Below are positions 1 to 64,000 of a DNA stretch of 64,000 nt, in pieces. Position 1 is the first letter of the stretch. Each line of letters opens with the position of its first letter. The position numbers and the translations under genes were made by a program. The stretch comes from Verrucomicrobium sp. BvORR106 (GTDB lineage Bacteria > Verrucomicrobiota > Verrucomicrobiia > Verrucomicrobiales > Verrucomicrobiaceae). Under the pieces are notes generated by a model. The model made no database searches. It had not been told where the DNA came from and saw only the letters and a program-made list of their open reading frames with translations. Location: NCBI RefSeq assembly GCF_000739655.1, contig NZ_BATR01000075.1, positions 1 to 64,000 of the forward strand, given 5' to 3'.

Positions 1-357
1 AGGTTCGCCCGCTTGCTTGCGCTGGGTGGCGCGCAGCGGGGTGGAGAAGACCTTGGCGTTGGCGATGTCTGTTTGGGATAGAACCTTGCCCTGGGGGAGG
101 TCGAGAACGGGGGCGGAGACCGGAGCGGCTTTGTTGAGAGTGATGTCCCTGGCGCTGAGGACGGGGGCTGGCGGCACCCAGTCCTCTTTGAAGGTGTCGG
201 GCAGGTCTGTGAAGCGCGGGGCGACCTTGCCGGATGCAGGTGAGGCTGCGGCCTGTGCCCAGAGGTCTGAGGGCAGCATCATCAAGGGATGAATGAGGAG
301 CAGTGTGGCAGCTGTGGCCCTTGCGGCCATTGATTTTTCACGAAGCATGGACGGCAT
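1..357 (-). CDS. Secreted protein, N-terminal part (runs off left edge)
   Basis: The frame is open from an ATG at 357 to the window edge, about 119 codons, and the C-terminus lies outside. The N-terminus is a clear Sec signal peptide: a basic start, a hydrophobic core rich in Ala, Leu and Met, and an Ala-Gln-Ala cleavage-like site near residue 37. The mature part is Pro/Ala-rich without a recognisable fold. It lies directly downstream of the giant beta-helix protein on the same strand, but a strong terminator separates them, so co-transcription is doubtful. In related bacteria such a position is often taken by a large RHS/YD-repeat protein; that is only a guess here because the diagnostic part is missing. 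Confidence 0.55.
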   Translation of the reverse strand, partial: MPSMLREKSMAARATAATLLLIHPLMMLPSDLWAQAAASPASGKVAPRFTDLPDTFKEDWVPPAPVLSARDITLNKAAPVSAPVLDLPQGKVLSQTDIANAKVFSTPLRATQRKQAGEP

Positions 358-368
358 GAGTTCGAGAC

Positions 369-405
369 AAAACGCAAAATAAACGGGGCTTCCGGAGAAG
401 CCCCG
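369..405 (-). terminator. Rho-independent terminator after the giant surface protein
   Basis: A perfect 9-bp stem (CGGGGCTTC at 384-392 with GAAGCCCCG at 397-405) closes a CGGA/TCCG tetraloop. On the minus strand it is followed by a T-rich tract (TTTATTTTGCGTTTT). It lies 15 bp past the stop of the 1927-residue gene, the expected place for an intrinsic terminator. Confidence 0.8.
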
Positions 406-419
406 CCGAGAGTGTTAAC

Positions 420-3400
420 TCAGGGAACAAGCACTGCGCCTGGCGGCTTGATCAGGGTGATGACCGGTGAGGTCACGTCCCCTGGCACTGTGGGCAGTGT
501 GCTGGCGGATGGATCGAGCGGGAAGGCATCCAGATTGTCGGCGACGCCGTCACCATCACTATCGGCGGAGAGGGGGCTGGTGCCTTTGGCCAGTTCATCC
601 AGGTTGGAGACGCCGTCGCCATCGGAGTCGAGGCTGGCAGGATTGATGCCTGAGCTCCACGACAAGCCGTCGAGCAGTCCATCCCCGTTGCTGTCGGTCA
701 CGTTGTTTTGCGTGCCCAGCAGGGCTTCCTGCGCATTGGTGAGACCGTCTCCGTCATCGTCGGCTGTCTCACTGGGGGAGTCATAGAGCACCCCGGCCAG
801 GGCGATGGCCTCGGCGAGATCTGACAGACCGTCACCATCGGTGTCCGCCACTTTCGGGTTCAGACCACACAGGTACTCGTCGAGGTTCTTGAGGCCATCG
901 GGAGCTGGCAGATCCACATCGCCCGTGGCGGTTTGCGCCAGGTTGGTGAAGTAGAAGACTTCCCACCAGTCGGCCATGCCATCCGTGTCGGTATCCACAA
1001 ACTCGTCAGCACCGAGATCCGGGGTGGCCGTGCGGGTTTCCCCCTGAATATCAGTGGACGAGGTGGACAGAGCCGTGACTCCGGGTCTGTTGATGGCGGG
1101 ACTGGTGGAGCGGAGCCAGCCTTCAGGAGTCAACTTGGGATCGAGGTTGAGGCCGCCTTGCTCCCCACTTCTCACGATGGTATTGACGAGGCTCAGCGTT
1201 GCTGTGGCGCTCTTGTAGATCTGCGTGCTGGTGGTGTCGTACGGAGGGTTCCAGATGATGGAGTTTCTGATTCTGGAGAGGGTTCCTGAATTCAGATAAA
1301 CTCCCAGCCCATACGCATTGAGGGAGTCGGCCATGGTCTCCGTGTTGTCCACAATGGTGCAGTGATCGACCACCATCTCTGCGTTATTGAGGTAGATGCC
1401 GGCCCCGTACTGCGTCTTGTTGCCCCGGATGATGCAGTTGGCGATGCGGACGAGCGTCCGGTAGTTCGGGCTGGGAATGGAAACCCGGACGCCGCTACCC
1501 GTCATGGGGTAGAGGTGGCTGATGACCAGACCGTCGATGGCGGAGCCATGCAGGTTCATGGCAATCACATCATTGGCCGCCGTGGACTGGATGACCGGGA
1601 GATTGAGACCCTGGTCGCCCAAGAGAAGGATCTTCTTGGTCGTCAAGGTGAGGGCTCCCTCGGCGTAGGTGCCAGGCTTGATGGCGATGATCTTCCAGTC
1701 ACCAGCGGCGGCCTTGGCGGCCGTGAGGGCGGCACCGATGGTGGTGTAGATGCCCGCGCCTCCAGCAGGATTCACAGTGTAGTCCACCGTTGGCTTGCTG
1801 GCTGCGCTGTTGGCATCCGTACCGCGTGAGTACTCATACAGGTTGGGGATGCGGTCGCCGTCGCGATCTTCCATGGTGTCGCGGTAGTCGAGCGGATTGA
1901 GCACCTTGGAGATTTCATATCCATCCAGCATCGTGTCGTCATCGGTGTCGGTGTCCCAAGGATCGGATCCGGCGGTGAACTCGGCGCCGTCATTGGCACC
2001 GTCAGCATCGGAGTCTGCGACGGCGGGATTGCTGCCGAAGGCATATTCTTGAGCTGCGGTGAGTCCGTCTGCGTCGGTGTTGGTGGTGCCGTTGGAAGCG
2101 AGGTTGCCGAAGAAGCGGGTTTCCCAGGCATCTGGCAGGCCGTCCGCATCAGAGTCGCGGTACTCGTCCGCACCGAGGTCGGGCGGATTGGTTCTCGTTT
2201 CACCGTGAATGTCTGTCAGGGAAACTGGCAGGGTGACGCCGCCGACGGGATTGATGGCCGGGCTGGTGGGCCTGAGGTTGCCAAATCGATCCACCTGAGG
2301 ATCGAGGTTGGTCCCGCCCTGCTCACCGCCGAGGACGATGCTGTTGCTCACCGAGCACTGACCACCAGATATGATGTTGATCTGAGGAATGCTCGGGCTC
2401 GACGTCGGATTCCAGACGATGGAGTTCCGCAGGCGAAGGTAGCTATCATCTGAGACATAGAAGCCGCGACCGGTGCCGCCTTCCCCGGTAGTTTCGTCAC
2501 CCCGGTTGTTCACCACGGTGCAATGATCCACCAGTACTTCACCGCCCGCCAGAATGACGCCGCCGCTGGCGCAGGGGTTGTCTCGTACGACGCAGTTGAC
2601 GAGTCTCACCTGGGAGCGATAACCCGGGGCATCGACGTGGATGCCGCTCCAACCATTGAAGTAGAGGACATTGTGGGTGAAGACGAGGCCGTCAATGACC
2701 ACGCCGCTGATCTTCGCGGTGATGCAGGAGGAGGCAAGGGTTGAGGAAATCACGGGTGGGGATGCGCCCTGCTCACCCATGAGCATGATGCGCTTGCCGC
2801 TCAGATCCAGCATGGCCTCAGTGTAGGTGCCGGGTTTCACCAGGATGATGCGGCAGTCATTCACGCCTGCCTTGGCGGCCGTGATGGCGGCGGTGATGGT
2901 GGTATGGGTGCCTCCTCCGGCGGGGTTCACGGTATAGTCCGCAGCGGGCTTGCTGGCGGCGCTGTTGGCGTCCGTGGCGCGGATGAACTCATAGAGGTTG
3001 GGGATGCGGTCTCCGTCCTTGTCTTCCAGGGCGTCCTGATAGTTGAGAGGATTGAGGGCCTTGGAGACCTCGTAACCATCGGCAATGCCATCGTCATCGG
3101 AGTCTGTGTCCCACGGGTCAGTGCCCGCGGTGAGTTCGCCGCCGTCGTTGAGGCCGTCTGCATCGGTGTCTGCCACGGCAGGATTGCTCCCAAAGGTGTA
3201 CTCCTGGGCGGCGGTGAGGCCGTCTGCGTCGGTGTTGGTGGTGCCGTTGGAAGCGAGGTTGCCAAAGAAGCGCATCTCCCAGGAGTCAGGCAGACCGTCG
3301 GCGTCGGAGTCGATGTACTCATCAGCCCCCCAGTCGGCCGGTGTGCTGCGGGTTTCTCCATGAATGTCTTTGGCGGGGTCCAGCACGTCTCCCCCGGCTG

Positions 3401-6203
3401 GGTTGATGGCGGGGCTTCCCGGGCGAAGGCAGCCGTAGCGATCGAGGAGTGGATCCGAACTGATGCTGGAGAACTCCCCTCCCAGGATGATGCTATTGCT
3501 CACGGTAACCAAGTTGGAACTGCTTTGCTTCCAGATCTGTGTGGCTCCGGGATGAGCATGTGGGTTCCACACCACGGAGTTCCTCAGCCTCAGGTTCCCG
3601 TAGGTCTCAACTCCAATGCCGATACCGGTGGGAGTGGCGGTGCTGGTGTACCCGTTGCCATTGCCAAAAATGGTGCAGTGATCCACCGTGAGAAGGCCTT
3701 GGGTAATGGAGACCCCCCCGCCAAAGTTGGAATAGTTCCCGGTGACGATGCAGTTGGTGATTCGGGCGTGACCGCCGTTCGTGGTGGTGCTGACCGAGAC
3801 CCCTTTGGCATCGTTCACAAAGGATTGGTTTCTAAAGAGAAACCCGTTCACCACGGTGCCGTCAGCGTGCAGCCGAATGCAATTGTTCGTATCCTGACTC
3901 ACGATCTCGGGTGGGCTCCCACCTTGTTCACCGAGCAGGAGGAGGCGTTTACCATCCAAGGTGATGTTCGAGGTGGCGTAGGTGGCCCGCTTCACAAACA
4001 CGATCTTGCAATCTCCTGCAGCGGCCTTGGCGGCGGTGATGGCGGCAGCGATCGTGGTATGAGTGCCTCCTCCTGCCGGGTTCACAGTGTAGTCATTGGC
4101 GGGGAAGCTGGCTGCGCTGGAGGCGCTGGTGCCTCTCACGTATTCATAGTAGTTGGGGATGCGGTCTCCATCCTTGTCATCGAGATCGTCCCGGAGGTCG
4201 AGCGGATTGAGCCCATGGGTGATCTCGTAGCCGTCGGGCATGAGGTCATTGTCGGTGTCACTGTCCAGAGGATCGCTCCCGGCAGCCACCTCTGCGCCAT
4301 CGTTGGCCCCATCGGCGTCTGTGTCGGCGACATTTGGCGTGGTGCCGATGGCAAACTCCTGCGCGTTTGTCAGTCCGTCGCTGTCTGGGTTTGCGGCTGC
4401 GGTGGGTGTAAGGTTGCCGAAGTGCTTGACCTCCCACCAGTCGGCCAGACCGTCCACATCGGTGTCAATGAAGTGATCGGCACCGATGTCAGGCGTGCCG
4501 GGACGGGATTCACGATGGATGTCCTTGGGGGCGAGCAAACCGCTGGCACCTTGCAAGCGGGCTGGGGAACTCGATGAGAGGCCGCCCATCCAACCGAAAA
4601 GGGGATCCACCATGAGCGAGCCAGGGATGGAGCCATCGTACACCAGGTTGCCGTAGCCAAAGACCATGTTGCTAGCTTGTTCCACCTCCTCGTCCGCCGC
4701 GCCGGCTGGATTCCAGAGGATGCTGTTTGTTACAGACAGCTCGCCATTGGTAGAGAATGCGATGGCGTTGGCAGAACCGGCGCCGGTCATGGAGTTGCCG
4801 AAGAAGGTGCAGTGAGAGATGGCGACGCGTCCATCGGTGACGTACAGCCCGGCACCTCCACTGGTGGTGTTATGACCGTGGATGACGCAATTGACGATTC
4901 TGGCGAGGGAGCGGTCTGCGGCAGGCAGGTCAACCGTGATGCCTCGTCCTTCACTGGTGGCGGAGCGGGTGATGCGGAAACCGTCCACCACACTCTCTCC
5001 GGAGATGCTCACCACCGCGTTGGTCGTGGAGGTGCGCAGCTCTGGGATATTCCCCGATGTGGCAGCGGCCAGCAGCAGGATCCTCTTGTTGGAGGGCAAC
5101 GAGAGGGCTTCGGCATACACGCCCGCCCGCACCTCAATGATGCTGAAGGGGGGGGTGGTGGTGTTGCCAGGCGCCGCACTGATGGCGGCGCCGATGGTCT
5201 TTTTCTGGGTGGCGGTTTCGCTGACGAACGTGGGATCCACCACAATGTTGGCGGCGGGTCGGGCGGCACCGTTGGTCATGGAGGTGCCCAGGGCCTGCTC
5301 CCAGAGGTTGGGCACGCCGTCGCCATCCAGGTCACCGGTGGCGTCTGTCCAATCATAAGGGTTCAGTCCTGCGGTGGTTTCGGCAGTATCGCTGATGCCG
5401 TCGCCGTCGCTGTCGCCCGGGTTGATGAGGAGGACCTTGCGAGAGTAAGGGGAGTAGACGGGCGTGGCATTGCGGGCGCGCAGGCGATAGTAGACATTGG
5501 AAGCGGCCGGGACGGCGGGATCAGTCCACGTGTTGACGTTGGCCGCCGTGGTCGTCTGGATCACCCAGCTGCCAGTATCGGTCGAGCGGCGCTCGATGAC
5601 ATAACCTGTCTCTGCGGGGGACATCTCCTCCCAGTCCAGCTGTGCGGTGGTGGAGGTGAGCAGCTTGAGCCGGACGTTTTCCGGCGTGTAGAGGGACTGG
5701 GTGATGCCGGCCGTGGGCAGCACGGCGATGCGCAGGTGGTGGGTGCCCACCACGGACATCAGAATGTTGGGGTCACTCCACGTGAGGGTCTCGTAGGTGC
5801 CGTTGTCCACGGTGGCCTCCACCTGGGGCGGGATCGTGGTCCAGTTGACGGCGTCTGGCGAGGTCTGGAGGACCACGGCGTAGTCTGTCATCCCTTTGAG
5901 CCGCCGGAAGGTGATGGCGGGATGATCAGAGACGGTGGAGTAGGTGATGGTGCTGCTGGCGGCGTCCGAGACATTGGGGTCTGTGGCAAAGACATATTCG
6001 TACAAGTTGCCCACAGCATCCGCATCGGGATCTGCTTCCTGGTGAATCACGGCGTAGTTGCCCGCCTGCCCTGGGAAGCTGGAGGATTGCCACGACGCGT
6101 AGTCAGCAAAGGCGACCGTTCCGCCGAGGGCGAAGGAGGTGGCACATGCGACGCTAAGGAGATTTTTTGGGAGGTTTACCTTAACCCGCTTTTTAGAAAG
6201 CAT
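420..6203 (-). CDS. Giant secreted protein: Fn3, four beta-helix/thrombospondin-3 modules
   Basis: This 1927-residue protein starts with a signal peptide (residues 1-33, basic then hydrophobic, ending Ala-Phe-Ala). A fibronectin type III domain follows at about 170-260. Four long tandem modules begin near residues 320, 703, 1088 and 1473, about 385 residues apart. Each module has a right-handed parallel beta-helix opened by a DYTVNPAGG-like, DUF1565/pectate-lyase-type motif, then aspartate-rich thrombospondin type 3 repeats (DTDADG, DSDGDG). The C-terminus is more TSP3 repeats and a short Ig-like opening that ends abruptly. A calcium-stabilised extracellular stalk or adhesin is the likely role. 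Modules 2-4 are very similar in sequence, which favours recombination between them. A strong terminator follows. Confidence 0.85.
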   Translation of the reverse strand: MLSKKRVKVNLPKNLLSVACATSFALGGTVAFADYASWQSSSFPGQAGNYAVIHQEADPDADAVGNLYEYVFATDPNVSDAASSTITYSTVSDHPAITFRRLKGMTDYAVVLQTSPDAVNWTTIPPQVEATVDNGTYETLTWSDPNILMSVVGTHHLRIAVLPTAGITQSLYTPENVRLKLLTSTTAQLDWEEMSPAETGYVIERRSTDTGSWVIQTTTAANVNTWTDPAVPAASNVYYRLRARNATPVYSPYSRKVLLINPGDSDGDGISDTAETTAGLNPYDWTDATGDLDGDGVPNLWEQALGTSMTNGAARPAANIVVDPTFVSETATQKKTIGAAISAAPGNTTTPPFSIIEVRAGVYAEALSLPSNKRILLLAAATSGNIPELRTSTTNAVVSISGESVVDGFRITRSATSEGRGITVDLPAADRSLARIVNCVIHGHNTTSGGAGLYVTDGRVAISHCTFFGNSMTGAGSANAIAFSTNGELSVTNSILWNPAGAADEEVEQASNMVFGYGNLVYDGSIPGSLMVDPLFGWMGGLSSSSPARLQGASGLLAPKDIHRESRPGTPDIGADHFIDTDVDGLADWWEVKHFGNLTPTAAANPDSDGLTNAQEFAIGTTPNVADTDADGANDGAEVAAGSDPLDSDTDNDLMPDGYEITHGLNPLDLRDDLDDKDGDRIPNYYEYVRGTSASSAASFPANDYTVNPAGGGTHTTIAAAITAAKAAAGDCKIVFVKRATYATSNITLDGKRLLLLGEQGGSPPEIVSQDTNNCIRLHADGTVVNGFLFRNQSFVNDAKGVSVSTTTNGGHARITNCIVTGNYSNFGGGVSITQGLLTVDHCTIFGNGNGYTSTATPTGIGIGVETYGNLRLRNSVVWNPHAHPGATQIWKQSSSNLVTVSNSIILGGEFSSISSDPLLDRYGCLRPGSPAINPAGGDVLDPAKDIHGETRSTPADWGADEYIDSDADGLPDSWEMRFFGNLASNGTTNTDADGLTAAQEYTFGSNPAVADTDADGLNDGGELTAGTDPWDTDSDDDGIADGYEVSKALNPLNYQDALEDKDGDRIPNLYEFIRATDANSAASKPAADYTVNPAGGGTHTTITAAITAAKAGVNDCRIILVKPGTYTEAMLDLSGKRIMLMGEQGASPPVISSTLASSCITAKISGVVIDGLVFTHNVLYFNGWSGIHVDAPGYRSQVRLVNCVVRDNPCASGGVILAGGEVLVDHCTVVNNRGDETTGEGGTGRGFYVSDDSYLRLRNSIVWNPTSSPSIPQINIISGGQCSVSNSIVLGGEQGGTNLDPQVDRFGNLRPTSPAINPVGGVTLPVSLTDIHGETRTNPPDLGADEYRDSDADGLPDAWETRFFGNLASNGTTNTDADGLTAAQEYAFGSNPAVADSDADGANDGAEFTAGSDPWDTDTDDDTMLDGYEISKVLNPLDYRDTMEDRDGDRIPNLYEYSRGTDANSAASKPTVDYTVNPAGGAGIYTTIGAALTAAKAAAGDWKIIAIKPGTYAEGALTLTTKKILLLGDQGLNLPVIQSTAANDVIAMNLHGSAIDGLVISHLYPMTGSGVRVSIPSPNYRTLVRIANCIIRGNKTQYGAGIYLNNAEMVVDHCTIVDNTETMADSLNAYGLGVYLNSGTLSRIRNSIIWNPPYDTTSTQIYKSATATLSLVNTIVRSGEQGGLNLDPKLTPEGWLRSTSPAINRPGVTALSTSSTDIQGETRTATPDLGADEFVDTDTDGMADWWEVFYFTNLAQTATGDVDLPAPDGLKNLDEYLCGLNPKVADTDGDGLSDLAEAIALAGVLYDSPSETADDDGDGLTNAQEALLGTQNNVTDSNGDGLLDGLSWSSGINPASLDSDGDGVSNLDELAKGTSPLSADSDGDGVADNLDAFPLDPSASTLPTVPGDVTSPVITLIKPPGAVLVP

Positions 6204-6535
6204 GGCGAAATACTTTCTTAAGTCACCGTAAGCGTCAATGCATTTTATATCTCAGTTATGCTACAACTGATGTGGATTAGCGCGGGCCTATTTTCGGGAT
6301 TAAGTTGTGAAAAAGGTGTCAAATTTGCGGCTATCCACTAACGCGGAAAAAGCTTGGAAAACTAACCACTTGGATAGTTGTCGGTCGCAAAAAAGGCTTT
6401 TGTGAGCCGTCTATTGAGACGGAATGGAAAGGTTCCCATTTGTGCGATGCAGAGGAGGAGGGGAATGGCGCAATATTTGCGATTGGAAATGGCGGGCGTC
6501 TGATATTGCCATGGAGTGGGGTAAAGCGGGATTCC
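6204..6535. other. Intergenic, probable promoter region of the giant gene
   Basis: AT-richer than its surroundings, with no convincing coding frame on either strand. It must hold the promoter of the gene starting at 6203, but I could not fix a -10/-35 pair with confidence. Confidence 0.4.
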
Positions 6536-6778
6536 AACCAGATGTCCAGCAAGAACGCGATGCGGTCCGCTGCGTTGGCGCGCAAGAACTGGCCGCTCAT
6601 GGGCGAGGCAGAGGCCGGGGATCACACGGCGGTGAGCCTGACCATCATCGGGAACGCCCGCCGGTGGAGGCTCGATCCATTTGAATATCTGCGCGAACTC
6701 ATGAACTGGTCGCCAACCGTGACCAATCGTCAGATGAAGGATATGATGCTTGCGGCCCTGGCTGGCGGGCCGCGATAG
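6536..6778 (+). pseudogene. IS66-type transposase, C-terminal remnant
   Basis: The frame encodes about 80 residues that match the conserved IS66 transposase tail: NAMRSAALARKNW (the family consensus is N.IRP...GRKNW), then LDPFEYLREL and a TNRQ motif before the stop. Nothing recognisable of the DDE catalytic core lies upstream and no IS ends are visible. It is therefore a dead fragment marking an old insertion. The assignment is by motif recall, not by search. Confidence 0.6.
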
Positions 6779-6825
6779 TAAGCGATGCCTGAGGTGGTCT
6801 GAGTGCAGTCAAACAATGGAGTGCG

Positions 6826-7066
6826 TTACTTCCGACGGCGTCTGCCACCTTCCTGCCGTTTCCAGGAGTACTTTATGAAGTGGAATAATTCGTACACGGA
6901 GGCAGTGGCCAATACCCAAACTAACATCCTGCTTGCCCAGAGGGAAAGTTTGTTCGGTTGCAGTTTCTCTGCGAGATGGCCTTCAAATAGGCAGAAGAGT
7001 CCACCGTAAAACAGTACCCAAAACAGCCAAAAGCCGATCGAATTACCTTTTTTTATTGAATGCCAT
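6826..7066 (-). pseudogene. Small two-TM membrane protein, frameshifted in an A7 run
   Basis: From ATG at 7066 the frame stops after seven codons. If one base is removed from the A7 run (T7 on the + strand, 7048-7054), a single frame of about 79 residues runs to the stop at 6826. It reads as a membrane protein: two hydrophobic segments (around GFWLFWVLFYGGLFCLF and MLVWVLATASVYELF) and a basic tail ending RRRRK. The locus length, 241 bp, is one base more than a multiple of three, as expected for a single insertion. A sequencing error, a true null, or slippage are all possible. No family recognised. Confidence 0.4.
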
Positions 7067-7108
7067 ACGTCAATATTAAATCACGCAGTGACCCTTAAAC
7101 ACTGACTC

Positions 7109-7331
7109 AGAACCTGTTTGGATAAAAACATCCGGGTGTGGCAGGTCCAATCAGGGGAATGAGATGAAAGCGACTTCGCTGAGCCTGGGAACTGCCCCTC
7201 CGGGTAGCGGTTCTTTTGAGCCTGGACTGCGTTGCTCATCGGTTGTGAATGTCAATTCACGCCCTCTTCGCGTTTTGTCCAGACTCAAAATGCCTCGCAA
7301 CATACCCAGCGTTTATATCCAAACAGGTTCT
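7109..7331. mobile_element. MITE-like inverted-repeat element, copy 1 (most complete)
   Basis: 223 bp bounded by inverted repeats: left AGAACCTGTTTGGATAAAA and right (read inward) AGAACCTGTTTGGATATAA. Inside are a second inverted pair (TTTTGAGCCTGGAC against GTCCAGACTCAAAA) and a small palindrome (GTGAATGTCAATTCAC), so the transcript would fold strongly. There is no coding capacity. Related copies lie at 14303-14462, 30612-30750 and 43347-43440. The right end overlaps the stop codon of the minus-strand gene at 7330-7575. Confidence 0.75.
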
Positions 7332-7575
7332 AACCCTGCTCCCATAGCTTGGACCAAATCGCGGAAATGAGGGGAATCAGTATGCTGGTGCACATGGCAC
7401 CCCAAGACCACCAGTGCAAAATACGAATCCACTTCGGTCCGTTATAGAAGGCTGCCTTTACCGCCCTTGATGAGGTTCCGGTGAATCTCTGCGCGTAGAT
7501 AAAAACTGCGACGGTATAGACAATCATTCCTATGAAGCCCAGGGCGAATGGAATGAAAATTATTGCGGGCATCAT
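7330..7575 (-). CDS. Small two-TM membrane protein
   Basis: 81 residues if started at the ATG at 7575; a start at 7647 would add 24 residues with no better signal. Two hydrophobic segments (around residues 3-25 and 55-75) flank a basic loop. No family recognised. Its stop codon TAG is shared with the inverted-repeat end of MITE copy 1, so the C-terminus may have been altered by the insertion. No Shine-Dalgarno is evident. Possibly a real small gene, possibly fortuitous. Confidence 0.4.
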   Translation of the reverse strand: MMPAIIFIPFALGFIGMIVYTVAVFIYAQRFTGTSSRAVKAAFYNGPKWIRILHWWSWGAMCTSILIPLISAIWSKLWEQG

Positions 7576-7675
7576 GTGAATCTGGATGAATGGGTGGGGT
7601 AACGGACCGTCCCGACAACTTTCGAGAATAAGGTGGGTGCAAGCCATCTTGCGAACGGCCGAAGAGCAAAGTGCG

Positions 7676-8245
7676 CTACTTGATGATGACGCCTATTTCG
7701 GCATCTTCAAGTTTCTCCGATGATGGGGGACGCGGAGTGAATCGCAGGATCACCCGTCGGTCCTGCTTGGATTTCCCAATCTTCATGGTCACGGGATCCA
7801 ATCGGGCCAGCGGTTGTCTTGGGCCATACTCGAGACCTTGGAGCCATCTGGGAAGCTTGTTTGTCCAGGGCTCCCGCCATACCACGACAGTGGCAAGTTG
7901 CTCTCCCGTCGGTGACAATGCGACAATATTACGACAGCTTAGGTAAACGGCAGAGTAGGGGTAGAAGCCCACGATGGAATTGCCGGCGGGTATGGAAACG
8001 TCAAGTTCAACAACTGTATCTGCCAGTTGCAATGGGATTGCGGAAGCCCGGCGGATCCACCGGGCATCACGGAAACAACTGTAGGACATGATGGCGGTGA
8101 CGAGGCATCCGCCCAAGGGGGCTGCTGATGTAGTCGATGGTCCAGACTCTTTTGAAAGAATGATCCATGTGACGAGCAAGCTTCCCAGTGCCAGAAAAAC
8201 TGCTGCCCTCGTCAGCAAGGCGGATGATGATTCCTTTAGTCGCAT
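7676..8245 (-). CDS. Two-TM membrane protein, unknown
   Basis: 189 residues. The ATG at 8245 is preferred over an upstream TTG because an AAGGGA-type ribosome site lies about 10 bases before it. Two N-terminal hydrophobic segments (about 12-32 and 42-60) are followed by a soluble domain of roughly 125 residues with many beta-type stretches, ending in a charged tail. The topology suggests a membrane-anchored cytoplasmic domain, a little like bacterial PH-like proteins, but no diagnostic motif is seen. Hypothetical. Confidence 0.55.
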   Translation of the reverse strand: MRLKESSSALLTRAAVFLALGSLLVTWIILSKESGPSTTSAAPLGGCLVTAIMSYSCFRDARWIRRASAIPLQLADTVVELDVSIPAGNSIVGFYPYSAVYLSCRNIVALSPTGEQLATVVVWREPWTNKLPRWLQGLEYGPRQPLARLDPVTMKIGKSKQDRRVILRFTPRPPSSEKLEDAEIGVIIK

Positions 8246-8410
8246 TGTGGCGGATTCCCTTTCCAAAAGTCTGGATTCAGCAGATGCCCCAGCCTCTTCC
8301 TGCTCGGCTCCTGGCCTATTTCAGCGAAGCTGCAGAAGGGGCATCCGCATGGTCAGCCCTGGATGGGTTGACTGCAATAAGCTTCCTTTTTGACCGGAAA
8401 TGTCAAGCCT

Positions 8411-8941
8411 TCAAGAATGCTGGAAACCTGCTCTCCAGCAGGGCTTGTCGATGGGCCATTCTTCGATGATGAACCCGTTTGGCCAAACCCGGAATCCAGG
8501 GAGGAATTGATATTGCTGGACTGTGTCTTCGGCCTTCTCTCTTGATGAGCAAAGGTCGATGAAAAAAACGCTGGCGTGGGTTTGGTCGGTGTATTCGTGG
8601 CGAAGGCAATAGACGGAGGATGGTGCTGGATGCGTGAGCGGCGAACTGCTGCCCACCTCACCCTCGCCTGGTGCGGCAACAAATGTCGAGCTACGAGGCG
8701 ATTGGCTGGCGCGGATTTGCCCAGTTGGATGAGGATACAAAAACCCTTCTGACCATGAGGGATTATCAACCGTGCGCCAGTCAATGTGGAAGCCGTCTGA
8801 CCAGTCGCAAAACCCGGGTAGCGCACGATATTCTGCGAGGGCTGATTCGACCATTGCTTTGGTGGAGAAGGCCCCGATGAACCTGGGGAAGTCATGAAGA
8901 TCAGCCACGGTGTATTCGTGACTCAGGACGTAGTATTTCAT
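8411..8941 (-). CDS. Tandem DUF7336-like protein
   Basis: 176 residues from ATG 8941, which has an AGGGAGA ribosome site 6 bases upstream; that decides the start over an in-frame ATG seven codons earlier. The protein is two copies of one small domain of about 65 residues. Each begins with a YVLSHEY/YCLRHEY strand, has a helix with E-x-A, then a LPGF..W..GF.I.....D.P.W..GF block. This pattern fits DUF7336 as I remember it, a small alpha-beta domain of unknown function usually present once. A Ser/Pro-rich linker joins the copies. It may be a regulatory or immunity-like protein, but nothing in the neighbourhood says so. Confidence 0.65.
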   Translation of the reverse strand: MKYYVLSHEYTVADLHDFPRFIGAFSTKAMVESALAEYRALPGFCDWSDGFHIDWRTVDNPSWSEGFLYPHPTGQIRASQSPRSSTFVAAPGEGEVGSSSPLTHPAPSSVYCLRHEYTDQTHASVFFIDLCSSREKAEDTVQQYQFLPGFRVWPNGFIIEEWPIDKPCWRAGFQHS

Positions 8942-9085
8942 GTTGGTCTCCCTGAGGGGCAACGGTGTCGCTTGACGGCGATGGTGGTGAAGTGGAGTGC
9001 TCTCGATCGGTCTTGGGATGAGTACGGCGCGGCAACCGCCTGGTGATTCAAGGAGCTACGCGGGAATCAAATCTGCCGATGCGGA

Positions 9086-9502
9086 TTACTTGCCCTGTGT
9101 GGCGGGCCTGAACACGATTTCCCTGTCTGAAGCGGTGATTTTCAAGGAGTTGGTTTCCGCGATGATGGCCAGCACTTCCAGGAGGCTGATGTCTCCATCT
9201 TCGGCAACGGTGACGCGGACCTTCTTTTGATCGAGGTTCAGGCTCGAGGCTCTGGCGACTTCAGAGGGAGACCGCATGGTGGTATCCACCAAGATTCGAT
9301 TGAGCAGTACCAATGCCTCCTCCAAGGAGATGTTTTCCCAATGGGGGCTGGGCAACTTGATGGAGCTGTACATCACGGCTGCCTTTGAGCTTAACACCAT
9401 GACGCCGCAGTTCTCGTTGGGAGCGGTGGGGGCTGCCGCCAACAAGTGGGAGGTGATCAGGCCAAATGCCAGGAGTCCGCTGGGGAGTACGCGTGGTTTC
9501 AT
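9086..9502 (-). CDS. Secreted protein with STN-like (secretin/TonB short N-terminal) domain
   Basis: 138 residues from ATG 9502. A signal peptide covers residues 1-24 (hydrophobic core, Ala-Ala-Ala end). The mature part has ISLEEALVLLNRIL near residue 60 and VRVTV...ISLLEVLAIIAETNSL near 100-125. This two-helix plus strand arrangement is typical of STN domains found at the periplasmic end of secretins and TonB receptors, and as stand-alone proteins in PVC bacteria. The role is unknown. It is co-oriented with the next upstream secreted gene at 9636-10196. Confidence 0.55.
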   Translation of the reverse strand: MKPRVLPSGLLAFGLITSHLLAAAPTAPNENCGVMVLSSKAAVMYSSIKLPSPHWENISLEEALVLLNRILVDTTMRSPSEVARASSLNLDQKKVRVTVAEDGDISLLEVLAIIAETNSLKITASDREIVFRPATQGK

Positions 9503-9635
9503 GCAGGTGCTTTGTAAGATAAACTGGAAGCAGCGCTGAGATCCGCGCTCCAAAGCCCTCGTGAGGCTCTTCTGGCTGCGAGTCGTCTGATGGTGCTCTT
9601 CATTGAGTGCGTGTGGCCAGCGGAATATAGAAACA

Positions 9636-10196
9636 CTATTTCTTCATTGCCGCTCTGGCCGCCTTGACGGATTGAATACTGGTATTCATGACTTCTCCCT
9701 GCCAAAGACTCAATTGGTTGGCGGATGCCGGATCTACCGAATAGATGAACTTGTAGAGATCCAGATCCAGAGGGGCTTCTCCCGTCATCAAGTCGTAGTT
9801 TCCCAGACTGGCGATATCGCCCTGCTCCAGTTTCACGATCGCAAAATCCCCAGGAGCCTGCTTTATCGGTTCGTCGACAGGTGTGAACTTTTCGCTAACT
9901 GACAGCATCGCTATGCGAGATCCATCCATTCGGTCCGGCCAATGAGGTGATCGGGTTGCCACGAAAATGGGGGAGTCCGACACGTTTTTTAGATACACAA
10001 AGAACGTGGTGCGAAATACCGTTGAGCCCTTGGTCGCTTTCTCTGAGTGATCAGCCCCTTGGATGGTCGAATAGTAAACCACCAGCTTCAGTGGGGCTTT
10101 TGGTTCTTGGGAAAATGCTGTCGACAATTGCAGCAATGACAGGGCGCCCAGCACCAGGCGGCTGATAAGGAGATGATGCTTCCATTTGGGTGTCAT
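9636..10196 (-). CDS. Secreted protein, unknown
   Basis: 186 residues from ATG 10196. The open frame extends further upstream, but that part is low-complexity and non-protein-like, and a signal peptide begins exactly at this ATG (basic start, hydrophobic core to residue 29, Ser-Gln cleavage region). The mature part looks beta-rich, with strands such as LKLVVYYSTI and FRTTFFVYLKN, suggesting a small immunoglobulin-like fold. No family recognised. Confidence 0.5.
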   Translation of the reverse strand: MTPKWKHHLLISRLVLGALSLLQLSTAFSQEPKAPLKLVVYYSTIQGADHSEKATKGSTVFRTTFFVYLKNVSDSPIFVATRSPHWPDRMDGSRIAMLSVSEKFTPVDEPIKQAPGDFAIVKLEQGDIASLGNYDLMTGEAPLDLDLYKFIYSVDPASANQLSLWQGEVMNTSIQSVKAARAAMKK

Positions 10197-11321
10197 GATC
10201 TTGTGTGGTGATGCTGCGTGACAGGGAGGTGTTGATGGAGATGGGGCGGCAGCGGATGCGATCGGCCTTCCCACCTGATCATCCTCTGCGAAGGTGCCCA
10301 ACGTTGACTCGCTTAGGGCTCGTCCAACGTTGGGCTGTGTTAGAGATCCCCGCTGGGGATTAGCTTCGAATTGAGACGGGCATTTCCAGGTGGTTCCCTG
10401 GTGGCCGCCCCAAAACTCGCGCGGTTGGACTGTCCTCCTCACGTGGTCAAGTACGACTGACTTTGGCGGTCGCACAACAGGAGGGATGCTCAAACGCCCT
10501 CTGTATCCGAACCCTCCCCGATGGCTCATGCAGCCGCCCCCACCCACTAGTCTTTGATCATCAACTAACCAGCGCTCCTGTAGTTGACGAGGTGAGGAGG
10601 CACTAGCTGAAGCGTCTGCAAGCTTCGTATCCTCGCCGATGCCACCAAGTTCCGACGGACACTGGCCCTCCACTCGCCGGTCGCTGGCGCGTTTCACTTC
10701 CCAAGCGCACTGCTCCGATTTTGATCGGCTATTGACGCTGTAGGACGAGATTTTCAAGGCTGCTTGGAGGCTGGATTGGCAATTCCGAATGTTTGTCACC
10801 GGGGGGGCGATCATGGCTCCCGGCTTGCACTTCTGCATAGGACTTCGTGTTGGTGGCCAATGCAGGGCCGGGTGGGAGGTACGTGCTCTGGCGTTTGGCC
10901 GTGTGTCCCTGCGGCGCACTGAGCCGACGGGGACCGTCGGACTACTCCTGTGGCGTGGCCGCGGGGTGGTCCGGACGTGCCGTCCTGGTTGGGGAGCGAA
11001 GGAGATGGCATGGACTGTCTTCCGACTGGAGCGGCATCACGGTTGAAGGGGCGGCGATCAGGGTGCGCTCGTTCTGCCATGACGTCGCAGATCTAAATGG
11101 TTTGCGTTGGCAACGACTTCTCAGGACAGAGATCCGACTCTGCAAGCATCAAGTCGTCGCCGGTCAAAGGACTCGGCTCAGAATAAACTTCGCATCCATC
11201 AAGAATGCCATCCGCGAGCATGTCGAGTGAAACAAGCTCCTTGACGTATCGCTTCGTGTGTTCCTATAAAACACACGACCCTGATTTTTGTGGAGAACCA
11301 GCTCATCTTGCGAGGTGATCA
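10197..11321. other. Long stretch without convincing genes
   Basis: About 1.1 kb. Open frames exist on both strands, up to 127 codons, but their translations are Arg/Pro/Ser-rich and lack protein-like periodicity. I see only the hairpin at 10297-10334. It may be the remains of a deleted gene or an old insertion. Confidence 0.4.
10297..10334. repeat. Perfect 10-bp inverted repeat (hairpin)
   Basis: CCCAACGTTG at 10297-10306 and CAACGTTGGG at 10325-10334 with an 18-base loop. With one flanking base each arm reads GCCCAAC/GTTGGGC, like integron attC core boxes. At about 40 bp in total it is shorter than known attC sites and no integrase is present. It may be a regulatory hairpin. Confidence 0.5.
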
Positions 11322-11495
11322 TCAATTAGAAGTTTTGCCAAGCGGAAGCCACAGGAGGACGGCCAAAATGGCGAGGAGGAGGCCCAGTGGCAGGACAATG
11401 GCGTAGGAGACCGCCCAGGTGGACTGCAGGCAGGTGAATGCGGCAAGCGCAATCAAGAGGGCAAATATTCTGCGAAGTCGGCGAGTGAGTTTCAT
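11322..11495 (-). CDS. Small two-TM membrane protein (57 residues)
   Basis: ATG 11495 to TGA at 11322. The sequence is strikingly membrane-like: basic start (MKLTRRLRR), a first hydrophobic segment (residues 10-22), a short turn with Trp and Ser, and a second segment (about 30-50) rich in Leu, Ile and Val, then GKTSN. No ribosome site is evident. The composition is typical of a genuine small membrane protein. Function unknown. It is divergent from the TIR-SLOG gene at 11801 with about 300 bp between them. Confidence 0.5.
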   Translation of the reverse strand: MKLTRRLRRIFALLIALAAFTCLQSTWAVSYAIVLPLGLLLAILAVLLWLPLGKTSN

Positions 11496-11800
11496 CGGGG
11501 GTGGAGGAAAGGGGGCGGAGAAATGTTCCGGTCATTCAATCTTCACTGGAGACATTGAAGTTCAAGCCTGCGCGGGTTGAGCCCTTCTCACGATCCACTC
11601 TAGAATGACTCAGACCACAGGCTTATTTTCTGACTCCGTAGGTCTCTTCCAGCGTGATCACCCAAATGTGTGGCGTTTTTGTTCCTCACGTTGACATCCC
11701 GTGGAGACGGGTGACGCTCTCGTAGTTTACTTCCGGCAGAGCAGGCTTGCACTGCTGACGCGTGGGGTAAGCTGTTCTTGACCCTCTGAAAGACAAAACG
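11496..11800. other. Divergent intergenic region
   Basis: Lies between the 57-residue membrane protein (-) and the TIR-SLOG gene (+). It should contain both promoters. No repeats or clear operator are visible. Confidence 0.35.
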
Positions 11801-13858
11801 ATGAACCCCACCCTGCCTCTTCTCGTTCATATCGTCTTCCACCCGAAATCGAGCGGTTCCTTGGAACTGGCGCGGCATTTGCATCGAGAGCTGAATGGCA
11901 ACCCACTCGTGCCGGGGCTGCGGATCCCCACGATGTTTTCTCCATTTGGGGAGAATGGCCGCCCGCTCCCTCTTCGGTATGGGCAGGCGTTGCGGAATTT
12001 TGTCCTGGTGCTGGCAGATGATTGCATGAATCTGGACAGTGCCTGGTGCAGCCATGTTGCAGATCTTTGGGAGCAGAGCCAGCAAGCTGGCTGTCGCTTT
12101 GTACCCGTGCAATTGAGCGGCGGTGCCTGGCCACTGGATGATCGGCTGAGAAAGGTGAATTTCCTGCGGGCATTTCTCTCTGACGCTGACCTTGAACTGG
12201 ACGAGGCTACCAGAAAGCTCAAAGAACTGAAGGTCACGGCAGCGGTGGTGCGGCGTGTCGTGGTGGAGCTGTGCCGGTTTCTGGCGGCCCTGACGCAGGG
12301 GGCGGGCAATCATAGTTCCAAGGCTCCGGTGCGCCTTTTCCTGAGCCACACCAAGCTCGACATGGAGAAGGAGCCAAAGGTGACGAAGCAGTTCATTGCC
12401 TGCCTGACCGAGGAGCAGCCTATTGAAGCCTGGGTGGACTCCGGGAATATCGACACTGGATCAGAGTTCGCCAAGGAAATCGCGGAGGGGGTGGCCGAAT
12501 CCTCGGGGCTGCTTGCTATTCTCACTGATCTCTACGCCACTCGCGAATGGTGCCGTGAAGAGGTGCTGCTGGCCAAAGAGAATCATCGTCCCGTGGTGGT
12601 GGTGGATGCGCTCTCGGGCTGCGAGGTGCGCAGTTTTCCGTATCTGGGGAATGTCCCGCGCATTCGTTGGGATGGGGATCCACAGAAGGGGATCGACTTG
12701 CTGCTCAAGGAAAGTCTGCGCCATCTGCACACTGGGGAGGTTCTCAAGCGGGCCAGCCTGGCCACTGACACCGTCTTCTGTCGGGCGCCAGAGCTGGCTA
12801 CCATGGTGGGCCTGCCGAACGGGGCAAGCGTGCTCTATCCCGACCCGCCTGTCGGTGAGGGAGAAAAGCGGCGACTGGGCAAGGCGAAGGTCCCCTTTCA
12901 GACGCCCCTACAGCGCCTGGCGAAGGTGCGCCTGCCTCAAGGCACCAAGGTGGCTCTTTCCATGTCGGAAAGCACGGATATTGCCGAATGTGGGATGGAT
13001 TTGCTCCAACTCGGCGACTGCATGGTCGACATCTCCCGCTACCTGCTCATCAAAGGTGCCACTCTGGCGTACGGTGGTCACCTGGGGGCGGAGGGCTATA
13101 CCCAGCGGCTCTTCGAACTCGTGCGCACTCACCAGTCTCTCGACGACGCTCCGCCACCGGAACGTGTCGTCAATTATCTCGGATGGCCGATTCCCCGCCC
13201 TTCGCCCAAGGTCAGGTCTGACCTCAAGGCAGTGGCAACCATCGAAGCCCTGCCGCGACCCACGGATGTGGATGAGACCCTTGATCCGGAGTTTGTTCCT
13301 GAACCTGCCTTCTTTGCTGCGGAAAAGTCCCCCCGGCACCGGTTCGCATGGGCTCGCGGCATGACGGAGATGCGCGCCTACCAGGCGGACAAGGCGCGCA
13401 GCGGGGTGGTGGCCCGTATCGTGCTCGGTGGCGTCTTTGGTCCAACGGAAAAAGTCTCGCCAGACGGGCAGCGCACGCTGAGGTGGTACGCAGGGCGCAT
13501 TCCCGGCGTGCTGGAGGAGGTGGTGTTGTCTTTGCAGGCGGGGCAGCCGGTGTTCCTCATTGGGGCCTTTGGTGGGGCTGCGAAGCTGGCCATCGACCTC
13601 ATCCGCGGAATTGACCGGCCAGAGGCGTCGTGGCATTACCAGAAGAAAGCCCCCTTTGCCGAGGAGATGCGGGAGCTCTATCAGGAGCGCCATGTGCCCT
13701 GGCTGGACTACCCTGAGATCGCAGCTCTCCTCCGCGAGAAGGCTCCCACGCTGGTCAACCCGGGTCTAAGCCCGGGAGAGCGGGACGACTTGTTTGAAAC
13801 CGTGGATCCGCATCGCATGGTGGAGCTCATCTTAAAGGGTCTGGAGAAGGCGCTGTAG
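11801..13858 (+). CDS. TIR-like/TIR/SLOG fusion protein (predicted NAD-derived signal synthase and sensor)
   Basis: 685 residues. Residues 7-165 are a TIR-like Rossmann domain (HIVFHP start, SAWC near residue 86). Residues 176-300 are a second TIR with FLSHTK at the first strand and WCREE near 249-253, which carries the expected catalytic glutamate. Residues 380-670 are a SLOG-type nucleotide-binding domain: VALSMSES at the first strand, YGGHLGAEG in the middle, and IPGVLEE followed by a Gly-rich GAFGGAA. This matches the TIR-associated SLOG family (TPALS type). By analogy with Thoeris the TIR would make a cyclic ADP-ribose isomer from NAD and the SLOG would sense it. Fusing both in one chain without an effector is unusual. 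It shares architecture with the gene at 40901. Confidence 0.8.
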   Translation: MNPTLPLLVHIVFHPKSSGSLELARHLHRELNGNPLVPGLRIPTMFSPFGENGRPLPLRYGQALRNFVLVLADDCMNLDSAWCSHVADLWEQSQQAGCRFVPVQLSGGAWPLDDRLRKVNFLRAFLSDADLELDEATRKLKELKVTAAVVRRVVVELCRFLAALTQGAGNHSSKAPVRLFLSHTKLDMEKEPKVTKQFIACLTEEQPIEAWVDSGNIDTGSEFAKEIAEGVAESSGLLAILTDLYATREWCREEVLLAKENHRPVVVVDALSGCEVRSFPYLGNVPRIRWDGDPQKGIDLLLKESLRHLHTGEVLKRASLATDTVFCRAPELATMVGLPNGASVLYPDPPVGEGEKRRLGKAKVPFQTPLQRLAKVRLPQGTKVALSMSESTDIAECGMDLLQLGDCMVDISRYLLIKGATLAYGGHLGAEGYTQRLFELVRTHQSLDDAPPPERVVNYLGWPIPRPSPKVRSDLKAVATIEALPRPTDVDETLDPEFVPEPAFFAAEKSPRHRFAWARGMTEMRAYQADKARSGVVARIVLGGVFGPTEKVSPDGQRTLRWYAGRIPGVLEEVVLSLQAGQPVFLIGAFGGAAKLAIDLIRGIDRPEASWHYQKKAPFAEEMRELYQERHVPWLDYPEIAALLREKAPTLVNPGLSPGERDDLFETVDPHRMVELILKGLEKAL

Positions 13859-14302
13859 AGGCGCCATAGACCGCGAGGGGAAGCTGGATCGGGTGCTTGA
13901 AGCGCTGAGTGACCGGCGTGCCGAGACGGATTCAGTTGCGGCCGTTGGACCGGAAGGCTGCGAGCAATGAATCGATAGCGGAAAGCGTGGACGGTGAAGC
14001 AATGTCCACGTTGTCGGACGCCGACTCATTGTGCCGGGGGGCGATGGTCGTGTTTGATCATTTGTGGCAGGGGGGGAGCCTGATGGGAAGCCGGACCAAG
14101 CCTGGCAGGCCCTGTCGCAACGGGTTTTAGGTAATAATGAATCCATGCCCTGTCCGTGAACGAGGCGGGCCAGATCCCGTGGAGCTTTCAAAAGCAGGAC
14201 CGGGCGAACTGGAAAAACGACACAGGGACTGAAACTGAAGTCAGGACGGGTATAACAGAGTTTATGGAATTGAGCTCAACTTCCTGTGAAGGGTCTTGGC
14301 CA
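13859..14302. other. Intergenic, nothing recognised
   Basis: No plausible gene on either strand between the TIR-SLOG gene and MITE copy 2. Confidence 0.35.
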
Positions 14303-14462
14303 AGATCTGGGTGTGGCAGGATAAATTAAGGGATTAAGATAAGAGAGGCCTCGCCGAGGCTGAAACAGCCCCTCCGGGTTGCGCCTTTTTGAGCCTGGAC
14401 GGCGTTGCGCATCGGTTGTGACGCTTCGCAACACCCCCAGCGCTTTTATCCAAACAGGTTCT
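14303..14462. mobile_element. MITE-like element, copy 2 (left end lost)
   Basis: The body matches copy 1: GGGTGTGGCAGG on the left, CCCCTCCGGGT and GAGCCTGGAC inside, and the right end CTTTTATCCAAACAGGTTCT. The left inverted repeat has decayed, and an internal segment with the GTGAAT palindrome is missing. Confidence 0.65.
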
Positions 14463-14759
14463 GAGTGCCAGCGGGTTTGTGAAGTTAACAATCAGCCTGT
14501 GTGAAGTTTGTCGCCGTCAAATATGAGGGGCAGTAGTCCGGAGGGGGAATGTGTTTTCTGCGGTTGGGCCCAATACTTTTAAAATACCGTTTCCTTGGAT
14601 TTCCAGGCGGCGAATTTTTAAAAGATTGTGACCATGTGATTGTGAGGAGGTCGGCGGTTAAGTCTGTTTTTTTACGTCGTGAATCTTGATGAATCAATTG
14701 CTGGAAAAAATTATTGAACATTCTGTAGCGGCACGTTAAGACCATCGGCCAATGTATCG
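14463..14759. other. Intergenic upstream of the SEFIR-cyclase gene
   Basis: About 300 bp, AT-richer than neighbours, no credible gene. It should contain the promoter of the gene at 14760. Confidence 0.35.
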
Positions 14760-16751
14760 ATGAAACATCCCCGGGCATTTATCAGCTACAGCCATGAGAG
14801 TGAGAAGCACCGTGAGACGGTGCTTCAGTTCGCATGGGCATTGCAGCGGGGGGGAATACAAGTGGCGCTGGACCGCTTTCATACCCGGCCCGTTGAAGGC
14901 TGGCCCACATGGTGTGAGCGGCAGTTGAAACCCGAGATGAATGATTGGGTGCTGATGGTCAGCACCAAGACTTACTGGGATCGGGTGAATGATGAGGTGC
15001 CGGCTGATGAAGGATGCGGCGTGTTCTGGGAGGGTCGGATAATCAAGAACCGTGTCTATCGCGGGAAGTCGAATGAGGACCGCTTTGTGGCGGTGTCCTT
15101 TGACGAGTCCGGAATCCAGTGCCTGCCGCCCTATGTGGACAGAGACTCTTCCTACTTGCTCGGAAGCTTCCAGTTGGAGGAGGATCAGGGTTACGAAAAC
15201 CTCTACCGGTTGATTACCAACCAGCGGGCGGTGGAGGAGCATCCGATTGGCCCGATACAAGAACTGCCTGTGCGGCGTGCCGGGAGCGCCATCAAGAGAA
15301 TCGAAGAAGTTGGGAAAGGAGAGGTGAAGTGGAAGAACCCTGACGAGGTTGCCGGGCTAGGGCCTGCTTCACCGCGGAAAGGGATCAAGGAAAGCAGCAT
15401 GGAGAACAATCATGATACTGTGAATGCCGGCACCATCATGGTGGCGGACGTGGCGGACTTTTCCGACAGCTACGATGATGAAGCGCGCGCCAAGATCTAT
15501 GCGGCAGTCTGGGGATATGTGCGAACGCATGAGATGCTGAAGGGGGGCAGCACCAAAGGTGTCTTTTGTGACAATACGTTGGACGGTGCGGTGGTTTGCT
15601 TCCGCCCGCCGCTCTACAAAGAGGCACTGGAGTTTGCCTGCAAGTGGGTCAGGCATGTTTCCGATGAGCTGGAACGGTCCAATGTAAAAGTGCAATTGCG
15701 CGTCGGGATTGGGCGTGGAAACTTTTTGTTGGAATCGCGAGCTGGAGAAGCAGGCGAACCGGCGCCGGCGCCCGCTGACGCGGAGTTGGCAGCGAGCAGT
15801 TTCAACACGGATCTGATTCCCTTTGGTCAGGGAGTGAATGAAGTGAACCGGCTGGCGCGAATTGCAGGGGTGGACAAGGTGGGTGGAAAGGGGTTTGTGG
15901 TCGTGGATGAGGCATTTCTTCGTGATTTTGAAGGGCGCTACTTCAAGCCATTCCGTGCCCTCATAGAGCCGGCTATTTTCCCCAATTTGGTGCAGGATCC
16001 TTGTGCCAAACTGTCGAAGGCCGGGCACGTCCAGAAGTTTCGCGTGCTGAATGTCTACGATGCTTCCCCCTTGGTTCCAACTGGAGTTGCGGAGATCGCC
16101 CAGCTGAGCAAGTTGATCCTGACTTTGATGGGTAACATGGTTGCCCGGCTTTGGGAGTATCTCTATCCCGACTACATGGCCCACATGGAAGGCAAGGAAA
16201 GCTCGCTGCTGCTGTCCCAGGAGAAATTGAGGTCGCAGAGCAAGCTTCGCGTGTCACTTTTTTGCCAGGATCCACGCGAGGCCAAGGGGAAGCTGTTGTG
16301 CACGAATTTCAGGTTGCTGGACTGGGAGGGTACGCCTGAAGAAGCGGCTCTGGCGCAGCCTTTTACGGGGTATCCGCTGAGTGAGGATGGGGAACGTGGT
16401 CCTGCTGGTACTGCGTTCGCGGACAATCGTTGCATCTTCATCAACGATCTGCCCGTGGTCAAAATCAAGGATGGCAAACCCACGTCAGGCAGCCTTGCTG
16501 GCTATCTTGATGCGCTCGATGAATGCAACTGCGGCGTATCCAGAGAGGTGGCAAAGAATATGAAACGGTATGCACGAACTTACATGTGCCTGCCCATGGG
16601 GCTGGTGCCAAATCACCCCACGATGGTCGTGTGCATGGACCTGGCCGGGGAGTTTTCCTGGATGGCTCAGGAGGATGGACTGGCCCTTGCAAGTCTGCTT
16701 CAAGAAGAATACGGCGGACTCCTCAGTCTTCTCGTGGACAAACGAACATGA
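14760..16751 (+). CDS. SEFIR-class III nucleotide cyclase-GAF-like fusion
   Basis: 663 residues in three parts. Residues 4-140 are a SEFIR domain (AFISYSHES start, ALDRF, a Trp-Pro-x-Trp-Cys segment, VLMVST), the TIR relative found with conflict proteins. Residues 222-400 are a class III adenylate/guanylate cyclase homology domain: MVADVADFSD supplies the first metal-binding Asp, TLDGAVVCF the second region, and LRVGIGRG the following strand. Residues 490-655 look like a GAF-type ligand-binding domain (GPAGTAF, CIFINDLP, CLPMGL). Known class III cyclases in Pycsar act with a separate TIR or membrane effector; here a TIR-fold domain is on the same chain. The gene stands alone with about 300 bp upstream. 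Catalytic competence of the cyclase is plausible but not certain. Confidence 0.75.
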   Translation: MKHPRAFISYSHESEKHRETVLQFAWALQRGGIQVALDRFHTRPVEGWPTWCERQLKPEMNDWVLMVSTKTYWDRVNDEVPADEGCGVFWEGRIIKNRVYRGKSNEDRFVAVSFDESGIQCLPPYVDRDSSYLLGSFQLEEDQGYENLYRLITNQRAVEEHPIGPIQELPVRRAGSAIKRIEEVGKGEVKWKNPDEVAGLGPASPRKGIKESSMENNHDTVNAGTIMVADVADFSDSYDDEARAKIYAAVWGYVRTHEMLKGGSTKGVFCDNTLDGAVVCFRPPLYKEALEFACKWVRHVSDELERSNVKVQLRVGIGRGNFLLESRAGEAGEPAPAPADAELAASSFNTDLIPFGQGVNEVNRLARIAGVDKVGGKGFVVVDEAFLRDFEGRYFKPFRALIEPAIFPNLVQDPCAKLSKAGHVQKFRVLNVYDASPLVPTGVAEIAQLSKLILTLMGNMVARLWEYLYPDYMAHMEGKESSLLLSQEKLRSQSKLRVSLFCQDPREAKGKLLCTNFRLLDWEGTPEEAALAQPFTGYPLSEDGERGPAGTAFADNRCIFINDLPVVKIKDGKPTSGSLAGYLDALDECNCGVSREVAKNMKRYARTYMCLPMGLVPNHPTMVVCMDLAGEFSWMAQEDGLALASLLQEEYGGLLSLLVDKRT

Positions 16752-16811
16752 GAGGTTATCATCCGAAACCTTTCGCTCTTCCGTGGCAAAACTCTTTACT
16801 TGACGCAATCA

Positions 16812-17030
16812 ATGGCAACCAAATCACAAAGGAAGGTGATTGTACATACCGCATCTGCTCCAGCTTTCAAAGTGGATCCGGACGATATGAATCGCAGAAA
16901 GTTGAGGCTGCAAACAGGCAGGTTGCAGTGGCTGGCTTTGACGGGATTGACACATTTACCCGTCATTGGGATTACCGATCCGCCGCCTATGCAAGTCTTT
17001 GATTTCGAACGCATCGATGCGTCTTTGTAA
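16812..17030 (+). CDS. Small protein (72 residues), uncertain
   Basis: ATG 16812 to TAA, 60 bp after the SEFIR-cyclase gene on the same strand. The translation is moderately basic, without low complexity. No family recognised. The stop is followed within 4 bp by an 18-bp palindrome, which supports a real gene end. It could be a small partner of the upstream gene or fortuitous. Confidence 0.3.
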   Translation: MATKSQRKVIVHTASAPAFKVDPDDMNRRKLRLQTGRLQWLALTGLTHLPVIGITDPPPMQVFDFERIDASL

Positions 17031-17051
17031 GTGGCGGATCAATTGATCCGC
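17009..17051. repeat. Two adjacent perfect palindromes
   Basis: ACGCATCGATGCGT (14 bp, 17009-17022) and GCGGATCAATTGATCCGC (18 bp, 17034-17051), 11 bp apart. The first is in the tail of the small gene, the second just after its stop. No U-tract follows, so it is not a classical terminator. A dimeric protein binding site or RNA hairpins are possible. Confidence 0.55.
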
Positions 17052-17370
17052 ATCCGGGATGTCCTCATGCGGGTTCGGGGAAATCCAGGATCGTGACTGG
17101 CAAATCGTGTTAGATGCGAGGCGAACTTATTCCAGTTTTGCGAATCTCGTCAGGTGAGTCTAGCGGGTGCGCAAAGGTCTGCTGGAAGGTGATCTGCCAT
17201 GTGTGACAAATTTGTGGATGCCACGGAGCTCCAGAAGGTGAAGTCATCCTTATCTATCCCGGGATTGCCTGTTGGCAGATGGCGGTATTTGCGGGGCGGA
17301 TGTCAGCTGGCCGGGGCGGGTGTTGCTGGGAACCGACAGGTGCCAGGCTGGTGCCATCCTGACATTCTTG
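17052..17370. other. Intergenic, nothing recognised
   Basis: Lies between the palindromes and the 3' end of the TIR-nSTAND1 gene. No gene seen. Confidence 0.35.
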
Positions 17371-20300
17371 TCAGAGCTGTGATGAGTTGAGGAATTGCTC
17401 CAGTTCTTTGGCCGCCATCCCTGCGGTGGGGCGTGCTGGGGCTCGCTTGAGGGTGTCCTCTGTGAGGTCAAGGGTCGGGGCCGCTTTTACAAACTGCCAG
17501 AGGTCGTTGCCAAACTTCCCGCCGGTCTTTTCCTCCAGAAGTTGGAGGACCTTGTTCCGGTTGTTTCCTATGCAGGTGGGCCACTTCAGGACGTCAACAA
17601 GTTCGTCCAGAGTCATGGCATTGAGGATCGCATGGGCCTGATTGACGGCTTCGCCGGAGGCAGTCTGGTTGCCAACTGCTCTGAAGATGGCGGACAGGGC
17701 ATAGTGTTCAACGGCATTCATTTTGACCGGGAGGCGTCTGGTCAACTGCAGAAGGCAACTTGCGCCTTCCCCATAGCGCCACCTCGTTTCTGCCTCCTCC
17801 AGGGCGGGCAGGAGTGCCGAGGCGATTCTGGCGTGCCAACGGGAGGCTTCTGCCGGGCTGCTGTCAAGGCTGGCGAGGTCCGCAAACAGGGTGGTCGCGT
17901 TGATTGACTGTAGTTCGTAGCTGGCTTTGTTGCTTGTAATCTTGTCGACGAGGTGGGTGAGGGCTGGAGGGAGGATGTCCACGCGATGCTGCTGAGGCAG
18001 GCGCTTCATGGACATGAACAAGATCTGCATCAGTCTCACGGGCTCGTCATATCCAGCCTTTGGCTGCTTCAACTGGAGTGAGGTGGCAAGTGCGACGGCG
18101 TGATTTGTCTGGAGGGAGAGGGACTCTGGATGTTTTGCCAGCGCTACATCCAGAGCTCTGACGGAATGGTTTTCTCCAAGGGACTTCGCCAATGCTTGTG
18201 CAGCCAGGTCCATGGCCTCTGAGAGAGCTGGAGTGAGTGGCGCTTCCCACTCTGTGAGGAACTGCATCCAACGGTCGATGAGCATGTTGCCAGGTGGAGC
18301 TGTAGAAAGCTGTGCTTTGACGTATGCGGCAATGTGTTGGGAGGCTTCCTGCAAGGGGAGGCGACGCAGGGTCAGGGCTTTCCAATGATCCAATTGTATG
18401 GTGAGCACTTCTTCTGTGGCGGTGTGCACGTTCTCGCCGAGGTCCTTTTCAACGGCCAGCGCCAGCTCGGCCACAGTTTCTTTGGATAGATGGGGGATGA
18501 GGCTGGCCACGCTCACACGATGCCCCGGCTTGGGTTCATCGCTTGTGGCGGAAAGCAGGACGGCCCGTGCTGCGCTGCCGGCGATTTCTGAAGCTTGCAG
18601 AGGCTCCATGGCGGGAAGCACATGTGCCAGGCTGACGAGGATGTAGTGCTCCCTTTCTCGGGATATTTCTTGCGGTAACAGGAAGCTCAGGAGCATGGTC
18701 CCGATGGAGTTGGCCTCTTCGGAGGTGAGCTTTGAAGAGGCAGGTGTTGGATTCTGATCTTCTGAGGCGAAGTTGTTGGACGGAAATCTGCTGATTGTGG
18801 TCCCGAGTTCTCGCAGCAGGACGTCCAATGCGGCTGATTTGCCTGTGCTGGCCTTCACTAGCTTCGTGGTCAAACCAAGTGCTTCAAGACGCATTGCTTT
18901 GCGATCATTCTCCCCTGCCTGATTCACGAAGATTTCGTGAGCATCGAGCAGAGATTGATGGTAACTGGATGCTTCGTCGTGGGCCTCAGTGCGTCCATTT
19001 AGAAGCAGCTGGTGCGCCGCCTCAGAGAGGGCTTTCGTGGCCTCGTCAGATGGGCCGGCCTTTACGAAGCAGACCAACAGGCGGGCGCTGTGGTCAACTC
19101 GAAATCCTTCGGGAATGCCGGGCTTGTCGAATACCCTGGCAATTTTCTTCCGTTGCGTACTGGCGTCGGTCGGGCTGATGCCCTTTGCCGCATCTTCGAT
19201 GAAATTATTAAAACACCTGAGTGGAAATCGTTCGGGAGGAGTTGGCGACACATAGGTGTCTGTCACCAAGTCAATCAGGGACGCGCGTTGACCTGCATCA
19301 AGGCGTTTGGAGAGTTCGACAAGAGCAAGCGACGTACGCTCCTCCATCTGGGTAGTCCAGCCATATTCGCCGTGGGTTGAAGTTCCATACCTGATGAGTC
19401 GAGTGAGGATAGGCATGAGGGCTTGCTGGCGGATTCTGGGAGCAAGGCTGGTGATGGCAGACATGGTCTGCTCAAATTCCATTTCTGGCAGCGTGGGTGA
19501 AGCTTCCAGGTGATTGAGGGACGCATTGAGGGCAATCCCGGCGAACCAACCTGCCTGGTCGGGGCTCATGAGATCCTGCAGGCCTGCCAAAAGGACAGCA
19601 TGACCGCCGAAGCTTCCTAATGGCGCCGGACTTATGTCGACCAGTTGTGGGCCGCGCAAGATGAGGGTCTGTAACCAGGCTCGTCTCAGTACCTCTGGGT
19701 GGTCTGGTTCGAGAGGCAGGTCTCTGAGCGAGCCAATGAAGGCACCGATCTCCAGATCGAGCTGTCCGATGCCGTGGAGCAAGACTGCCTTTCTGGCGTG
19801 CTGGAGTGAGTCGATGGAGGCCTTGTCGTGGGGAGAGTCAAAGCTGTCCAGCAGCTGCAGCAGTATGGGGACAGGGGGAGCGGGGGATGAGAGAGAGGTG
19901 TGAGTCAATTTCAGCGCAGATGCCTGCAAGGCCGCACGGTCTGGGGTGGTCATGCGCTCAAGGAACAATGCCAGGGCGCTCAACAGCTCTGAGACTTGAG
20001 TAGTTTCATTGAGCGATGCTTCGATCATGGAAAGCAGGTGACTTGCGACTCGTGCTGACTGATCGGAATTGGTTCTGGAGGCCAGCGGTATGATGCACCG
20101 AAGGTCGTAATGAAGATGATCGGGCTGACTTGACGACAGAGACTGAAGTATCGCGGTGATGGCGGAGTCGAATTCATCCGGGCTGAGCCGGGTGATGACA
20201 TCGGGGAGCGCGATTGCCAGACTGTCTATGCCATCGTCACCAGCCTTTTCAGGCGTGCGAAGGCTTTGCACGATCTGGTGATGAAATTTGAGCCAGGGGA

Positions 20301-22548
20301 CTCTGGATGGTTGAAGTCCGGTCACTGCGTGAAGCCCCGTGCCTGTGCGGATGAAGGGGGAATAGGGGAGGGGGCCTTCTGTGCTCCAGGCCTGAAGGAG
20401 CCCTTTCCGAACGGCTTCATTTTCGTGATCCAAGGTGGCGACTTCCCACAGGGCCTCGTGCTCGATAGCCGGGGAAGTGCTGCCGTAGTCTTGAACTCCG
20501 ATGGTCCTGACGAAGGAGGTGACAAGTGCCTGCTGGGCGCTGGCGGTGGCTTTGGCGGCTGCTTTTTGTGCCCGCTGAGCGAGGTAGAGATTGTACAGGG
20601 CCAAGATCGCGACGAGCAAGGTGAAGCTGGCAAAAATGGAGGCGGTTAGCGCAGCTCTTTTCAGCCGGATCTTGTTTTCAATCTCACGTTTTTGGGCCTC
20701 ATGATCGGCCTTGACGAGGCTGTCCATGAAGGTGCGTTCCAGTGAGGTCAGTCGGAGGCTGGTTTTCCCAGCCCACGTGATAAGATCCTGGATGGAATCT
20801 GTGTGGCGGAGTCTCTCCGGTGCGTGGCCTGCGGCCTGCCATTGCCTGGCAGAATGGGTCAGCCGTCGCAAAGGGGGGATCTCTGATCGGACGGCTTCGA
20901 TCCATCCCCTGATGCTGGCACAATCTCTGATGAGGACTTCGTGAGTGACTTCCACGGCTTCCCGATCGGTCGTGATCAGGCGATTGTGGGTGGAGGAGAG
21001 TTCTTTGATGACGTGCTCCACTTTTCCCGGATCCGTGTTTTCCCAGTCCAGTTCGCTTTTGTCCAGGCGCCTTCGGGTGTCACTGACGCCTTCACCAGGG
21101 GAGGTGAGCCGCAGGAAGAGGTTGCGGGCGATCTCATGGTGCTCGGGGTCTTCTGCTTTCAGCAGTTTCAGGCAGGATTCAGCGCGGATTTGCAGGGCGT
21201 TGGCCACGCCGCCAATGGCGGTGTAGGCGGTGTGGGTGAGGCTGGCGCCCTCCCGCTTTTCCCAGAGGCTTTGCAAGGCAAGCTGCAGCAGCGGCATGGA
21301 GCCGCGTTGTCGGAAGACGTCCTTGACCATGGACTCGACGAGTCCCGCCTCGAGGTAGGCTCCGGCCCGCGCGGCGGGACCCTTGATGGCAGCGCGCCAG
21401 CCGTCTTCCTCCAGCTCATCCAGGGGCAGGCGCAGGTGGTCCTTTTCCAAGAGAGCCCAGAAGCCCGGAGAGACGCGACAGCGCTGTTCGAAGTCTGAGC
21501 GCAATGCGATCACGAGGTGCCAGCGGGGATCACCCTTCTTCAGCAGATGGACCAGACCGTCCAGGGTGCGCTGGATGCGGGTCATGTGTTCATCGTCGGT
21601 AGTGGTGCCCAGTCCGCGGTGGGTGAATATTTCCTCGAACTGGTCAATAATGATGAGAATCTTTTCGCCGGGCTTTGCGTAGAAGCTGCGCAACTCAGCA
21701 TCAATACCTTGAGCCCATGCTGCGGCTGGGGTGGGCCCGTCATTCGAGACTGGCCGCACCCGTTTCAGCGCCTCATCCACCGTGGTGGCCCGGGTCTCGT
21801 CAGGGAGGGCCGCGTAGAGCTGGGTGAGAAACGAACGCAGCAGGTGGCCGCCGGGCGTGACGATGACCCGGCGCCAGGAGGCTACACCGGACAAGATGCT
21901 CTGGGCTGCCTCAGTCGCCAGGCCCGCCCGGGCCAGAGAGGACTTGCCGTTGCCGGAGGGGCCCACGATCACGGCGAAGCGGGAGTCTCTGAGCCGCTTC
22001 GCCAGGTCTTTGCACTCTGCGGTACGTCCAAAGAAGAAGGGGGCGTTCTCCGGCTGAAAGGCTTCCAGGCCCCGGTACGGATTCAGGTTTGAGTCGAGCT
22101 GGACCTCGGTCCCCCTTTCGCCGAGGATAGCTGCCTTCAGGCGGAGGAGTTCTGCATCATTGTCGGTGAGTCCCTGGGTGAGGTCTACCCAAAGGCGGGT
22201 TTTGAGAAACCAGCGCAAGTCGGCGGTATTGGCTCCCGGGAGGAGGACAGGGATGATACGAAAATCGTTTTGCTGTCGGGAGACCTTGATGGCTTTGTTG
22301 AGGAGGGTGTTGACCTCTTCTGCCATCCAGGGGCCTTCGCCTTCAGGGCCGATGCAGACGATGGCGGAGATGCTCTGCTCCATGGCGTGGCCGAGTTTGT
22401 CCGTGAGGATGTCACCAGGCAGGAGAACGGTCTCATCCAGCCAGCAGGTCACGCCGTTCCTCTGGAGCCAGTCCGCCAAGGCACGGACCAGAGCTTTGTC
22501 CACACTGTTGTGGGAAAGGAAAACGTCGTAGGGAAGGGATCGGGGCAT
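17371..22548 (-). CDS. TIR-nSTAND1 NTPase with TM segment and long helical C-terminus
   Basis: 1725 residues from ATG 22548; an open extension of 36 codons upstream looks like random signal-like sequence, and the TIR starts right after this ATG. Residues 5-140 are a TIR (YDVFLSHNSVDK, WLDE, WMAEE with the catalytic-site Glu). An nSTAND1 NTPase follows: PYRGLEAF then FFGR, Walker A GPSGNGKSS near 193-200, Walker B LIIIDQFEE near 298. A single TM helix lies near 630-655 after a basic helix, then about 1070 residues of mostly helical, HEAT-like repeats. The design is a nucleotide-switched receptor: the C-terminus senses, the STAND oligomerises, the TIR consumes NAD or signals. It lies downstream of another TIR-TM gene on the same strand and shares an upstream 19-bp motif with it. 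Confidence 0.85.
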   Translation of the reverse strand: MPRSLPYDVFLSHNSVDKALVRALADWLQRNGVTCWLDETVLLPGDILTDKLGHAMEQSISAIVCIGPEGEGPWMAEEVNTLLNKAIKVSRQQNDFRIIPVLLPGANTADLRWFLKTRLWVDLTQGLTDNDAELLRLKAAILGERGTEVQLDSNLNPYRGLEAFQPENAPFFFGRTAECKDLAKRLRDSRFAVIVGPSGNGKSSLARAGLATEAAQSILSGVASWRRVIVTPGGHLLRSFLTQLYAALPDETRATTVDEALKRVRPVSNDGPTPAAAWAQGIDAELRSFYAKPGEKILIIIDQFEEIFTHRGLGTTTDDEHMTRIQRTLDGLVHLLKKGDPRWHLVIALRSDFEQRCRVSPGFWALLEKDHLRLPLDELEEDGWRAAIKGPAARAGAYLEAGLVESMVKDVFRQRGSMPLLQLALQSLWEKREGASLTHTAYTAIGGVANALQIRAESCLKLLKAEDPEHHEIARNLFLRLTSPGEGVSDTRRRLDKSELDWENTDPGKVEHVIKELSSTHNRLITTDREAVEVTHEVLIRDCASIRGWIEAVRSEIPPLRRLTHSARQWQAAGHAPERLRHTDSIQDLITWAGKTSLRLTSLERTFMDSLVKADHEAQKREIENKIRLKRAALTASIFASFTLLVAILALYNLYLAQRAQKAAAKATASAQQALVTSFVRTIGVQDYGSTSPAIEHEALWEVATLDHENEAVRKGLLQAWSTEGPLPYSPFIRTGTGLHAVTGLQPSRVPWLKFHHQIVQSLRTPEKAGDDGIDSLAIALPDVITRLSPDEFDSAITAILQSLSSSQPDHLHYDLRCIIPLASRTNSDQSARVASHLLSMIEASLNETTQVSELLSALALFLERMTTPDRAALQASALKLTHTSLSSPAPPVPILLQLLDSFDSPHDKASIDSLQHARKAVLLHGIGQLDLEIGAFIGSLRDLPLEPDHPEVLRRAWLQTLILRGPQLVDISPAPLGSFGGHAVLLAGLQDLMSPDQAGWFAGIALNASLNHLEASPTLPEMEFEQTMSAITSLAPRIRQQALMPILTRLIRYGTSTHGEYGWTTQMEERTSLALVELSKRLDAGQRASLIDLVTDTYVSPTPPERFPLRCFNNFIEDAAKGISPTDASTQRKKIARVFDKPGIPEGFRVDHSARLLVCFVKAGPSDEATKALSEAAHQLLLNGRTEAHDEASSYHQSLLDAHEIFVNQAGENDRKAMRLEALGLTTKLVKASTGKSAALDVLLRELGTTISRFPSNNFASEDQNPTPASSKLTSEEANSIGTMLLSFLLPQEISREREHYILVSLAHVLPAMEPLQASEIAGSAARAVLLSATSDEPKPGHRVSVASLIPHLSKETVAELALAVEKDLGENVHTATEEVLTIQLDHWKALTLRRLPLQEASQHIAAYVKAQLSTAPPGNMLIDRWMQFLTEWEAPLTPALSEAMDLAAQALAKSLGENHSVRALDVALAKHPESLSLQTNHAVALATSLQLKQPKAGYDEPVRLMQILFMSMKRLPQQHRVDILPPALTHLVDKITSNKASYELQSINATTLFADLASLDSSPAEASRWHARIASALLPALEEAETRWRYGEGASCLLQLTRRLPVKMNAVEHYALSAIFRAVGNQTASGEAVNQAHAILNAMTLDELVDVLKWPTCIGNNRNKVLQLLEEKTGGKFGNDLWQFVKAAPTLDLTEDTLKRAPARPTAGMAAKELEQFLNSSQL

Positions 22549-22644
22549 CGCTGAAGAGACGGCTAACGTGGGCGCGAGGGCGAAAGGTGAATCAGGTGCC
22601 AATAGGATCAGGGCAGCGGGGTGGCGAAACCGTGTGGAGTGGAG

Positions 22645-22663
22645 ACACTTGCACAAAGAAAAA
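22645..22663 (-). promoter_or_regulatory. Shared 19-bp upstream motif, copy A
   Basis: ACACTTGCACAAAGAAAAA (plus-strand reading), 97 bp upstream of the TIR-nSTAND1 start. It matches copy B at 25272-25290 at 17 of 19 positions. Candidate operator or promoter element shared by the two TIR genes. Confidence 0.35.
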
Positions 22664-22782
22664 CGGGCGCAGGTGTGTTCATTTTGAGGGTGATGGTCGG
22701 CATTCCCTGTTGGCTTCTCTTCTTACAAGCCCGGAGAACTCTGCGAACTCCGCGCCCATTTCCTATTGGGAGCGTGCCTGAA

Positions 22783-25182
22783 TCAATGAGAGGCTGGCAC
22801 GAGGTCCAGCTTGTTCTGGAGCTTGGTGTGCTGGTCGATCCAGACGGGATTGCGGGCTGCATCGGGGACGCTTTCCAGGAGCCGGAGGGCATCGCGATAC
22901 CAGGTTGCGGCCAAACCTGGCTGGGATGCCTGGAGGGACTCACCGTTGTCGAGCACGGTGAGGACGAGATCATTGACTACCTGGAAGCTTCCGGGGTTGG
23001 AGTCGGCCAGGTGCCGGAGGCTGGCGACCGCTTGGATAAAGGAAACAAGCGAGTCCTGAGGCTGGGACTGCGACTTCTGCAGCCGGGCCTGGCGGAGCTG
23101 GTTGTACGCGAGGAGGGAGTCCTTGGCGAAGGGCGGGGTGCCCGGGGGCAGATGGCCGGCCAAGGATTTCAGACGACCGAGGATGGCGCTGGCCTCGACC
23201 GTGCGTTCGTCTTTGATCATGAACTCAAACAGTGCGGTGTCACACTGCAGCGCGATTTCGGTGAGGGGGAGGGAGTTGGTCTGCCGCAGCACTTGATGGG
23301 CATGCTTGCTGCCGAGGGCGAAGTTCTTCTCGGCCTCGAGGGGTGAGTTCTTCATGATGGCGAGTTGAGCTGCAAAGAGGTCATAGCGCGCGTCCGGAAG
23401 CTCGATCAAACCAGGGGGGATGGGGCTGGCATGGAAGTCCTTCAAAACCTCTGCGGCCCGGGTGATGTGGGTGGTGAGGCGATCCGTGTCTGGCGGCTGG
23501 GAAAGAAGGCTCACGGCCTGGCAGAGATTGAGCAGGTCGTGCACCAGTGTGGCACGGTTGATCTGGAGAATGTTTCCCTGCATCTGGGCCAGGCCTGAGT
23601 AACTTGACGGCGGGGCAGCCGTGCTTACGACGGTCTCCGTGGCCTCCACTGCGGACCGGAAATCTTGGGCGGCCTGTTGGAAGGCCTGATTGGCCATGTG
23701 GAGCTGGCCCCTCTGCCGGTACATGGTGGCAGAAAGGGCATGATCACCGGATGCAGCGGAGGTCCTCTCCATGGACTGAAGCTGTGCCAGCGACGCTGGC
23801 ATGTTTTTCTTGAACGTCTCGAATTCAGCAAGCTTTCCGTAGGCAGAGGCGCAGGTGCTCAACGATTGCTTGTCCCCTTGGGCGAGATGCTCGGTCTCCA
23901 CGGCGAGCTGGGCGACGAGGAGCGCGTACTCCGGCAGGTCTGCAGCGGCGGACACGATGCGATGCTGGATGCCGACGGTCCGGATCTGGAGCTCCTGGAC
24001 GCAGTTGACCAGGGTCCGGGGCCGGGTGGTCTTGAGCAGCGAAAGGCTGTCTTCACAGTGGCGGAGGGACTCTGCATTGTAGGCGCCCGGCCCTTTTAGC
24101 CATGAGACCAACATTTGATGGTGAAACTGCAGCTCAAGCTCAGCCACGGTAAGATCTCGTGGCGACCTCCGTTTGAGCTCGGCGAGGAGGAGCGGTGTCT
24201 GGTGTTCTATTTCTTCTCCCGCTGTGGTGCCGGCGTTCAGGCCGATGCGCTGGTTGAGGAGAACGTGATGATTGAGTCTGACGAGTGTTTCCAGGAGCTT
24301 GCTGGGGAGGTTGGAGAGGCCTCTCTTCTCGATGAGCCGGTGGAGGCGGTTTCGGTTTTCCGTGAAACGTGCGGCGAAGCCCTCCAGGCCGGAGTCGGTG
24401 AAGTCCGTGTTGATGAGATCGGTGGAGTAGGTGATGGCGGTTTCAATCTCGCGTTTCTCCGCCTGCGAAGCTTGGTAGGTGGTCCAACCCAGGGCGCTGG
24501 CGATGAGGGCGGCACTGGTGCAAAAAGCGACCAGGGTACGGGTGCGGCGGCGCTGGTCCTCCCGCCTGAGGAGGGGCAGCAAGTCTGCGGGAATGTGATG
24601 CAGGCTGGCGGCACAGGCCAGTGCAGCATCACGTGGCTGCCACCGCCATGAGTGCCGAAAGGCACGCAGCCAGGAAAGGGAGCCAAGGCAGAGGATCTGC
24701 AAGCGGGGGTAGAGTTGCAGCAGCCCTCCCGGAAGGCGGGTGACACTGGCAGGATCGGTGGCAAATTCCTCCGTCGCCGCAACGATCAGATGGTGCTGGT
24801 TGGGGGTCTGGAGGAAGTCGCCTATTTCTCGTTCCACCCAGTTGGCGTTGCCATCGGCAGCGGGGACGAGGGACAATGGGGAGGCGATGACGACGAGGAA
24901 CTCGGAGCTCTGGAGGGCGGGGAGGATGTTGTCATCATAGTAGTCTGGCACCCCGCGGCTGAAGGGCTCGTCAATGAAGATGGAAAGGGGTTCGACGAAT
25001 TTGTGACCGGGCATCTTTGCCTTGACGGCTTTGGGCACCCGGAACTGGGTGAGCCATGATCGCAGCCACCGTGCGGCCCTCCCGCCGTCCTTGCGCCGGT
25101 AGCTGATGAAGGCATTGAACGCCGGAGGGGCCGGGGGTGCTTCTGAAGCGGGCGTGCCCTGCGGTGGGTTGTTTTGGTTCAT
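22783..25182 (-). CDS. TIR-TM-helical repeat protein
   Basis: 799 residues. A Pro-rich start leads into a TIR at about 22-165 (FNAFISYRRKDGG, IFIDEPF, VVIASP, NWVEREI with the conserved Glu). A predicted TM helix follows at about 217-236 after a basic stretch. The rest is TPR-like helical repeat, rich in Leu/Ala with regular 34-40 residue periodicity. It resembles membrane-tethered TIR receptors found beside STAND genes. It precedes the TIR-nSTAND1 gene by about 230 bp on the same strand, and both have the 19-bp motif 90-97 bp before their starts, so co-regulation is likely. Confidence 0.75.
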   Translation of the reverse strand: MNQNNPPQGTPASEAPPAPPAFNAFISYRRKDGGRAARWLRSWLTQFRVPKAVKAKMPGHKFVEPLSIFIDEPFSRGVPDYYDDNILPALQSSEFLVVIASPLSLVPAADGNANWVEREIGDFLQTPNQHHLIVAATEEFATDPASVTRLPGGLLQLYPRLQILCLGSLSWLRAFRHSWRWQPRDAALACAASLHHIPADLLPLLRREDQRRRTRTLVAFCTSAALIASALGWTTYQASQAEKREIETAITYSTDLINTDFTDSGLEGFAARFTENRNRLHRLIEKRGLSNLPSKLLETLVRLNHHVLLNQRIGLNAGTTAGEEIEHQTPLLLAELKRRSPRDLTVAELELQFHHQMLVSWLKGPGAYNAESLRHCEDSLSLLKTTRPRTLVNCVQELQIRTVGIQHRIVSAAADLPEYALLVAQLAVETEHLAQGDKQSLSTCASAYGKLAEFETFKKNMPASLAQLQSMERTSAASGDHALSATMYRQRGQLHMANQAFQQAAQDFRSAVEATETVVSTAAPPSSYSGLAQMQGNILQINRATLVHDLLNLCQAVSLLSQPPDTDRLTTHITRAAEVLKDFHASPIPPGLIELPDARYDLFAAQLAIMKNSPLEAEKNFALGSKHAHQVLRQTNSLPLTEIALQCDTALFEFMIKDERTVEASAILGRLKSLAGHLPPGTPPFAKDSLLAYNQLRQARLQKSQSQPQDSLVSFIQAVASLRHLADSNPGSFQVVNDLVLTVLDNGESLQASQPGLAATWYRDALRLLESVPDAARNPVWIDQHTKLQNKLDLVPASH

Positions 25183-25271
25183 GGTGTCTCAAGATTAGTG
25201 GGGGGGAGGGGTGTGGGCGAAATGAAACTTTTCGCACGCAGTAGAAGGAACAGAGGGAAATCCTGGTGGGT

Positions 25272-25290
25272 ACACTTGCGCAAAGAGAAA
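25272..25290 (-). promoter_or_regulatory. Shared 19-bp upstream motif, copy B
   Basis: ACACTTGCGCAAAGAGAAA (plus-strand reading), 90 bp upstream of the TIR-TM gene at 25182. Partner of copy A at 22645-22663. A shorter core, GTGCAAAGAGAAA, is also present at about 58495, upstream of the TIR gene at 58614. Confidence 0.35.
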
Positions 25291-25471
25291 TTTGTGCAAG
25301 CGTTCACCCTGCGGGAGAGGGTGATATTCAGCTTCATTTGATCGCCCCACCAGGGTGGTTCCAGCGCTCCGGTCCTCTGGCGTGAAGCAAGGTAGCTTCT
25401 TGCTTTAGCTTGTGGGACACTCTGACCATTCCCGCAGGCCGACCGCCTCAACTCTTATCGGACAAAGTACG

Positions 25472-25699
25472 ATGAGCCATCCTACACCGGCAGTGCTGAC
25501 ACCGCTCCGCGTGGCGATCTTTTGCTACGGCGATGAAGCGGATTCCAAAGCATTTGTAGAGTCATTACGACGTGTCTTTTTGGGCATGGACCTGAAGGAT
25601 GCTTATGCGGCCCCAGACTTCGAATGGCTGCATCCCTTGGACTTCCGGGTGTTCATCAACTTCCTCGGCAAGATACAGGCTGAGCGGGCCGGAGTTCCC
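25472..25699 (+). pseudogene. Truncated N-terminus of a TIR-gene paralogue
   Basis: From ATG 25472 about 75 residues match the N-terminal domain of the TIR genes at 51821 and 58614: SLRRVFLGMD followed by APDFEWLHPLDFRVF, nearly identical to their FLG(M/L)D...APDYEW(L/M)HPLDFR.F block. After about residue 70 the similarity ends and the frame runs antisense through the 3' end of the convergent cyclase gene. The TIR domain itself is gone. This is the stump of a third copy of that TIR system, removed by deletion or by arrival of the neighbouring cluster. Confidence 0.65.
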
Positions 25700-25786
25700 G
25701 ACCTGCTGTCTACGTATAGATTGATCTACCAGCTAGATGATCTGGTCCGTTGCGTGACCTCTGACGAGAGGAGCGCCGATGCAGGG

Positions 25787-28417
25787 CTAGGTGAGTGTGC
25801 CGGCATTCCATTGCTCATGGATGACTTCGAGCTTCTGTTGGAGATCTGCATTCGTTTTAAACCAATCGGAACGGTCGAGGGCGTCTGCGACCGAAGGGGC
25901 GTTTTCGTGAACGAGAACACGGAGAGTCAGTTCCGGGCGGGCCAGAGCGTAGCCGGCGAGAATGGCAAAGGTCGAATTGGCTCTGCCGTCCCGATGCGCC
26001 TCGGAGTCATCGGGTGGGAGTACAACCCAGACGACCAGGCCGACTTCATGAAACAACGATGAGATCTGTGCCAGGTCCCATCTGCCGGTTGGTTCACGTT
26101 CCCACGACTTCGGGATCTTGCCGGAGTAGTAGCGTTTCGGATTGTCGGGACAAAGGGCCATGATCTTGGAACCACCTGTGGGGATGCCAGATGCTTCGAT
26201 CAGATTGCTCTTCAGAAAGCTATCGAACACCCCCTCGGCAGTGTTGATCTGGTTGATGAACTGCATATTCATCGGTGGATGGGAGTGCCATTCAGGCATG
26301 GTGGACTTAAATCTTCCCAAGGCGATGGGCTTGGATTGGCCCAGTGCATATCCTATCTCATAGCCCACGTTCGCATTGGCCCTGTCCAGGAATGCCAGGA
26401 CTTTGTGAGCCTGGTCTAGCTGGGGCTTTACGAAATCACGCCAGATGACTCCCTCTGGCCGGTGCGAATCCGGAGTTGACCAGTGCAGTTCCAGCTCGGG
26501 TGGTTCTTGGCGCTTTTTCAGTTCTTCCAGGGTGTGCTCGTACAGATTCCCGAAGTCGCCACTGTCAAACATGGAGAAGTCGCATGCCACAAACCCACGG
26601 ATGCTCGCTGCGGACCTGCCATTGATCTTTGATGCGTCTGTCTGACGGGTGAACACGCCCTCAGTCAAGGCCATGAAGGATGATTGTGAAAAGCCGCCAT
26701 GCAGCTTGTGGCTCTCCTCCGCATCCTTTGCTGCGTATTCCACCCAGTTGAGCTGGTCCTTCGCGGAGAGCTGTTCGCGGACCTTTCCACTGATGGCGAG
26801 GCCCGTCTTCCAGGTGCTCCCACCAGGGCTGGAGGCGGCTTCTTCCATGATTTGCCTGACAAAATTGAGCATCCGGCAGGTGATGACGACATCTGCGCCC
26901 AGTGCCTGATGTTGCAGATGACCGTGGCTGGGAACTACGAGTGTTCCCTCATGCAGGGCGATACGCAGGGCGAGTTTCTTTTCCTCATCCTTGCGCAGGA
27001 GGTTGTGCGGTCTGACTGCCGCCAGCATGTCATCAAAAAGGGACTGGCAAGTGGAGATGACTTGAGCCGCAGCATGGGTGGGGCTTGGGAAATGCCGTTC
27101 GTCAAAAAAGGCGATGACGCCGTCTCCGGTAAATGAATAGACCGAACCATTGGCCTTGTGGACTGCCTTGCACAGTTCGGAAACGGCGAGGTTGAGCACG
27201 GTGGCCCTCTGCTCCAGCGAATGTCCGTCGCGTAGAAACACGCTGGTGCTGTTGACGATGTCAACGGCCATCATGATGCCCTTGTTTTTCTGATGTTCCG
27301 AATTGGAGTTGCTGGGGGCGATGGACCTCAGCCAGTGCTGGGTACGGCCCACGGCGCGCAGGACTTCATGAACATCTGCGCACCCTTCCATCTCAACGGC
27401 GAGGCTGCCGGAGAACCGGGGGAATTTACGCTGATCCATGAGCTGTGCCGCGAGCTTCAACCACGGCTCATAGTCTGGACGGAGAAAGTGGTAGGTGCCC
27501 GGGCAGAGATCAGAGGCATGGCTCCGCGCATGGTCTGAGATGTGAAAATGCCCGATCCACTCTGAGAGATTGTATCTGGAGATCATCTCCATCTGTGTGG
27601 GTTCGGGCTTGCCGGAAGCATCGACAGGACGGCTGGCGTCTGCGAGGAAAACGTGGGCAAGGTCAACGTTCAACAGCACCCGGGGAGCGAACTGGGTGTG
27701 TTTGAGCATTTTTCGGCGAAGTTCTAGGAAACAACCTACATTCTGAATGAGATAGGCGTCGCCGGGCTCCATCTCGACGCACAGGTAGGGGGCCTCGTGC
27801 TGGCCCGCCCCGTCGGAGGGCAGGGTGTCGAACACTTCACGCAGGCTGTCGCAGAGCCGGTTCATGGCCTGGGCGCGAAAGACCTCTTTCATGCTCATCT
27901 GGGTGCCTGCGGATTTGGGAAGGTTGGTCCCATTGGCCAGATCCTGGCTGCCGAAGGCTGCTCCTCCCACAATCTCCACGTGCTGGCAACCCAGTTCGCG
28001 TGCCAGCAGCAGGGAGTTTCGCACGGCTTTCACGGCCTGCTGGCAATGCTCATTGTCGGCACTGATGTGCGGCCAGTAAGTGGCCAGCGCCGCAAACCTG
28101 GGGCGTGGGCCGACGAGTCTCCCTTTGTAGTGCTCCACGACCAGTGCCCGCAGGGCTTCGCCGATCCTCTTGACGTCTGCGAGATCGAGCGCTGCGGCCA
28201 GGGCCAGGGGGCAGTTTCGCACCTCATCGGGGAAGTCACGGTGGGAGGCGTCGGCATACCACGCCATGTCGCCGTGGGCGAGGAAGTAGAGGTCCAGAAG
28301 GGGCTGGCCCGCTTCGAGCGCGTGGACGAGGCCTGCGGGCCCCTTGAAAGGGGCTGGCTGCAACGGCGGGGCTGCGTACCACGAGGTGATGAGGCTGACT
28401 TCAGGAAGGCTGGCCAT
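25787..28417 (-). CDS. TIM-barrel/class III cyclase/deoxyribosyltransferase-like fusion
   Basis: 876 residues. Residues 1-345 are a xylose-isomerase-like TIM barrel with the expected metal-ligand pattern (VEMEPGD, NVDLAHV, HISDH, VEMEG). Residues 375-540 are a class III cyclase: MMAVDIVNST gives the first Asp, YSFTGDGVIAFF the second, followed by LGADVVITCRML. Residues 605-740 form a Rossmann-like domain (FVACDFSMF, NVGYEIGYALG) resembling nucleoside 2-deoxyribosyltransferase/TIR-like effectors. Residues 750-876 form a second similar domain (IMALCPDN, WVVLPP). The cyclase core looks intact. Cyclic-nucleotide synthesis with effector domains on one chain is inferred. It overlaps the start of the papain-like gene's 3' end by 17 bp and so is translationally linked to it. 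Confidence 0.75.
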   Translation of the reverse strand: MASLPEVSLITSWYAAPPLQPAPFKGPAGLVHALEAGQPLLDLYFLAHGDMAWYADASHRDFPDEVRNCPLALAAALDLADVKRIGEALRALVVEHYKGRLVGPRPRFAALATYWPHISADNEHCQQAVKAVRNSLLLARELGCQHVEIVGGAAFGSQDLANGTNLPKSAGTQMSMKEVFRAQAMNRLCDSLREVFDTLPSDGAGQHEAPYLCVEMEPGDAYLIQNVGCFLELRRKMLKHTQFAPRVLLNVDLAHVFLADASRPVDASGKPEPTQMEMISRYNLSEWIGHFHISDHARSHASDLCPGTYHFLRPDYEPWLKLAAQLMDQRKFPRFSGSLAVEMEGCADVHEVLRAVGRTQHWLRSIAPSNSNSEHQKNKGIMMAVDIVNSTSVFLRDGHSLEQRATVLNLAVSELCKAVHKANGSVYSFTGDGVIAFFDERHFPSPTHAAAQVISTCQSLFDDMLAAVRPHNLLRKDEEKKLALRIALHEGTLVVPSHGHLQHQALGADVVITCRMLNFVRQIMEEAASSPGGSTWKTGLAISGKVREQLSAKDQLNWVEYAAKDAEESHKLHGGFSQSSFMALTEGVFTRQTDASKINGRSAASIRGFVACDFSMFDSGDFGNLYEHTLEELKKRQEPPELELHWSTPDSHRPEGVIWRDFVKPQLDQAHKVLAFLDRANANVGYEIGYALGQSKPIALGRFKSTMPEWHSHPPMNMQFINQINTAEGVFDSFLKSNLIEASGIPTGGSKIMALCPDNPKRYYSGKIPKSWEREPTGRWDLAQISSLFHEVGLVVWVVLPPDDSEAHRDGRANSTFAILAGYALARPELTLRVLVHENAPSVADALDRSDWFKTNADLQQKLEVIHEQWNAGTLT

Positions 28418-30206
28418 GGTCGTGAGCTTGCTTGTATCTAAGGGTTACCACTGGAGAAATACCGAGCTGATTTTCTTTCCTCCCCTTCAGGTTGGAGTTC
28501 CAGATGTAGATCAAAGCGGGAGGATTTTGGGCGGGACCGTGAATGGTGGTTCCTGTGCGTTGCGGGTCTGCGGCAGGGTGCCGGACTTCGACAACCCAAT
28601 AGTGTCCCGAGGGCAGCTCGTTGAGAGGGATGGATGTGGCTGAGGGTTCGAGATTGGCGTCTTCCTCGTATCGCGCTGCGATCTCGGGCGCATTCAGCAG
28701 CCGGCAAATAAAGCGCCAGTCGTCGGTTTTCGGGGTGTCGTTGGGAGGGACGTTGCCTGCCTCGAGATACAGACGGAGCGAGTCACAGTCTGGATGATGG
28801 CTTCTCTTGCCTGGTACCCAGTCACCATTTTGGTAAAGAAGGAGTTTCAGCACCCTCTCTGCGAAGGTGCGGGCTTGGGCATGGCTCAGCTCCAGATTGG
28901 GCGGGCCGATGACCAGGAAATGGACGCCGCGGTCTTCCCGCGATTCAGCTGAATCGGGATCGCCATAGGCCCATTCTGCGGCCTCCATGAAGTCGGTGGT
29001 GAGGCATTCGAAGTAGGGGCCGCGACTGAGCGTGTCATGGATGACGAGGCGCCCCGGTAGTTCGTAGAGATCATCCCTGTGGTGTTTCTTGTTCTTCTCC
29101 TCCTCTTTCTCCTTTTTGTCCTTGTCTGATAGCGGGGAAAAGCGGCCGTGAAGATCGTCGAAGAACTTGCGTCCCAACTCCTCGACGGTGTGAAGCAAAT
29201 GCATGCCCAGGATCAGAACAGCGTGAGGCTTTTCCAGGTAGGCCTGCCGGCCTTCGGCGATCATTTGCTCTCTGGCATCGCTCTCAATGAGGTGGCCGGC
29301 TTTGACGAGGGCGATGACTGGCAGGCCACACGCGAGAGCGTCAGTGAGGAAGCGCAAGGCGATGCGGCGTTCCTCTGAGTTCAGGCGGCCTTGTGGATTG
29401 GCGCGTGGTTCGATGGTCATCTGGAAACCGCCTCCATTGCAACATTCGCGGATGACCTGAAGCGCCTCGAGCAGCTTGGCGCCCCGCTGTTGTGGATTGA
29501 CGGAGGTCTCGCCCTTTCGAGCCAGGATCTCCAGAAGACGACAGTCGAACTCCACCTGGCTGACGGGCCGGCAAGCGAAACGTCCCATGATAAGATTGAG
29601 CGCCTGACTTACGGCAAGGTGGACGCAGACGGAGCCCTCCAGTGCTGTGACGCCTGCCGCAGAATAGACGGCGCTGCGAAAAGGAAGCACCCCGAGCCTT
29701 GCGGATGAGGCTGTGGTTGTGAGTAAATGGTACCGGGGACGTTGCATGTGCGCCGGAGCGGTCAGCTCGGCATCGATGACATAACTGAACCCGTGGCGGG
29801 CGGCGAGGCTGGTCCTTGACCTCCGGCTGACGTAGTTGGGGGGGCGCAAGGAAACAAAGCCAAGGTACCGCCCGGCTTCTGCCCCACGGCTCTCAAAGAT
29901 ATGGACTCTGACCACGAATCTTGCCGGTGCCGGTACATGGCCTGCGAGGGTGAGCTCATCCCTCCAGGTGGGGCTGGGGGCATAGTGGCGCTGCCCGTAG
30001 ACAATCTTTGTACGGAATGAATTGAAGAGGCGATCCAGCTCTGCGCGGACAATATCCTGCTCGTCAGAATCAAAAAAGTCCGAGAGTGAATGGGCCCGCT
30101 CTGACGGTCCTTGCTGCGGATGGGTGGTGTCCAGTTGCAGGGCGCTGCTCGGGCTTGGGAAGTGCAGATAGTACCGGTAGGGATCGACGTGATCTTCCAT
30201 GGGCAT
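28401..30206 (-). CDS. Papain-like (C39-type) cysteine peptidase candidate
   Basis: 601 residues from ATG 30206 (a second ATG lies two codons on). No family recognised with certainty, but a Cys-His-Asp order typical of papain-like folds is visible: Cys in EGSVCVHLAVSQAL near 195, His in KPHAVLILGMH near 334, Asp in LVIHDTLSRGPYF near 391. A Lys/Glu-rich charged stretch sits between the latter two. The C-terminal third has RFICRLLNAPEI and a beta-rich end. It is first gene of a two-gene operon; its end overlaps the start of the TIM-cyclase gene by 17 bp. It may be the effector or processing partner of that cyclase. Confidence 0.55.
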   Translation of the reverse strand: MPMEDHVDPYRYYLHFPSPSSALQLDTTHPQQGPSERAHSLSDFFDSDEQDIVRAELDRLFNSFRTKIVYGQRHYAPSPTWRDELTLAGHVPAPARFVVRVHIFESRGAEAGRYLGFVSLRPPNYVSRRSRTSLAARHGFSYVIDAELTAPAHMQRPRYHLLTTTASSARLGVLPFRSAVYSAAGVTALEGSVCVHLAVSQALNLIMGRFACRPVSQVEFDCRLLEILARKGETSVNPQQRGAKLLEALQVIRECCNGGGFQMTIEPRANPQGRLNSEERRIALRFLTDALACGLPVIALVKAGHLIESDAREQMIAEGRQAYLEKPHAVLILGMHLLHTVEELGRKFFDDLHGRFSPLSDKDKKEKEEEKNKKHHRDDLYELPGRLVIHDTLSRGPYFECLTTDFMEAAEWAYGDPDSAESREDRGVHFLVIGPPNLELSHAQARTFAERVLKLLLYQNGDWVPGKRSHHPDCDSLRLYLEAGNVPPNDTPKTDDWRFICRLLNAPEIAARYEEDANLEPSATSIPLNELPSGHYWVVEVRHPAADPQRTGTTIHGPAQNPPALIYIWNSNLKGRKENQLGISPVVTLRYKQAHDHGQPS

Positions 30207-30611
30207 CTTACGGGGCTAAGGTGGAAAAACCATCCAATGAGAACGAAAATTATTACGATGTCGACAAAAAAGTTTTATACTTGCTCTTGTTACGGCACAA
30301 ATGGTGCGCTTGATTTCCCTCTCCGTCCACCTGGCTAAACTGTCGTATCGGTTATAGGTGTTAACAGATCGGACGGGGCGGCATCAGCCGCAAGTGGGGC
30401 TTTGCGGCGGCTTCCGTCTGTAACCTGCTGGAAGAGGTGCGCCATTCGCGGATTGAAGCTTGCCGCAGGCGGCGGGCTTCTCCGGGGTGGTATGAGCCGA
30501 GGGCTGCACATGGCGGCCGCGTGCACATGGGGGCGGAGGGGTGCCGGGAGGGCAGCGCGGGTGGCCGGGCCCAGCAGGGGCATTTGTCGCTCTTGCCCCG
30601 CTGGGAGGAGG
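30207..30611. other. Intergenic upstream of the protease-cyclase operon
   Basis: The first 100 bp are AT-rich and probably hold the operon's promoter. The rest is GC-rich with no credible gene. Confidence 0.35.
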
Positions 30612-30750
30612 GCCTGCTCCTGCGGGTTGCGGTCCTTTTGAGTCTGGACTGCGATGCTGGCCGGGTGTGAATTTTCATTCACGCCCTCTTCGCTCCTCGT
30701 CAGCCTCAAGAAGGCTCGCGGCCGCCGGGCTTGTTATCCAAGCAAGTCTC
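30612..30750. mobile_element. MITE-like element, copy 3 (degenerate)
   Basis: Shares with copy 1 the blocks TTTTGAGTCTGGACTGCG, GTGAATTTTCATTCAC followed by GCCCTCTTCGC, and a worn right end TTGTTATCCAAGCAAGTCTC. The left inverted repeat is not identifiable, so the left boundary is approximate. Confidence 0.55.
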
Positions 30751-30832
30751 AATCCTTGCCTTGGGCGTGGCTTTCCTGGGATGTCAGGGGTATGAATGCT
30801 CCTCGGGCGAGGCGAAGGCCCCGGGAGGTGGA

Positions 30833-31195
30833 CTATGCTTTGGCGGTGCCAAAAATCAGTCCAGGGGATGCGCATGCGGGCGCCAGATTCTCCCGGCGCC
30901 GAGAGAGTCTGGCTGCGACCTTGCCCCGCAGCTGGCGCACGGGGTGAATGGCTGTGGGGCCGGCCGGGAAGAAGGCGCTGTCAAACTCGAAGACGTCGGC
31001 GCTTTCGTCTTCCCAGGCTGTTCTGGCGGCCTCGTCCAGCGCTGCATAGAGGACTTTGGCGTTTGCTTCCGTAAGTGTTCCAATGGCGTCCAGTCCGTCG
31101 AATTCAAATGACGTCTGGGCGATGTGGAGATCGTTTAAAAGGCCAAGGAGCTGGTCGTTTTTACAGCCGGTAATGACAACAGTCAGATGATCCAT
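30833..31195 (-). CDS. Small hypothetical protein (120 residues)
   Basis: ATG 31195. The N-terminal half is protein-like: VVITGCKNDQLLGLLNDL, a Phe-Glu-Phe-Asp turn, then an Ala-rich helix and an acidic ADVFEFDSAFF stretch. The last 35 residues are Arg/Ala-rich and look less natural, so the 3' end may have been altered by nearby element copy 3. No family recognised. Confidence 0.4.
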   Translation of the reverse strand: MDHLTVVITGCKNDQLLGLLNDLHIAQTSFEFDGLDAIGTLTEANAKVLYAALDEAARTAWEDESADVFEFDSAFFPAGPTAIHPVRQLRGKVAARLSRRRENLAPACASPGLIFGTAKA

Positions 31196-32076
31196 GGCGG
31201 GGAGGAATGCAGCAAGGGAAGGTTTAGGCTAACTGACACGGGGGGAAACCGCAAGCGAAGATGTCTTTGGACAAAGAGAATACGCCGCGGGAACTGGTGC
31301 AGATATCCAAACCTTCTTTGCTGGTTAATAACTGGGGTGGCCTGAGTGTCAGGGAGGTGCTAGAGGCGGGCATCCGTCTCATTTCATACCCGGTTCGAAT
31401 TTGGGACCGTAGACGGGTCTGTTTCGAATTGGGAAATATCCGGAGGCCCGGGTAGCTTTTCTGCGGCCCGCTAACGGCGGACTCTCGCGCAATGGCAATG
31501 ATAGATCCGGCGGCCACCAGTGGAGAGAGCAGAAGGGTGAAGGGCTGGGCTGACTGGTGCGGATCGCGTCAGTCAGGGGAGATAAAATGGACCCTATCTG
31601 GTTGTTTTGTGCTACGCAATACAGAAATTGAGGGAGGGTAACTTTTTTTCATGAGCATGGGACGTGGCTGTCTCCGTTGATATTCGAAGCCCCCTTGAGG
31701 AGGACTCAAATAGGATGCTGGACAGATGGATGCCGGGGTGGAGGGTCTTGCCTGCCAAACCTGGCCTTCTGAAGGAGCGAGCTCGTGCAGGGGGGCATTG
31801 CGGGCTTGAAGGCTGTGACTTCCAATTCGCGCCTGGGGTTCGTGGTATCATCGGGTGTTGAAGGGGACTATCCGCCTCCAACGGGGGAGCGCATGGGCCA
31901 GTCGCCCCTTCCGTTGGCTGCGTCGTTGGCACATCGGGGCGTGTCATTCGAATGTAAATACATGCCGTTGCCGGGAGGAGCGAGAGAGGAGTGGCATTTG
32001 GTTGCCAGGGCAAATTTTTCGCAAACAGTTCAGTTGTGTTTTTCTTCGTGATGGTAAATAGGGGGTGCATTAGCCT
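31196..32076. other. About 880 bp without recognised genes
   Basis: Both strands hold short frames only, with no protein-like sequence. It includes the upstream region of the lipase-protease operon. Confidence 0.4.
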
Positions 32077-34359
32077 ATGAGCACAACTACGGACATCATT
32101 TCTGGTTTCGATGAGGCCGACCTCAGTAAGTTAGTTGCGGGACTCGACCCTGGGACTGCCAGCCAGATTGAGGACATTCTGGGTGAGGCTTCCGTGGTGC
32201 GTTTGCAGAGTGGCGCTGCCGCAGCGACGCGGGGCCTCTTTGAACGACGTCTGCCTGCGCCGCCTCCCCGGCTGGACCTGCCCGAGATCGTCTTGCTGCA
32301 TGGCATCACGGACTGCCACCTGGCCAATGTCAATGGACGTCGCAACCGGATCTGGCTGGATTTCCTGGAGCTCATCAAAGGCAGCTTCATCCGGCAGCTG
32401 CCGCTGCAGAGTGATGGCGTCAGCGATCAGCCGGGAGTCGCTTTGGAACCGGACGGTTATGTGAGCAAGAAGTATGACCGCGCCCTTGCTGCGTGGACGC
32501 AGGAGGGCTTCCGGAACCGCGTCTTCTGCTATGACTGGCGGCGCAGTGTGACCGCTGCGGCAGATCAGCTTCATACGACGCTGCGCAATCTCCCGTCGGT
32601 GCAAGCGGGGGAAAAGGTGATCTTAGTCGGTCACTCCATGGGCGGTCTGGTCGCAGCCACCTTCGCGGCCAAGTGGGGTGACTGGGAGGACTTGATCCAT
32701 CACTGCATCTTTGTTGGTTCTCCACTCGGAGGTTCCTACAGTGTCCCCATGACGGTGCTGGGTCACTCGCCGTCCTTCCGCCAGATGGACCGCCTGGCCA
32801 TCTTGGATTCACTTGAGGATTTCCAGCGCATGGCTGCCAGCTTTCCCGGTCTGATCGACATGCTGCCGAATCCAGAGCTGATGCCTGAGGCGGAGGATTT
32901 TTACACTCAGGCGGGCTGGCCTGGTGGCATCAAGCCACAGCAGGCCCATCTTGATGCGAGCCGTGCCTTGAAGTCGGTAATCTGGCGCAGCCCGATCTTT
33001 GCGAAATCCACGCACATCATTTCCCAAGGGCATGCCACCACCTCCAGCATGCCGTGGAACGGCAGCCACACAGACCGCACTGCAACTCTCGTGAGCAGTG
33101 AAGGTGATGGTGCGGCGCTTACCAAGTCCTCGGTGGTGCCTGGCTTGAAAACCTACCTCGCAACCGGGGAGCATGGCACCCTGGTAAACGAGCCTGGTAT
33201 TCACGGTGCCATCATGGCGATTGCCACGGGCAAAGTGCCGGAACTTCAGGAATACGATCCCACGCGGCCAGTTGCTGCGACCCGGAGCCTGCCTGCCTCC
33301 GCTGCAGCGGCAGGTTTGAGTGCTCCCTTGATTCCTACGAGCGGGTCCGCTGCGATTGAGGCTGTTCGCGAGGTCCGTGTAGGCCAGGAGCTTGCGCTCC
33401 ACTTCTCCTCAGAGACCGCCGTTCGCGCCCGCACACAAGTGGCAGGAGAGCCTGGGTTTGATCGCAGCAAGTTGAAGGTCGCCGGCTTCTCCTGGCACAA
33501 CGCGTTGTCTCTCGCCATTGCGAGCTTGGACGCCTATCGCAGCCATCAGTCAGAGATGTCGGCTCGTGCCAAGGGGGACTGGGGCTTCCACGGCTATGAG
33601 CCCTTTGACGTTGCGGAGACTCAGGGTTTTGTTAGTTGGGACGATGACGTCGTCCTTCTCAGCTTCCGGGGTACGGAGCAGAAGATCAGCGACTGGCTGC
33701 GGAATTTTAACGTCGTCCCAGAAGGATCCGGCCGCTTCGGAGCCGTTCACGGCGGGTTCTATGAAGGTTACAAAAAGGCGGAGGGGGAAGTGAAAAAACT
33801 CCTCGCCAAAGCGGGTGCGGGCACGGGGGCGGGGCGGAAGAAGCTCTGGATCACCGGCCACAGTCTGGGGGGCGCACTCGCTGCAGTCGCTGGTGCAGAG
33901 CTCTACGACAGCTTCCCGGCATCCGGATTTTCCACCTACGGCCAGCCCAAGCTCGCCGGTGAGCAGCTTGTCGAATTCTATGCTGCCAAGTACCCCGGCG
34001 CTTACTTCAGGTTCAAGAATAACAATGACATCGTCACCCGGGTGCCCCCCGGCTATGACCACGTAGGGAAGCTCTACTGGTTCAATCGCAACGGCGAGTT
34101 GCAGCAGGAGGTCCGCACTCGCGGCACGGCTCTGTCACTGCCGCCGGAAGTGCTGGAAAAGAGCACGGAGCTCACCCAGGCGGAGTTTGATGCCTTGAAG
34201 GCAAGACTCGATGCCGCTGCCACCCCGGCGACGCGCGGCGGTCTCGCCCTGCCGCGTGCCGACTACCAGATCGAGGGGCTTTCACTGATTCCCTCTTTCG
34301 GAATCTCAGATCACTCCCTGGCCAATCAGTACGTCCCCATCATCCGCAAGTACGTGTAA
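32077..34359 (+). CDS. Double alpha/beta-hydrolase: LCAT-like lipase fused to class 3 lipase
   Basis: 760 residues with two complete lipase domains. The N-terminal one (about 65-400) resembles lecithin:cholesterol acyltransferase/PlaC-type lipases: VLLHGI oxyanion strand, GHSMGG nucleophile near 185-190, Asp in SEGDG near 345, His near 366-375. The C-terminal one (about 470-750) is a class 3 lipase: LSFRGTE, GHSLGG near 594-599, Asp in NNNDIVTRVPP near 650, His in ISDHSLANQY near 745. No signal peptide, so it acts inside the cell. It is the first gene of an operon with two zinc proteases. A membrane-lipid-degrading abortive-infection effector is a reasonable inference. Confidence 0.8.
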   Translation: MSTTTDIISGFDEADLSKLVAGLDPGTASQIEDILGEASVVRLQSGAAAATRGLFERRLPAPPPRLDLPEIVLLHGITDCHLANVNGRRNRIWLDFLELIKGSFIRQLPLQSDGVSDQPGVALEPDGYVSKKYDRALAAWTQEGFRNRVFCYDWRRSVTAAADQLHTTLRNLPSVQAGEKVILVGHSMGGLVAATFAAKWGDWEDLIHHCIFVGSPLGGSYSVPMTVLGHSPSFRQMDRLAILDSLEDFQRMAASFPGLIDMLPNPELMPEAEDFYTQAGWPGGIKPQQAHLDASRALKSVIWRSPIFAKSTHIISQGHATTSSMPWNGSHTDRTATLVSSEGDGAALTKSSVVPGLKTYLATGEHGTLVNEPGIHGAIMAIATGKVPELQEYDPTRPVAATRSLPASAAAAGLSAPLIPTSGSAAIEAVREVRVGQELALHFSSETAVRARTQVAGEPGFDRSKLKVAGFSWHNALSLAIASLDAYRSHQSEMSARAKGDWGFHGYEPFDVAETQGFVSWDDDVVLLSFRGTEQKISDWLRNFNVVPEGSGRFGAVHGGFYEGYKKAEGEVKKLLAKAGAGTGAGRKKLWITGHSLGGALAAVAGAELYDSFPASGFSTYGQPKLAGEQLVEFYAAKYPGAYFRFKNNNDIVTRVPPGYDHVGKLYWFNRNGELQQEVRTRGTALSLPPEVLEKSTELTQAEFDALKARLDAAATPATRGGLALPRADYQIEGLSLIPSFGISDHSLANQYVPIIRKYV

Positions 34360-34448
34360 ACGTGCCAGTCTCCGCCTGCGCCGGTCCGCTTCCCACTGCG
34401 GGCGGCGATGAAACTACTTCACTGTAAACTGCCATTTGCCATCTTCCT

Positions 34449-35291
34449 ATGGACTCAGCCCAACTCCTGCAAAAGATCCTCAGCAGCGCCCCCAAGATCA
34501 CCCTCAATGGCAAAGTCTACTACATCGTTGAAAACGACCGCAAAGTCCTGGAGGAGGACCTGCCAGACTACGCCGAATCCGTGTGCGACAGCTCCGCATG
34601 CGCGGCGCAGACCAACGCCAAGTCCTCCGAGCTCGTCTCCGCCACCCTGGGCAAGCGGAAGATGCGCTGGCGCGCCCCCGCCATCCTCACCTGGAAGATG
34701 GACGAAGCCAGCTTCCTGGGGAACAAGAAGCGGCTGGAAAACGCGACGAAGTTCTGCAAAAAAGCTGCCGAAGACTGGAACGATGCCGCCACGGAGAAGG
34801 GGATCTATGACAAGATCCACTTCGAGCAGACGGATGGGGAGGCGGCCTTCCAGTTCGCCTTCCACCCGTTCCCGGATTCGCCCGGGCTGCTTGCGCTCGC
34901 CTTCTTCCCCAATGCGACCAAGGACGAGCGCTTCGTCTACATCGGCCCCGGGGCCCTGGATGAATACATCGGGTATGATCAGGTCGGCATCATCCGCCAT
35001 GAACTCGGCCATGTGATCGGCTGCCGCCATGAGCACATCCTCCCCCAGGCCCAGGCTGGCATGACTGAGGAGGAGAAGGCAGACATGGAGCAGTGGGTTA
35101 TAGGAAAGATCGGTGGTGCTGCGCTCACCAAGTATGACGGGCAGTCCGTCATGCACTACCCCATCGACCCCACCACGGGCAAGGGCACCTACGACTTCAA
35201 AATCTCCAAACTCGACAAAGAAGGCTTCGCTGCCCTCTATAGCGCAACGTACGACCCGGAGACCATTCAGGAATTCGATGTCAAAATCTGA
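34449..35291 (+). CDS. Metzincin zinc metalloprotease (matrixin-like)
   Basis: 280 residues. HELGHVIGCRHEH near 184-196 is the HExxHxxGxxH zinc site of metzincins, and SVMHYPID near 233-240 is the Met-turn. The N-terminal 70 residues are a pre-domain with no signal peptide, with KMRWRAPAILTWKM starting the catalytic fold. It follows the double lipase by about 90 bp and is 6 bp from the next protease, so the three form an operon. A cytoplasmic protease beside lipases fits an effector cassette needing activation. Confidence 0.8.
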   Translation: MDSAQLLQKILSSAPKITLNGKVYYIVENDRKVLEEDLPDYAESVCDSSACAAQTNAKSSELVSATLGKRKMRWRAPAILTWKMDEASFLGNKKRLENATKFCKKAAEDWNDAATEKGIYDKIHFEQTDGEAAFQFAFHPFPDSPGLLALAFFPNATKDERFVYIGPGALDEYIGYDQVGIIRHELGHVIGCRHEHILPQAQAGMTEEEKADMEQWVIGKIGGAALTKYDGQSVMHYPIDPTTGKGTYDFKISKLDKEGFAALYSATYDPETIQEFDVKI

Positions 35292-35297
35292 AACGGC

Positions 35298-37202
35298 ATG
35301 AGCGATGATATTGAGGTCGTACTGGGCAATGCACAGTCGACCCTGGACAAAGCCGCCACCTTGCTCGGGACTCTGGCCGTCAGGTTCGCGCCTCCTGGCG
35401 GCCAGCCTGCAGCGGTTGAGCAGTTCTGGATGACGCCGCGCCATGCGCTGGAGCTGTATCGCTATCTGAAGGCATATCGCGATCGGCTGGAGGGGTTCCA
35501 CACCAGGCTGAAGAAGGAGCATGCCGCAGGTACCTCACCTTCCGCGCTCTACATTCAGTTGCTGGACGATCAGCGCTTCGAGCTGGAGACCGCCCGCGAA
35601 TTCGTACAGGAGGCCTTCATCAAGCCGCGTACTTCCGGGACACGTCCGCTCGCTCTGGAGGTGGCAGACTGGATCTGCGTGGAAGGCTTCCAGCTCTTTG
35701 TCAAAAAGTACACCGAACGGAAGTCGGGCGAGGAGTCAACACCCGCCGTCAGTGCGCAAAACTATCCCCTGGGGCCCCTGGTGGCCATCGACTCCCGGCG
35801 GACCCCTGCCGTGTGGGATGATGATACCCAGCTCAGCATTCCCTCCCTCTTCGATCTCACCGCCCGGGTCATGCGCACCCCCCAGAGCTCGCTGAGCGGT
35901 CTCGCCGTCTTCCCCGTCATCACCTTGCCTGCGGATCTGTCCGAACTTCCGGAGTACTACGCCCTGCTCTCACATGAGGTCGGGCACGCCGCCGATGCCG
36001 CCTTCGGCATCACGAAACTCATCCTGGCAGAGATTGGGAAGCAGGCGGCAGGCTTGCAACGCCTGGACTATTGGAGGGCCTGGATGCGGGAGATCGTGGC
36101 CGATGCCGCCGGGGTCGCCCTTTCGGGGGATGCGTTCGCCCTCGCCTGGTGGCGTTACGTCATGCCCTTGAAGCGGCAGAGGGATCTCACCTGCAGCAAT
36201 GCCTATCCACCCACCTTGCTGCGGCGTGAGTTCATCCGCCAGATGCTCGCCAGCCGTAGTGAGCTTGCTCCCGCTGTACCGCCGGAGTTTCCTGAGCTCC
36301 CACCAGGAGAGCTTCCTGAGTATCATCCTTTCAAGGAGGAGTTCGCAGCATTCGTTTTGCCACAGTTGCAGCAGTGCATCTTTGCTGCCGTGCCCGACCC
36401 CGTCGCCGAGGAGTCCTTCGTGCGGGCGTCCGCTTTGGCTGGAGATGCCTTGGTGGTAGACGCCAAGAAACTTTGGGAGCGCAAGCCGCTTCGTGCGCTT
36501 CCCTCCGTGATCACCCAAGCCGTCGGCCGGGTGGCCGACTACTACTCCTGGGGGAGCCTGCACCACTGGCACGAAGCCTACAAGAGGCAGAACAACGTGC
36601 CCGGCTGGCACACCCAGACCACCAGCAACTGGGCCTTCACCAAGGACTATCTTCCCAGCCTTCGCCCCACCATCATGGGGACGGATGGCGTCACCAAGTT
36701 CCCCCCCAGGGTCCTCCTCCTCAACCACCACAAGATCGCCTTCCTCGGCGCCACGCAGAAGTGGCTGCTGAAGGCCCTGGAGGAGACGCTCCTGCTCCGG
36801 AAGGAGCCTTGGGAGTCCATGGAGATCTACTTCGCCTCAGACTCCCTCCTGGAGTCCGTGGAGTACCACAGCCCCCGTGGCCGGCGTCGCACCGTCAGGA
36901 GCGTACGGCATGAGCGGGACAAGGTGATCTCCCGACTGAAGACGTTCTTTCAGCGAACCCCCCGCTGTTGCAAGCGCGTCCGGTTTTACCTGTTCAACGG
37001 TCCGCCGGTGTTCGGCTCTTTCTGGGACTGGGACCAGCCCGGCGGCCGCATCCACATCAGCTCCCAGCTCGCCGGCGTCTGCCTCAGCAAATGCCCCGCC
37101 ATCGACCACATCTGGCTCCAGGACACCCCCACCTTCACCTATGAGCAGTACCGCAAGTGCCTCCGCAACATCCGCTCCAGGTCGGTGCCTGTGTCACTTT
37201 GA
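35298..37202 (+). CDS. Zinc metalloprotease-like protein (HExxH)
   Basis: 634 residues. LSHEVGHAADAAFG near 223-236 gives an HExxH zinc motif, and MREIVADAAGVAL near 262-274 gives the downstream Glu-x-x-x-Asp of gluzincin type. The flanks are helical, with a C-terminal domain of about 250 residues containing Trp and Arg clusters and no recognised fold. No signal peptide or TM. Third gene of the lipase-protease operon, 6 bp after the metzincin. Specific family not recognised; the peptidase call rests on the two motifs. Confidence 0.65.
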   Translation: MSDDIEVVLGNAQSTLDKAATLLGTLAVRFAPPGGQPAAVEQFWMTPRHALELYRYLKAYRDRLEGFHTRLKKEHAAGTSPSALYIQLLDDQRFELETAREFVQEAFIKPRTSGTRPLALEVADWICVEGFQLFVKKYTERKSGEESTPAVSAQNYPLGPLVAIDSRRTPAVWDDDTQLSIPSLFDLTARVMRTPQSSLSGLAVFPVITLPADLSELPEYYALLSHEVGHAADAAFGITKLILAEIGKQAAGLQRLDYWRAWMREIVADAAGVALSGDAFALAWWRYVMPLKRQRDLTCSNAYPPTLLRREFIRQMLASRSELAPAVPPEFPELPPGELPEYHPFKEEFAAFVLPQLQQCIFAAVPDPVAEESFVRASALAGDALVVDAKKLWERKPLRALPSVITQAVGRVADYYSWGSLHHWHEAYKRQNNVPGWHTQTTSNWAFTKDYLPSLRPTIMGTDGVTKFPPRVLLLNHHKIAFLGATQKWLLKALEETLLLRKEPWESMEIYFASDSLLESVEYHSPRGRRRTVRSVRHERDKVISRLKTFFQRTPRCCKRVRFYLFNGPPVFGSFWDWDQPGGRIHISSQLAGVCLSKCPAIDHIWLQDTPTFTYEQYRKCLRNIRSRSVPVSL

Positions 37203-37337
37203 CCGGTCACGGTCTTATTCGTAGTGTGAGCGGATAAATAGAGGCTTTAAGGATGCAGGCCTCTCCCTCCTCCTGTCGTGTTGAAAGATGCAAAAGCCAG
37301 GGAAGCAACTCGGATCACCAACCGCTATTCATTTCCT

Positions 37338-40300
37338 ATGCCGAAACCAACCAAACGCCCGACAAAGCCGAATCTGGGTACCGTGGTCATCGTCGCGCTT
37401 CAAGAAGAGTTTGGGCACTTGTTCCACGACAGCAAGCTGAGAAGAAAGAAGGCGATGCCCGCCAGGCTCGGCGTTTGGTATGAGCTTGAGCTCGAACCTG
37501 GCGTCAAAGTCAACGTCACCTTCATCGGGAGAATGGGTTCGGCGGAATCCATCGCCTTTACCACAAAGTTGCTGGAGAACTACCGGGCTGATGTCATCGT
37601 CAACATCGGAGTCTCAGGCAGCTTCAACCATGATGTGAAGCTTGGTGATGTCGTTTGTGCCAGCTTGACGGACCTCTTTGCTGAGGCTGGAGCCATTGAG
37701 GAGGTTGAGGGGAAAACGGTTCTCCGGCCCTCAGGAATACCGCTCAGGACGGAAGACTTCAAAGCCCTGGTCGACAACCTTCCGTTCGAGCACAAGATCG
37801 AACACGCAGATTGGGTCAGAGCATGCGCTGGTAGACGAAAGAAGATTTTGGGAGGGAGGGAAAATGCTGTTCCGCCTGGTCTGCTTGGGAAGGAAGTCAA
37901 GGTGCTGACTGGGCACCTGGCCTGCGCTGGGGAGGTGGTAAAGTCAGCGGTATGGAAGCAAGGCATTCTGCAGCGCGATCGAAAGTATCTTGCCATCGAC
38001 ATGGAGTCCGCCGCCATCGCATTCGCCGCAGATGAGGCCAGGGGGGCAGGGTGCAAGTTGCTCGTAGTTCGGGGCATTTCTGACTTCGCAGATGCAAGGA
38101 AGGACCAGATCGACGCAGTTGGGCTCGATGATGGGAATGCCATCCGGCAGTGGGCCCTGGGGAATGCGCTTGGAGTCGTCAAGATGGTGTTGAAAGCATC
38201 AGCTAGAGGCGGCGGTAGACGCGTGCCGCTGATCAATGATGTGGTGCATCGGCTCAATGCCAAGTGTGAGCCGCACCTGGATCACAAGACTCTGCAGCTC
38301 TACAAGCGCAATCCAGACACAGTCCTGGCTGATTATGAGATCCTGTTCAATCTGCTGCTGGATGGTGAGACACCATTCGAAGGGTTTCACACAAAGCTGG
38401 AGTCCCTCGAGTCGATGACTCAGGGCAATTCGGAGCTGGCTGTCGTGGGAGGTTATCCTGGCACTGGGAAGTCTTCCCTTTTGACCTGCTTCTATCTCAC
38501 CCAGTTGGAGCGCTATCAGAAAGGGGAGTCACGCATGCTCCCCATCTGCGTTAACATCCGCAACCTTCTTCCTGAAGACCAGGCTGATCCACCTTCTGAG
38601 CAAGAGGTCGTGGAGAACTTCGCCAGGCTGTTCAAAGAACTGGTCTTTGGGGCGGCGCATGAGGCGCACAGCGACAGCCTGCTCCTCATTGTGGATGGCT
38701 GCGACAGTTACCTGAGGCATCCGATGCAGTCCATTCTTGACGGAGAGCTCCGCCGTCAGTTGGCGGCAGTGCATGAGCACTGCAAAACGGTCAAGCTCGT
38801 AGGAGCTGGCATCAGGGATTCATCACCGGCAAGTGCGCTCGCTGCAGACATGCTCCAGTGGGCCGACAAGGAGACGATGCTGCACCTGGGGCGGGTGAGA
38901 AGCGACAGTCCCAAACTGCCTGCCGTGATCGATGCTTACACAAAAGTAAACGCAGGCGAGGGGGCTGCACCCCTGGTGAAGCAGATTCGGGAACTCATCG
39001 TCAAATGCCGTACTGCCGAGGTGGACTTGTTTGTATTGTCCCTCTTAACCATGGCCATACGCAGGCACTGGCATCAAAAGGAGGCGGGCATCGGCTCATT
39101 GTACTTTGACTATTGTATTGAGCAGGTCAATGCATCAGCGCCAGGAACTCTCTCAGAAAGCATCACGAAGCAGGTGCTTAAAAAGCTCGCGAAATCGGTT
39201 TTTGATATCTACGCAAGAAGGGTTGGCCTGACGTACAAAGACTACTACGTCCCAGGCGTTCCGGACAATCTGGTGCGGCAAGTGCTGGCGGTCATTCCCC
39301 ATTTGCACTCCAGTTTGAGGGAGTTCCTCATCGCAGAGCATGCCGTGGAGCTGCTTTTGAGCGGGGTGGTCGCGGAAGACATCAGCGACAGCGTCATCTA
39401 CCCGTACGGTATCAACAGGTTTGTGCGGGCCATTATCAATCGATCCACGGAGTCTCAGGTCGAGGCGATTCACAGCATCAGACTCATCCTCGACCAGGGG
39501 CCGCCCATCAAGCAAAAGACCCACCTGGCTTATGTCCTGGGCCGGTTTTCTGATACTGGGTGTTGCCGGGTGGCGATATCCATCTTGAATGAACTGCGCA
39601 GAACGTTCCCGAAGAGCCTCCCTGAGATGCAAGAGCGTGTTCTCGAGGGTCCCGGGGAGGAGGAGGGGAGGCGCATGCTGCTGCTCCACAGAACCATTTA
39701 CATCAGTCTCATCTACCTTGGCAATGAAACTGCAGCAGAAGAATACTTGAAAATCCTGCTGAGCTATCCCGTTTGTGACAATCTAAACCGGGGTTTTCAC
39801 CTCCAGTACTACGAGGATCAGTCTTTGCCGCCTCCGGCAGACGACATGATCGGATTTGATGATGTTCGAATTGTGCCTCGAAACACTTTTGAAGTCCTTG
39901 CCGAGAAGCTTGAGGGAGATGTGAGAAGTGGGAGGAAGCGGGCCATGACGTTTGTAGAACTGCATACGATCTGTTCGCTCTGCATCAACCGGCACGTGGC
40001 AGGGGTGTTGCCATCAGACATTCGCCAACGTTTGCTGAAGCTGGTCCAAGAAACGCTGGCCCGCCAGTTCACGGACCTGACCAAGGCCTTCACAGCATTC
40101 CTCCATCAAACTTTGGACATGCTTAAGAAGGGGCAGGTAAGCATCGGGTCGATCTTTTCAGAGCTTCATGCGCTGAAGCGCCAAAAAAGAGCGGGTTGGA
40201 CAACTCCTCGAACCACTGAGGATGGGGTGACCTATCACAGGCAGTGCAAGGATCCAGAGTCAGTCGCAGACCACACGTGGGGATGTCTGTTGATTGCCGA

Positions 40301-40781
40301 CGCCTTTCTTCCCGAGATATCTCCTGACGATGAAGGGTACGACAAGTTGACGATTCTAAGGACGCTGCTGATACATGATCTTCCCGAGACCTACACTGGG
40401 GATATTCCATCTTTCCTGAAGACAAGTGACGATTTAGTCAAGGAGGAGAGAGCCATGGGTAAGATTGTCTCTTTGTCTGCTCTTGCTGAGTTCAGGGGAA
40501 TTGCAGGTTGGCGGACCATCTGGACTCAGTTCAAGGAACTCAGCACGATCAACGCAAGGATTGCGGCAGACATCGATGCCTTGGAGGGGTATCTCCAAAT
40601 GTTGAGGTACCACTGGGACGATGATGCGGTCGTCGAAGATGCGCAGTCATGGGCCGAAGGAGTGTCCAGTCGGCTGTACACGGTGCAGGGAAGACGCATC
40701 TTCAAGAACCTGAGGCACGAGGGCGCTGACTCGCTAAGCTGGTTCAAGGAGACATCTAGAGACTCGAAACCGACTCGCTGA
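37338..40781 (+). CDS. PNP nucleosidase-P-loop NTPase-HD nucleotidase fusion
   Basis: 1147 residues from ATG 37338 (a GTG at 37278 would add 20). Residues 11-290 are a purine nucleoside phosphorylase/MTA-SAH nucleosidase domain with VALQEEF, GVSGSF, the DMESAA substrate-binding Glu and ISDFAD with the catalytic Asp. A STAND/NACHT-like NTPase follows: Walker A GYPGTGKSS near 371-379, Walker B LLLIVDGCDS near 446, then helical repeats. Residues 960-1145 are an HD hydrolase of YfbR/HDDC2 type: SVADHTWG (His), LLIHDLPETYTGD (His-Asp, Asp), and IAADIDALEGYL (Asp). YfbR relatives remove phosphate from deoxynucleoside monophosphates; PNPs then cleave nucleosides. A switched enzyme that empties the nucleotide pool is inferred. 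PNP-NTPase combinations are known in conflict systems; the HD addition is what I do not recognise. Confidence 0.8.
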   Translation: MPKPTKRPTKPNLGTVVIVALQEEFGHLFHDSKLRRKKAMPARLGVWYELELEPGVKVNVTFIGRMGSAESIAFTTKLLENYRADVIVNIGVSGSFNHDVKLGDVVCASLTDLFAEAGAIEEVEGKTVLRPSGIPLRTEDFKALVDNLPFEHKIEHADWVRACAGRRKKILGGRENAVPPGLLGKEVKVLTGHLACAGEVVKSAVWKQGILQRDRKYLAIDMESAAIAFAADEARGAGCKLLVVRGISDFADARKDQIDAVGLDDGNAIRQWALGNALGVVKMVLKASARGGGRRVPLINDVVHRLNAKCEPHLDHKTLQLYKRNPDTVLADYEILFNLLLDGETPFEGFHTKLESLESMTQGNSELAVVGGYPGTGKSSLLTCFYLTQLERYQKGESRMLPICVNIRNLLPEDQADPPSEQEVVENFARLFKELVFGAAHEAHSDSLLLIVDGCDSYLRHPMQSILDGELRRQLAAVHEHCKTVKLVGAGIRDSSPASALAADMLQWADKETMLHLGRVRSDSPKLPAVIDAYTKVNAGEGAAPLVKQIRELIVKCRTAEVDLFVLSLLTMAIRRHWHQKEAGIGSLYFDYCIEQVNASAPGTLSESITKQVLKKLAKSVFDIYARRVGLTYKDYYVPGVPDNLVRQVLAVIPHLHSSLREFLIAEHAVELLLSGVVAEDISDSVIYPYGINRFVRAIINRSTESQVEAIHSIRLILDQGPPIKQKTHLAYVLGRFSDTGCCRVAISILNELRRTFPKSLPEMQERVLEGPGEEEGRRMLLLHRTIYISLIYLGNETAAEEYLKILLSYPVCDNLNRGFHLQYYEDQSLPPPADDMIGFDDVRIVPRNTFEVLAEKLEGDVRSGRKRAMTFVELHTICSLCINRHVAGVLPSDIRQRLLKLVQETLARQFTDLTKAFTAFLHQTLDMLKKGQVSIGSIFSELHALKRQKRAGWTTPRTTEDGVTYHRQCKDPESVADHTWGCLLIADAFLPEISPDDEGYDKLTILRTLLIHDLPETYTGDIPSFLKTSDDLVKEERAMGKIVSLSALAEFRGIAGWRTIWTQFKELSTINARIAADIDALEGYLQMLRYHWDDDAVVEDAQSWAEGVSSRLYTVQGRRIFKNLRHEGADSLSWFKETSRDSKPTR

Positions 40782-40900
40782 CCGTCCATTCACTGCTCTG
40801 GCCCCTGTCAGCTCTGGGGTTTGTTTACATAGTATCAAAGTAGTGCTTGGATCTCCCGATTCCTCCGGGAATTGCACTCGAACACATTTTTTTGCAAACT

Positions 40901-43348
40901 ATGGCCACTCCGTCCTCGCTGCCGCCGCCCGTCCGTATCTACATTCTCTGGCATCCCGGGCTGGACCAACGTGAGGAGTTCAAGGGGCGCGATCTCAAAA
41001 AGCTCACGCCGCTGGAGTTGGCCACCCATCTGCGTGGCCTTTCTCTGGCCAGGCGCCTCTACTACTGGTTCCGCCTGGAGAATATGGAGGGTATTCCTGT
41101 TTACTTCCGCAGTACCCCGGAGAACGCCAGCCTGGGGGAGACGCCGCCGCCCATTCCCGAGGACCCCGGAGTCCGCAACTACATCATCCCCCTCGTTGAT
41201 GCCACTATGGTCGCCAGCCCGGACTGGCGGGCCTACGTGGCGCACTATGCCGCCAAGTCCTCCCGGCAGCCCGACGCCGCTCCGCTCAAGCGAAACAGCC
41301 CTGCCACCTTCCGCCTGCTGCCCGTGGCAGTGGAGCCGGTGGCCTACAACATGCCGGAGTCCATGCGAAAGCTCAACTTCCTCAGACACATCACCCCTGC
41401 AGGCATGGTCCCGGAGGATGCCGAGCTCATTGCGCGCATCACCGAAGTGCTCTGCCGGGACATGCGCGCCTGGTGTCATCCTTCAGATAAGTCCCTGGAG
41501 AAACCCGCGAACAAACGCAAGGCAGCCGCGGTGCCGGAAAAGATCAAGATCTTCCTCAGTCACGCCAAGGCGGACGACACGGAGGAGGCCATCACCCTGA
41601 AGCAATACATCCAGAGGGAAACGCAATGCGAAGCCTTCTTCGATGAAACAGACATCGCCTCAGGGTATGACTATACCACCATCCTGGACACCGCCGTCAC
41701 CCGGGAGTCCGCAGGGCTCATCGTGATCCAGGGCGACAACTACGCCGACCGCCCCTGGTGCCGCAAGGAGATCCGTGATTTCCTGAGACCCGTCGAGGAT
41801 TCATGCGGCGCGGGAAAAGGGCGGCAGTACTTCGTCGCGCCAGCCGTGGTGGTGCAGACCATGAAGGGCAAGCAGATCGCGCGCACCATCCCTGAACTCG
41901 GGTACTCACCCTGTGTGCGCTGGCAGGATGCCCAGTCAGCACGTTTTGTCATCACCACCCTGCTGCGGGAGATTCTATTCGGCCTCTTTTACCGTCGCCT
42001 GGCCGCCAAGTATGCCGCGCTGCAACCGGGATCACGCAAAGTGTTTCTCAATCGCAGCCCGGACCCGGTAATGATTGCTCGCATCATGGCCACCCCGGAG
42101 ATGAAGAGCCTCGCCGCCAGCCCCCAACCAGTCTCCTTCATCCACCCGGGCTACGGTTTGAGCAACATGGAGAAAGACGGGCTGAAGGCATCCTTCCCCC
42201 GCTACTACTTCAGATCCTTCAACGAGAGTTCAGGAAAGTACAAAGCACCAGATCTCAACTTGCGGGGAAGGATCATCTCCATCTCCGTAGGGCATTCGGA
42301 GGAGATCCTCAACACCGGTTGCTGGAGCGAGCACACCCAGGAGATACTGCTGCGCTTCATGAGACCACTGCTGCGGGCCCAGGCCTCCCTCCTGTACGGT
42401 GGGAGGCTGCCGGAGTCCTTCCGCCCAGCCGAGCCTTGGAAGGAAGAGCTCAACTTCACCGCATCGCTTTTGCAGCTCCTCCTGGCGGAGCGCGACGTCA
42501 CCACCAGCACGCTGCAGGCGCCACCCCGGCTGTACGTCCCCATCCGCCATCACGGGGGGGATCAAATAGATGCCCAGAAAATCGCTCAATGGACGGACAT
42601 CTGCTCCTTCGTGAAGGTGCCTGCAAAAGACTGGCAGGTGGGGGCTCCGTTCGATGACAAAACCCGTCCCCAACCCCTCACCGAAGTGGAGCTCGCTAAA
42701 ATGCCTGAATCTGAGCGGGAGCGGGCCAAAGAAGCGCGGCAACAACTGGCGAAGGCCTTCGAACCCGCTCGCAATGCCATTGCGCTCACCATCATGCGCC
42801 GGCGGATCTGCGGCATCGGCGGGAACCTCACCTGCAAATTGCCCGATCCTCCCCTGGGCAGCGCTGGCGGCAATAACCAGGAGATCGACACCTCTGCCCA
42901 CCTGCTCATGGGGGGCAAGACTGAGGGCTTCACCGGATGGATGCCCGGTCTCTTTGAGGAAGCCCTGTACGCCATCAAGCAAAACAAACCCGTCTTCCTG
43001 ATCTCCGCCGCGGGAGGCGCCGCAGGGATGCTCGCAGAGTGGTTGCTGCACCCACCCGCCAAGCAGCCTCCGCAGTTGACGGTGGACCATTACATCGAGC
43101 ATGATCCCGTCTACGCGCGCATGTTTGCCGGCATCACTGCTGCAGATTTGCAGGTGGCATGCAAAGCCTTCTGTCAGGACATCATGGATGCTCTTTGGGA
43201 GCGCGTAGAAAGTGTGAGGGATGCCACCAAACTGGGTGAGCTCCTCAAGAACGGTCTGACATGGGAGAAGAATCTCGAGCTGCTGGAAGCAAAAAACACC
43301 GGCAGGATCTGTCAGCTCGTATGGGAGGGCATGGAAAAGCAACCTTAG
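40901..43348 (+). CDS. TIR-like/TIR/SLOG fusion protein, second copy
   Basis: 815 residues from ATG 40901; a TTG at 40847 would add 18 weak residues. Residues 8-165 are a TIR-like domain (RIYILWHPG, KLNFLRH). Residues 215-340 are a TIR: KIFLSHAKADD, FFDETDIASG, and PWCRKE near 283-288 with the catalytic-site Glu. Residues 455-810 are a SLOG-type domain with RIISISVGHSEE, LLYGGRLPE and MPGLFEEALYA, then a Gly-rich AAGGAAG. Same architecture as the gene at 11801 but with long insertions in the SLOG part. It follows the PNP-NTPase-HD gene on the same strand by about 120 bp, so that protein is a candidate effector. The stop codon overlaps the inverted repeat of MITE copy 4. Confidence 0.8.
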   Translation: MATPSSLPPPVRIYILWHPGLDQREEFKGRDLKKLTPLELATHLRGLSLARRLYYWFRLENMEGIPVYFRSTPENASLGETPPPIPEDPGVRNYIIPLVDATMVASPDWRAYVAHYAAKSSRQPDAAPLKRNSPATFRLLPVAVEPVAYNMPESMRKLNFLRHITPAGMVPEDAELIARITEVLCRDMRAWCHPSDKSLEKPANKRKAAAVPEKIKIFLSHAKADDTEEAITLKQYIQRETQCEAFFDETDIASGYDYTTILDTAVTRESAGLIVIQGDNYADRPWCRKEIRDFLRPVEDSCGAGKGRQYFVAPAVVVQTMKGKQIARTIPELGYSPCVRWQDAQSARFVITTLLREILFGLFYRRLAAKYAALQPGSRKVFLNRSPDPVMIARIMATPEMKSLAASPQPVSFIHPGYGLSNMEKDGLKASFPRYYFRSFNESSGKYKAPDLNLRGRIISISVGHSEEILNTGCWSEHTQEILLRFMRPLLRAQASLLYGGRLPESFRPAEPWKEELNFTASLLQLLLAERDVTTSTLQAPPRLYVPIRHHGGDQIDAQKIAQWTDICSFVKVPAKDWQVGAPFDDKTRPQPLTEVELAKMPESERERAKEARQQLAKAFEPARNAIALTIMRRRICGIGGNLTCKLPDPPLGSAGGNNQEIDTSAHLLMGGKTEGFTGWMPGLFEEALYAIKQNKPVFLISAAGGAAGMLAEWLLHPPAKQPPQLTVDHYIEHDPVYARMFAGITAADLQVACKAFCQDIMDALWERVESVRDATKLGELLKNGLTWEKNLELLEAKNTGRICQLVWEGMEKQP

Positions 43349-43440
43349 ACCCTGTTTGGATAAAATCCTGCGCAGCCGCACTGTTCACAGTACACTTAAA
43401 ATCTCTGCCACCACCGGATGTTTTTATCCAAATAGTTTCT
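43347..43440. mobile_element. MITE-like element, copy 4 (minimal, 94 bp)
   Basis: Ends are AGACCCTGTTTGGATAAAA and, read inward, AGAAACTATTTGGATAAAA, matching the ends of copy 1. The interior is short and unrelated except for a small palindromic patch. Its left end forms the last two bases of the TAG stop of the upstream TIR-SLOG gene. Confidence 0.65.
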
Positions 43441-43482
43441 TTGAAAAGGCACCTGTGCCTGCGACTATCATCGCAAGGGGGC

Positions 43483-45417
43483 TCAGTGCTCCCTGAAGAG
43501 CTTGGGCGCATCAGGCAGCTTTGCCAGGTTCAGCTCCAGTTGCGTCTCGCCATTGTCTGCCTCCACGCCCACGGTGAAGGCGCCATAGGCATGGAGGACG
43601 GCTTCCACCCTGTAGACTTCCCCTTTTGCGTCATCGACCTCGACCACCTCCTTGTCGGGTTCGAACGACGGGTGCAGGTGAAAATTGACCCTGCCTTTCA
43701 GCGGATCCTTGTTGGTGCTGGACACCACCAGTTTAATCTCGAACCAGTACTTGGAGATGGCGGAGACGGTGGCCGTCAGGCGGCGTCCGTTTGCCATGGC
43801 GCGTCCGCCCCACCGGCCCCGCTGGGGATCATCCGGGTCAATAGGCTGGGAGGCTAGCTTCAGTTGCCTGGCTGACCTTGTAAAGGGTTGAAGGCCCTGC
43901 ACCAGTCCCTCCAGATCGGATTTGAACGTCTTCTGTGAGATGGTGCGGCCCCGTACCTCCCGGAGGGGCTTGGGGAGGTCGCTCCACTCCGTGGTGTCAT
44001 GCATGATCACGGGCACCAGCGCCTTGCCCGCGCTGCGGGCTATCTCCAGCTCACGTGCCGTGTTGGCAGATTCCAGCCAGGCCGGACCGACGAAGAACAG
44101 AACGCAGGTGGCGGCCTCCAGCTCCCGATCCAGCCAGAGGTCCCAGCGCTCTGCCAGGGGGATCTTGCCATCCCACACAATGCTTTCCTCACCCAGCGCC
44201 ATCTCCAGGAATCCCGCAATCTTGCGCATCGTCTTTTCTTCGACGTCTCGCTGGCAGTAGCTGAGATAGAACTTTGGCGGCCGGGTTACCGTCCGGTTCT
44301 CGGAGAAAGTGGCGTAGCGCGCACGGAGGTTGTGCTGCTCCCGGGATGACAGTGATGGGAGCTTTTTGATCTGGCCCTCCGTGATCGCCTGCGTCAAGTT
44401 CAGCATCGCTGCCAGCAGGCTGGAGCGCAGCTCTGGGCGATCCGCCACCGTGGCCAGTATTTCCTCGTACGCGTAAAAGGGCACGTAGGGGATCTCCACC
44501 TGCGCCCAGTAGGATTCCCGCATCTTTCGCATCACGGTGCGCTGGAGGAAGGGGGCAAACGTCTCCCGCGCCATGGTGCGGGCGGCCTCCAGTCTCTCCT
44601 TCTCATTCTCATCCACCCGTGTAGCCACCGGCCAGACGCGCAGGGTGGATTCCCCCGTGCCCTTGCGCCTTTGCTCCACGGCGGACTGTGCCGCCGCCGC
44701 CGCTCCCATGATGCTCTGGCGGTTGAGGGTGAAGAAGACCACCAGCTCTCCCGGCATCTGCACTGTGCAGATGCCGGCGGTGTCACTCAAGCCCGTGCGA
44801 CTGTCGATGAGGATGTAGTCATAGTCCTCCAGGAGCTGCTTCTTCACGGCCTCCAGGAACACCCCACCGCCGAGTTTCTGGTAAAAGTCCGTCCAGTCAA
44901 AGGAACCCACCCGGATGCCGTAGGAGGGTCCCTGGCGACCGGCGGGCACGAAGTCGATCGTGCCAGGGGAGGGGAATTCGTGATCCAGGGAGACTGCACA
45001 TCGGAGCAGGTCGGTGTAGTCCTCGTACCACAGGGATTCAGTTTCCTCCTCCTGGCCCTCGCTTTGCCGTTGTTTGCGCTTCTGCATCCGTGCCGCCTCG
45101 GCGAATTCGCAGAAGAAGTCGATGAGGCCGTCACTACGCAGCAGCTCAGGATCTTGCAGGAAGGGGCGGAAGTAGCGGTGCAGACCCGGAGCCTCCAAGT
45201 CCCAGTCTATCACCAGCACCCGCTTGCGGTTGCTCGCCAGGATCCAGGCCACATTGGCCAGCGCCATGGAGCGGCCCGTCCCGCCTTTGTATGAATAGAA
45301 CGTAAAGATGCGGTCGCGTTCAGGAATCTCCACAGCAGGCGGGGGCTGAACTAGCAGCCCCATCTTCGGGGCGACCTTTTTCGCCTTGCGGGCGGGCGCT
45401 TTTTTCCGTGTAGGCAT
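43483..45417 (-). CDS. KGGTGR-motif ATPase-TIR-pYEATS protein
   Basis: 644 residues. Residues 35-330 are a ParA/MinD-like ATPase with the variant Walker A YSYKGGTGRSMALAN near 43-57, VLVIDWDLEAPGLHRYF, and DYILIDSRTG; this is the KGGVGR-type ATPase of conflict and FxS systems. Residues 378-510 are a TIR (FYLSYCQRD, WLDRELEAATCVLFFVG, ANTARELEIA with a conserved Glu). Residues 540-640 match a prokaryotic YEATS domain: WFEIKLVV, VNFHLHPSFEPD, GAFTVGVEAD, LELNLA. The N-terminus is Lys-rich. It follows the FxsC-like TIR gene by 13 bp in an operon. The ATPase could gate the TIR, with pYEATS as a ligand or protein reader. Confidence 0.8.
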   Translation of the reverse strand: MPTRKKAPARKAKKVAPKMGLLVQPPPAVEIPERDRIFTFYSYKGGTGRSMALANVAWILASNRKRVLVIDWDLEAPGLHRYFRPFLQDPELLRSDGLIDFFCEFAEAARMQKRKQRQSEGQEEETESLWYEDYTDLLRCAVSLDHEFPSPGTIDFVPAGRQGPSYGIRVGSFDWTDFYQKLGGGVFLEAVKKQLLEDYDYILIDSRTGLSDTAGICTVQMPGELVVFFTLNRQSIMGAAAAAQSAVEQRRKGTGESTLRVWPVATRVDENEKERLEAARTMARETFAPFLQRTVMRKMRESYWAQVEIPYVPFYAYEEILATVADRPELRSSLLAAMLNLTQAITEGQIKKLPSLSSREQHNLRARYATFSENRTVTRPPKFYLSYCQRDVEEKTMRKIAGFLEMALGEESIVWDGKIPLAERWDLWLDRELEAATCVLFFVGPAWLESANTARELEIARSAGKALVPVIMHDTTEWSDLPKPLREVRGRTISQKTFKSDLEGLVQGLQPFTRSARQLKLASQPIDPDDPQRGRWGGRAMANGRRLTATVSAISKYWFEIKLVVSSTNKDPLKGRVNFHLHPSFEPDKEVVEVDDAKGEVYRVEAVLHAYGAFTVGVEADNGETQLELNLAKLPDAPKLFREH

Positions 45418-45430
45418 GGCTGGGGGAGGC

Positions 45431-46609
45431 TTAGGCAGACGTTGTCACCGAGCCCGTCAGGCTGGCCTTGGTGGCAGTGGTGATGCCGCGGCTGGCAGCT
45501 GCATTGGCCAAGGCTTCGTTTTGCACGGTCGCGCCCGCATCACCGTTGATCAGGCTGAGCCGCACGCGAGTTACAATCTTTTCCACTTCTACGGTGACAT
45601 TGCCAGGCAGCGTGGAAGAGACGTGCTGGAGCTTGGCGGCAGCATGGAAGTTCCCTTCAGGCAGTCCTGCCAGCCAGTCCGCCACGGAGCGGGGCGTCTG
45701 CCCTGGTGCGGTCTTGCCGTCCACCAGGAGCAGGGCTAGTGGAGCCCCCTGGGGAAGCCCGTGCAGCTGCGCCAGTGCACCGCCCGGCGGGGTGTTTGCG
45801 TCTGCAATCACCAGCAGGATCTGGCGTTCGTTTTGTAGGACAGAGATCTGTGAGCCCAGTAGTGCACTCGGATTGAAGCCATGCAGGGAGACTCGCATCA
45901 GGGCCGCAGATGCCGCCACCTCCTGGCAGATGGGGCGCCCCACGCCGGAAGGCAGCCACGCCTCACCACCGGGTACTGCAAACCAGGTGTGAATATCGTA
46001 CGGGCGGGGCTGGTCCATGAAGGCATTCGCCACGGTCGCAAAGTCCACCTTGATGGTCGGCAGCTTGGACCGGGATGACAGTGCGGTACGGATGTTAGTC
46101 ACCAACGCCTCGACAAAGCTCTTGAACGCATCACGATATTTGCTGAGGTCGGCAAGCTGCCGCAGGCCTCCCTTGTACCCTCTAGGGGAGTCGAAGGTGA
46201 CGGCTTGAAACTTGCTCAGCTTGTCGGGCAGGGGCCGGAATGGATCGCGCTCCCACCATACAGGAAAGACAAAGGTCGCTTGCCCTGCCCTGCCGGGGTT
46301 GCTGGACTCCCACTGCGTATGGCGCTGGTGAAACACCTCCAGCTCCTGCCCGCACCAGGGGCTGTTGAGGTAGGTGGGAGACACCAGGCATACCAGCAGC
46401 TCTGCCTCGCCCGCCTCATCGGCCAGCGCCTGCGTCCAGACATTGCCGGGTCTGATGCCTCTGAAATCAAAGAACACTAGTTTTTCAATTTCCTCAGCCT
46501 CATAGGCACCCACTTTCGTGCGCAGCACTTCATGGAACAGTTTCATGAACTTCTCCATCTGCGTAGAGCGGTCCAGCACAGCGTAGCTAGTGAATACTCG
46601 GTGGGGCAT
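45431..46609 (-). CDS. TIR-domain protein, FxsC-like
   Basis: 392 residues. Residues 3-165 are a TIR (RVFTSYAVLD, VFFDF, LVCLVSPTYL, SPWCGQELE with the catalytic-site Glu). Residues 190-360 look like the alpha-beta C-terminal domain of FxsC-type TIR-like proteins, with VANAFMDQPRPYDIHTWF and ILLVIADANTPPGG. The tail is Ala/Thr-rich and disordered. It is the first gene of an operon with the KGGTGR ATPase-TIR-pYEATS gene. Divergent from the small TIR gene at 46833; the shared 220-bp gap should contain both promoters. Confidence 0.7.
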   Translation of the reverse strand: MPHRVFTSYAVLDRSTQMEKFMKLFHEVLRTKVGAYEAEEIEKLVFFDFRGIRPGNVWTQALADEAGEAELLVCLVSPTYLNSPWCGQELEVFHQRHTQWESSNPGRAGQATFVFPVWWERDPFRPLPDKLSKFQAVTFDSPRGYKGGLRQLADLSKYRDAFKSFVEALVTNIRTALSSRSKLPTIKVDFATVANAFMDQPRPYDIHTWFAVPGGEAWLPSGVGRPICQEVAASAALMRVSLHGFNPSALLGSQISVLQNERQILLVIADANTPPGGALAQLHGLPQGAPLALLLVDGKTAPGQTPRSVADWLAGLPEGNFHAAAKLQHVSSTLPGNVTVEVEKIVTRVRLSLINGDAGATVQNEALANAAASRGITTATKASLTGSVTTSA

Positions 46610-46832
46610 GGCAACGGTACGAAAAGGGAAGGAGGCTCGTCCTGCGCGATCTCAGGAATGAGATAGCATTAGCCGGTGCATGGTGGCAATATTTTTACCA
46701 CGAAGCGCAAAAAGTTTTTGTAGTTGTAAGCGTAAACCGAAAAGCCTGATGGGGTGGCGTCACTGAGACAAATTCTTTCTCTTTCACAGGTTGTGGATGT
46801 TCTGCGGAGGAGTATAGTTTTTGCATCCCACC

Positions 46833-47396
46833 ATGGCAGGAAGAAACCTATTTCACGAATCCCAGCCTGGAATAAAGATGGCTGGAGCTTCTGGCCCGTG
46901 TGTTTTTATTGCCCACAGGAAGAAGGATCGTGATAAGGCGGTTGAGGTGGGTAGAATAATCAAAACGGCCGACATCGACATCTACTTGGATGAGGATGAT
47001 AAACCGTTGCAAGTCGCGGATGCGGTCAAAGATCATCAGAAAGTGGTCGAGTACATAGAGGCTGGACTGAGTAAAAGTACTCATTTTCTTGGGGTTATCA
47101 CGGACAATACCGTGGGCTCATGGTGGGTTCCGTTTGAGTTTGGAATGGCCAAGAATGTGGGACTGGCGTGCGCACACTTGATTACCAAGGAGGTGAAGGA
47201 GCTGCCTTCCTTCATCCAGGTTTCCAGAATTCTGTGCAACGATGGATTGGTGGTGGCATGGGTAGAATCGCTTAGGCCGTTCTTGAAAGAGGCGACGACA
47301 GGCAAATTGAATCAGGTCCTTACTGAACTGGCGGTGACGCTTTTGCCATTTCTTCCTCAGAGTCGTCCTCTCAGTGATCTCAAATTTGTCGACTAA
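46833..47396 (+). CDS. Stand-alone TIR protein
   Basis: 187 residues from ATG 46833 (an upstream TTG adds four residues). TIR features: CVFIAHRKKDRDKA, IDIYLDEDD, an insertion with KDHQKVVEYIEAGLSKS, LGVITDNT, and SWWVPFEFGMA with the catalytic-site Glu. The first 25 residues are an extension. Size and layout resemble ThsB-type TIR synthases of Thoeris. Divergent from the FxsC-like gene and convergent, 11 bp apart, with the DUF4062-STAND gene. Confidence 0.75.
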   Translation: MAGRNLFHESQPGIKMAGASGPCVFIAHRKKDRDKAVEVGRIIKTADIDIYLDEDDKPLQVADAVKDHQKVVEYIEAGLSKSTHFLGVITDNTVGSWWVPFEFGMAKNVGLACAHLITKEVKELPSFIQVSRILCNDGLVVAWVESLRPFLKEATTGKLNQVLTELAVTLLPFLPQSRPLSDLKFVD

Positions 47397-47407
47397 CCAA
47401 TTCGTCC

Positions 47408-50400
47408 CTAAGCCTCTTTAGCCCGGCTCGCCTTCTCCAGGATCATTCGCAGCCTCGGGTCCGCCACCGCCCCATCCGCTCCCGCGTGCGCTCGTGCAGC
47501 ATCTGCCGCCTCCTGAAGCCGGGCGTTCGCTTCCTCCTCCCGCCCCTGGGCGCGCAGCAGTTCGGAGAGGTTATAGAGGTCAACAGCAATGGCAGGGTGG
47601 GAGTCGCCCAGCGTGGCCTGGTCCGCGGTGATGGCCGCACGGTACAGGTGCCCGGCCCGGCGGAGGCGGCCCATCTGCCAGTAGATCTGCGCCAGATTGC
47701 CCAACCTCGTGCCGAGCCGATGATGGCGGTGCCCCAGGGCCTTGCGGTCAATTGCCATGGCACGGCGCATTGCGAGCCGGGCCGTGCCCTTGTCGCCATC
47801 CTCCTGAAAGACGCGGCTGATGTTGTTCCACGTGGTGGCCAGGTCGGGATGCTCCGGGCCAAGAGTGTCCGTCTGAAGCTGTAGAGCGCGGGAGTTAAGC
47901 CGGAGCGCCTCCGCCAGGTTGCCCTGCTCCCGGGCCACCAGGGCGAGATTGAGGCACGTGGCCGCGATGCGCAGGTGGTCTCCACCGCGCAGCGCCTCAT
48001 CCAGTTGGAGGGCCTTGCGAAGATGCTCCTCCGCCTCCTCCAGGCGGTGCAGATCCAGCAGCACCAGGCCCAGGTTCGCATGGCCATCCGCCACCTCGCT
48101 GTGAGCTTGGCTGTAGGTCTCCTCATCGTTGCCCAGGGATTCCCTCAGCAGACTTTCTGCGGAGGCGAGGTCTCCACGCATCCGCAGCAGCAGGGCCAGA
48201 TTGTTCAAGTCTCGCCCCACGGCCGGATGCTTAAGGCCGAACACGGCCTGGTCCGCCTGCAGCGCCGCGCGAAAGCACGCCTCTGCTTCCTCGAACCGTC
48301 CCAGCTCCTGCAGCGACAGGCCCAGATTGCTCCGCATGATGGACGCCTCCGGGTGATTCGGGCCTCTATTGGGGTGAGCTTCGATGATGGCCAGCGCCTC
48401 CCCGTAGGCAGTGATTGCTTCCTCGTACCTGCCCATGCGCCACAGCAGCACCCCCTGGTTGCTGCGGGTGGAGCCGGGCTGGGGGTCGAGATTGCCCGCG
48501 GGCGGAAGCTGGTCTTCGAGTTCGCGAACCAGGGTCAGGTGGTGCTGTGCTTCAACGTACTTGTGCCTGTCCACATAGAGGGCGGCAAGATTGTTGTGCA
48601 GCGTGGCGGCAAGGCTGAGACTGGTGGCGTCGATTCCCGTAACCATCGACAAAGCACGCTGGTAGTGAGCTAAAGCGATATCGGGAGCATCCAGCCGCTC
48701 TGCCACCGTGCCCAGGTTGGACTCCAGCGAGGCTATTTGCTCATGGAGAGGTGGGCTGCTCCGGTCGTAGAGTCTTAGTGCCCGCTGCATGCAGGCTTGC
48801 GCCTCCAGGTAGGCGGCCTTCCGCATGAGCAGTACGCCGAGCTGACTAAGCAGCCAGGCGGTGGGGCGGGGGATGTCCAGAAGCTCGGCCCAATGGGCCA
48901 GGGCGAGGATGTGAGGGCGCAGAGGCTCCCACACTGGCCAGGCGCGAGGTTCGTGAGGATTGCCGGTGGCAAAGCCACCCACGGCCTCAAGGCAGTCCGT
49001 GATGAAGGGATGTCGGTCCCCTGGCTCAGGCAGGTGGTGACGGGTGACTTCTTGCACCAGGAGGTGGACTTGAACCATGTCTTCTCCCGTGATGCGCAGC
49101 AGGGAGTAGTGCCGCAGTTCAGTCACGGCCAGTGTGGGAGCGGTGTGCCCCACATTCAAGCGGTCAGCCAGAATCCTGGTCATGGTCTCACCGATGAAGA
49201 TGCGACGGGGGGCTGGGTCCGGTGCGAACCAGCAGAGCATCTTCAAGAGTGATCTGGCTCCCTCGCTCAGTTTCTCGAAGCTGGTCGCCCAGGTGGTCAT
49301 GACGCTCCGGGGATAGCGCATGAGGTCTTCGTTGAACCACTTTTGCACCAGGCCGTCCTGCCGCCGCCAGAGTTCGAGGTATTCGTGGAATGTCAGGCCC
49401 TGGACGTTGATGTAGGCGCCGGCCTGTTCCAGAGCCAGGGGGAGGGTGCCCAGTACCTGTGCCAGGGTTGAGGCATTCGGTTCATCCTGACCGGGTTCAT
49501 GTTTGCGGGTGCTGCATTTTTCCAACAGAAAGGCGGTGGCGGCCTCCAGGGCCAGGGGGTGGAGCTCCAGTGCCTGTACGCCCTCCTCCCAGCCTGCCAG
49601 TCGGCTAGTGATGATCACATGGCCCTGGCTCAGGCGAGGCAGCAGGGCGCGTACGGCGGTTGCAGCCTCTTCACTGTCCACGTTGTCCAGGATGAGCAAC
49701 CACCCCGGCTCGCGCTCCAGCCAGTGCACCACGGCTTCGCGCTGGCGTGCTTCGTCCCACTCCGAGGGCGGACTGAGAGCCAGCGCCCGTGGATGTGCTA
49801 GCTGGCTCAGTCCAGCATCCAGGCTGGAGGGAGTGTCCGCTGTGACGAAGAGCACCGCCTGGTATTCGTCTCCATGGGCCAGGGCGTACTCCACTGCCAG
49901 GCGCGTCTTGCCGATGCCACCGAGCCCGTAAAGGGTATGGCTGCCCACGAGGGCGGTCAAATTGCCCTGAGTGTGCAGATGAGAATGCAGGGACTCCATC
50001 GCGGAGTCGCGCCCTTTGAAAAGGGGGCCCAGCGTGCCGTAGGGCAGTGCCACGACCTTGCGGGGCCGCTGGGGGACTTGGGTGGGGAAGTCGATTCTTT
50101 GTATCAACTCCTCGAACTGAGCCAGGTCTGCGAAGCCATGATGCAGCGCGTCCACCTTGGCCCCTGCGACTTCCATACGGTGCCGGGCCTGTAGACGTTG
50201 GCGGTCTTCAGACTCCGGGAGGAGGTGGGCGCCTCCAGCCTCAAACGCTGGCGCGGTCACAAAGACATAGCGGGCCTTGGACAACTGCCGAGCGAACTCC
50301 CACTCGATCTGTGCATAGGAGTGCCGGGGCACCCCTGGGGGAAGGTTTGTGGGTTCGCTCCCGTACCTCGTGCCGACAATGAAAAGCACGGCGTCGCTGA

Positions 50401-50575
50401 TCTGGATGAATTCCCAAAGATGGCGGTTGATCGCCACATAGTCCAGGGTGGCAAATTCCTCTTCGACGATGACCTCCACCCCTCTCTCTTTCAGGATGCG
50501 GGCGGCTGTTGTCCTGCAGTGATGCAGGTCAGCCGTAGTGGAGCTGATGAAAAGGCGAAATGGGCGGGTGGGCAT
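47408..50575 (-). CDS. DUF4062-NB-ARC STAND NTPase-TPR protein (NLR-like)
   Basis: 1055 residues. Residues 5-105 are a DUF4062 domain (RLFISSTTADL, LFIVGTRYG, YAQIEWEFA), a TIR-fold relative used as N-terminal effector. An NB-ARC ATPase follows: LFKGRDSAM, Walker A GLGGIGKTRLA near 214-224, Walker B WLLILDNVD near 295, VIITSRLAGW as the sensor region. TPRs fill about 600-1030, with many 42-residue kinesin-light-chain-like units (LNNLALL, ATCLNLALV). The order matches animal and plant NLRs and the FxsT-type TPR partner of FxS clusters. The FRG gene upstream (50680-51504) is co-oriented, 104 bp away. It may be regulated with the KGGTGR-TIR pair nearby. Confidence 0.85.
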   Translation of the reverse strand: MPTRPFRLFISSTTADLHHCRTTAARILKERGVEVIVEEEFATLDYVAINRHLWEFIQISDAVLFIVGTRYGSEPTNLPPGVPRHSYAQIEWEFARQLSKARYVFVTAPAFEAGGAHLLPESEDRQRLQARHRMEVAGAKVDALHHGFADLAQFEELIQRIDFPTQVPQRPRKVVALPYGTLGPLFKGRDSAMESLHSHLHTQGNLTALVGSHTLYGLGGIGKTRLAVEYALAHGDEYQAVLFVTADTPSSLDAGLSQLAHPRALALSPPSEWDEARQREAVVHWLEREPGWLLILDNVDSEEAATAVRALLPRLSQGHVIITSRLAGWEEGVQALELHPLALEAATAFLLEKCSTRKHEPGQDEPNASTLAQVLGTLPLALEQAGAYINVQGLTFHEYLELWRRQDGLVQKWFNEDLMRYPRSVMTTWATSFEKLSEGARSLLKMLCWFAPDPAPRRIFIGETMTRILADRLNVGHTAPTLAVTELRHYSLLRITGEDMVQVHLLVQEVTRHHLPEPGDRHPFITDCLEAVGGFATGNPHEPRAWPVWEPLRPHILALAHWAELLDIPRPTAWLLSQLGVLLMRKAAYLEAQACMQRALRLYDRSSPPLHEQIASLESNLGTVAERLDAPDIALAHYQRALSMVTGIDATSLSLAATLHNNLAALYVDRHKYVEAQHHLTLVRELEDQLPPAGNLDPQPGSTRSNQGVLLWRMGRYEEAITAYGEALAIIEAHPNRGPNHPEASIMRSNLGLSLQELGRFEEAEACFRAALQADQAVFGLKHPAVGRDLNNLALLLRMRGDLASAESLLRESLGNDEETYSQAHSEVADGHANLGLVLLDLHRLEEAEEHLRKALQLDEALRGGDHLRIAATCLNLALVAREQGNLAEALRLNSRALQLQTDTLGPEHPDLATTWNNISRVFQEDGDKGTARLAMRRAMAIDRKALGHRHHRLGTRLGNLAQIYWQMGRLRRAGHLYRAAITADQATLGDSHPAIAVDLYNLSELLRAQGREEEANARLQEAADAARAHAGADGAVADPRLRMILEKASRAKEA

Positions 50576-50679
50576 GGGGGGGCAGTGATGTCTGCAACGG
50601 AGATCTGTGCAATGTCATGTATGTCGCGCTGCCTAATGGTAGTTCGAGTGAAGCTGACGGACACTTGCAATGTGTCGGT

Positions 50680-51504
50680 TCAACCTCTCGGTTTGTAATG
50701 TCGGGCCAGCCATTTGCACAGTCCATCCAGCCCGGGCATCAATACACGCTCGGTGATGTTTGACTGGTCGAGTTTGTCCCGGACTTCCCACTTCAACCCC
50801 GAAGGAATCACTATCTTGACTGCATCCACTTTGCCAGCCACTTGTGGACGGGCCAACCATTCATTCATTGTTAGAGTTGGGTCGCTCATCACCGAAAAGT
50901 AGGCGAATTGGTTGACTATCCTGTCGTCGATTGATGGGGGCTCAAAGAAGATGACGGCGTCATCCTGAGGTTTGTGCAGCCTGTCCAGCTCCTCAGTGGT
51001 TTTGAGGGTGTCGTAAAGCGTGTCTACGGTAAAAATCTTTGCTCCAAGAGAGTCCAGTGCGGCGGTGAGATGGCTCATTAGAAGGGCGTGGACGTCCGCG
51101 AAGTTCACCTTCCAGATGGATCCGTCCAAGTGGAATTTCGAAAGGTCGGCTGTGGCAAAATGAAGGGCCACCATCGGCGAGTAGGTCCAGTCGAGAAGCC
51201 GGGTTGGCAGCCCATGGTGTTGAGCCACGCTCAACCAATGCCAGTCTGTATCGCGCTCCACCAGATCCCGGTGACCATACTTTTTGAACTGTTTGAGCAA
51301 ATTCTTTTCCATGTTTTCATATGGCTCCCCCAGTCTTGAAAGGCTGTTGTTGAGCTGAAACGAAGCATCGTCGAGCCCGCGATATGCAAAGGTGGAGCGC
51401 CATCGCTTGATTTCGCGGTTCCAGGTCTGGTCAAAAAGTAGATCCTGGAGTTCAGACCAGCTTTCGACGGCTACTGTTTTGATGCCCTTGGATGCCATGC
51501 CCAT
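50680..51504 (-). CDS. FRG-domain protein
   Basis: 274 residues (ATG 51504; a second ATG two codons on). The FRG signature is clear: FAYRG near 38-42, WLSVAQHHGLPTRLLDWT near 91-108, PMVALHFA just after. The rest is alpha-beta without recognised motif. FRG domains (named for the Phe-Arg-Gly motif) occur in toxin and anti-phage settings and are suspected enzymes, with no established reaction that I can cite. It precedes the NLR-like gene on the same strand. Confidence 0.8.
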   Translation of the reverse strand: MGMASKGIKTVAVESWSELQDLLFDQTWNREIKRWRSTFAYRGLDDASFQLNNSLSRLGEPYENMEKNLLKQFKKYGHRDLVERDTDWHWLSVAQHHGLPTRLLDWTYSPMVALHFATADLSKFHLDGSIWKVNFADVHALLMSHLTAALDSLGAKIFTVDTLYDTLKTTEELDRLHKPQDDAVIFFEPPSIDDRIVNQFAYFSVMSDPTLTMNEWLARPQVAGKVDAVKIVIPSGLKWEVRDKLDQSNITERVLMPGLDGLCKWLARHYKPRG

Positions 51505-51820
51505 AGAAAGGGATGATGAAACTGCATGACACGGTGTGTCAAACGAACGTTGGAGGGTTGTTGCTTCAGCGGTCGGTGGCGTTGTGCTGGAGAGTTCGCA
51601 TATCGTGTCTTTGGAATCTGCTAAGACTCAGGCCGTTGAAGGTGGATGCAGGTTCCGGAACCGGCCGAGTGGGGTGGAATCTGTTCTTGGTTATGTTGCG
51701 GCATGCACTAGAAAGTGCCGGCTTGAAAGCTGTGGAGAAAATTTGCTTGATGGAATCATGGAACTCTTGAGGTTGTCGGATGACGGGGTCGCAGGAATGG
51801 TGCCCTGGTCACTGACTCCA

Positions 51821-53059
51821 ATGAAAACTCCTCTCACTGTGATCGTGGTCAGGCAGGGTGCCTCCGGGAGCACCGAGCTCTACACTCAGGCTTTGCGCCG
51901 GGCCTTTCTAGGACTGGATGCAGCGGAGGCTCTAGAGGCACCAGACTACGAATGGATGCATCCTCTTGATTTCAGAGTGTTCACGCAAGCAAGGTCAGAG
52001 GCTCCGCTGGACAGTTCTCTCTTGGAGCCGGATGCCGAACGCAAGTCTCCGATCTGGCGGGATTCTTCGGCGGTGTTGGTGATTGTGCTGTTGTCTGAAG
52101 CGACCTCGCAAGCAGAAGATCTCCTGAGACGATGGGTAAACTTTTCCCAACAGCAGGAGATCACAGACATGAGTGTGCTGGGCATCTCTGTGAGCAGTGC
52201 CCAAGCCCCCCAAATTCGTCAGAATCCGATGCCATCACCAGTGATGCTCCTCGGCCTGGACGATCTGGGGGAACGCGATTTGAGGCAGGACATGCTTTGC
52301 CTCTATGCTCTGGACCAAGCAGTTTGGCTTCTGAACCGAAGGCAGCTGGCCAAATCGCCAGGCAGCGGGGGGCAGCCTCGAATTTTTTTCAGTCACGCAA
52401 AGCGTGATGGAGTGCCTCTGGCCTATTCCCTTAGGGGATGGATGAATGGCCTGTTGAAGAGGTTTCGGTACTTCTATGACACGGATCATCTGGACCTGAA
52501 GGGAGACTTGAGCGCTCAATTGCAGGATGCGGTAGCCGGGTCTGGCTCCATTATAGTAGTGCTGCGAACGGAGGCGTTCGATTCTCGGTATTGGTGTCAG
52601 AAGGAGGTCTACTGGGCGGAGCATCACGGCGTGCCGGTGCTCACGGTGGATGCGCGCTGGAACATTCGCCACAGTCCAGCCGTAATCGGCTTTGATGGCA
52701 CGCCTTCGGTGCGTGTACCCGACGGCAGCCTCACTCGCATCCTGCTGGCGGCCTACCGGGAGGCACTGCGTGTCTATTTGCTGCGTGAGCGGGTTCGGGA
52801 GACAGCGCTGGCAAGTCAGGATTCAGCATCAAGGCGGACGGTGGTGAGCTTTGACGACTGCTCCGTTCTTTCCCGATACCCAACCTTGATCTCTTTGGAG
52901 GCTGCTACGAAGCCGAATCCGGCACCCTGCTATCTTGTCTACCCCAATCCAACCATGCCCGACGAGTTGGAAGTATCAGCGCGCCGGGTGGCGGAAAGCT
53001 TGGTAAAAGGAATCAACCTCGTCTCACTGGATCAGTTCCGCGTCCTCTGCCTCGGCTAA
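51821..53059 (+). CDS. TIR protein with HPLDFR-type N-terminal domain, copy A
   Basis: 412 residues. The frame is open further upstream, but homology to the gene at 58614 fixes the start at ATG 51821 (MKTPLTV against MKSPLSV). Residues 1-150 are a conserved domain without a known name: RRAFLGLD then APDYEWMHPLDFRVF near 42-56, and a VLVIVLLSEA strand. Residues 185-300 are a TIR: PRIFFSHAKRDG, FYDTDHLDLKGD, DSRYWCQKEVYWAEH near 252-266 with the catalytic-site Glu. The tail ends with GINLVSLDQFRVL. The SLOG gene starts 18 bp later, so the two form a bicistron: TIR signal synthase plus SLOG sensor. Confidence 0.8.
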   Translation: MKTPLTVIVVRQGASGSTELYTQALRRAFLGLDAAEALEAPDYEWMHPLDFRVFTQARSEAPLDSSLLEPDAERKSPIWRDSSAVLVIVLLSEATSQAEDLLRRWVNFSQQQEITDMSVLGISVSSAQAPQIRQNPMPSPVMLLGLDDLGERDLRQDMLCLYALDQAVWLLNRRQLAKSPGSGGQPRIFFSHAKRDGVPLAYSLRGWMNGLLKRFRYFYDTDHLDLKGDLSAQLQDAVAGSGSIIVVLRTEAFDSRYWCQKEVYWAEHHGVPVLTVDARWNIRHSPAVIGFDGTPSVRVPDGSLTRILLAAYREALRVYLLRERVRETALASQDSASRRTVVSFDDCSVLSRYPTLISLEAATKPNPAPCYLVYPNPTMPDELEVSARRVAESLVKGINLVSLDQFRVLCLG

Positions 53060-53077
53060 AATCTTGAAGCTGCCCCT

Positions 53078-53911
53078 ATGAGCACTGACAACCGCCTCCT
53101 CGCCGGTAGATGCATCGGCATTTCCATTTCTGAAAGTGAAGATCTCCCCGCGATTGGGCTGGATGCGCGGGCAGTCAATGATTTTACTGTGGATATTTGT
53201 CGGCGCCTCATCGCCCTGGGTGCGTGCGTGGTTTTGGGGCACGACTGGCGGGCTGGCGGAATCATGGAGTCGGTGACTAAGTTTGCACTGGCTTATCGGG
53301 GCGAACATGGGAAGCCCAGTCATCCGTTGATTCAAAACGTTTTGGCAGCTCCGGATATGCCGGGGCTCTCCGAAGATGAGAGAAAGGAACTGCAGTCTTA
53401 TGTCGTCACCAGATCGGTGACATGGGCACCAGAGATTCGAACAGAGAACTCTGAGTCCGAGATCTCCCAGTATTCGAAATCTTTTCATCCGGGGTCAGAG
53501 TCTCGGGCGGCAAATTTGTTCGCCATGAGGTATGAACTGGCCAAGCGCTGTGACATACGGCTTGTCATTGGAGGGCGCATTTTGGGGCATCAGGGCAAAG
53601 TGCCGGGCTTGATTGAAGAGGCCTGGCTCACAATGGAGTCTGGCAAGCCTGTGTTGTGTTCCACTGGGCTGGGAGGGGTGGCGGAGCGTATCGTCGATCC
53701 TTCCCGGAACGAGGAATTACCTTGGGTGTCTCACGCCATGGACATGTTTCGAAAACTCGATCGCTTTCGCGGCCGTTCTGGTCGGGATGCTCTGTGTATT
53801 CCTTCCAATTCTCTGTCTACAGGTGCACTTATTGCTCAAATGGTGAAGGTGCTGCGGTTTCGTGAAGACGCATCACTTGGCGATATGCCATCTTTTCTCA
53901 CAGAAGAGTGA
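53078..53911 (+). CDS. SLOG-domain protein (TIR-associated), copy A
   Basis: 277 residues, 18 bp after its TIR partner. SLOG features: GISISESEDL first strand, CVVLGHDWRAGGIMES, DIRLVIGG, and VPGLIEEAWLTMESGKPVL, the GG..PG..EE pattern that also appears in the fused proteins at 11801 and 40901. SLOG domains bind nucleotides; the ThsA SLOG binds a TIR-made cADPR isomer. No Sir2, nuclease or TM part is attached, so either the SLOG hydrolyses a nucleotide itself or it partners with another effector. Convergent with the phospholipase D genes. Confidence 0.75.
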   Translation: MSTDNRLLAGRCIGISISESEDLPAIGLDARAVNDFTVDICRRLIALGACVVLGHDWRAGGIMESVTKFALAYRGEHGKPSHPLIQNVLAAPDMPGLSEDERKELQSYVVTRSVTWAPEIRTENSESEISQYSKSFHPGSESRAANLFAMRYELAKRCDIRLVIGGRILGHQGKVPGLIEEAWLTMESGKPVLCSTGLGGVAERIVDPSRNEELPWVSHAMDMFRKLDRFRGRSGRDALCIPSNSLSTGALIAQMVKVLRFREDASLGDMPSFLTEE

Positions 53912-53995
53912 TCGAGCGCAGTGTCCAAGGGTGTTGAAAGGCAAAAGACAGGTCGCGCTGTATTGCCTGGAAATATGGGAGCTGTGGCGACGAGT

Positions 53996-54658
53996 CTAGC
54001 TGGTGAAGTACTCCCGGTGGCGGCTGTAGCCGGATTTGCCGAAGTAGCGCTGCCACCAGGTGTCGGTGTCGTCCAGGTACCAGGGCTCAAGGGCGGCGTC
54101 GGCGGGGCGGCTGCCGATCCAGTCCCGGAAGGCGTTGTGCTCCCAGAGGCGCATGAATTCTCCGAGATAGATATCGGCCACGCGCTTGTTGCCGCGGATG
54201 ATGAGCATGTTCTCGTCGTTCTTGTTGGTGGAGGCGGCGCTGAAGTTGGCGGAGCCGGTGACGACGATGGGAGACTCACCGAGGGGATCGATGAGCATGA
54301 ACTTGGTGTGGACGTATTCCACATGGGTGTTGAGCCCGGTGAGTTTCTCCGCGAACCAGCCACCGAGGTCCTGGCGGCGGATGTGATTGCCGACGGCGAA
54401 GCGGTTGACGGCCATCTTGCGCATGGCGAGCATGCGGGCCTCCTCGGCGGGGCGTTTCTCCTTGCGTACGCCGGGGCCCAGTAGCTTCTCGAAGAGGGCG
54501 TAGCGGATGCCGGAGGGGCCGTGGGTGAAGGCTTCGTCGAACACGGCATTCATGCCAAAGGCGAAGGTCATGAACACGGCATGCTTGGCGGCGGCGGCGA
54601 GGTCGGCGTAGAAGGTCAGCGCATCCAGGGTGGACTGGGGGCTGAAGACGGTCGTCAT
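53996..54658 (-). CDS. Phospholipase D-like protein, C-terminal half
   Basis: 220 residues. One HKD motif: YVHTKFMLIDPLGESP (His-x-Lys-x4-Asp) near 113-128 followed by VVTGSANFS. The N-terminus TTVFSPQSTLDALTFYADL is the usual start of the second PLD lobe. Its ATG overlaps the stop of the upstream PLD gene in ATGA (54655-54658). PLD enzymes need two HKD motifs, and the upstream gene supplies the other. Either it works as a hetero-complex or this is one gene split by a frameshift. Confidence 0.75.
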   Translation of the reverse strand: MTTVFSPQSTLDALTFYADLAAAAKHAVFMTFAFGMNAVFDEAFTHGPSGIRYALFEKLLGPGVRKEKRPAEEARMLAMRKMAVNRFAVGNHIRRQDLGGWFAEKLTGLNTHVEYVHTKFMLIDPLGESPIVVTGSANFSAASTNKNDENMLIIRGNKRVADIYLGEFMRLWEHNAFRDWIGSRPADAALEPWYLDDTDTWWQRYFGKSGYSRHREYFTS

Positions 54659-55659
54659 GCCCTGCTCGGGTGGGGGGCGGAGGGGGCGGGGTAGTTCTCA
54701 GTGAGATAGGGGGCCAGTACGGCCTTTTCTGGATTCTTAGAGAGTTGCTCCCAGTAGTCGAGATAGGCTGCGGCAATATCGCTGTTTTCCACGGTGTGGA
54801 CAACGTTGGACTGCCCGTACACGCCACCGAGAGAGAAGTTGGTGGAGCCCAGCAGCACGGCGACGGCCTTTCCTTTCTTCAAAAGGACGATGAACTTGTT
54901 ATGCGAGAGGGCGGCAGGCTTGGGGACGCGCTCTTTGCAGAGTCCTTTGATCTTTGCGCGGACGGCTTCAGCCCGGTTCTCTTCACGAGGGAACTCCTTG
55001 CCGGCGTCGAAGAGGATTTTGACATCTGCACCCAGGTCACGAGCCTTGTCCAGCGCATCTGACACGGAGGGGAGGCGGAATTCATAAGCGCCCACCCGGA
55101 TGCCCCAGGTGTCACCCTGCGCACGGCCGATGAAGTCGATGATGGCCTCATGAGCGCCGCGCGAGAGCCAGCCCCATACGGGGTGGGCCATGTTGTCTTC
55201 CGGGGGCCTTAGTTTGCCAAACCTGCGGGAGTACTCCTGGGAGGCGGTGGCTCCGCGATTGAAGTAGATGCCGTGTTCCTCGCCCTCCGTGGACTCTGCG
55301 TGCAGCGTGACCGAGACTTCGGCATGGGGGATGAGGTTCTGGGGATCTCCCTTGAGGGCGACCACCTTGTAGGTGTACTTGTGCCCGGCCTTGGCGGTGT
55401 AGTCTGACCACCAGAAGTCCTGAATGGGCTGCAGGCGGGTGGAGTGCTTCATGCCTGGGGCGAGGCCGGGGTCAGTCGCCCTGAAGACCTTCATACCCTG
55501 AAGCCAGCCTGCTTCCTGGTCGGTGTGATCTGTGCGGTGGATGGCAAAGCCTTTGAGCCCGGGGCAGTCTGCTTCTCCCAGGGTAAAGGTAAGAAGGACG
55601 ACGTAGGTGCCCGCCACCGCGTGCACGGTGAGTCCATCATGAGTGGCTTTCTTGCGCAT
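54655..55659 (-). CDS. Phospholipase D-like protein, N-terminal half
   Basis: 334 residues. Residues 1-130 are a beta-rich, fibronectin-like pre-domain. Residues 165-310 form a PLD lobe with LSHNKFIVLLKKGKAV (His-x-Lys) near 250-266 and LLGSTNFS. The last 20 residues are Pro/Ala-rich and encoded by G/C homopolymer runs before the TGA that overlaps the next gene's ATG. PLD-family proteins with this pre-domain normally continue into a second HKD lobe. It follows the YukJ-family gene by 40 bp. The target may be nucleic acid or phospholipid. Confidence 0.75.
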   Translation of the reverse strand: MRKKATHDGLTVHAVAGTYVVLLTFTLGEADCPGLKGFAIHRTDHTDQEAGWLQGMKVFRATDPGLAPGMKHSTRLQPIQDFWWSDYTAKAGHKYTYKVVALKGDPQNLIPHAEVSVTLHAESTEGEEHGIYFNRGATASQEYSRRFGKLRPPEDNMAHPVWGWLSRGAHEAIIDFIGRAQGDTWGIRVGAYEFRLPSVSDALDKARDLGADVKILFDAGKEFPREENRAEAVRAKIKGLCKERVPKPAALSHNKFIVLLKKGKAVAVLLGSTNFSLGGVYGQSNVVHTVENSDIAAAYLDYWEQLSKNPEKAVLAPYLTENYPAPSAPHPSRA

Positions 55660-55699
55660 GGGTGGTGAGAAGTTAAGAGTTAAGAGTTAAGAGGTGGGC

Positions 55700-56755
55700 C
55701 TAGAAGGTGATGGTCCAGCCGACATGGCGGGCCTGTTCGCGGGTATAGGAAACACCGTGGATCTTCCGTCCGTCTGCATCCAGCAGGGTGATGAGGCCGC
55801 CTTTGTTGGAGAGGGCCATGGGGGAGCGCACGGGGGCCACGAAGACGCCGCCTGCGGGGAGTTTCCCGGACAGTGGAGTTTTCTCCTTGTTCTTGTCTGC
55901 GAGAGCCCAGCCGCTGAGGTCGATTTCTGCGGTGCTGCGATTGATCAGAGTCACGGTCTCCTTCTCGGGAGACTCGATGGTGTTGACCAGGGCACCGACG
56001 ATGCGGACGAGCCCGTCGGGCACATCGGTGGTGGGGAGATCGCCGTCGGTCGGGAAAGGCGGGCGGGGATCTGTGCCGGGCTGACCGGGAGCGGAGCCCT
56101 CCAGAGGTTCACCCGTCTGGTCGTTGGTGTGCCAGGCCTGGCTCTGGAAGGCGGTGAACACGGCGACCCACTGCTGCTGCTCGGGGAAGTGCACGATGAT
56201 GCCGCCGTCGTTGTAGGGCCCGTTGGCATCGGCAAAGTCGCCTTCCGGGTCATTCCCCTGGTTCATGTGAATCTCATGGATCCCGCGATTGGGGCGGAAG
56301 CCAAAGTATGGGTCAGGACGGTTGTCGGGCCTCCAGCTGGAGCCAAAGGCGTAGATCACGGCCGTTTCATCTGAGAGAGCCCGCTGAATGATGCCATCAA
56401 ACTTTTCATTCAAGTCATTGTCTGGACCCGGCACATCATGAGGGAGGGGCACCATGGCCATGGGGTCAAAGAGATTGCCCCGGATGAAGTCCAGGGCGCC
56501 GCTGGCTGGGGTGTGCTCGAGTGGGTGAAATCCATCCCCGGGCAAGGTGGTGAGGATCTCTGTGACCGGATGCTGGAAGTGCTCGTCAACGATGAACAGG
56601 AGTTCGGAAGGGCTCTGGCGGCTTTTGACATTGATGGCCAGACGGTAGTCATCGTTGCCAGCGACGGCGCGGATCTGGTAGTGCGGGTTCTGCCCAGCGC
56701 CGAGGCGGCGGTCAACGGGGCGGGCTTTGAGGACACCGTAGTTGGGTACAGGCAT
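55700..56755 (-). CDS. YukJ-family (DUF2278) protein with lamin-tail domain
   Basis: 351 residues. MPVPNYGVLKARPVDRR and NPHYQIRAV are the hallmark start of YukJ/DUF2278 proteins, which span residues 1-215 here (GIHEIHMNQGND near 160). Residues 245-345 are a lamin-tail domain: VTLINRSTAEIDLSGW and GGLITLLDADGRKIHGVSY. DUF2278 proteins often sit beside PLD-like enzymes; the function is not established. First gene of the PLD operon. The 40-bp gap contains three AGTTAAG repeats. Confidence 0.85.
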   Translation of the reverse strand: MPVPNYGVLKARPVDRRLGAGQNPHYQIRAVAGNDDYRLAINVKSRQSPSELLFIVDEHFQHPVTEILTTLPGDGFHPLEHTPASGALDFIRGNLFDPMAMVPLPHDVPGPDNDLNEKFDGIIQRALSDETAVIYAFGSSWRPDNRPDPYFGFRPNRGIHEIHMNQGNDPEGDFADANGPYNDGGIIVHFPEQQQWVAVFTAFQSQAWHTNDQTGEPLEGSAPGQPGTDPRPPFPTDGDLPTTDVPDGLVRIVGALVNTIESPEKETVTLINRSTAEIDLSGWALADKNKEKTPLSGKLPAGGVFVAPVRSPMALSNKGGLITLLDADGRKIHGVSYTREQARHVGWTITF

Positions 56756-56926
56756 GGGAAGAGGAGGGCGAGGTGGTTTGAGGCCGGGCGTGATTCAATC
56801 ACCGGCTGCAGGGTGGGAGTGCGGAGCTGATGGGTTGAATAACCCGGCACAAGTGAAAGTTTGGCGACAAAGTTGCGAATGCAAGGCCTGAAAAGTGAAT
56901 AAATCAATCTGATCGAAGGATGAAGA

Positions 56927-57640
56927 TCATGAGCTGGGTTGACTCCCGCCTCCTCCCTTGCCCTTGGTCGCGGTGTCCAGGTCTTGCACGGCGGAGCTGA
57001 ACTCGGTCGCCCATTCATTGGTCTCTGCGGTAACCAGGTCCTGAAGTTTTTTGATCGCTTCATTGGCGAGTTTCAGATAGGGCAACGATGGGGCTTCCGG
57101 TGTGGAGGCATTGGGTGTTGGGGGCGTGAGCTTGAGCGTTTCCCAGTCAAAACAGAACTGCGACATGACACGCTCCATCTGTTGCATGGTGCGCATGTAG
57201 CGGATCCAGCCTTTGGTGAAGCCGTAGAGCCGGTCAAACATGACGATGAAGCCCGACAGGGCGAGCAGAACGGTGGACCACAGGGGGCTGATCTTCGGTG
57301 TCACCTTCAACTCGGAGACGATGGGAACCAATCCTGAGCAGCCCACCCCAAGGAGGGCCAGCACCCGGAGGAAGAGGCTGAAGTCTCTTTTGGCCGCCTT
57401 CCGGTTTCCGTACCAGTCCCTCGTACTCTGGTAGGTGGTAGTCACATAGTTGTGCAATTCCCGCTGGGAGCCCTCCCGGCTGGCTGCGTCCCACCTCAGT
57501 TCAGAAAATCCAGTCGCCGGGATGTTCCCCATAGAGTTTCTGGGATAGTTCGTTGAGTCCTGCATGGTCAGGCATGCTTGAGGTCGTGATCTTGCTAAGG
57601 TAGCTACGCGAGGGTGTCGGCCATTGCTGGACGGATACAT
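56927..57640 (-). CDS. SLATT-type two-TM effector candidate
   Basis: 237 residues if started at ATG 57640; ATGs at 57565 and 57532 are alternatives and the first 36 residues are not conserved-looking. DWYGNRKAAKRDFSLFLRVL leads into TM1 (about 88-108), then TM2 (about 118-138) ending FIVMFDRLYGFTKGW and a cytoplasmic helix (RYMRTMQQMERVM). This two-TM hairpin with the D-R-L-x-G-F-x-x-G-W motif is typical of SLATT domains, predicted pore-forming effectors with SLOG and cyclic-nucleotide systems. Divergent from a TIR gene with about 130 bp between starts, suggesting paired regulation. Confidence 0.75.
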   Translation of the reverse strand: MYPSSNGRHPRVATLARSRPQACLTMQDSTNYPRNSMGNIPATGFSELRWDAASREGSQRELHNYVTTTYQSTRDWYGNRKAAKRDFSLFLRVLALLGVGCSGLVPIVSELKVTPKISPLWSTVLLALSGFIVMFDRLYGFTKGWIRYMRTMQQMERVMSQFCFDWETLKLTPPTPNASTPEAPSLPYLKLANEAIKKLQDLVTAETNEWATEFSSAVQDLDTATKGKGGGGSQPSS

Positions 57641-57768
57641 GGTGGCATGGAGTATAAGTTGCGCTATAGAGTTGCAAATAGCAACGTCAAGTTGGCATTT
57701 GGAAAGATGCCGATGCGATTGACCAGTCGTGTGCCGTGCACTACCGTCGTGCAGAAGCTCGGCGCATT

Positions 57769-58449
57769 ATGGAGTACTTTCTGGAGTCCCAGTTGAAGCA
57801 GCTCGCCACGGAGCAGACTCGCATTCTTGTTGAAGAGTCTGCGGTGGTTTATCTCGACCGTCGCGCTGATAACCTGGAACAGGAGACGCCGCAGGAGGAT
57901 GTCTTCATGGAGGCAGTTTCTTTGCCGGAGGGGGAGGTGCGGCCTTCTGCCGGGTCTGGGGGCCCGTCATCGTCATCGCCGCGGCATTTGTTCGATATCT
58001 TTCTCTCCTACAGTTCCCCAGACGCGGTGGCGGTGGTGGGTTTGTACCATTGGCTGGTGGCCCGGCGCTATCGTGTCTATCTGGATCGCTTTGACCGGTT
58101 GCTTAACCCGGCCGTGGTGACGCGGGCCACGGCCACGATCATCCGGCGTCGCATCGTGCAATCCCGGAGCTTGTTCGTGGCGACGTCCCCGCATGCACTG
58201 ACTTCTGACTGGGTGCCCTGGGAGATGGGCTTTGCCGATGGCTTAATGAATAAGGCTGCGGTATTGTTCATTGCGCCGCGCCCGAATGTGACGTTCAACC
58301 GGCAGTCGTACTTTGAGTTGTATCCGGAGGTGGGGCCAGGTCCGGCGGGAGCGGCCAAGGGGCAGGATCTGATCTTGACGGACCCGCAGGCGGTGCCGCC
58401 GTGGAGCGCCACCTGGGACACGTGGCTGAGGATGCCGCGGAGGTACTGA
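57769..58449 (+). CDS. TIR protein with N-terminal helical extension
   Basis: 226 residues from ATG 57769 (an upstream GTG adds eleven). Residues 1-75 are helical and acidic, then a Ser-rich linker. The TIR covers 84-205: FDIFLSYSSPDA, YRVYLDRFD, SRSLFVATSPHAL, and DWVPWEMGFADG near 155-166 with the catalytic-site Glu. Divergent partner of the SLATT gene. A separate unit from the TIR-SLOG pair that follows 165 bp later. Confidence 0.75.
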   Translation: MEYFLESQLKQLATEQTRILVEESAVVYLDRRADNLEQETPQEDVFMEAVSLPEGEVRPSAGSGGPSSSSPRHLFDIFLSYSSPDAVAVVGLYHWLVARRYRVYLDRFDRLLNPAVVTRATATIIRRRIVQSRSLFVATSPHALTSDWVPWEMGFADGLMNKAAVLFIAPRPNVTFNRQSYFELYPEVGPGPAGAAKGQDLILTDPQAVPPWSATWDTWLRMPRRY

Positions 58450-58613
58450 GGTGAGGGATGTCAAATTCGGTTTATTGTGAAGAATGGTCAATGGGTGCAA
58501 AGAGAAAAAAGAAGTTGCACTGCCGATATTGATTGTGGATGAATTTGCTGCTGATCAGTGGGCTCGCTGGAGTTGATTGAGTTCAGCGATCTGGAGCTCT
58601 TCATTGTGAATCC

Positions 58614-59801
58614 ATGAAATCACCACTATCTGTTGTCTTGATCAGCCAGGGAGATGCTGCGGACACCGAACCCTATGTAAAATCGCTGAAGCGGGCCTTT
58701 CTGGGGATGGATTCCCGGGACCTTAATGCGGCACCCGATTACGAATGGCTGCATCCGTTGGACTTTCGGGCATTTTCGTACACAAAAGAGAACCAGAAGA
58801 ATGGTGATGAAGTGCGGAAAGTGCTCGCTCCCAACGGGGTGACTGAAGATATCGTTGGGAGTTCGGAGCGGGTGCTCGTCGTAGTATTGCTGGGAAAGGC
58901 AAATGGCGACGATGCGACGGAGTTGGCCAGCAGTTGGCGAAAACTGGCGGATGCGGAAGACCATGTTTCGGTCCTATTTGTCTCACTGTCGTCCGATCAA
59001 GTACCGGAGGCAGTGGGGGAAGCACGTTGGGGAAAGATTGAAGCGCTGGGACTGAAGGAGCTGGATGAAAGAGATCTCCGTCAGGACCTTCTGACCTTGC
59101 ATACCATGCAAATGGCCATCTGTTTGCTTTTCAAGAAGGTGAGGACGGTGCCGGGGAATAGCAGGGGCGTTCGGCCGAAGCGGCCCAAGATCTTCTTTAG
59201 CCATGCGAAGAAGGACGGTGTTCCTCTGGCGAAGTCAGTCAAGAACTGGTTGAAAGGCTTGAAAGGATTCAAGTCATTCTACGACACGGACGACCTGGAC
59301 TTGACTGGTGACATCAGCAAACAATTGAAAAGCGCCGTAGCGGGTTCAATTGTCGTGGCCCTGCGTACCGAAGTCTATGATTCTCGATATTGGTGTCAGA
59401 AGGAAGTTTACTGGGCAGAGATGTACAACAGGCCGCTCGTGACAGTTGATGCCCGCTGGAACGTCCAACACGGTCCTGCTGTCATTGGCCTGGACGGCAG
59501 CCCATCGGTGAGGATTCCGGATGGAAGCATCACCCGCATTCTGCTGGCGGCAATGAAGGAAGGGCTGCGCATCGGCCTTTTTGATTCCCGCGTGGAACTG
59601 GCCGCGGTTCAGAATGGCAATCGCGTCAAATACGAGAAGATATCGCGATATCCTACGCTGGCCTCACTAGCGGGAGCCATAGAACGGTTGAACAAGGGGA
59701 AAACGCGCGCACCCGGTTTTCTTGTCTATCCTAATCCGGCTCTGCCAGATGACGTGGAGATCATAGCAAAGGATGTGGCAAAAAAATGCGAGAGGGAGTG
59801 A
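58614..59801 (+). CDS. TIR protein with HPLDFR-type N-terminal domain, copy B
   Basis: 395 residues. Same plan as copy A: RAFLGMD...APDYEWLHPLDFRAF near 24-51, then a TIR at 190-305 with KIFFSHAKKDG, FYDTDDLDLTGD, and DSRYWCQKEVYWAEM with the catalytic-site Glu near 262. It ends prematurely relative to copy A: an A7 run at 59780-59786 is followed by the stop, while the missing tail (GVILCSLDEFRIHGG, compare GINLVSLDQFRVL in copy A) is in the next frame and belongs to the SLOG gene. One base less or two more in the run would join TIR and SLOG in one chain. Confidence 0.8.
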   Translation: MKSPLSVVLISQGDAADTEPYVKSLKRAFLGMDSRDLNAAPDYEWLHPLDFRAFSYTKENQKNGDEVRKVLAPNGVTEDIVGSSERVLVVVLLGKANGDDATELASSWRKLADAEDHVSVLFVSLSSDQVPEAVGEARWGKIEALGLKELDERDLRQDLLTLHTMQMAICLLFKKVRTVPGNSRGVRPKRPKIFFSHAKKDGVPLAKSVKNWLKGLKGFKSFYDTDDLDLTGDISKQLKSAVAGSIVVALRTEVYDSRYWCQKEVYWAEMYNRPLVTVDARWNVQHGPAVIGLDGSPSVRIPDGSITRILLAAMKEGLRIGLFDSRVELAAVQNGNRVKYEKISRYPTLASLAGAIERLNKGKTRAPGFLVYPNPALPDDVEIIAKDVAKKCERE

Positions 59802-60622
59802 TTTTATGTTCGCTGGACGAATTCCGAATTCATGGCGGAAGGACCGGTGGAGACGATGGACGGCCATTTTGGGGGAGAAAGATCGGGATCACCTGTTCCG
59901 CGGATGAATCCGACCTGTCCCCTCTGGGATTCAGCAAGGATGCCATCAATGACTTTGTGATCGACCTGTCACGCAGAGTCATTGCCTTGGGGGGGACGGT
60001 GGTGTTGGGGCACAAATGGCACATTGGTGGGATCATGGAGGCGCTTGGGAAATTTGCCCTGGCCTACAAGGCCGTCAATGCGACACCGGAAGCCCCCATT
60101 GTTGTCAATTATCTCGCACATCCAGATGCGCCAGAGCTGTCCCAAACGGAGAAGGTGGAGCTGGGCAACTACATCAGGATTGATTCCACGGAGTGGCCTG
60201 ATCATCATGACGCATCCTATCTCCCCCCAAAAGGGAAACCGGACTCAAAGAGAGCGAGGGATCTCTTTGCGAACCGTGAACGTTTGGTGGGCGAGTGTGA
60301 CGCAAGGATTGTCATCGGTGGACGGCCCACCAGTTCGACGAGGTCCGTCTCTGGGGTATTGGAAGAAAGCTGGTTGGCGCTGAAGCGCGAGAAGCTGTTG
60401 ATTTGTTCCACCGGCTTCAATGGCATGGCGAAAAAAATTGCCGAAACGAAATCGGGAAGAGAGGTGGTGGCGGGCACCAAGGTGAAGCGCGACCAGGATT
60501 ATCTAGACGAGATGGGCGGCCTGGTGAGGAGAGCGAAAGACAAAGGTTTGTTCCTTGAAACGAAAGAGTTTGCCGTGGGTGCACTCATCAAGCTTTTGGA
60601 CGAAAAACTGACTCCGGCATAG
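59786..60622 (+). CDS. SLOG-domain protein (TIR-associated), copy B
   Basis: 278 residues from ATG 59786, overlapping the TIR gene by 16 bp. The first 15 residues (MREGVILCSLDEFRI) are homologous to the TIR tail of copy A, not to any SLOG. The SLOG fold then starts at KIGITCSADESDL, with VVLGHKWHIGGIMEA, ARIVIGG and VSGVLEESWLALKREKLLICS, all aligned with copy A. No other in-frame ATG precedes the SLOG start, so translation either starts here or continues from the TIR gene by frameshift. Partner of the TIR gene: signal synthase plus sensor. Confidence 0.75.
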   Translation: MREGVILCSLDEFRIHGGRTGGDDGRPFWGRKIGITCSADESDLSPLGFSKDAINDFVIDLSRRVIALGGTVVLGHKWHIGGIMEALGKFALAYKAVNATPEAPIVVNYLAHPDAPELSQTEKVELGNYIRIDSTEWPDHHDASYLPPKGKPDSKRARDLFANRERLVGECDARIVIGGRPTSSTRSVSGVLEESWLALKREKLLICSTGFNGMAKKIAETKSGREVVAGTKVKRDQDYLDEMGGLVRRAKDKGLFLETKEFAVGALIKLLDEKLTPA

Positions 60623-60651
60623 GGGAGCCGCCGGGCGGCGATCCCACCCTT

Positions 60652-61684
60652 GTGGTGTCATATGTTGATGCCAGCATAGCGTTCTCCGATTTGTCACGTG
60701 ATGATGATGAAGGAGGGGTGCCGCCCTTGGTGCTTCCAGAGGCGGCAACGCAGTTGTGGGCGGAGCAGAAAGGGGCAATATTGGCAAAGTCAGCTTCGGG
60801 TTGGCGGAAACTCGCCAGATTGGAGCCTTTGCAAGCTGAGCGAACCGCTGATCTGGGCAATCGGCTGCATGTTTCGATTCGTGCTGACAGGCGAGATTTG
60901 CTCGATGTGCGGAAGCAATCCAGGGAAGGGGCGGTGATCGCCACCAAGACTTTTGGGAGGGAGATTGTTGAAGTGAATGCTGGTGCCGGAGAGAGCGGTG
61001 CCATGCTGCACATGGAAGACGGGGAGTTGGTCCTGGTGAGTCTCCCCCAAGGGGGAAGTGCTGGCGAAGGCAACCGAAGGCCGTCTTGATCTCGGGCGGG
61101 AAACACTCCCGTGGAATGCAGGAGTAGGACTGCTGGGCAGGGTACGGGGTGGGGAGTACATCATCGCCACATCGGATGACTGTGAGCAAGTGTTGCTCCG
61201 GCCGGACGACCCCAGATGGAGATCAAAGGTATGCGATGAGAAGGCCTATTTCGGGACTGACAGGGCTGCCACCGATCCCAGTTTGGCCATATATGATCCA
61301 GAGGAGAAAGTCCTTCTCACCCGAAGCCAGCGTTCCGATGCTCCCAATATGCTTTACTGGGCCATGTTATGGGACGTTGAGTCAGGAATTCCTCTCTCTG
61401 ACCGGAAGACTTGCTTCAATGAGGATGACTTCTACAGCGGGAAAGTTGGAAACGAGTGGAGTCTAAGTGATGGGCATGCCAGCCTGGAGAAGGGGATCGT
61501 TTATCGTCCCTCTTTGGAGTCGCTCCCTGTGCTGGCAGACTACGCGGAGCAGTTGTCGGGATTGAAGCTGGATGAACATGGATTGACTGGCCGAATCGAG
61601 CCGACGCCTGAGTCTGCCTCTGCCCTGCGTGGGAAGCTGACGGAACAATGGAAGCGGCTTCCTGCGGGTAGGGGCGACAACTAG
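60652..61684 (+). pseudogene. WD40-type beta-propeller C-terminal fragment, frameshifted
   Basis: Two overlapping frames (60652-61089 and 61058-61684) read as one beta-propeller-like protein if a frame change is allowed near the GGGGG run at about 61050. The second part has LLTRSQRSD..., YWAMLWDVESGIPLS and the tail SLPVLADYAEQLSGLKLDEHG, which resembles the end of WD40 proteins fused to kinases or STAND ATPases (LW D..TG; LA..L.G..LD..G). No start or N-terminal enzyme domain is found; the SLOG gene ends just before. Probably a truncated, decayed gene. Confidence 0.45.
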
Positions 61685-61760
61685 AAGCGGTGAGGCAGTA
61701 ACGGCCAGCCGTGACCTCCGATGGGGCAAAAGCGATCGTCGAAACGCAGATGAAACTCGG

Positions 61761-62726
61761 CTACTGCCTGGCCTCGGTGATGGCGTTGATGAAGAACTCG
61801 GTCTCTTGCTTGTAGCGGGTATTCGGGTGTTTTTCAAGCAGGCTGTGAGCAGCTTCGAGGGTGTCGGACCAGAGGTGCAACCGGAAATTGGCCTGCATCC
61901 AATTACGCGTGATAATCTCGTCTTCAGGGGCGAGTTGTCTTGCCTTTCGAAGACATCGGTAGCGGCCCATGGCGTCATTTCGGATGTCACAGGAGATGGA
62001 AAGAAAATTCCAGGCTTCAAATGAGGCTGGCAACTCGCGCACGAAGATGCGGGACAGAGCTACGAGGACATCTGCATCGCGCGTGGTGGCGAGCTCCACC
62101 TTCGCATTGAGGATTTCCATGATGACGTGCTTGACGAAGTCTTCTGGTTTCCCGGGCAGTCTTTTGGAGCCATTCAACCACAAGTCTGCGGCGTGAGTTT
62201 TGGTGGCGGAGATGAATTTTTCAATGGCATCAATCTGGCCTGTGGTGTCTCCCAGCGAGTCGAAAATTTCTTGTACACCTAACGCGATGTCCAAGCGTTG
62301 AGGAAAGAGCGTCCTGGCGTTCTCCAGAATTTTGACAGCCTCCTGCCGACCTGTTGAGTCCAAGAATTTTCCACCATGCATATATCCGGCAGTGCCGAGG
62401 TGAACGCGCCCCTGTTCCCTGTCCTCTTTCGTGTCGCGGATTTCCGGGACAAAGAGGCCGGCGGGAAGATTCTCTGGCATGAAGATGACGTCCTCGCCGA
62501 GATTGTAAAACCAGTTGGCGATGGCGATATGAGCTTCCGGATCGGCGGAGTTCTTCTTCAGTAGGTCGCGAGCAAGCGGTTTGGGATCCGCTGACGGCTG
62601 TTTCTTAATCAGCTTTGACAGGGCATTGATATAGTACTCCTCGCTCTTGGCGGAGCACGGGTTGCTTCCGAGTTGGGTGAGGAGCAGGATCGCCAGGAGA
62701 ATCGAGCTTCGCAATGAAGTGCTCAT
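61761..62726 (-). CDS. Secreted TPR-like protein
   Basis: 321 residues from ATG 62726 (an upstream TTG would add three). A signal peptide covers residues 1-27. The mature part is helical repeat: PEAHIAIANWFYNLGE, ALGVQEIFDSLGD, ADVLVALSRIFVRE, AWNFLSISCDI, DEIITRNWMQANFRLHLW, all TPR-like antiparallel pairs of 34-40 residues. A periplasmic scaffold role is likely. It follows the partial membrane gene at 62762 by 35 bp on the same strand, so the two are probably an operon. Confidence 0.65.
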   Translation of the reverse strand: MSTSLRSSILLAILLLTQLGSNPCSAKSEEYYINALSKLIKKQPSADPKPLARDLLKKNSADPEAHIAIANWFYNLGEDVIFMPENLPAGLFVPEIRDTKEDREQGRVHLGTAGYMHGGKFLDSTGRQEAVKILENARTLFPQRLDIALGVQEIFDSLGDTTGQIDAIEKFISATKTHAADLWLNGSKRLPGKPEDFVKHVIMEILNAKVELATTRDADVLVALSRIFVRELPASFEAWNFLSISCDIRNDAMGRYRCLRKARQLAPEDEIITRNWMQANFRLHLWSDTLEAAHSLLEKHPNTRYKQETEFFINAITEARQ

Positions 62727-62761
62727 GATCTGCAACGGGTGAGTAGAGCTGAAGTGCGGTG

Positions 62762-64000
62762 TTATTCGGACGGCAGAATATCATTGGCGGGAAAGAGACT
62801 CTGGGTCTTGATTCGCACTTCCTGAAGCCGGTGCTTCAGAGGCTCGACCTGACTGACCGGGATGCCCGCACGCTCTTCGTTGTAGATGAGCTGGGTCAAA
62901 CAGTAGCCGAGAAGATTGAGCGCTGCCGTGTTCCGGGGCTCCATGGCAAGTAGGTTGTCCAGACGAACGATGCTGTTGTTGTACCGTGTCCTGGCAGAAG
63001 CGAAGCCGTTGCCGCATAGGTGCATGTCTCCAGCCAGTGCCAATGCGCGGGCCAGTTCCAGCTCCCAGATCGAGGACTCCATGTTTAGTGCTTCAACGGC
63101 CGTTGCGCTGTTGTCGGCCAGGGTCGCGGCGTCGCCCACTCTGCCCAGCTCACGCAGAGTGGTGATCACCTTGCTCTGTGCAGTGGCCAAGGACATGACG
63201 AGATCTGCCCGCGCCATCATCTGTTCCTTGGGTGTCGCATCGAGCGCGGTCTTCAGACCACCTGCTATTTTTTCGATCGCCCCGAGCCGTTGGTCCAACG
63301 GCAGCAGGGCTGCCTGGCGTAGTCTCACTGATGACCACAGCTGCTGGGCTACAGGCGAGGTGGGGTCCTCTTTCACAATGCGTTCTGCCACTTGAAGTGC
63401 TTCCGCCCAATGAGGGGAAAGGGTGGGGGATGATGGCGGGGGTGTGACGGCGGCCACAGGCTGTGCTGAGGCGGCTGGCGAGGTGACAGCGGGCCGTGTT
63501 GAATCACCCTCTGATGCAGACAGCCGATAGAGGAGCCATCCGTAGCGGCGGAGGTGCCAGCCTTCTTTTTGGGACCAACCCGCCTGGCGGGCATAGTCCA
63601 TGGATTTCTCAAAGTGAGCCTTTGCAGCAGCAAGATTCTTCAGCTCCAGGAAAGTCTCCCCTTCTTCATACTCCTGGACTGCTTTCAAGGAGAGTTTGCC
63701 CTCGCTAGGCGTGGTGCTTTCTGCCAGGTAGGCTTGGATGGCATTGTGGATGTTGCTCATCAGATCCAGGCGGCCCAGCGTGAGCAGGGAGAAGCGGATG
63801 TCGGTCTGCATCTTTTCCACCAGCTGCTCAGAACTGTGCTGCTCCTTCTCAGCACGAATGCGGCTCTTCTCTTCCGCTTGTCGGGCAAGAGCCTCCTTGG
63901 TGAGGGCTTGCTCCGCCGCGATCCGGGACTTCTCGGCCGCATCCCTGGCCCGGGAGGCGACCAAGGCCCAATTTACTGCGGCAGCGAGAAACGCACACAG
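62762..64000 (-). CDS. TM/coiled-coil/TPR-like protein, 3' part (runs off right edge)
   Basis: The frame is open to the right edge; 412 codons are visible and the start is outside. The visible N-terminal end is a hydrophobic TM stretch (LCAFLAAAVNWALV), then an Ala/Glu/Lys/Arg-rich coiled coil (about 45 residues), then TPR-like helices and a Ser/Pro-rich linker. The layout resembles the post-TM region of TIR or nSTAND1 receptors such as the gene at 17371, so the missing part may hold such a domain. Not provable from this window. Confidence 0.6.
   Translation of the reverse strand: MCAFLAAAVNWALVASRARDAAEKSRIAAEQALTKEALARQAEEKSRIRAEKEQHSSEQLVEKMQTDIRFSLLTLGRLDLMSNIHNAIQAYLAESTTPSEGKLSLKAVQEYEEGETFLELKNLAAAKAHFEKSMDYARQAGWSQKEGWHLRRYGWLLYRLSASEGDSTRPAVTSPAASAQPVAAVTPPPSSPTLSPHWAEALQVAERIVKEDPTSPVAQQLWSSVRLRQAALLPLDQRLGAIEKIAGGLKTALDATPKEQMMARADLVMSLATAQSKVITTLRELGRVGDAATLADNSATAVEALNMESSIWELELARALALAGDMHLCGNGFASARTRYNNSIVRLDNLLAMEPRNTAALNLLGYCLTQLIYNEERAGIPVSQVEPLKHRLQEVRIKTQSLFPANDILPSE

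What the first reader, a model, noticed from the sequence alone, without database searches (positions are those of the whole stretch)
37338..40781. One polypeptide with PNP-type nucleosidase, P-loop switch and HD nucleotidase
Both enzymatic ends keep their catalytic residues by eye (DMESAA and SDFAD in the PNP part; DH, HD, TGD and the last Asp in the HD part). A YfbR-like nucleotidase makes nucleosides that a PNP then cleaves, so the order suggests a two-step nucleotide-pool drain gated by an NTPase. PNP-NTPase proteins are described in conflict systems; I do not know of the HD addition. It lies beside a TIR-SLOG gene that could supply the trigger.
Basis: partly seen in the sequence, partly recalled or inferred. 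Interest (0 to 1): 0.8.

Follow-up and report, generated by a model that had tools for sequence, protein, structure and literature searches.

The report
Immune-like receptor with nucleotidase tail
A bacterial protein joins a nucleotide-cleaving enzyme, a molecular switch and a second nucleotide-processing enzyme; its few relatives keep the second enzyme but exchange the first, so it looks like a small family of immune-type receptors rather than a two-step nucleotide shredder.

Summary
One 1147-aa frame (37338-40781, +) carries a PNP/nucleosidase domain (aa 16-256), a NACHT/STAND-like P-loop NTPase (about 357-583), a helical region (about 660-940) and an HD_3 phosphohydrolase domain (945-1097). 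All seven catalytic residues published for HD phosphohydrolases are present, and the HD model superposes on human HDDC2 (Z 17.6) and YfbR (Z 15.0). What changes is the reading. I found three relatives. The helical+HD module is constant (4 of 4 loci); the N-terminal effector is not: PNP-STAND-helical-HD (window), TIR-STAND-helical-HD (between hsdS and hsdR), TIR-helical-HD (no STAND), and STAND-helical-HD with a predicted membrane protein just upstream. The four HD domains group together (100/100) against ten stand-alone HD_3 proteins. The HD is therefore not specifically a partner of the PNP, which weakens the two-step drain. The HD sits where such receptors carry their sensor. Most likely this is a rare NLR-like conflict protein whose exchangeable effector destroys nucleotides or NAD+, with an apparently active HD sensing or editing a nucleotide signal; that last step is inferred. 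No SLOG gene was seen beside the relatives. New variant of a known kind.

The parts
37338..40781 (+). Whole gene: PNP - STAND NTPase - helical region - HD_3 (1147 aa)
   Evidence: single copy in the genome
37383..38105 (+). PNP/nucleosidase domain, aa 16-256; exchangeable N-terminal effector slot (TIR in two relatives)
   Evidence: PF01048 E 1.1e-16; nearest named families MTA/SAH nucleosidases
38406..39086 (+). STAND/NACHT-like P-loop NTPase, aa about 357-583; Walker A at 38451-38474, Walker B at 38685-38705
   Evidence: family scores below cut-offs in this protein
39315..40157 (+). Helical region, aa about 660-940, conserved in all four family members found; ARM-like solenoid at best
   Evidence: Alignments A3/A4; in the module model 22 of the first 29 ten-residue blocks have pLDDT 70 or more; weak SARM1-ARM match Z 7.2
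40170..40628 (+). HD_3 phosphohydrolase domain, aa 945-1097: R951, H979, H1013, D1014, E1017, D1022, D1080
   Evidence: PF13023 E 8.5e-20; residues invariant in 4 of 4 fused and 10 of 10 stand-alone HD_3 rows; HDDC2 Z 17.6, YfbR Z 15.0

Best explanation
This is an NLR-like (STAND) conflict protein, probably anti-phage. The N-terminal PNP-superfamily nucleosidase is the toxic effector; by analogy with PNP effectors of other defence systems it would cleave (d)ATP-like nucleotides. The P-loop NTPase is the switch. The constant C-terminal helical+HD module sits in the sensor position. The HD domain looks catalytically competent and most likely binds and hydrolyses a (deoxy)nucleotide whose level or form changes on infection; occupancy would license, and hydrolysis reset, the switch. 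Shown here: domain order, retained active-site residues, HD fold, effector exchange (PNP or TIR) on a constant module, grouping of the fused HDs apart from the stand-alone ones compared, and one relative embedded in a type I restriction locus. Inferred: defence function, switch-controlled activation, PNP substrate, HD substrate, and HD acting as sensor rather than as second effector.
For: Four loci share helical+HD; the N-terminus differs: PNP, TIR, TIR, none fused. The C-terminal place is where STAND receptors carry superstructure or sensor domains (general knowledge). HD: 7 of 7 published catalytic residues in 4 of 4 fused copies; six of them all invariant has hypergeometric P 2.9e-5 given 29 of 153 invariant columns; HDDC2 Z 17.6, YfbR with dAMP Z 15.0. 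Fused HDs group together, 100/100. HD_3 is not a household gene here: 4 of 68 family genomes have one and 3 of those 4 are this module. L008 copy lies between hsdS and hsdR. PNP effectors in NLR-like systems with (d)ATP degradation are listed in a review (PMC10952713, passage).
Against: No experiment. L003 lacks the STAND altogether, so the module can work, or decay, without it. HD as sensor rather than effector rests on position and on effector exchange only. Four members were found. The window's STAND scores are below Pfam cut-offs, and structurally the NTPase model matches Avs4 (Z 8.5, rmsd 19.5) and RdrA (Z 8.3) no better than generic AAA+ ATPases (Z 8.6 downwards). Foldseek on the whole module model gave HDDC2 only E 1.9e-3 (probability 1.00), with 0 matches at E 0.001 or below. 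PNP fold not modelled. PNP substrate unknown: its nearest families are MTA/SAH nucleosidases, far below the equivalog cut-off (56.8 against 169 bits). The Prevotellaceae relative lies on a contig without evident defence genes by eye, truncated at its end.
Confidence: 0.45

Rival explanations
1. HD is a second, independent effector: once the protein is activated, PNP (or TIR) destroys ATP-like nucleotides or NAD+ while HD removes phosphates from dNMPs or dNTPs and starves phage DNA synthesis. HD need not feed PNP.
For: Full HD active site and nucleotidase fold. Weak match of the window HD to the phage dATP triphosphohydrolase family phrog_7076, 6.7e-6 (the L008 and L009 proteins have no PHROG match there). 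HD is listed among potential enzymatic effectors in C-termini of metazoan NCOA6-clade TRADD-N proteins (PMC8195603, passage).
Against: The HD is constant while N-terminal effectors vary, and it sits opposite the usual effector end. An always-on nucleotidase would need its own gating.
Confidence: 0.22
2. One reading: HD makes nucleosides that PNP then cleaves, gated by the NTPase.
For: Both active-site signatures present in one chain. A separate PNP gene lies 5 kb from the TIR-helical-HD gene in L017, so the pairing is not excluded there.
Against: The other 3 of 4 loci have HD without PNP in the same protein. PNP effectors of defence systems are reported to act on (d)ATP (PMC10952713, passage), so HD products would not be required.
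Confidence: 0.1
3. HD is mainly an assembly platform: HD phosphohydrolases can form hexamers, so the module clusters effectors; catalysis trims a regulatory ligand or is incidental.
For: DatZ is a hexamer and the authors propose the same for other HD phosphohydrolases (PMC8065100, passages). It would explain TIR-helical-HD without STAND (L003).
Against: All catalytic residues are kept over 32-46% identity, which a pure scaffold does not need. Oligomer interfaces were not tested.
Confidence: 0.13
4. Not defence: a metabolic or stress regulator of nucleotide pools in these bacteria.
For: PNP, TIR and HD all concern nucleotides or NAD+ (established knowledge of the families).
Against: Sporadic spread (3 of 68 family genomes), TIR and PNP exchange, location between hsdS and hsdR, surroundings rich in TIR/SLOG/STAND genes.
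Confidence: 0.1

Closest known systems
PNP-superfamily effectors in NLR-like systems, CBASS and Detocs (Cap17 in PMC10952713, after Rousset et al. 2023)
   Same: PF01048 domain as putative effector, linked to a STAND-type NTPase; PADLOC PN-superfamily effector model matches (2.4e-8; best PADLOC match is the candidate family PDC-M60C, 2.3e-11)
   Different: No TIR/PNP-associated SLOG domain found in the protein; a C-terminal HD is not mentioned in the passage read
HDDC2 / YfbR / DatZ HD phosphohydrolases (HD_3)
   Same: Fold (Z 17.6 HDDC2 and 15.0 YfbR) and 7 of 7 catalytic residues
   Different: Usually a stand-alone protein of about 200 aa (35 of 36 matching Bacteroidota genomes, open frames 193-278 aa); here the C-terminal domain of a receptor-like protein; N1072 in 4 of 4 fused against E in 10 of 10 stand-alone rows
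Avs / bNACHT-type STAND defence proteins
   Same: Order effector - P-loop switch - helical C-terminal region; Avs4 and RdrA appear among structural matches of the poor full-length model (Z 8.5, 8.3), tied with generic AAA+ ATPases
   Different: A catalytically equipped HD enzyme at the C-terminus; the STAND profile matched only this locus in 288 phylum genomes
TRADD-N and other conflict proteins of Kaur et al. 2021 (PMC8195603)
   Same: Exchangeable TIR/PNPase effectors; an HD domain listed as possible C-terminal effector in metazoan NCOA6-clade proteins (passage)
   Different: Those HD proteins are metazoan and carry Death-like and TRADD-N domains; no such domain appears in the Pfam scan here

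Membership tests
HD_3 / HDDC2-YfbR HD phosphohydrolases | Scores above the family cut-off | tested here: met
   PF13023 71.7 against 22.5 bits
HD_3 / HDDC2-YfbR HD phosphohydrolases | Metal A (H,H,D,D), metal B (E,D) and transition-state Arg as mapped in DatZ | tested here: met
   H979, H1013, D1014, D1080; E1017, D1022; R951, in 4 of 4 fused copies (residue roles from PMC8065100; the correspondence to DatZ is by motif, DatZ itself was not aligned)
HD_3 / HDDC2-YfbR HD phosphohydrolases | Fold | tested here: met
   HDDC2 4dmb Z 17.6, rmsd 3.3, 177 aligned; YfbR 2pau Z 15.0, rmsd 3.0, 176 aligned; Foldseek best E 1.9e-3, probability 1.00
HD_3 / HDDC2-YfbR HD phosphohydrolases | Nucleotidase activity and substrate | not testable with these tools
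   Needs assay
YfbR-like (PF12917) | Scores above the family cut-off | tested here: not met
   23.9 against 25.9 bits
PNP superfamily (PF01048) | Scores above the family cut-off | tested here: met
   61.3 against 25.1 bits
MTA/SAH nucleosidase | Scores above the equivalog cut-off | tested here: not met
   NF004079 56.8 against 169 bits
Cap17-type ATP nucleosidase effector | TIR/PNP-associated SLOG domain (PF18178) with the PNP | tested here: not met
   No such match listed for the whole protein at E up to 1
Cap17-type ATP nucleosidase effector | (d)ATP cleavage | not testable with these tools
   Needs assay
STAND / NACHT NTPase | Walker A and Walker B motifs | tested here: met
   GYPGTGKS 372-379, LIVDGCD 450-456; Walker A shared with L008 and L009
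STAND / NACHT NTPase | Scores above a STAND/NACHT family cut-off | tested here: inconclusive
   Below cut-offs in the window protein and in L008; NACHT above cut-off in L009 (30.6 against 26.7)
STAND / NACHT NTPase | Ligand-triggered oligomerisation | not testable with these tools
   Needs biochemistry
Anti-phage defence system | Protects from phage | not testable with these tools
   Only context: L008 between hsdS and hsdR, island of TIR/SLOG/STAND genes

The most novel reading that the evidence does not exclude
A family of bacterial NLR-like receptors uses a working HD nucleotidase as its C-terminal sensor: the enzyme both reads and erases a (deoxy)nucleotide signal of infection (for example dNMPs released from degraded host DNA, or a phage-modified nucleotide), and hands the state to exchangeable effectors (PNP, TIR, membrane protein). 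It could also act as an integrated decoy of the HD nucleotidases that phages themselves encode.
Probability: 0.28. Interest if true: 0.85.

Novelty: new variant of a known kind. Interest (0 to 1): 0.6.

Why it matters
Known bacterial STAND receptors recognise phage proteins through repeat-type sensors (recalled). A receptor family whose constant end is an apparently active nucleotidase, with PNP and TIR exchanged at the other end, would mean metabolite sensing by an enzyme inside an NLR-like protein, and makes the question testable with single-residue knock-outs in one gene.

Tried and rejected
Two-step drain as best reading: downgraded after finding TIR in place of PNP. TIR-SLOG as conserved partner: no SLOG gene seen beside the relatives (not all ORFs scanned; L009 is cut at the contig end). 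No relative of the module was confirmed in viral contigs (few peptide patterns per scan); an HD-only alignment found 7 viral loci of 24 pattern matches, and in the four of these that I opened the HD ORF is a stand-alone of 173-197 aa. The helical part had no match in plasmids or phages, the PNP domain none in plasmids and none confirmed of 215 pattern matches in viral contigs; plasmid hits with the full protein cover only the HD part (15 records). L016 (E 3.8e-4) was dropped as a false hit: an unrelated frame by eye. The helical region's best non-HD structural match is the SARM1 ARM domain (Z 7.2), below the tool's own caution level for helical folds, so no kinship is claimed. The full-length model was poor (mean pLDDT 50.6), so its Avs4/RdrA matches are not used as evidence. 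The first HD tree had three misread rows of ten stand-alone sequences and was replaced, where the tool still warns of long branches meeting and the tree is unrooted. W954 separates the fused HDs from the ten stand-alone rows, but human HDDC2 shows a GW at the same distance before its ESV as L003 does, so it is not a mark of fusion. Literature searches (open-licence PMC only) showed no bacterial PNP-STAND-HD or TIR-STAND-HD protein in their listings or in the passages opened; subscription papers are not covered. L018 was fetched and not examined.
Full report
What is there. The window gene 37338-40781 (+) encodes 1147 aa without interruption. Pfam places PNP_UDP_1 at aa 16-256 (E 1.1e-16) and HD_3 at 945-1097 (E 8.5e-20); between them a P-loop region matches AAA_16, nSTAND1 and NACHT weakly, all below cut-offs. 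The gene is single-copy in its genome and holds the only HD_3 match there at E 0.001. It is the fourth of five + strand genes with gaps of 6 to 135 bases: 32077 lipase-like, 34449 metallopeptidase matches below cut-off, 35298 no family (HExxH-type motif by eye), 37338 this gene, 40847 TIR-SLOG. The gene has a lower third-position GC (0.65) than its four neighbours in that row (0.71-0.81), compatible with later acquisition but not proof.

HD part. Against solved structures the sequence is closest to human HDDC2 and archaeal relatives. A model of aa 647-1147 (7 rows, mean pLDDT 76.1, pTM 0.68) superposes on HDDC2 (Z 17.6, 177 residues) and YfbR (Z 15.0, 176 residues); Foldseek on the same model ranks HDDC2 first with E 1.9e-3, probability 1.00, and nothing at 0.001 or below. 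The catalytic map of HD phosphohydrolases from the DatZ paper (PMC8065100, passages) is met 7 of 7 by motif: H979, H1013, D1014, D1080, E1017, D1022, R951. They are the same in 4 of 4 fused copies and in 10 of 10 stand-alone HD_3 proteins compared. In L008 the Gly of TGD is Lys, but the Asp stays. Identity of the HD span among the four is 32-46%, so the active site has been kept over long divergence.

PNP part. Nearest solved proteins are MTA/SAH nucleosidases, with the ME(S/A) and SDxAD blocks aligned; NCBIfam gives the same family far below its cut-off. PADLOC's PN-superfamily effector model matches with 2.4e-8. A review lists PNP effectors of CBASS, Detocs and NLR-like systems as degrading (d)ATP (PMC10952713, passage). 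The PNP fold could not be modelled here. No close relative of this PNP was found in 66 other family genomes (1 of 67 genomes, the window's own, at E 1e-6).

Relatives. A search of 288 phylum genomes with the whole protein found one other locus: TIR joined directly to helical+HD, 622 aa, with no PNP and no STAND (G190, L003/L017). A helical-only alignment then found two more in the genome collection: L008, TIR-STAND-helical-HD in a Verrucomicrobiaceae MAG, and L009, STAND-helical-HD in a Prevotellaceae MAG (2 of 42 pattern matches confirmed; two peptide patterns, so not exhaustive). L009 runs to the contig end; three bases upstream of its start codon ends a 236-aa ORF with a strongly hydrophobic segment near its N-terminus and a marginal second one, a possible separate effector. 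Frequencies: 3 of 68 family genomes, 3 of 288 in the order; in Bacteroidota 2 of 395 passed the threshold, one being L009's genome and one judged false. In L017 a 92-aa ORF carries a 60-residue piece of a second module copy, 57% identical to L008.

One origin. In an HD tree of 14 rows the four fused domains stand on one side of a branch, 100/100, against ten stand-alone HD_3 proteins, unrooted and with a warning about long branches. In Bacteroidota, 35 of 36 genomes with an HD match have it in a frame of 193-278 aa; the exception is L009's genome. In the Verrucomicrobiaceae sample HD_3 is rare (4 of 68), and 3 of the 4 are this module. The STAND profile from the three STAND-bearing members matched only the window locus in 288 phylum genomes; L008's genome does not appear among the family genomes listed for that sample.

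Context. L008 lies between hsdS and hsdR of a type I restriction locus. L017 has an N6-methylase fragment, hsdS, a separate PNP gene, a gene with TIR-effector matches and a TIR-P-loop kinase. The window holds many TIR, SLOG, STAND and related genes. No SLOG gene was seen next to the three relatives, though not every ORF was scanned, so the TIR-SLOG neighbour of the window is probably just another resident of the island.

How it most likely works. Effector exchange at the N-terminus on a constant C-terminal module is the pattern of a receptor with interchangeable outputs. The constant part then holds the input. An HD domain with all its catalytic residues in that position suggests that the input is a nucleotide that the domain binds and hydrolyses. 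Steps shown: architecture, conserved residues, HD fold, effector exchange, grouping of the fused HDs. Steps inferred: defence role, gating, ligand, PNP substrate. Against it: one relative lacks the STAND, only four members were found, the NTPase model matches STAND proteins no better than generic AAA+ ATPases, and nothing has been measured. The main rivals are HD as a second effector and HD as an assembly platform (DatZ is hexameric, PMC8065100). The two-step drain is left at 0.1.

Novelty. The open-licence searches (listed in Tried and rejected) showed no bacterial PNP-STAND-HD or TIR-STAND-HD in their listings or the passages opened. The nearest statement seen is that metazoan NCOA6-clade TRADD-N proteins may carry caspase, PNPase or HD domains at the C-terminus as potential effectors (PMC8195603, passage). 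I rate it a new variant of a known kind.

Noticed in passing
window 11801-13858, 14760-16751, 17371-22656, 40847-43348, 43483-45417, 45431-46609, 46821-47396, 47408-50575, 50680-51504, 51536-53911: Dense island of TIR, SEFIR, SLOG, STAND, FRG, pYEATS and DUF4062 proteins: seven ORFs have a TIR or SEFIR match above a Pfam cut-off, and two more (51536-53059, 22783-25182) have sub-threshold TIR matches.
   Followed up: partly
window 47408-50575 (-): DUF4062-NB-ARC-TPR protein; DUF4062 is described as a TIR-like NADase family with antiphage function (PMC13174449, abstract start in a search listing).
   Followed up: no
window 35298-37202 (+): 634-aa protein without a Pfam match above cut-off or an NCBIfam match, with an HExxH-type motif (SHEVGH) by eye, directly upstream of the PNP-STAND-HD gene.
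   Followed up: no
L017:12355-13911: TIR domain (SpbK-like in PADLOC) fused to a P-loop kinase with weak deoxynucleoside/dTMP kinase matches, next to TIR-helical-HD; another nucleotide-handling fold tied to a TIR.
   Followed up: partly
L017:13917-14192: Short ORF whose start resembles the hsdR start of L008 (by eye) and which then continues into a 60-residue fragment of the helical module; looks like a recombination scar.
   Followed up: partly
L026:2004-2567, L027:2932-3453, L028:2908-3474: Viral stand-alone HD proteins of this family start just before the end of a thymidylate-synthase-like ORF (that identification is by eye).
   Followed up: no
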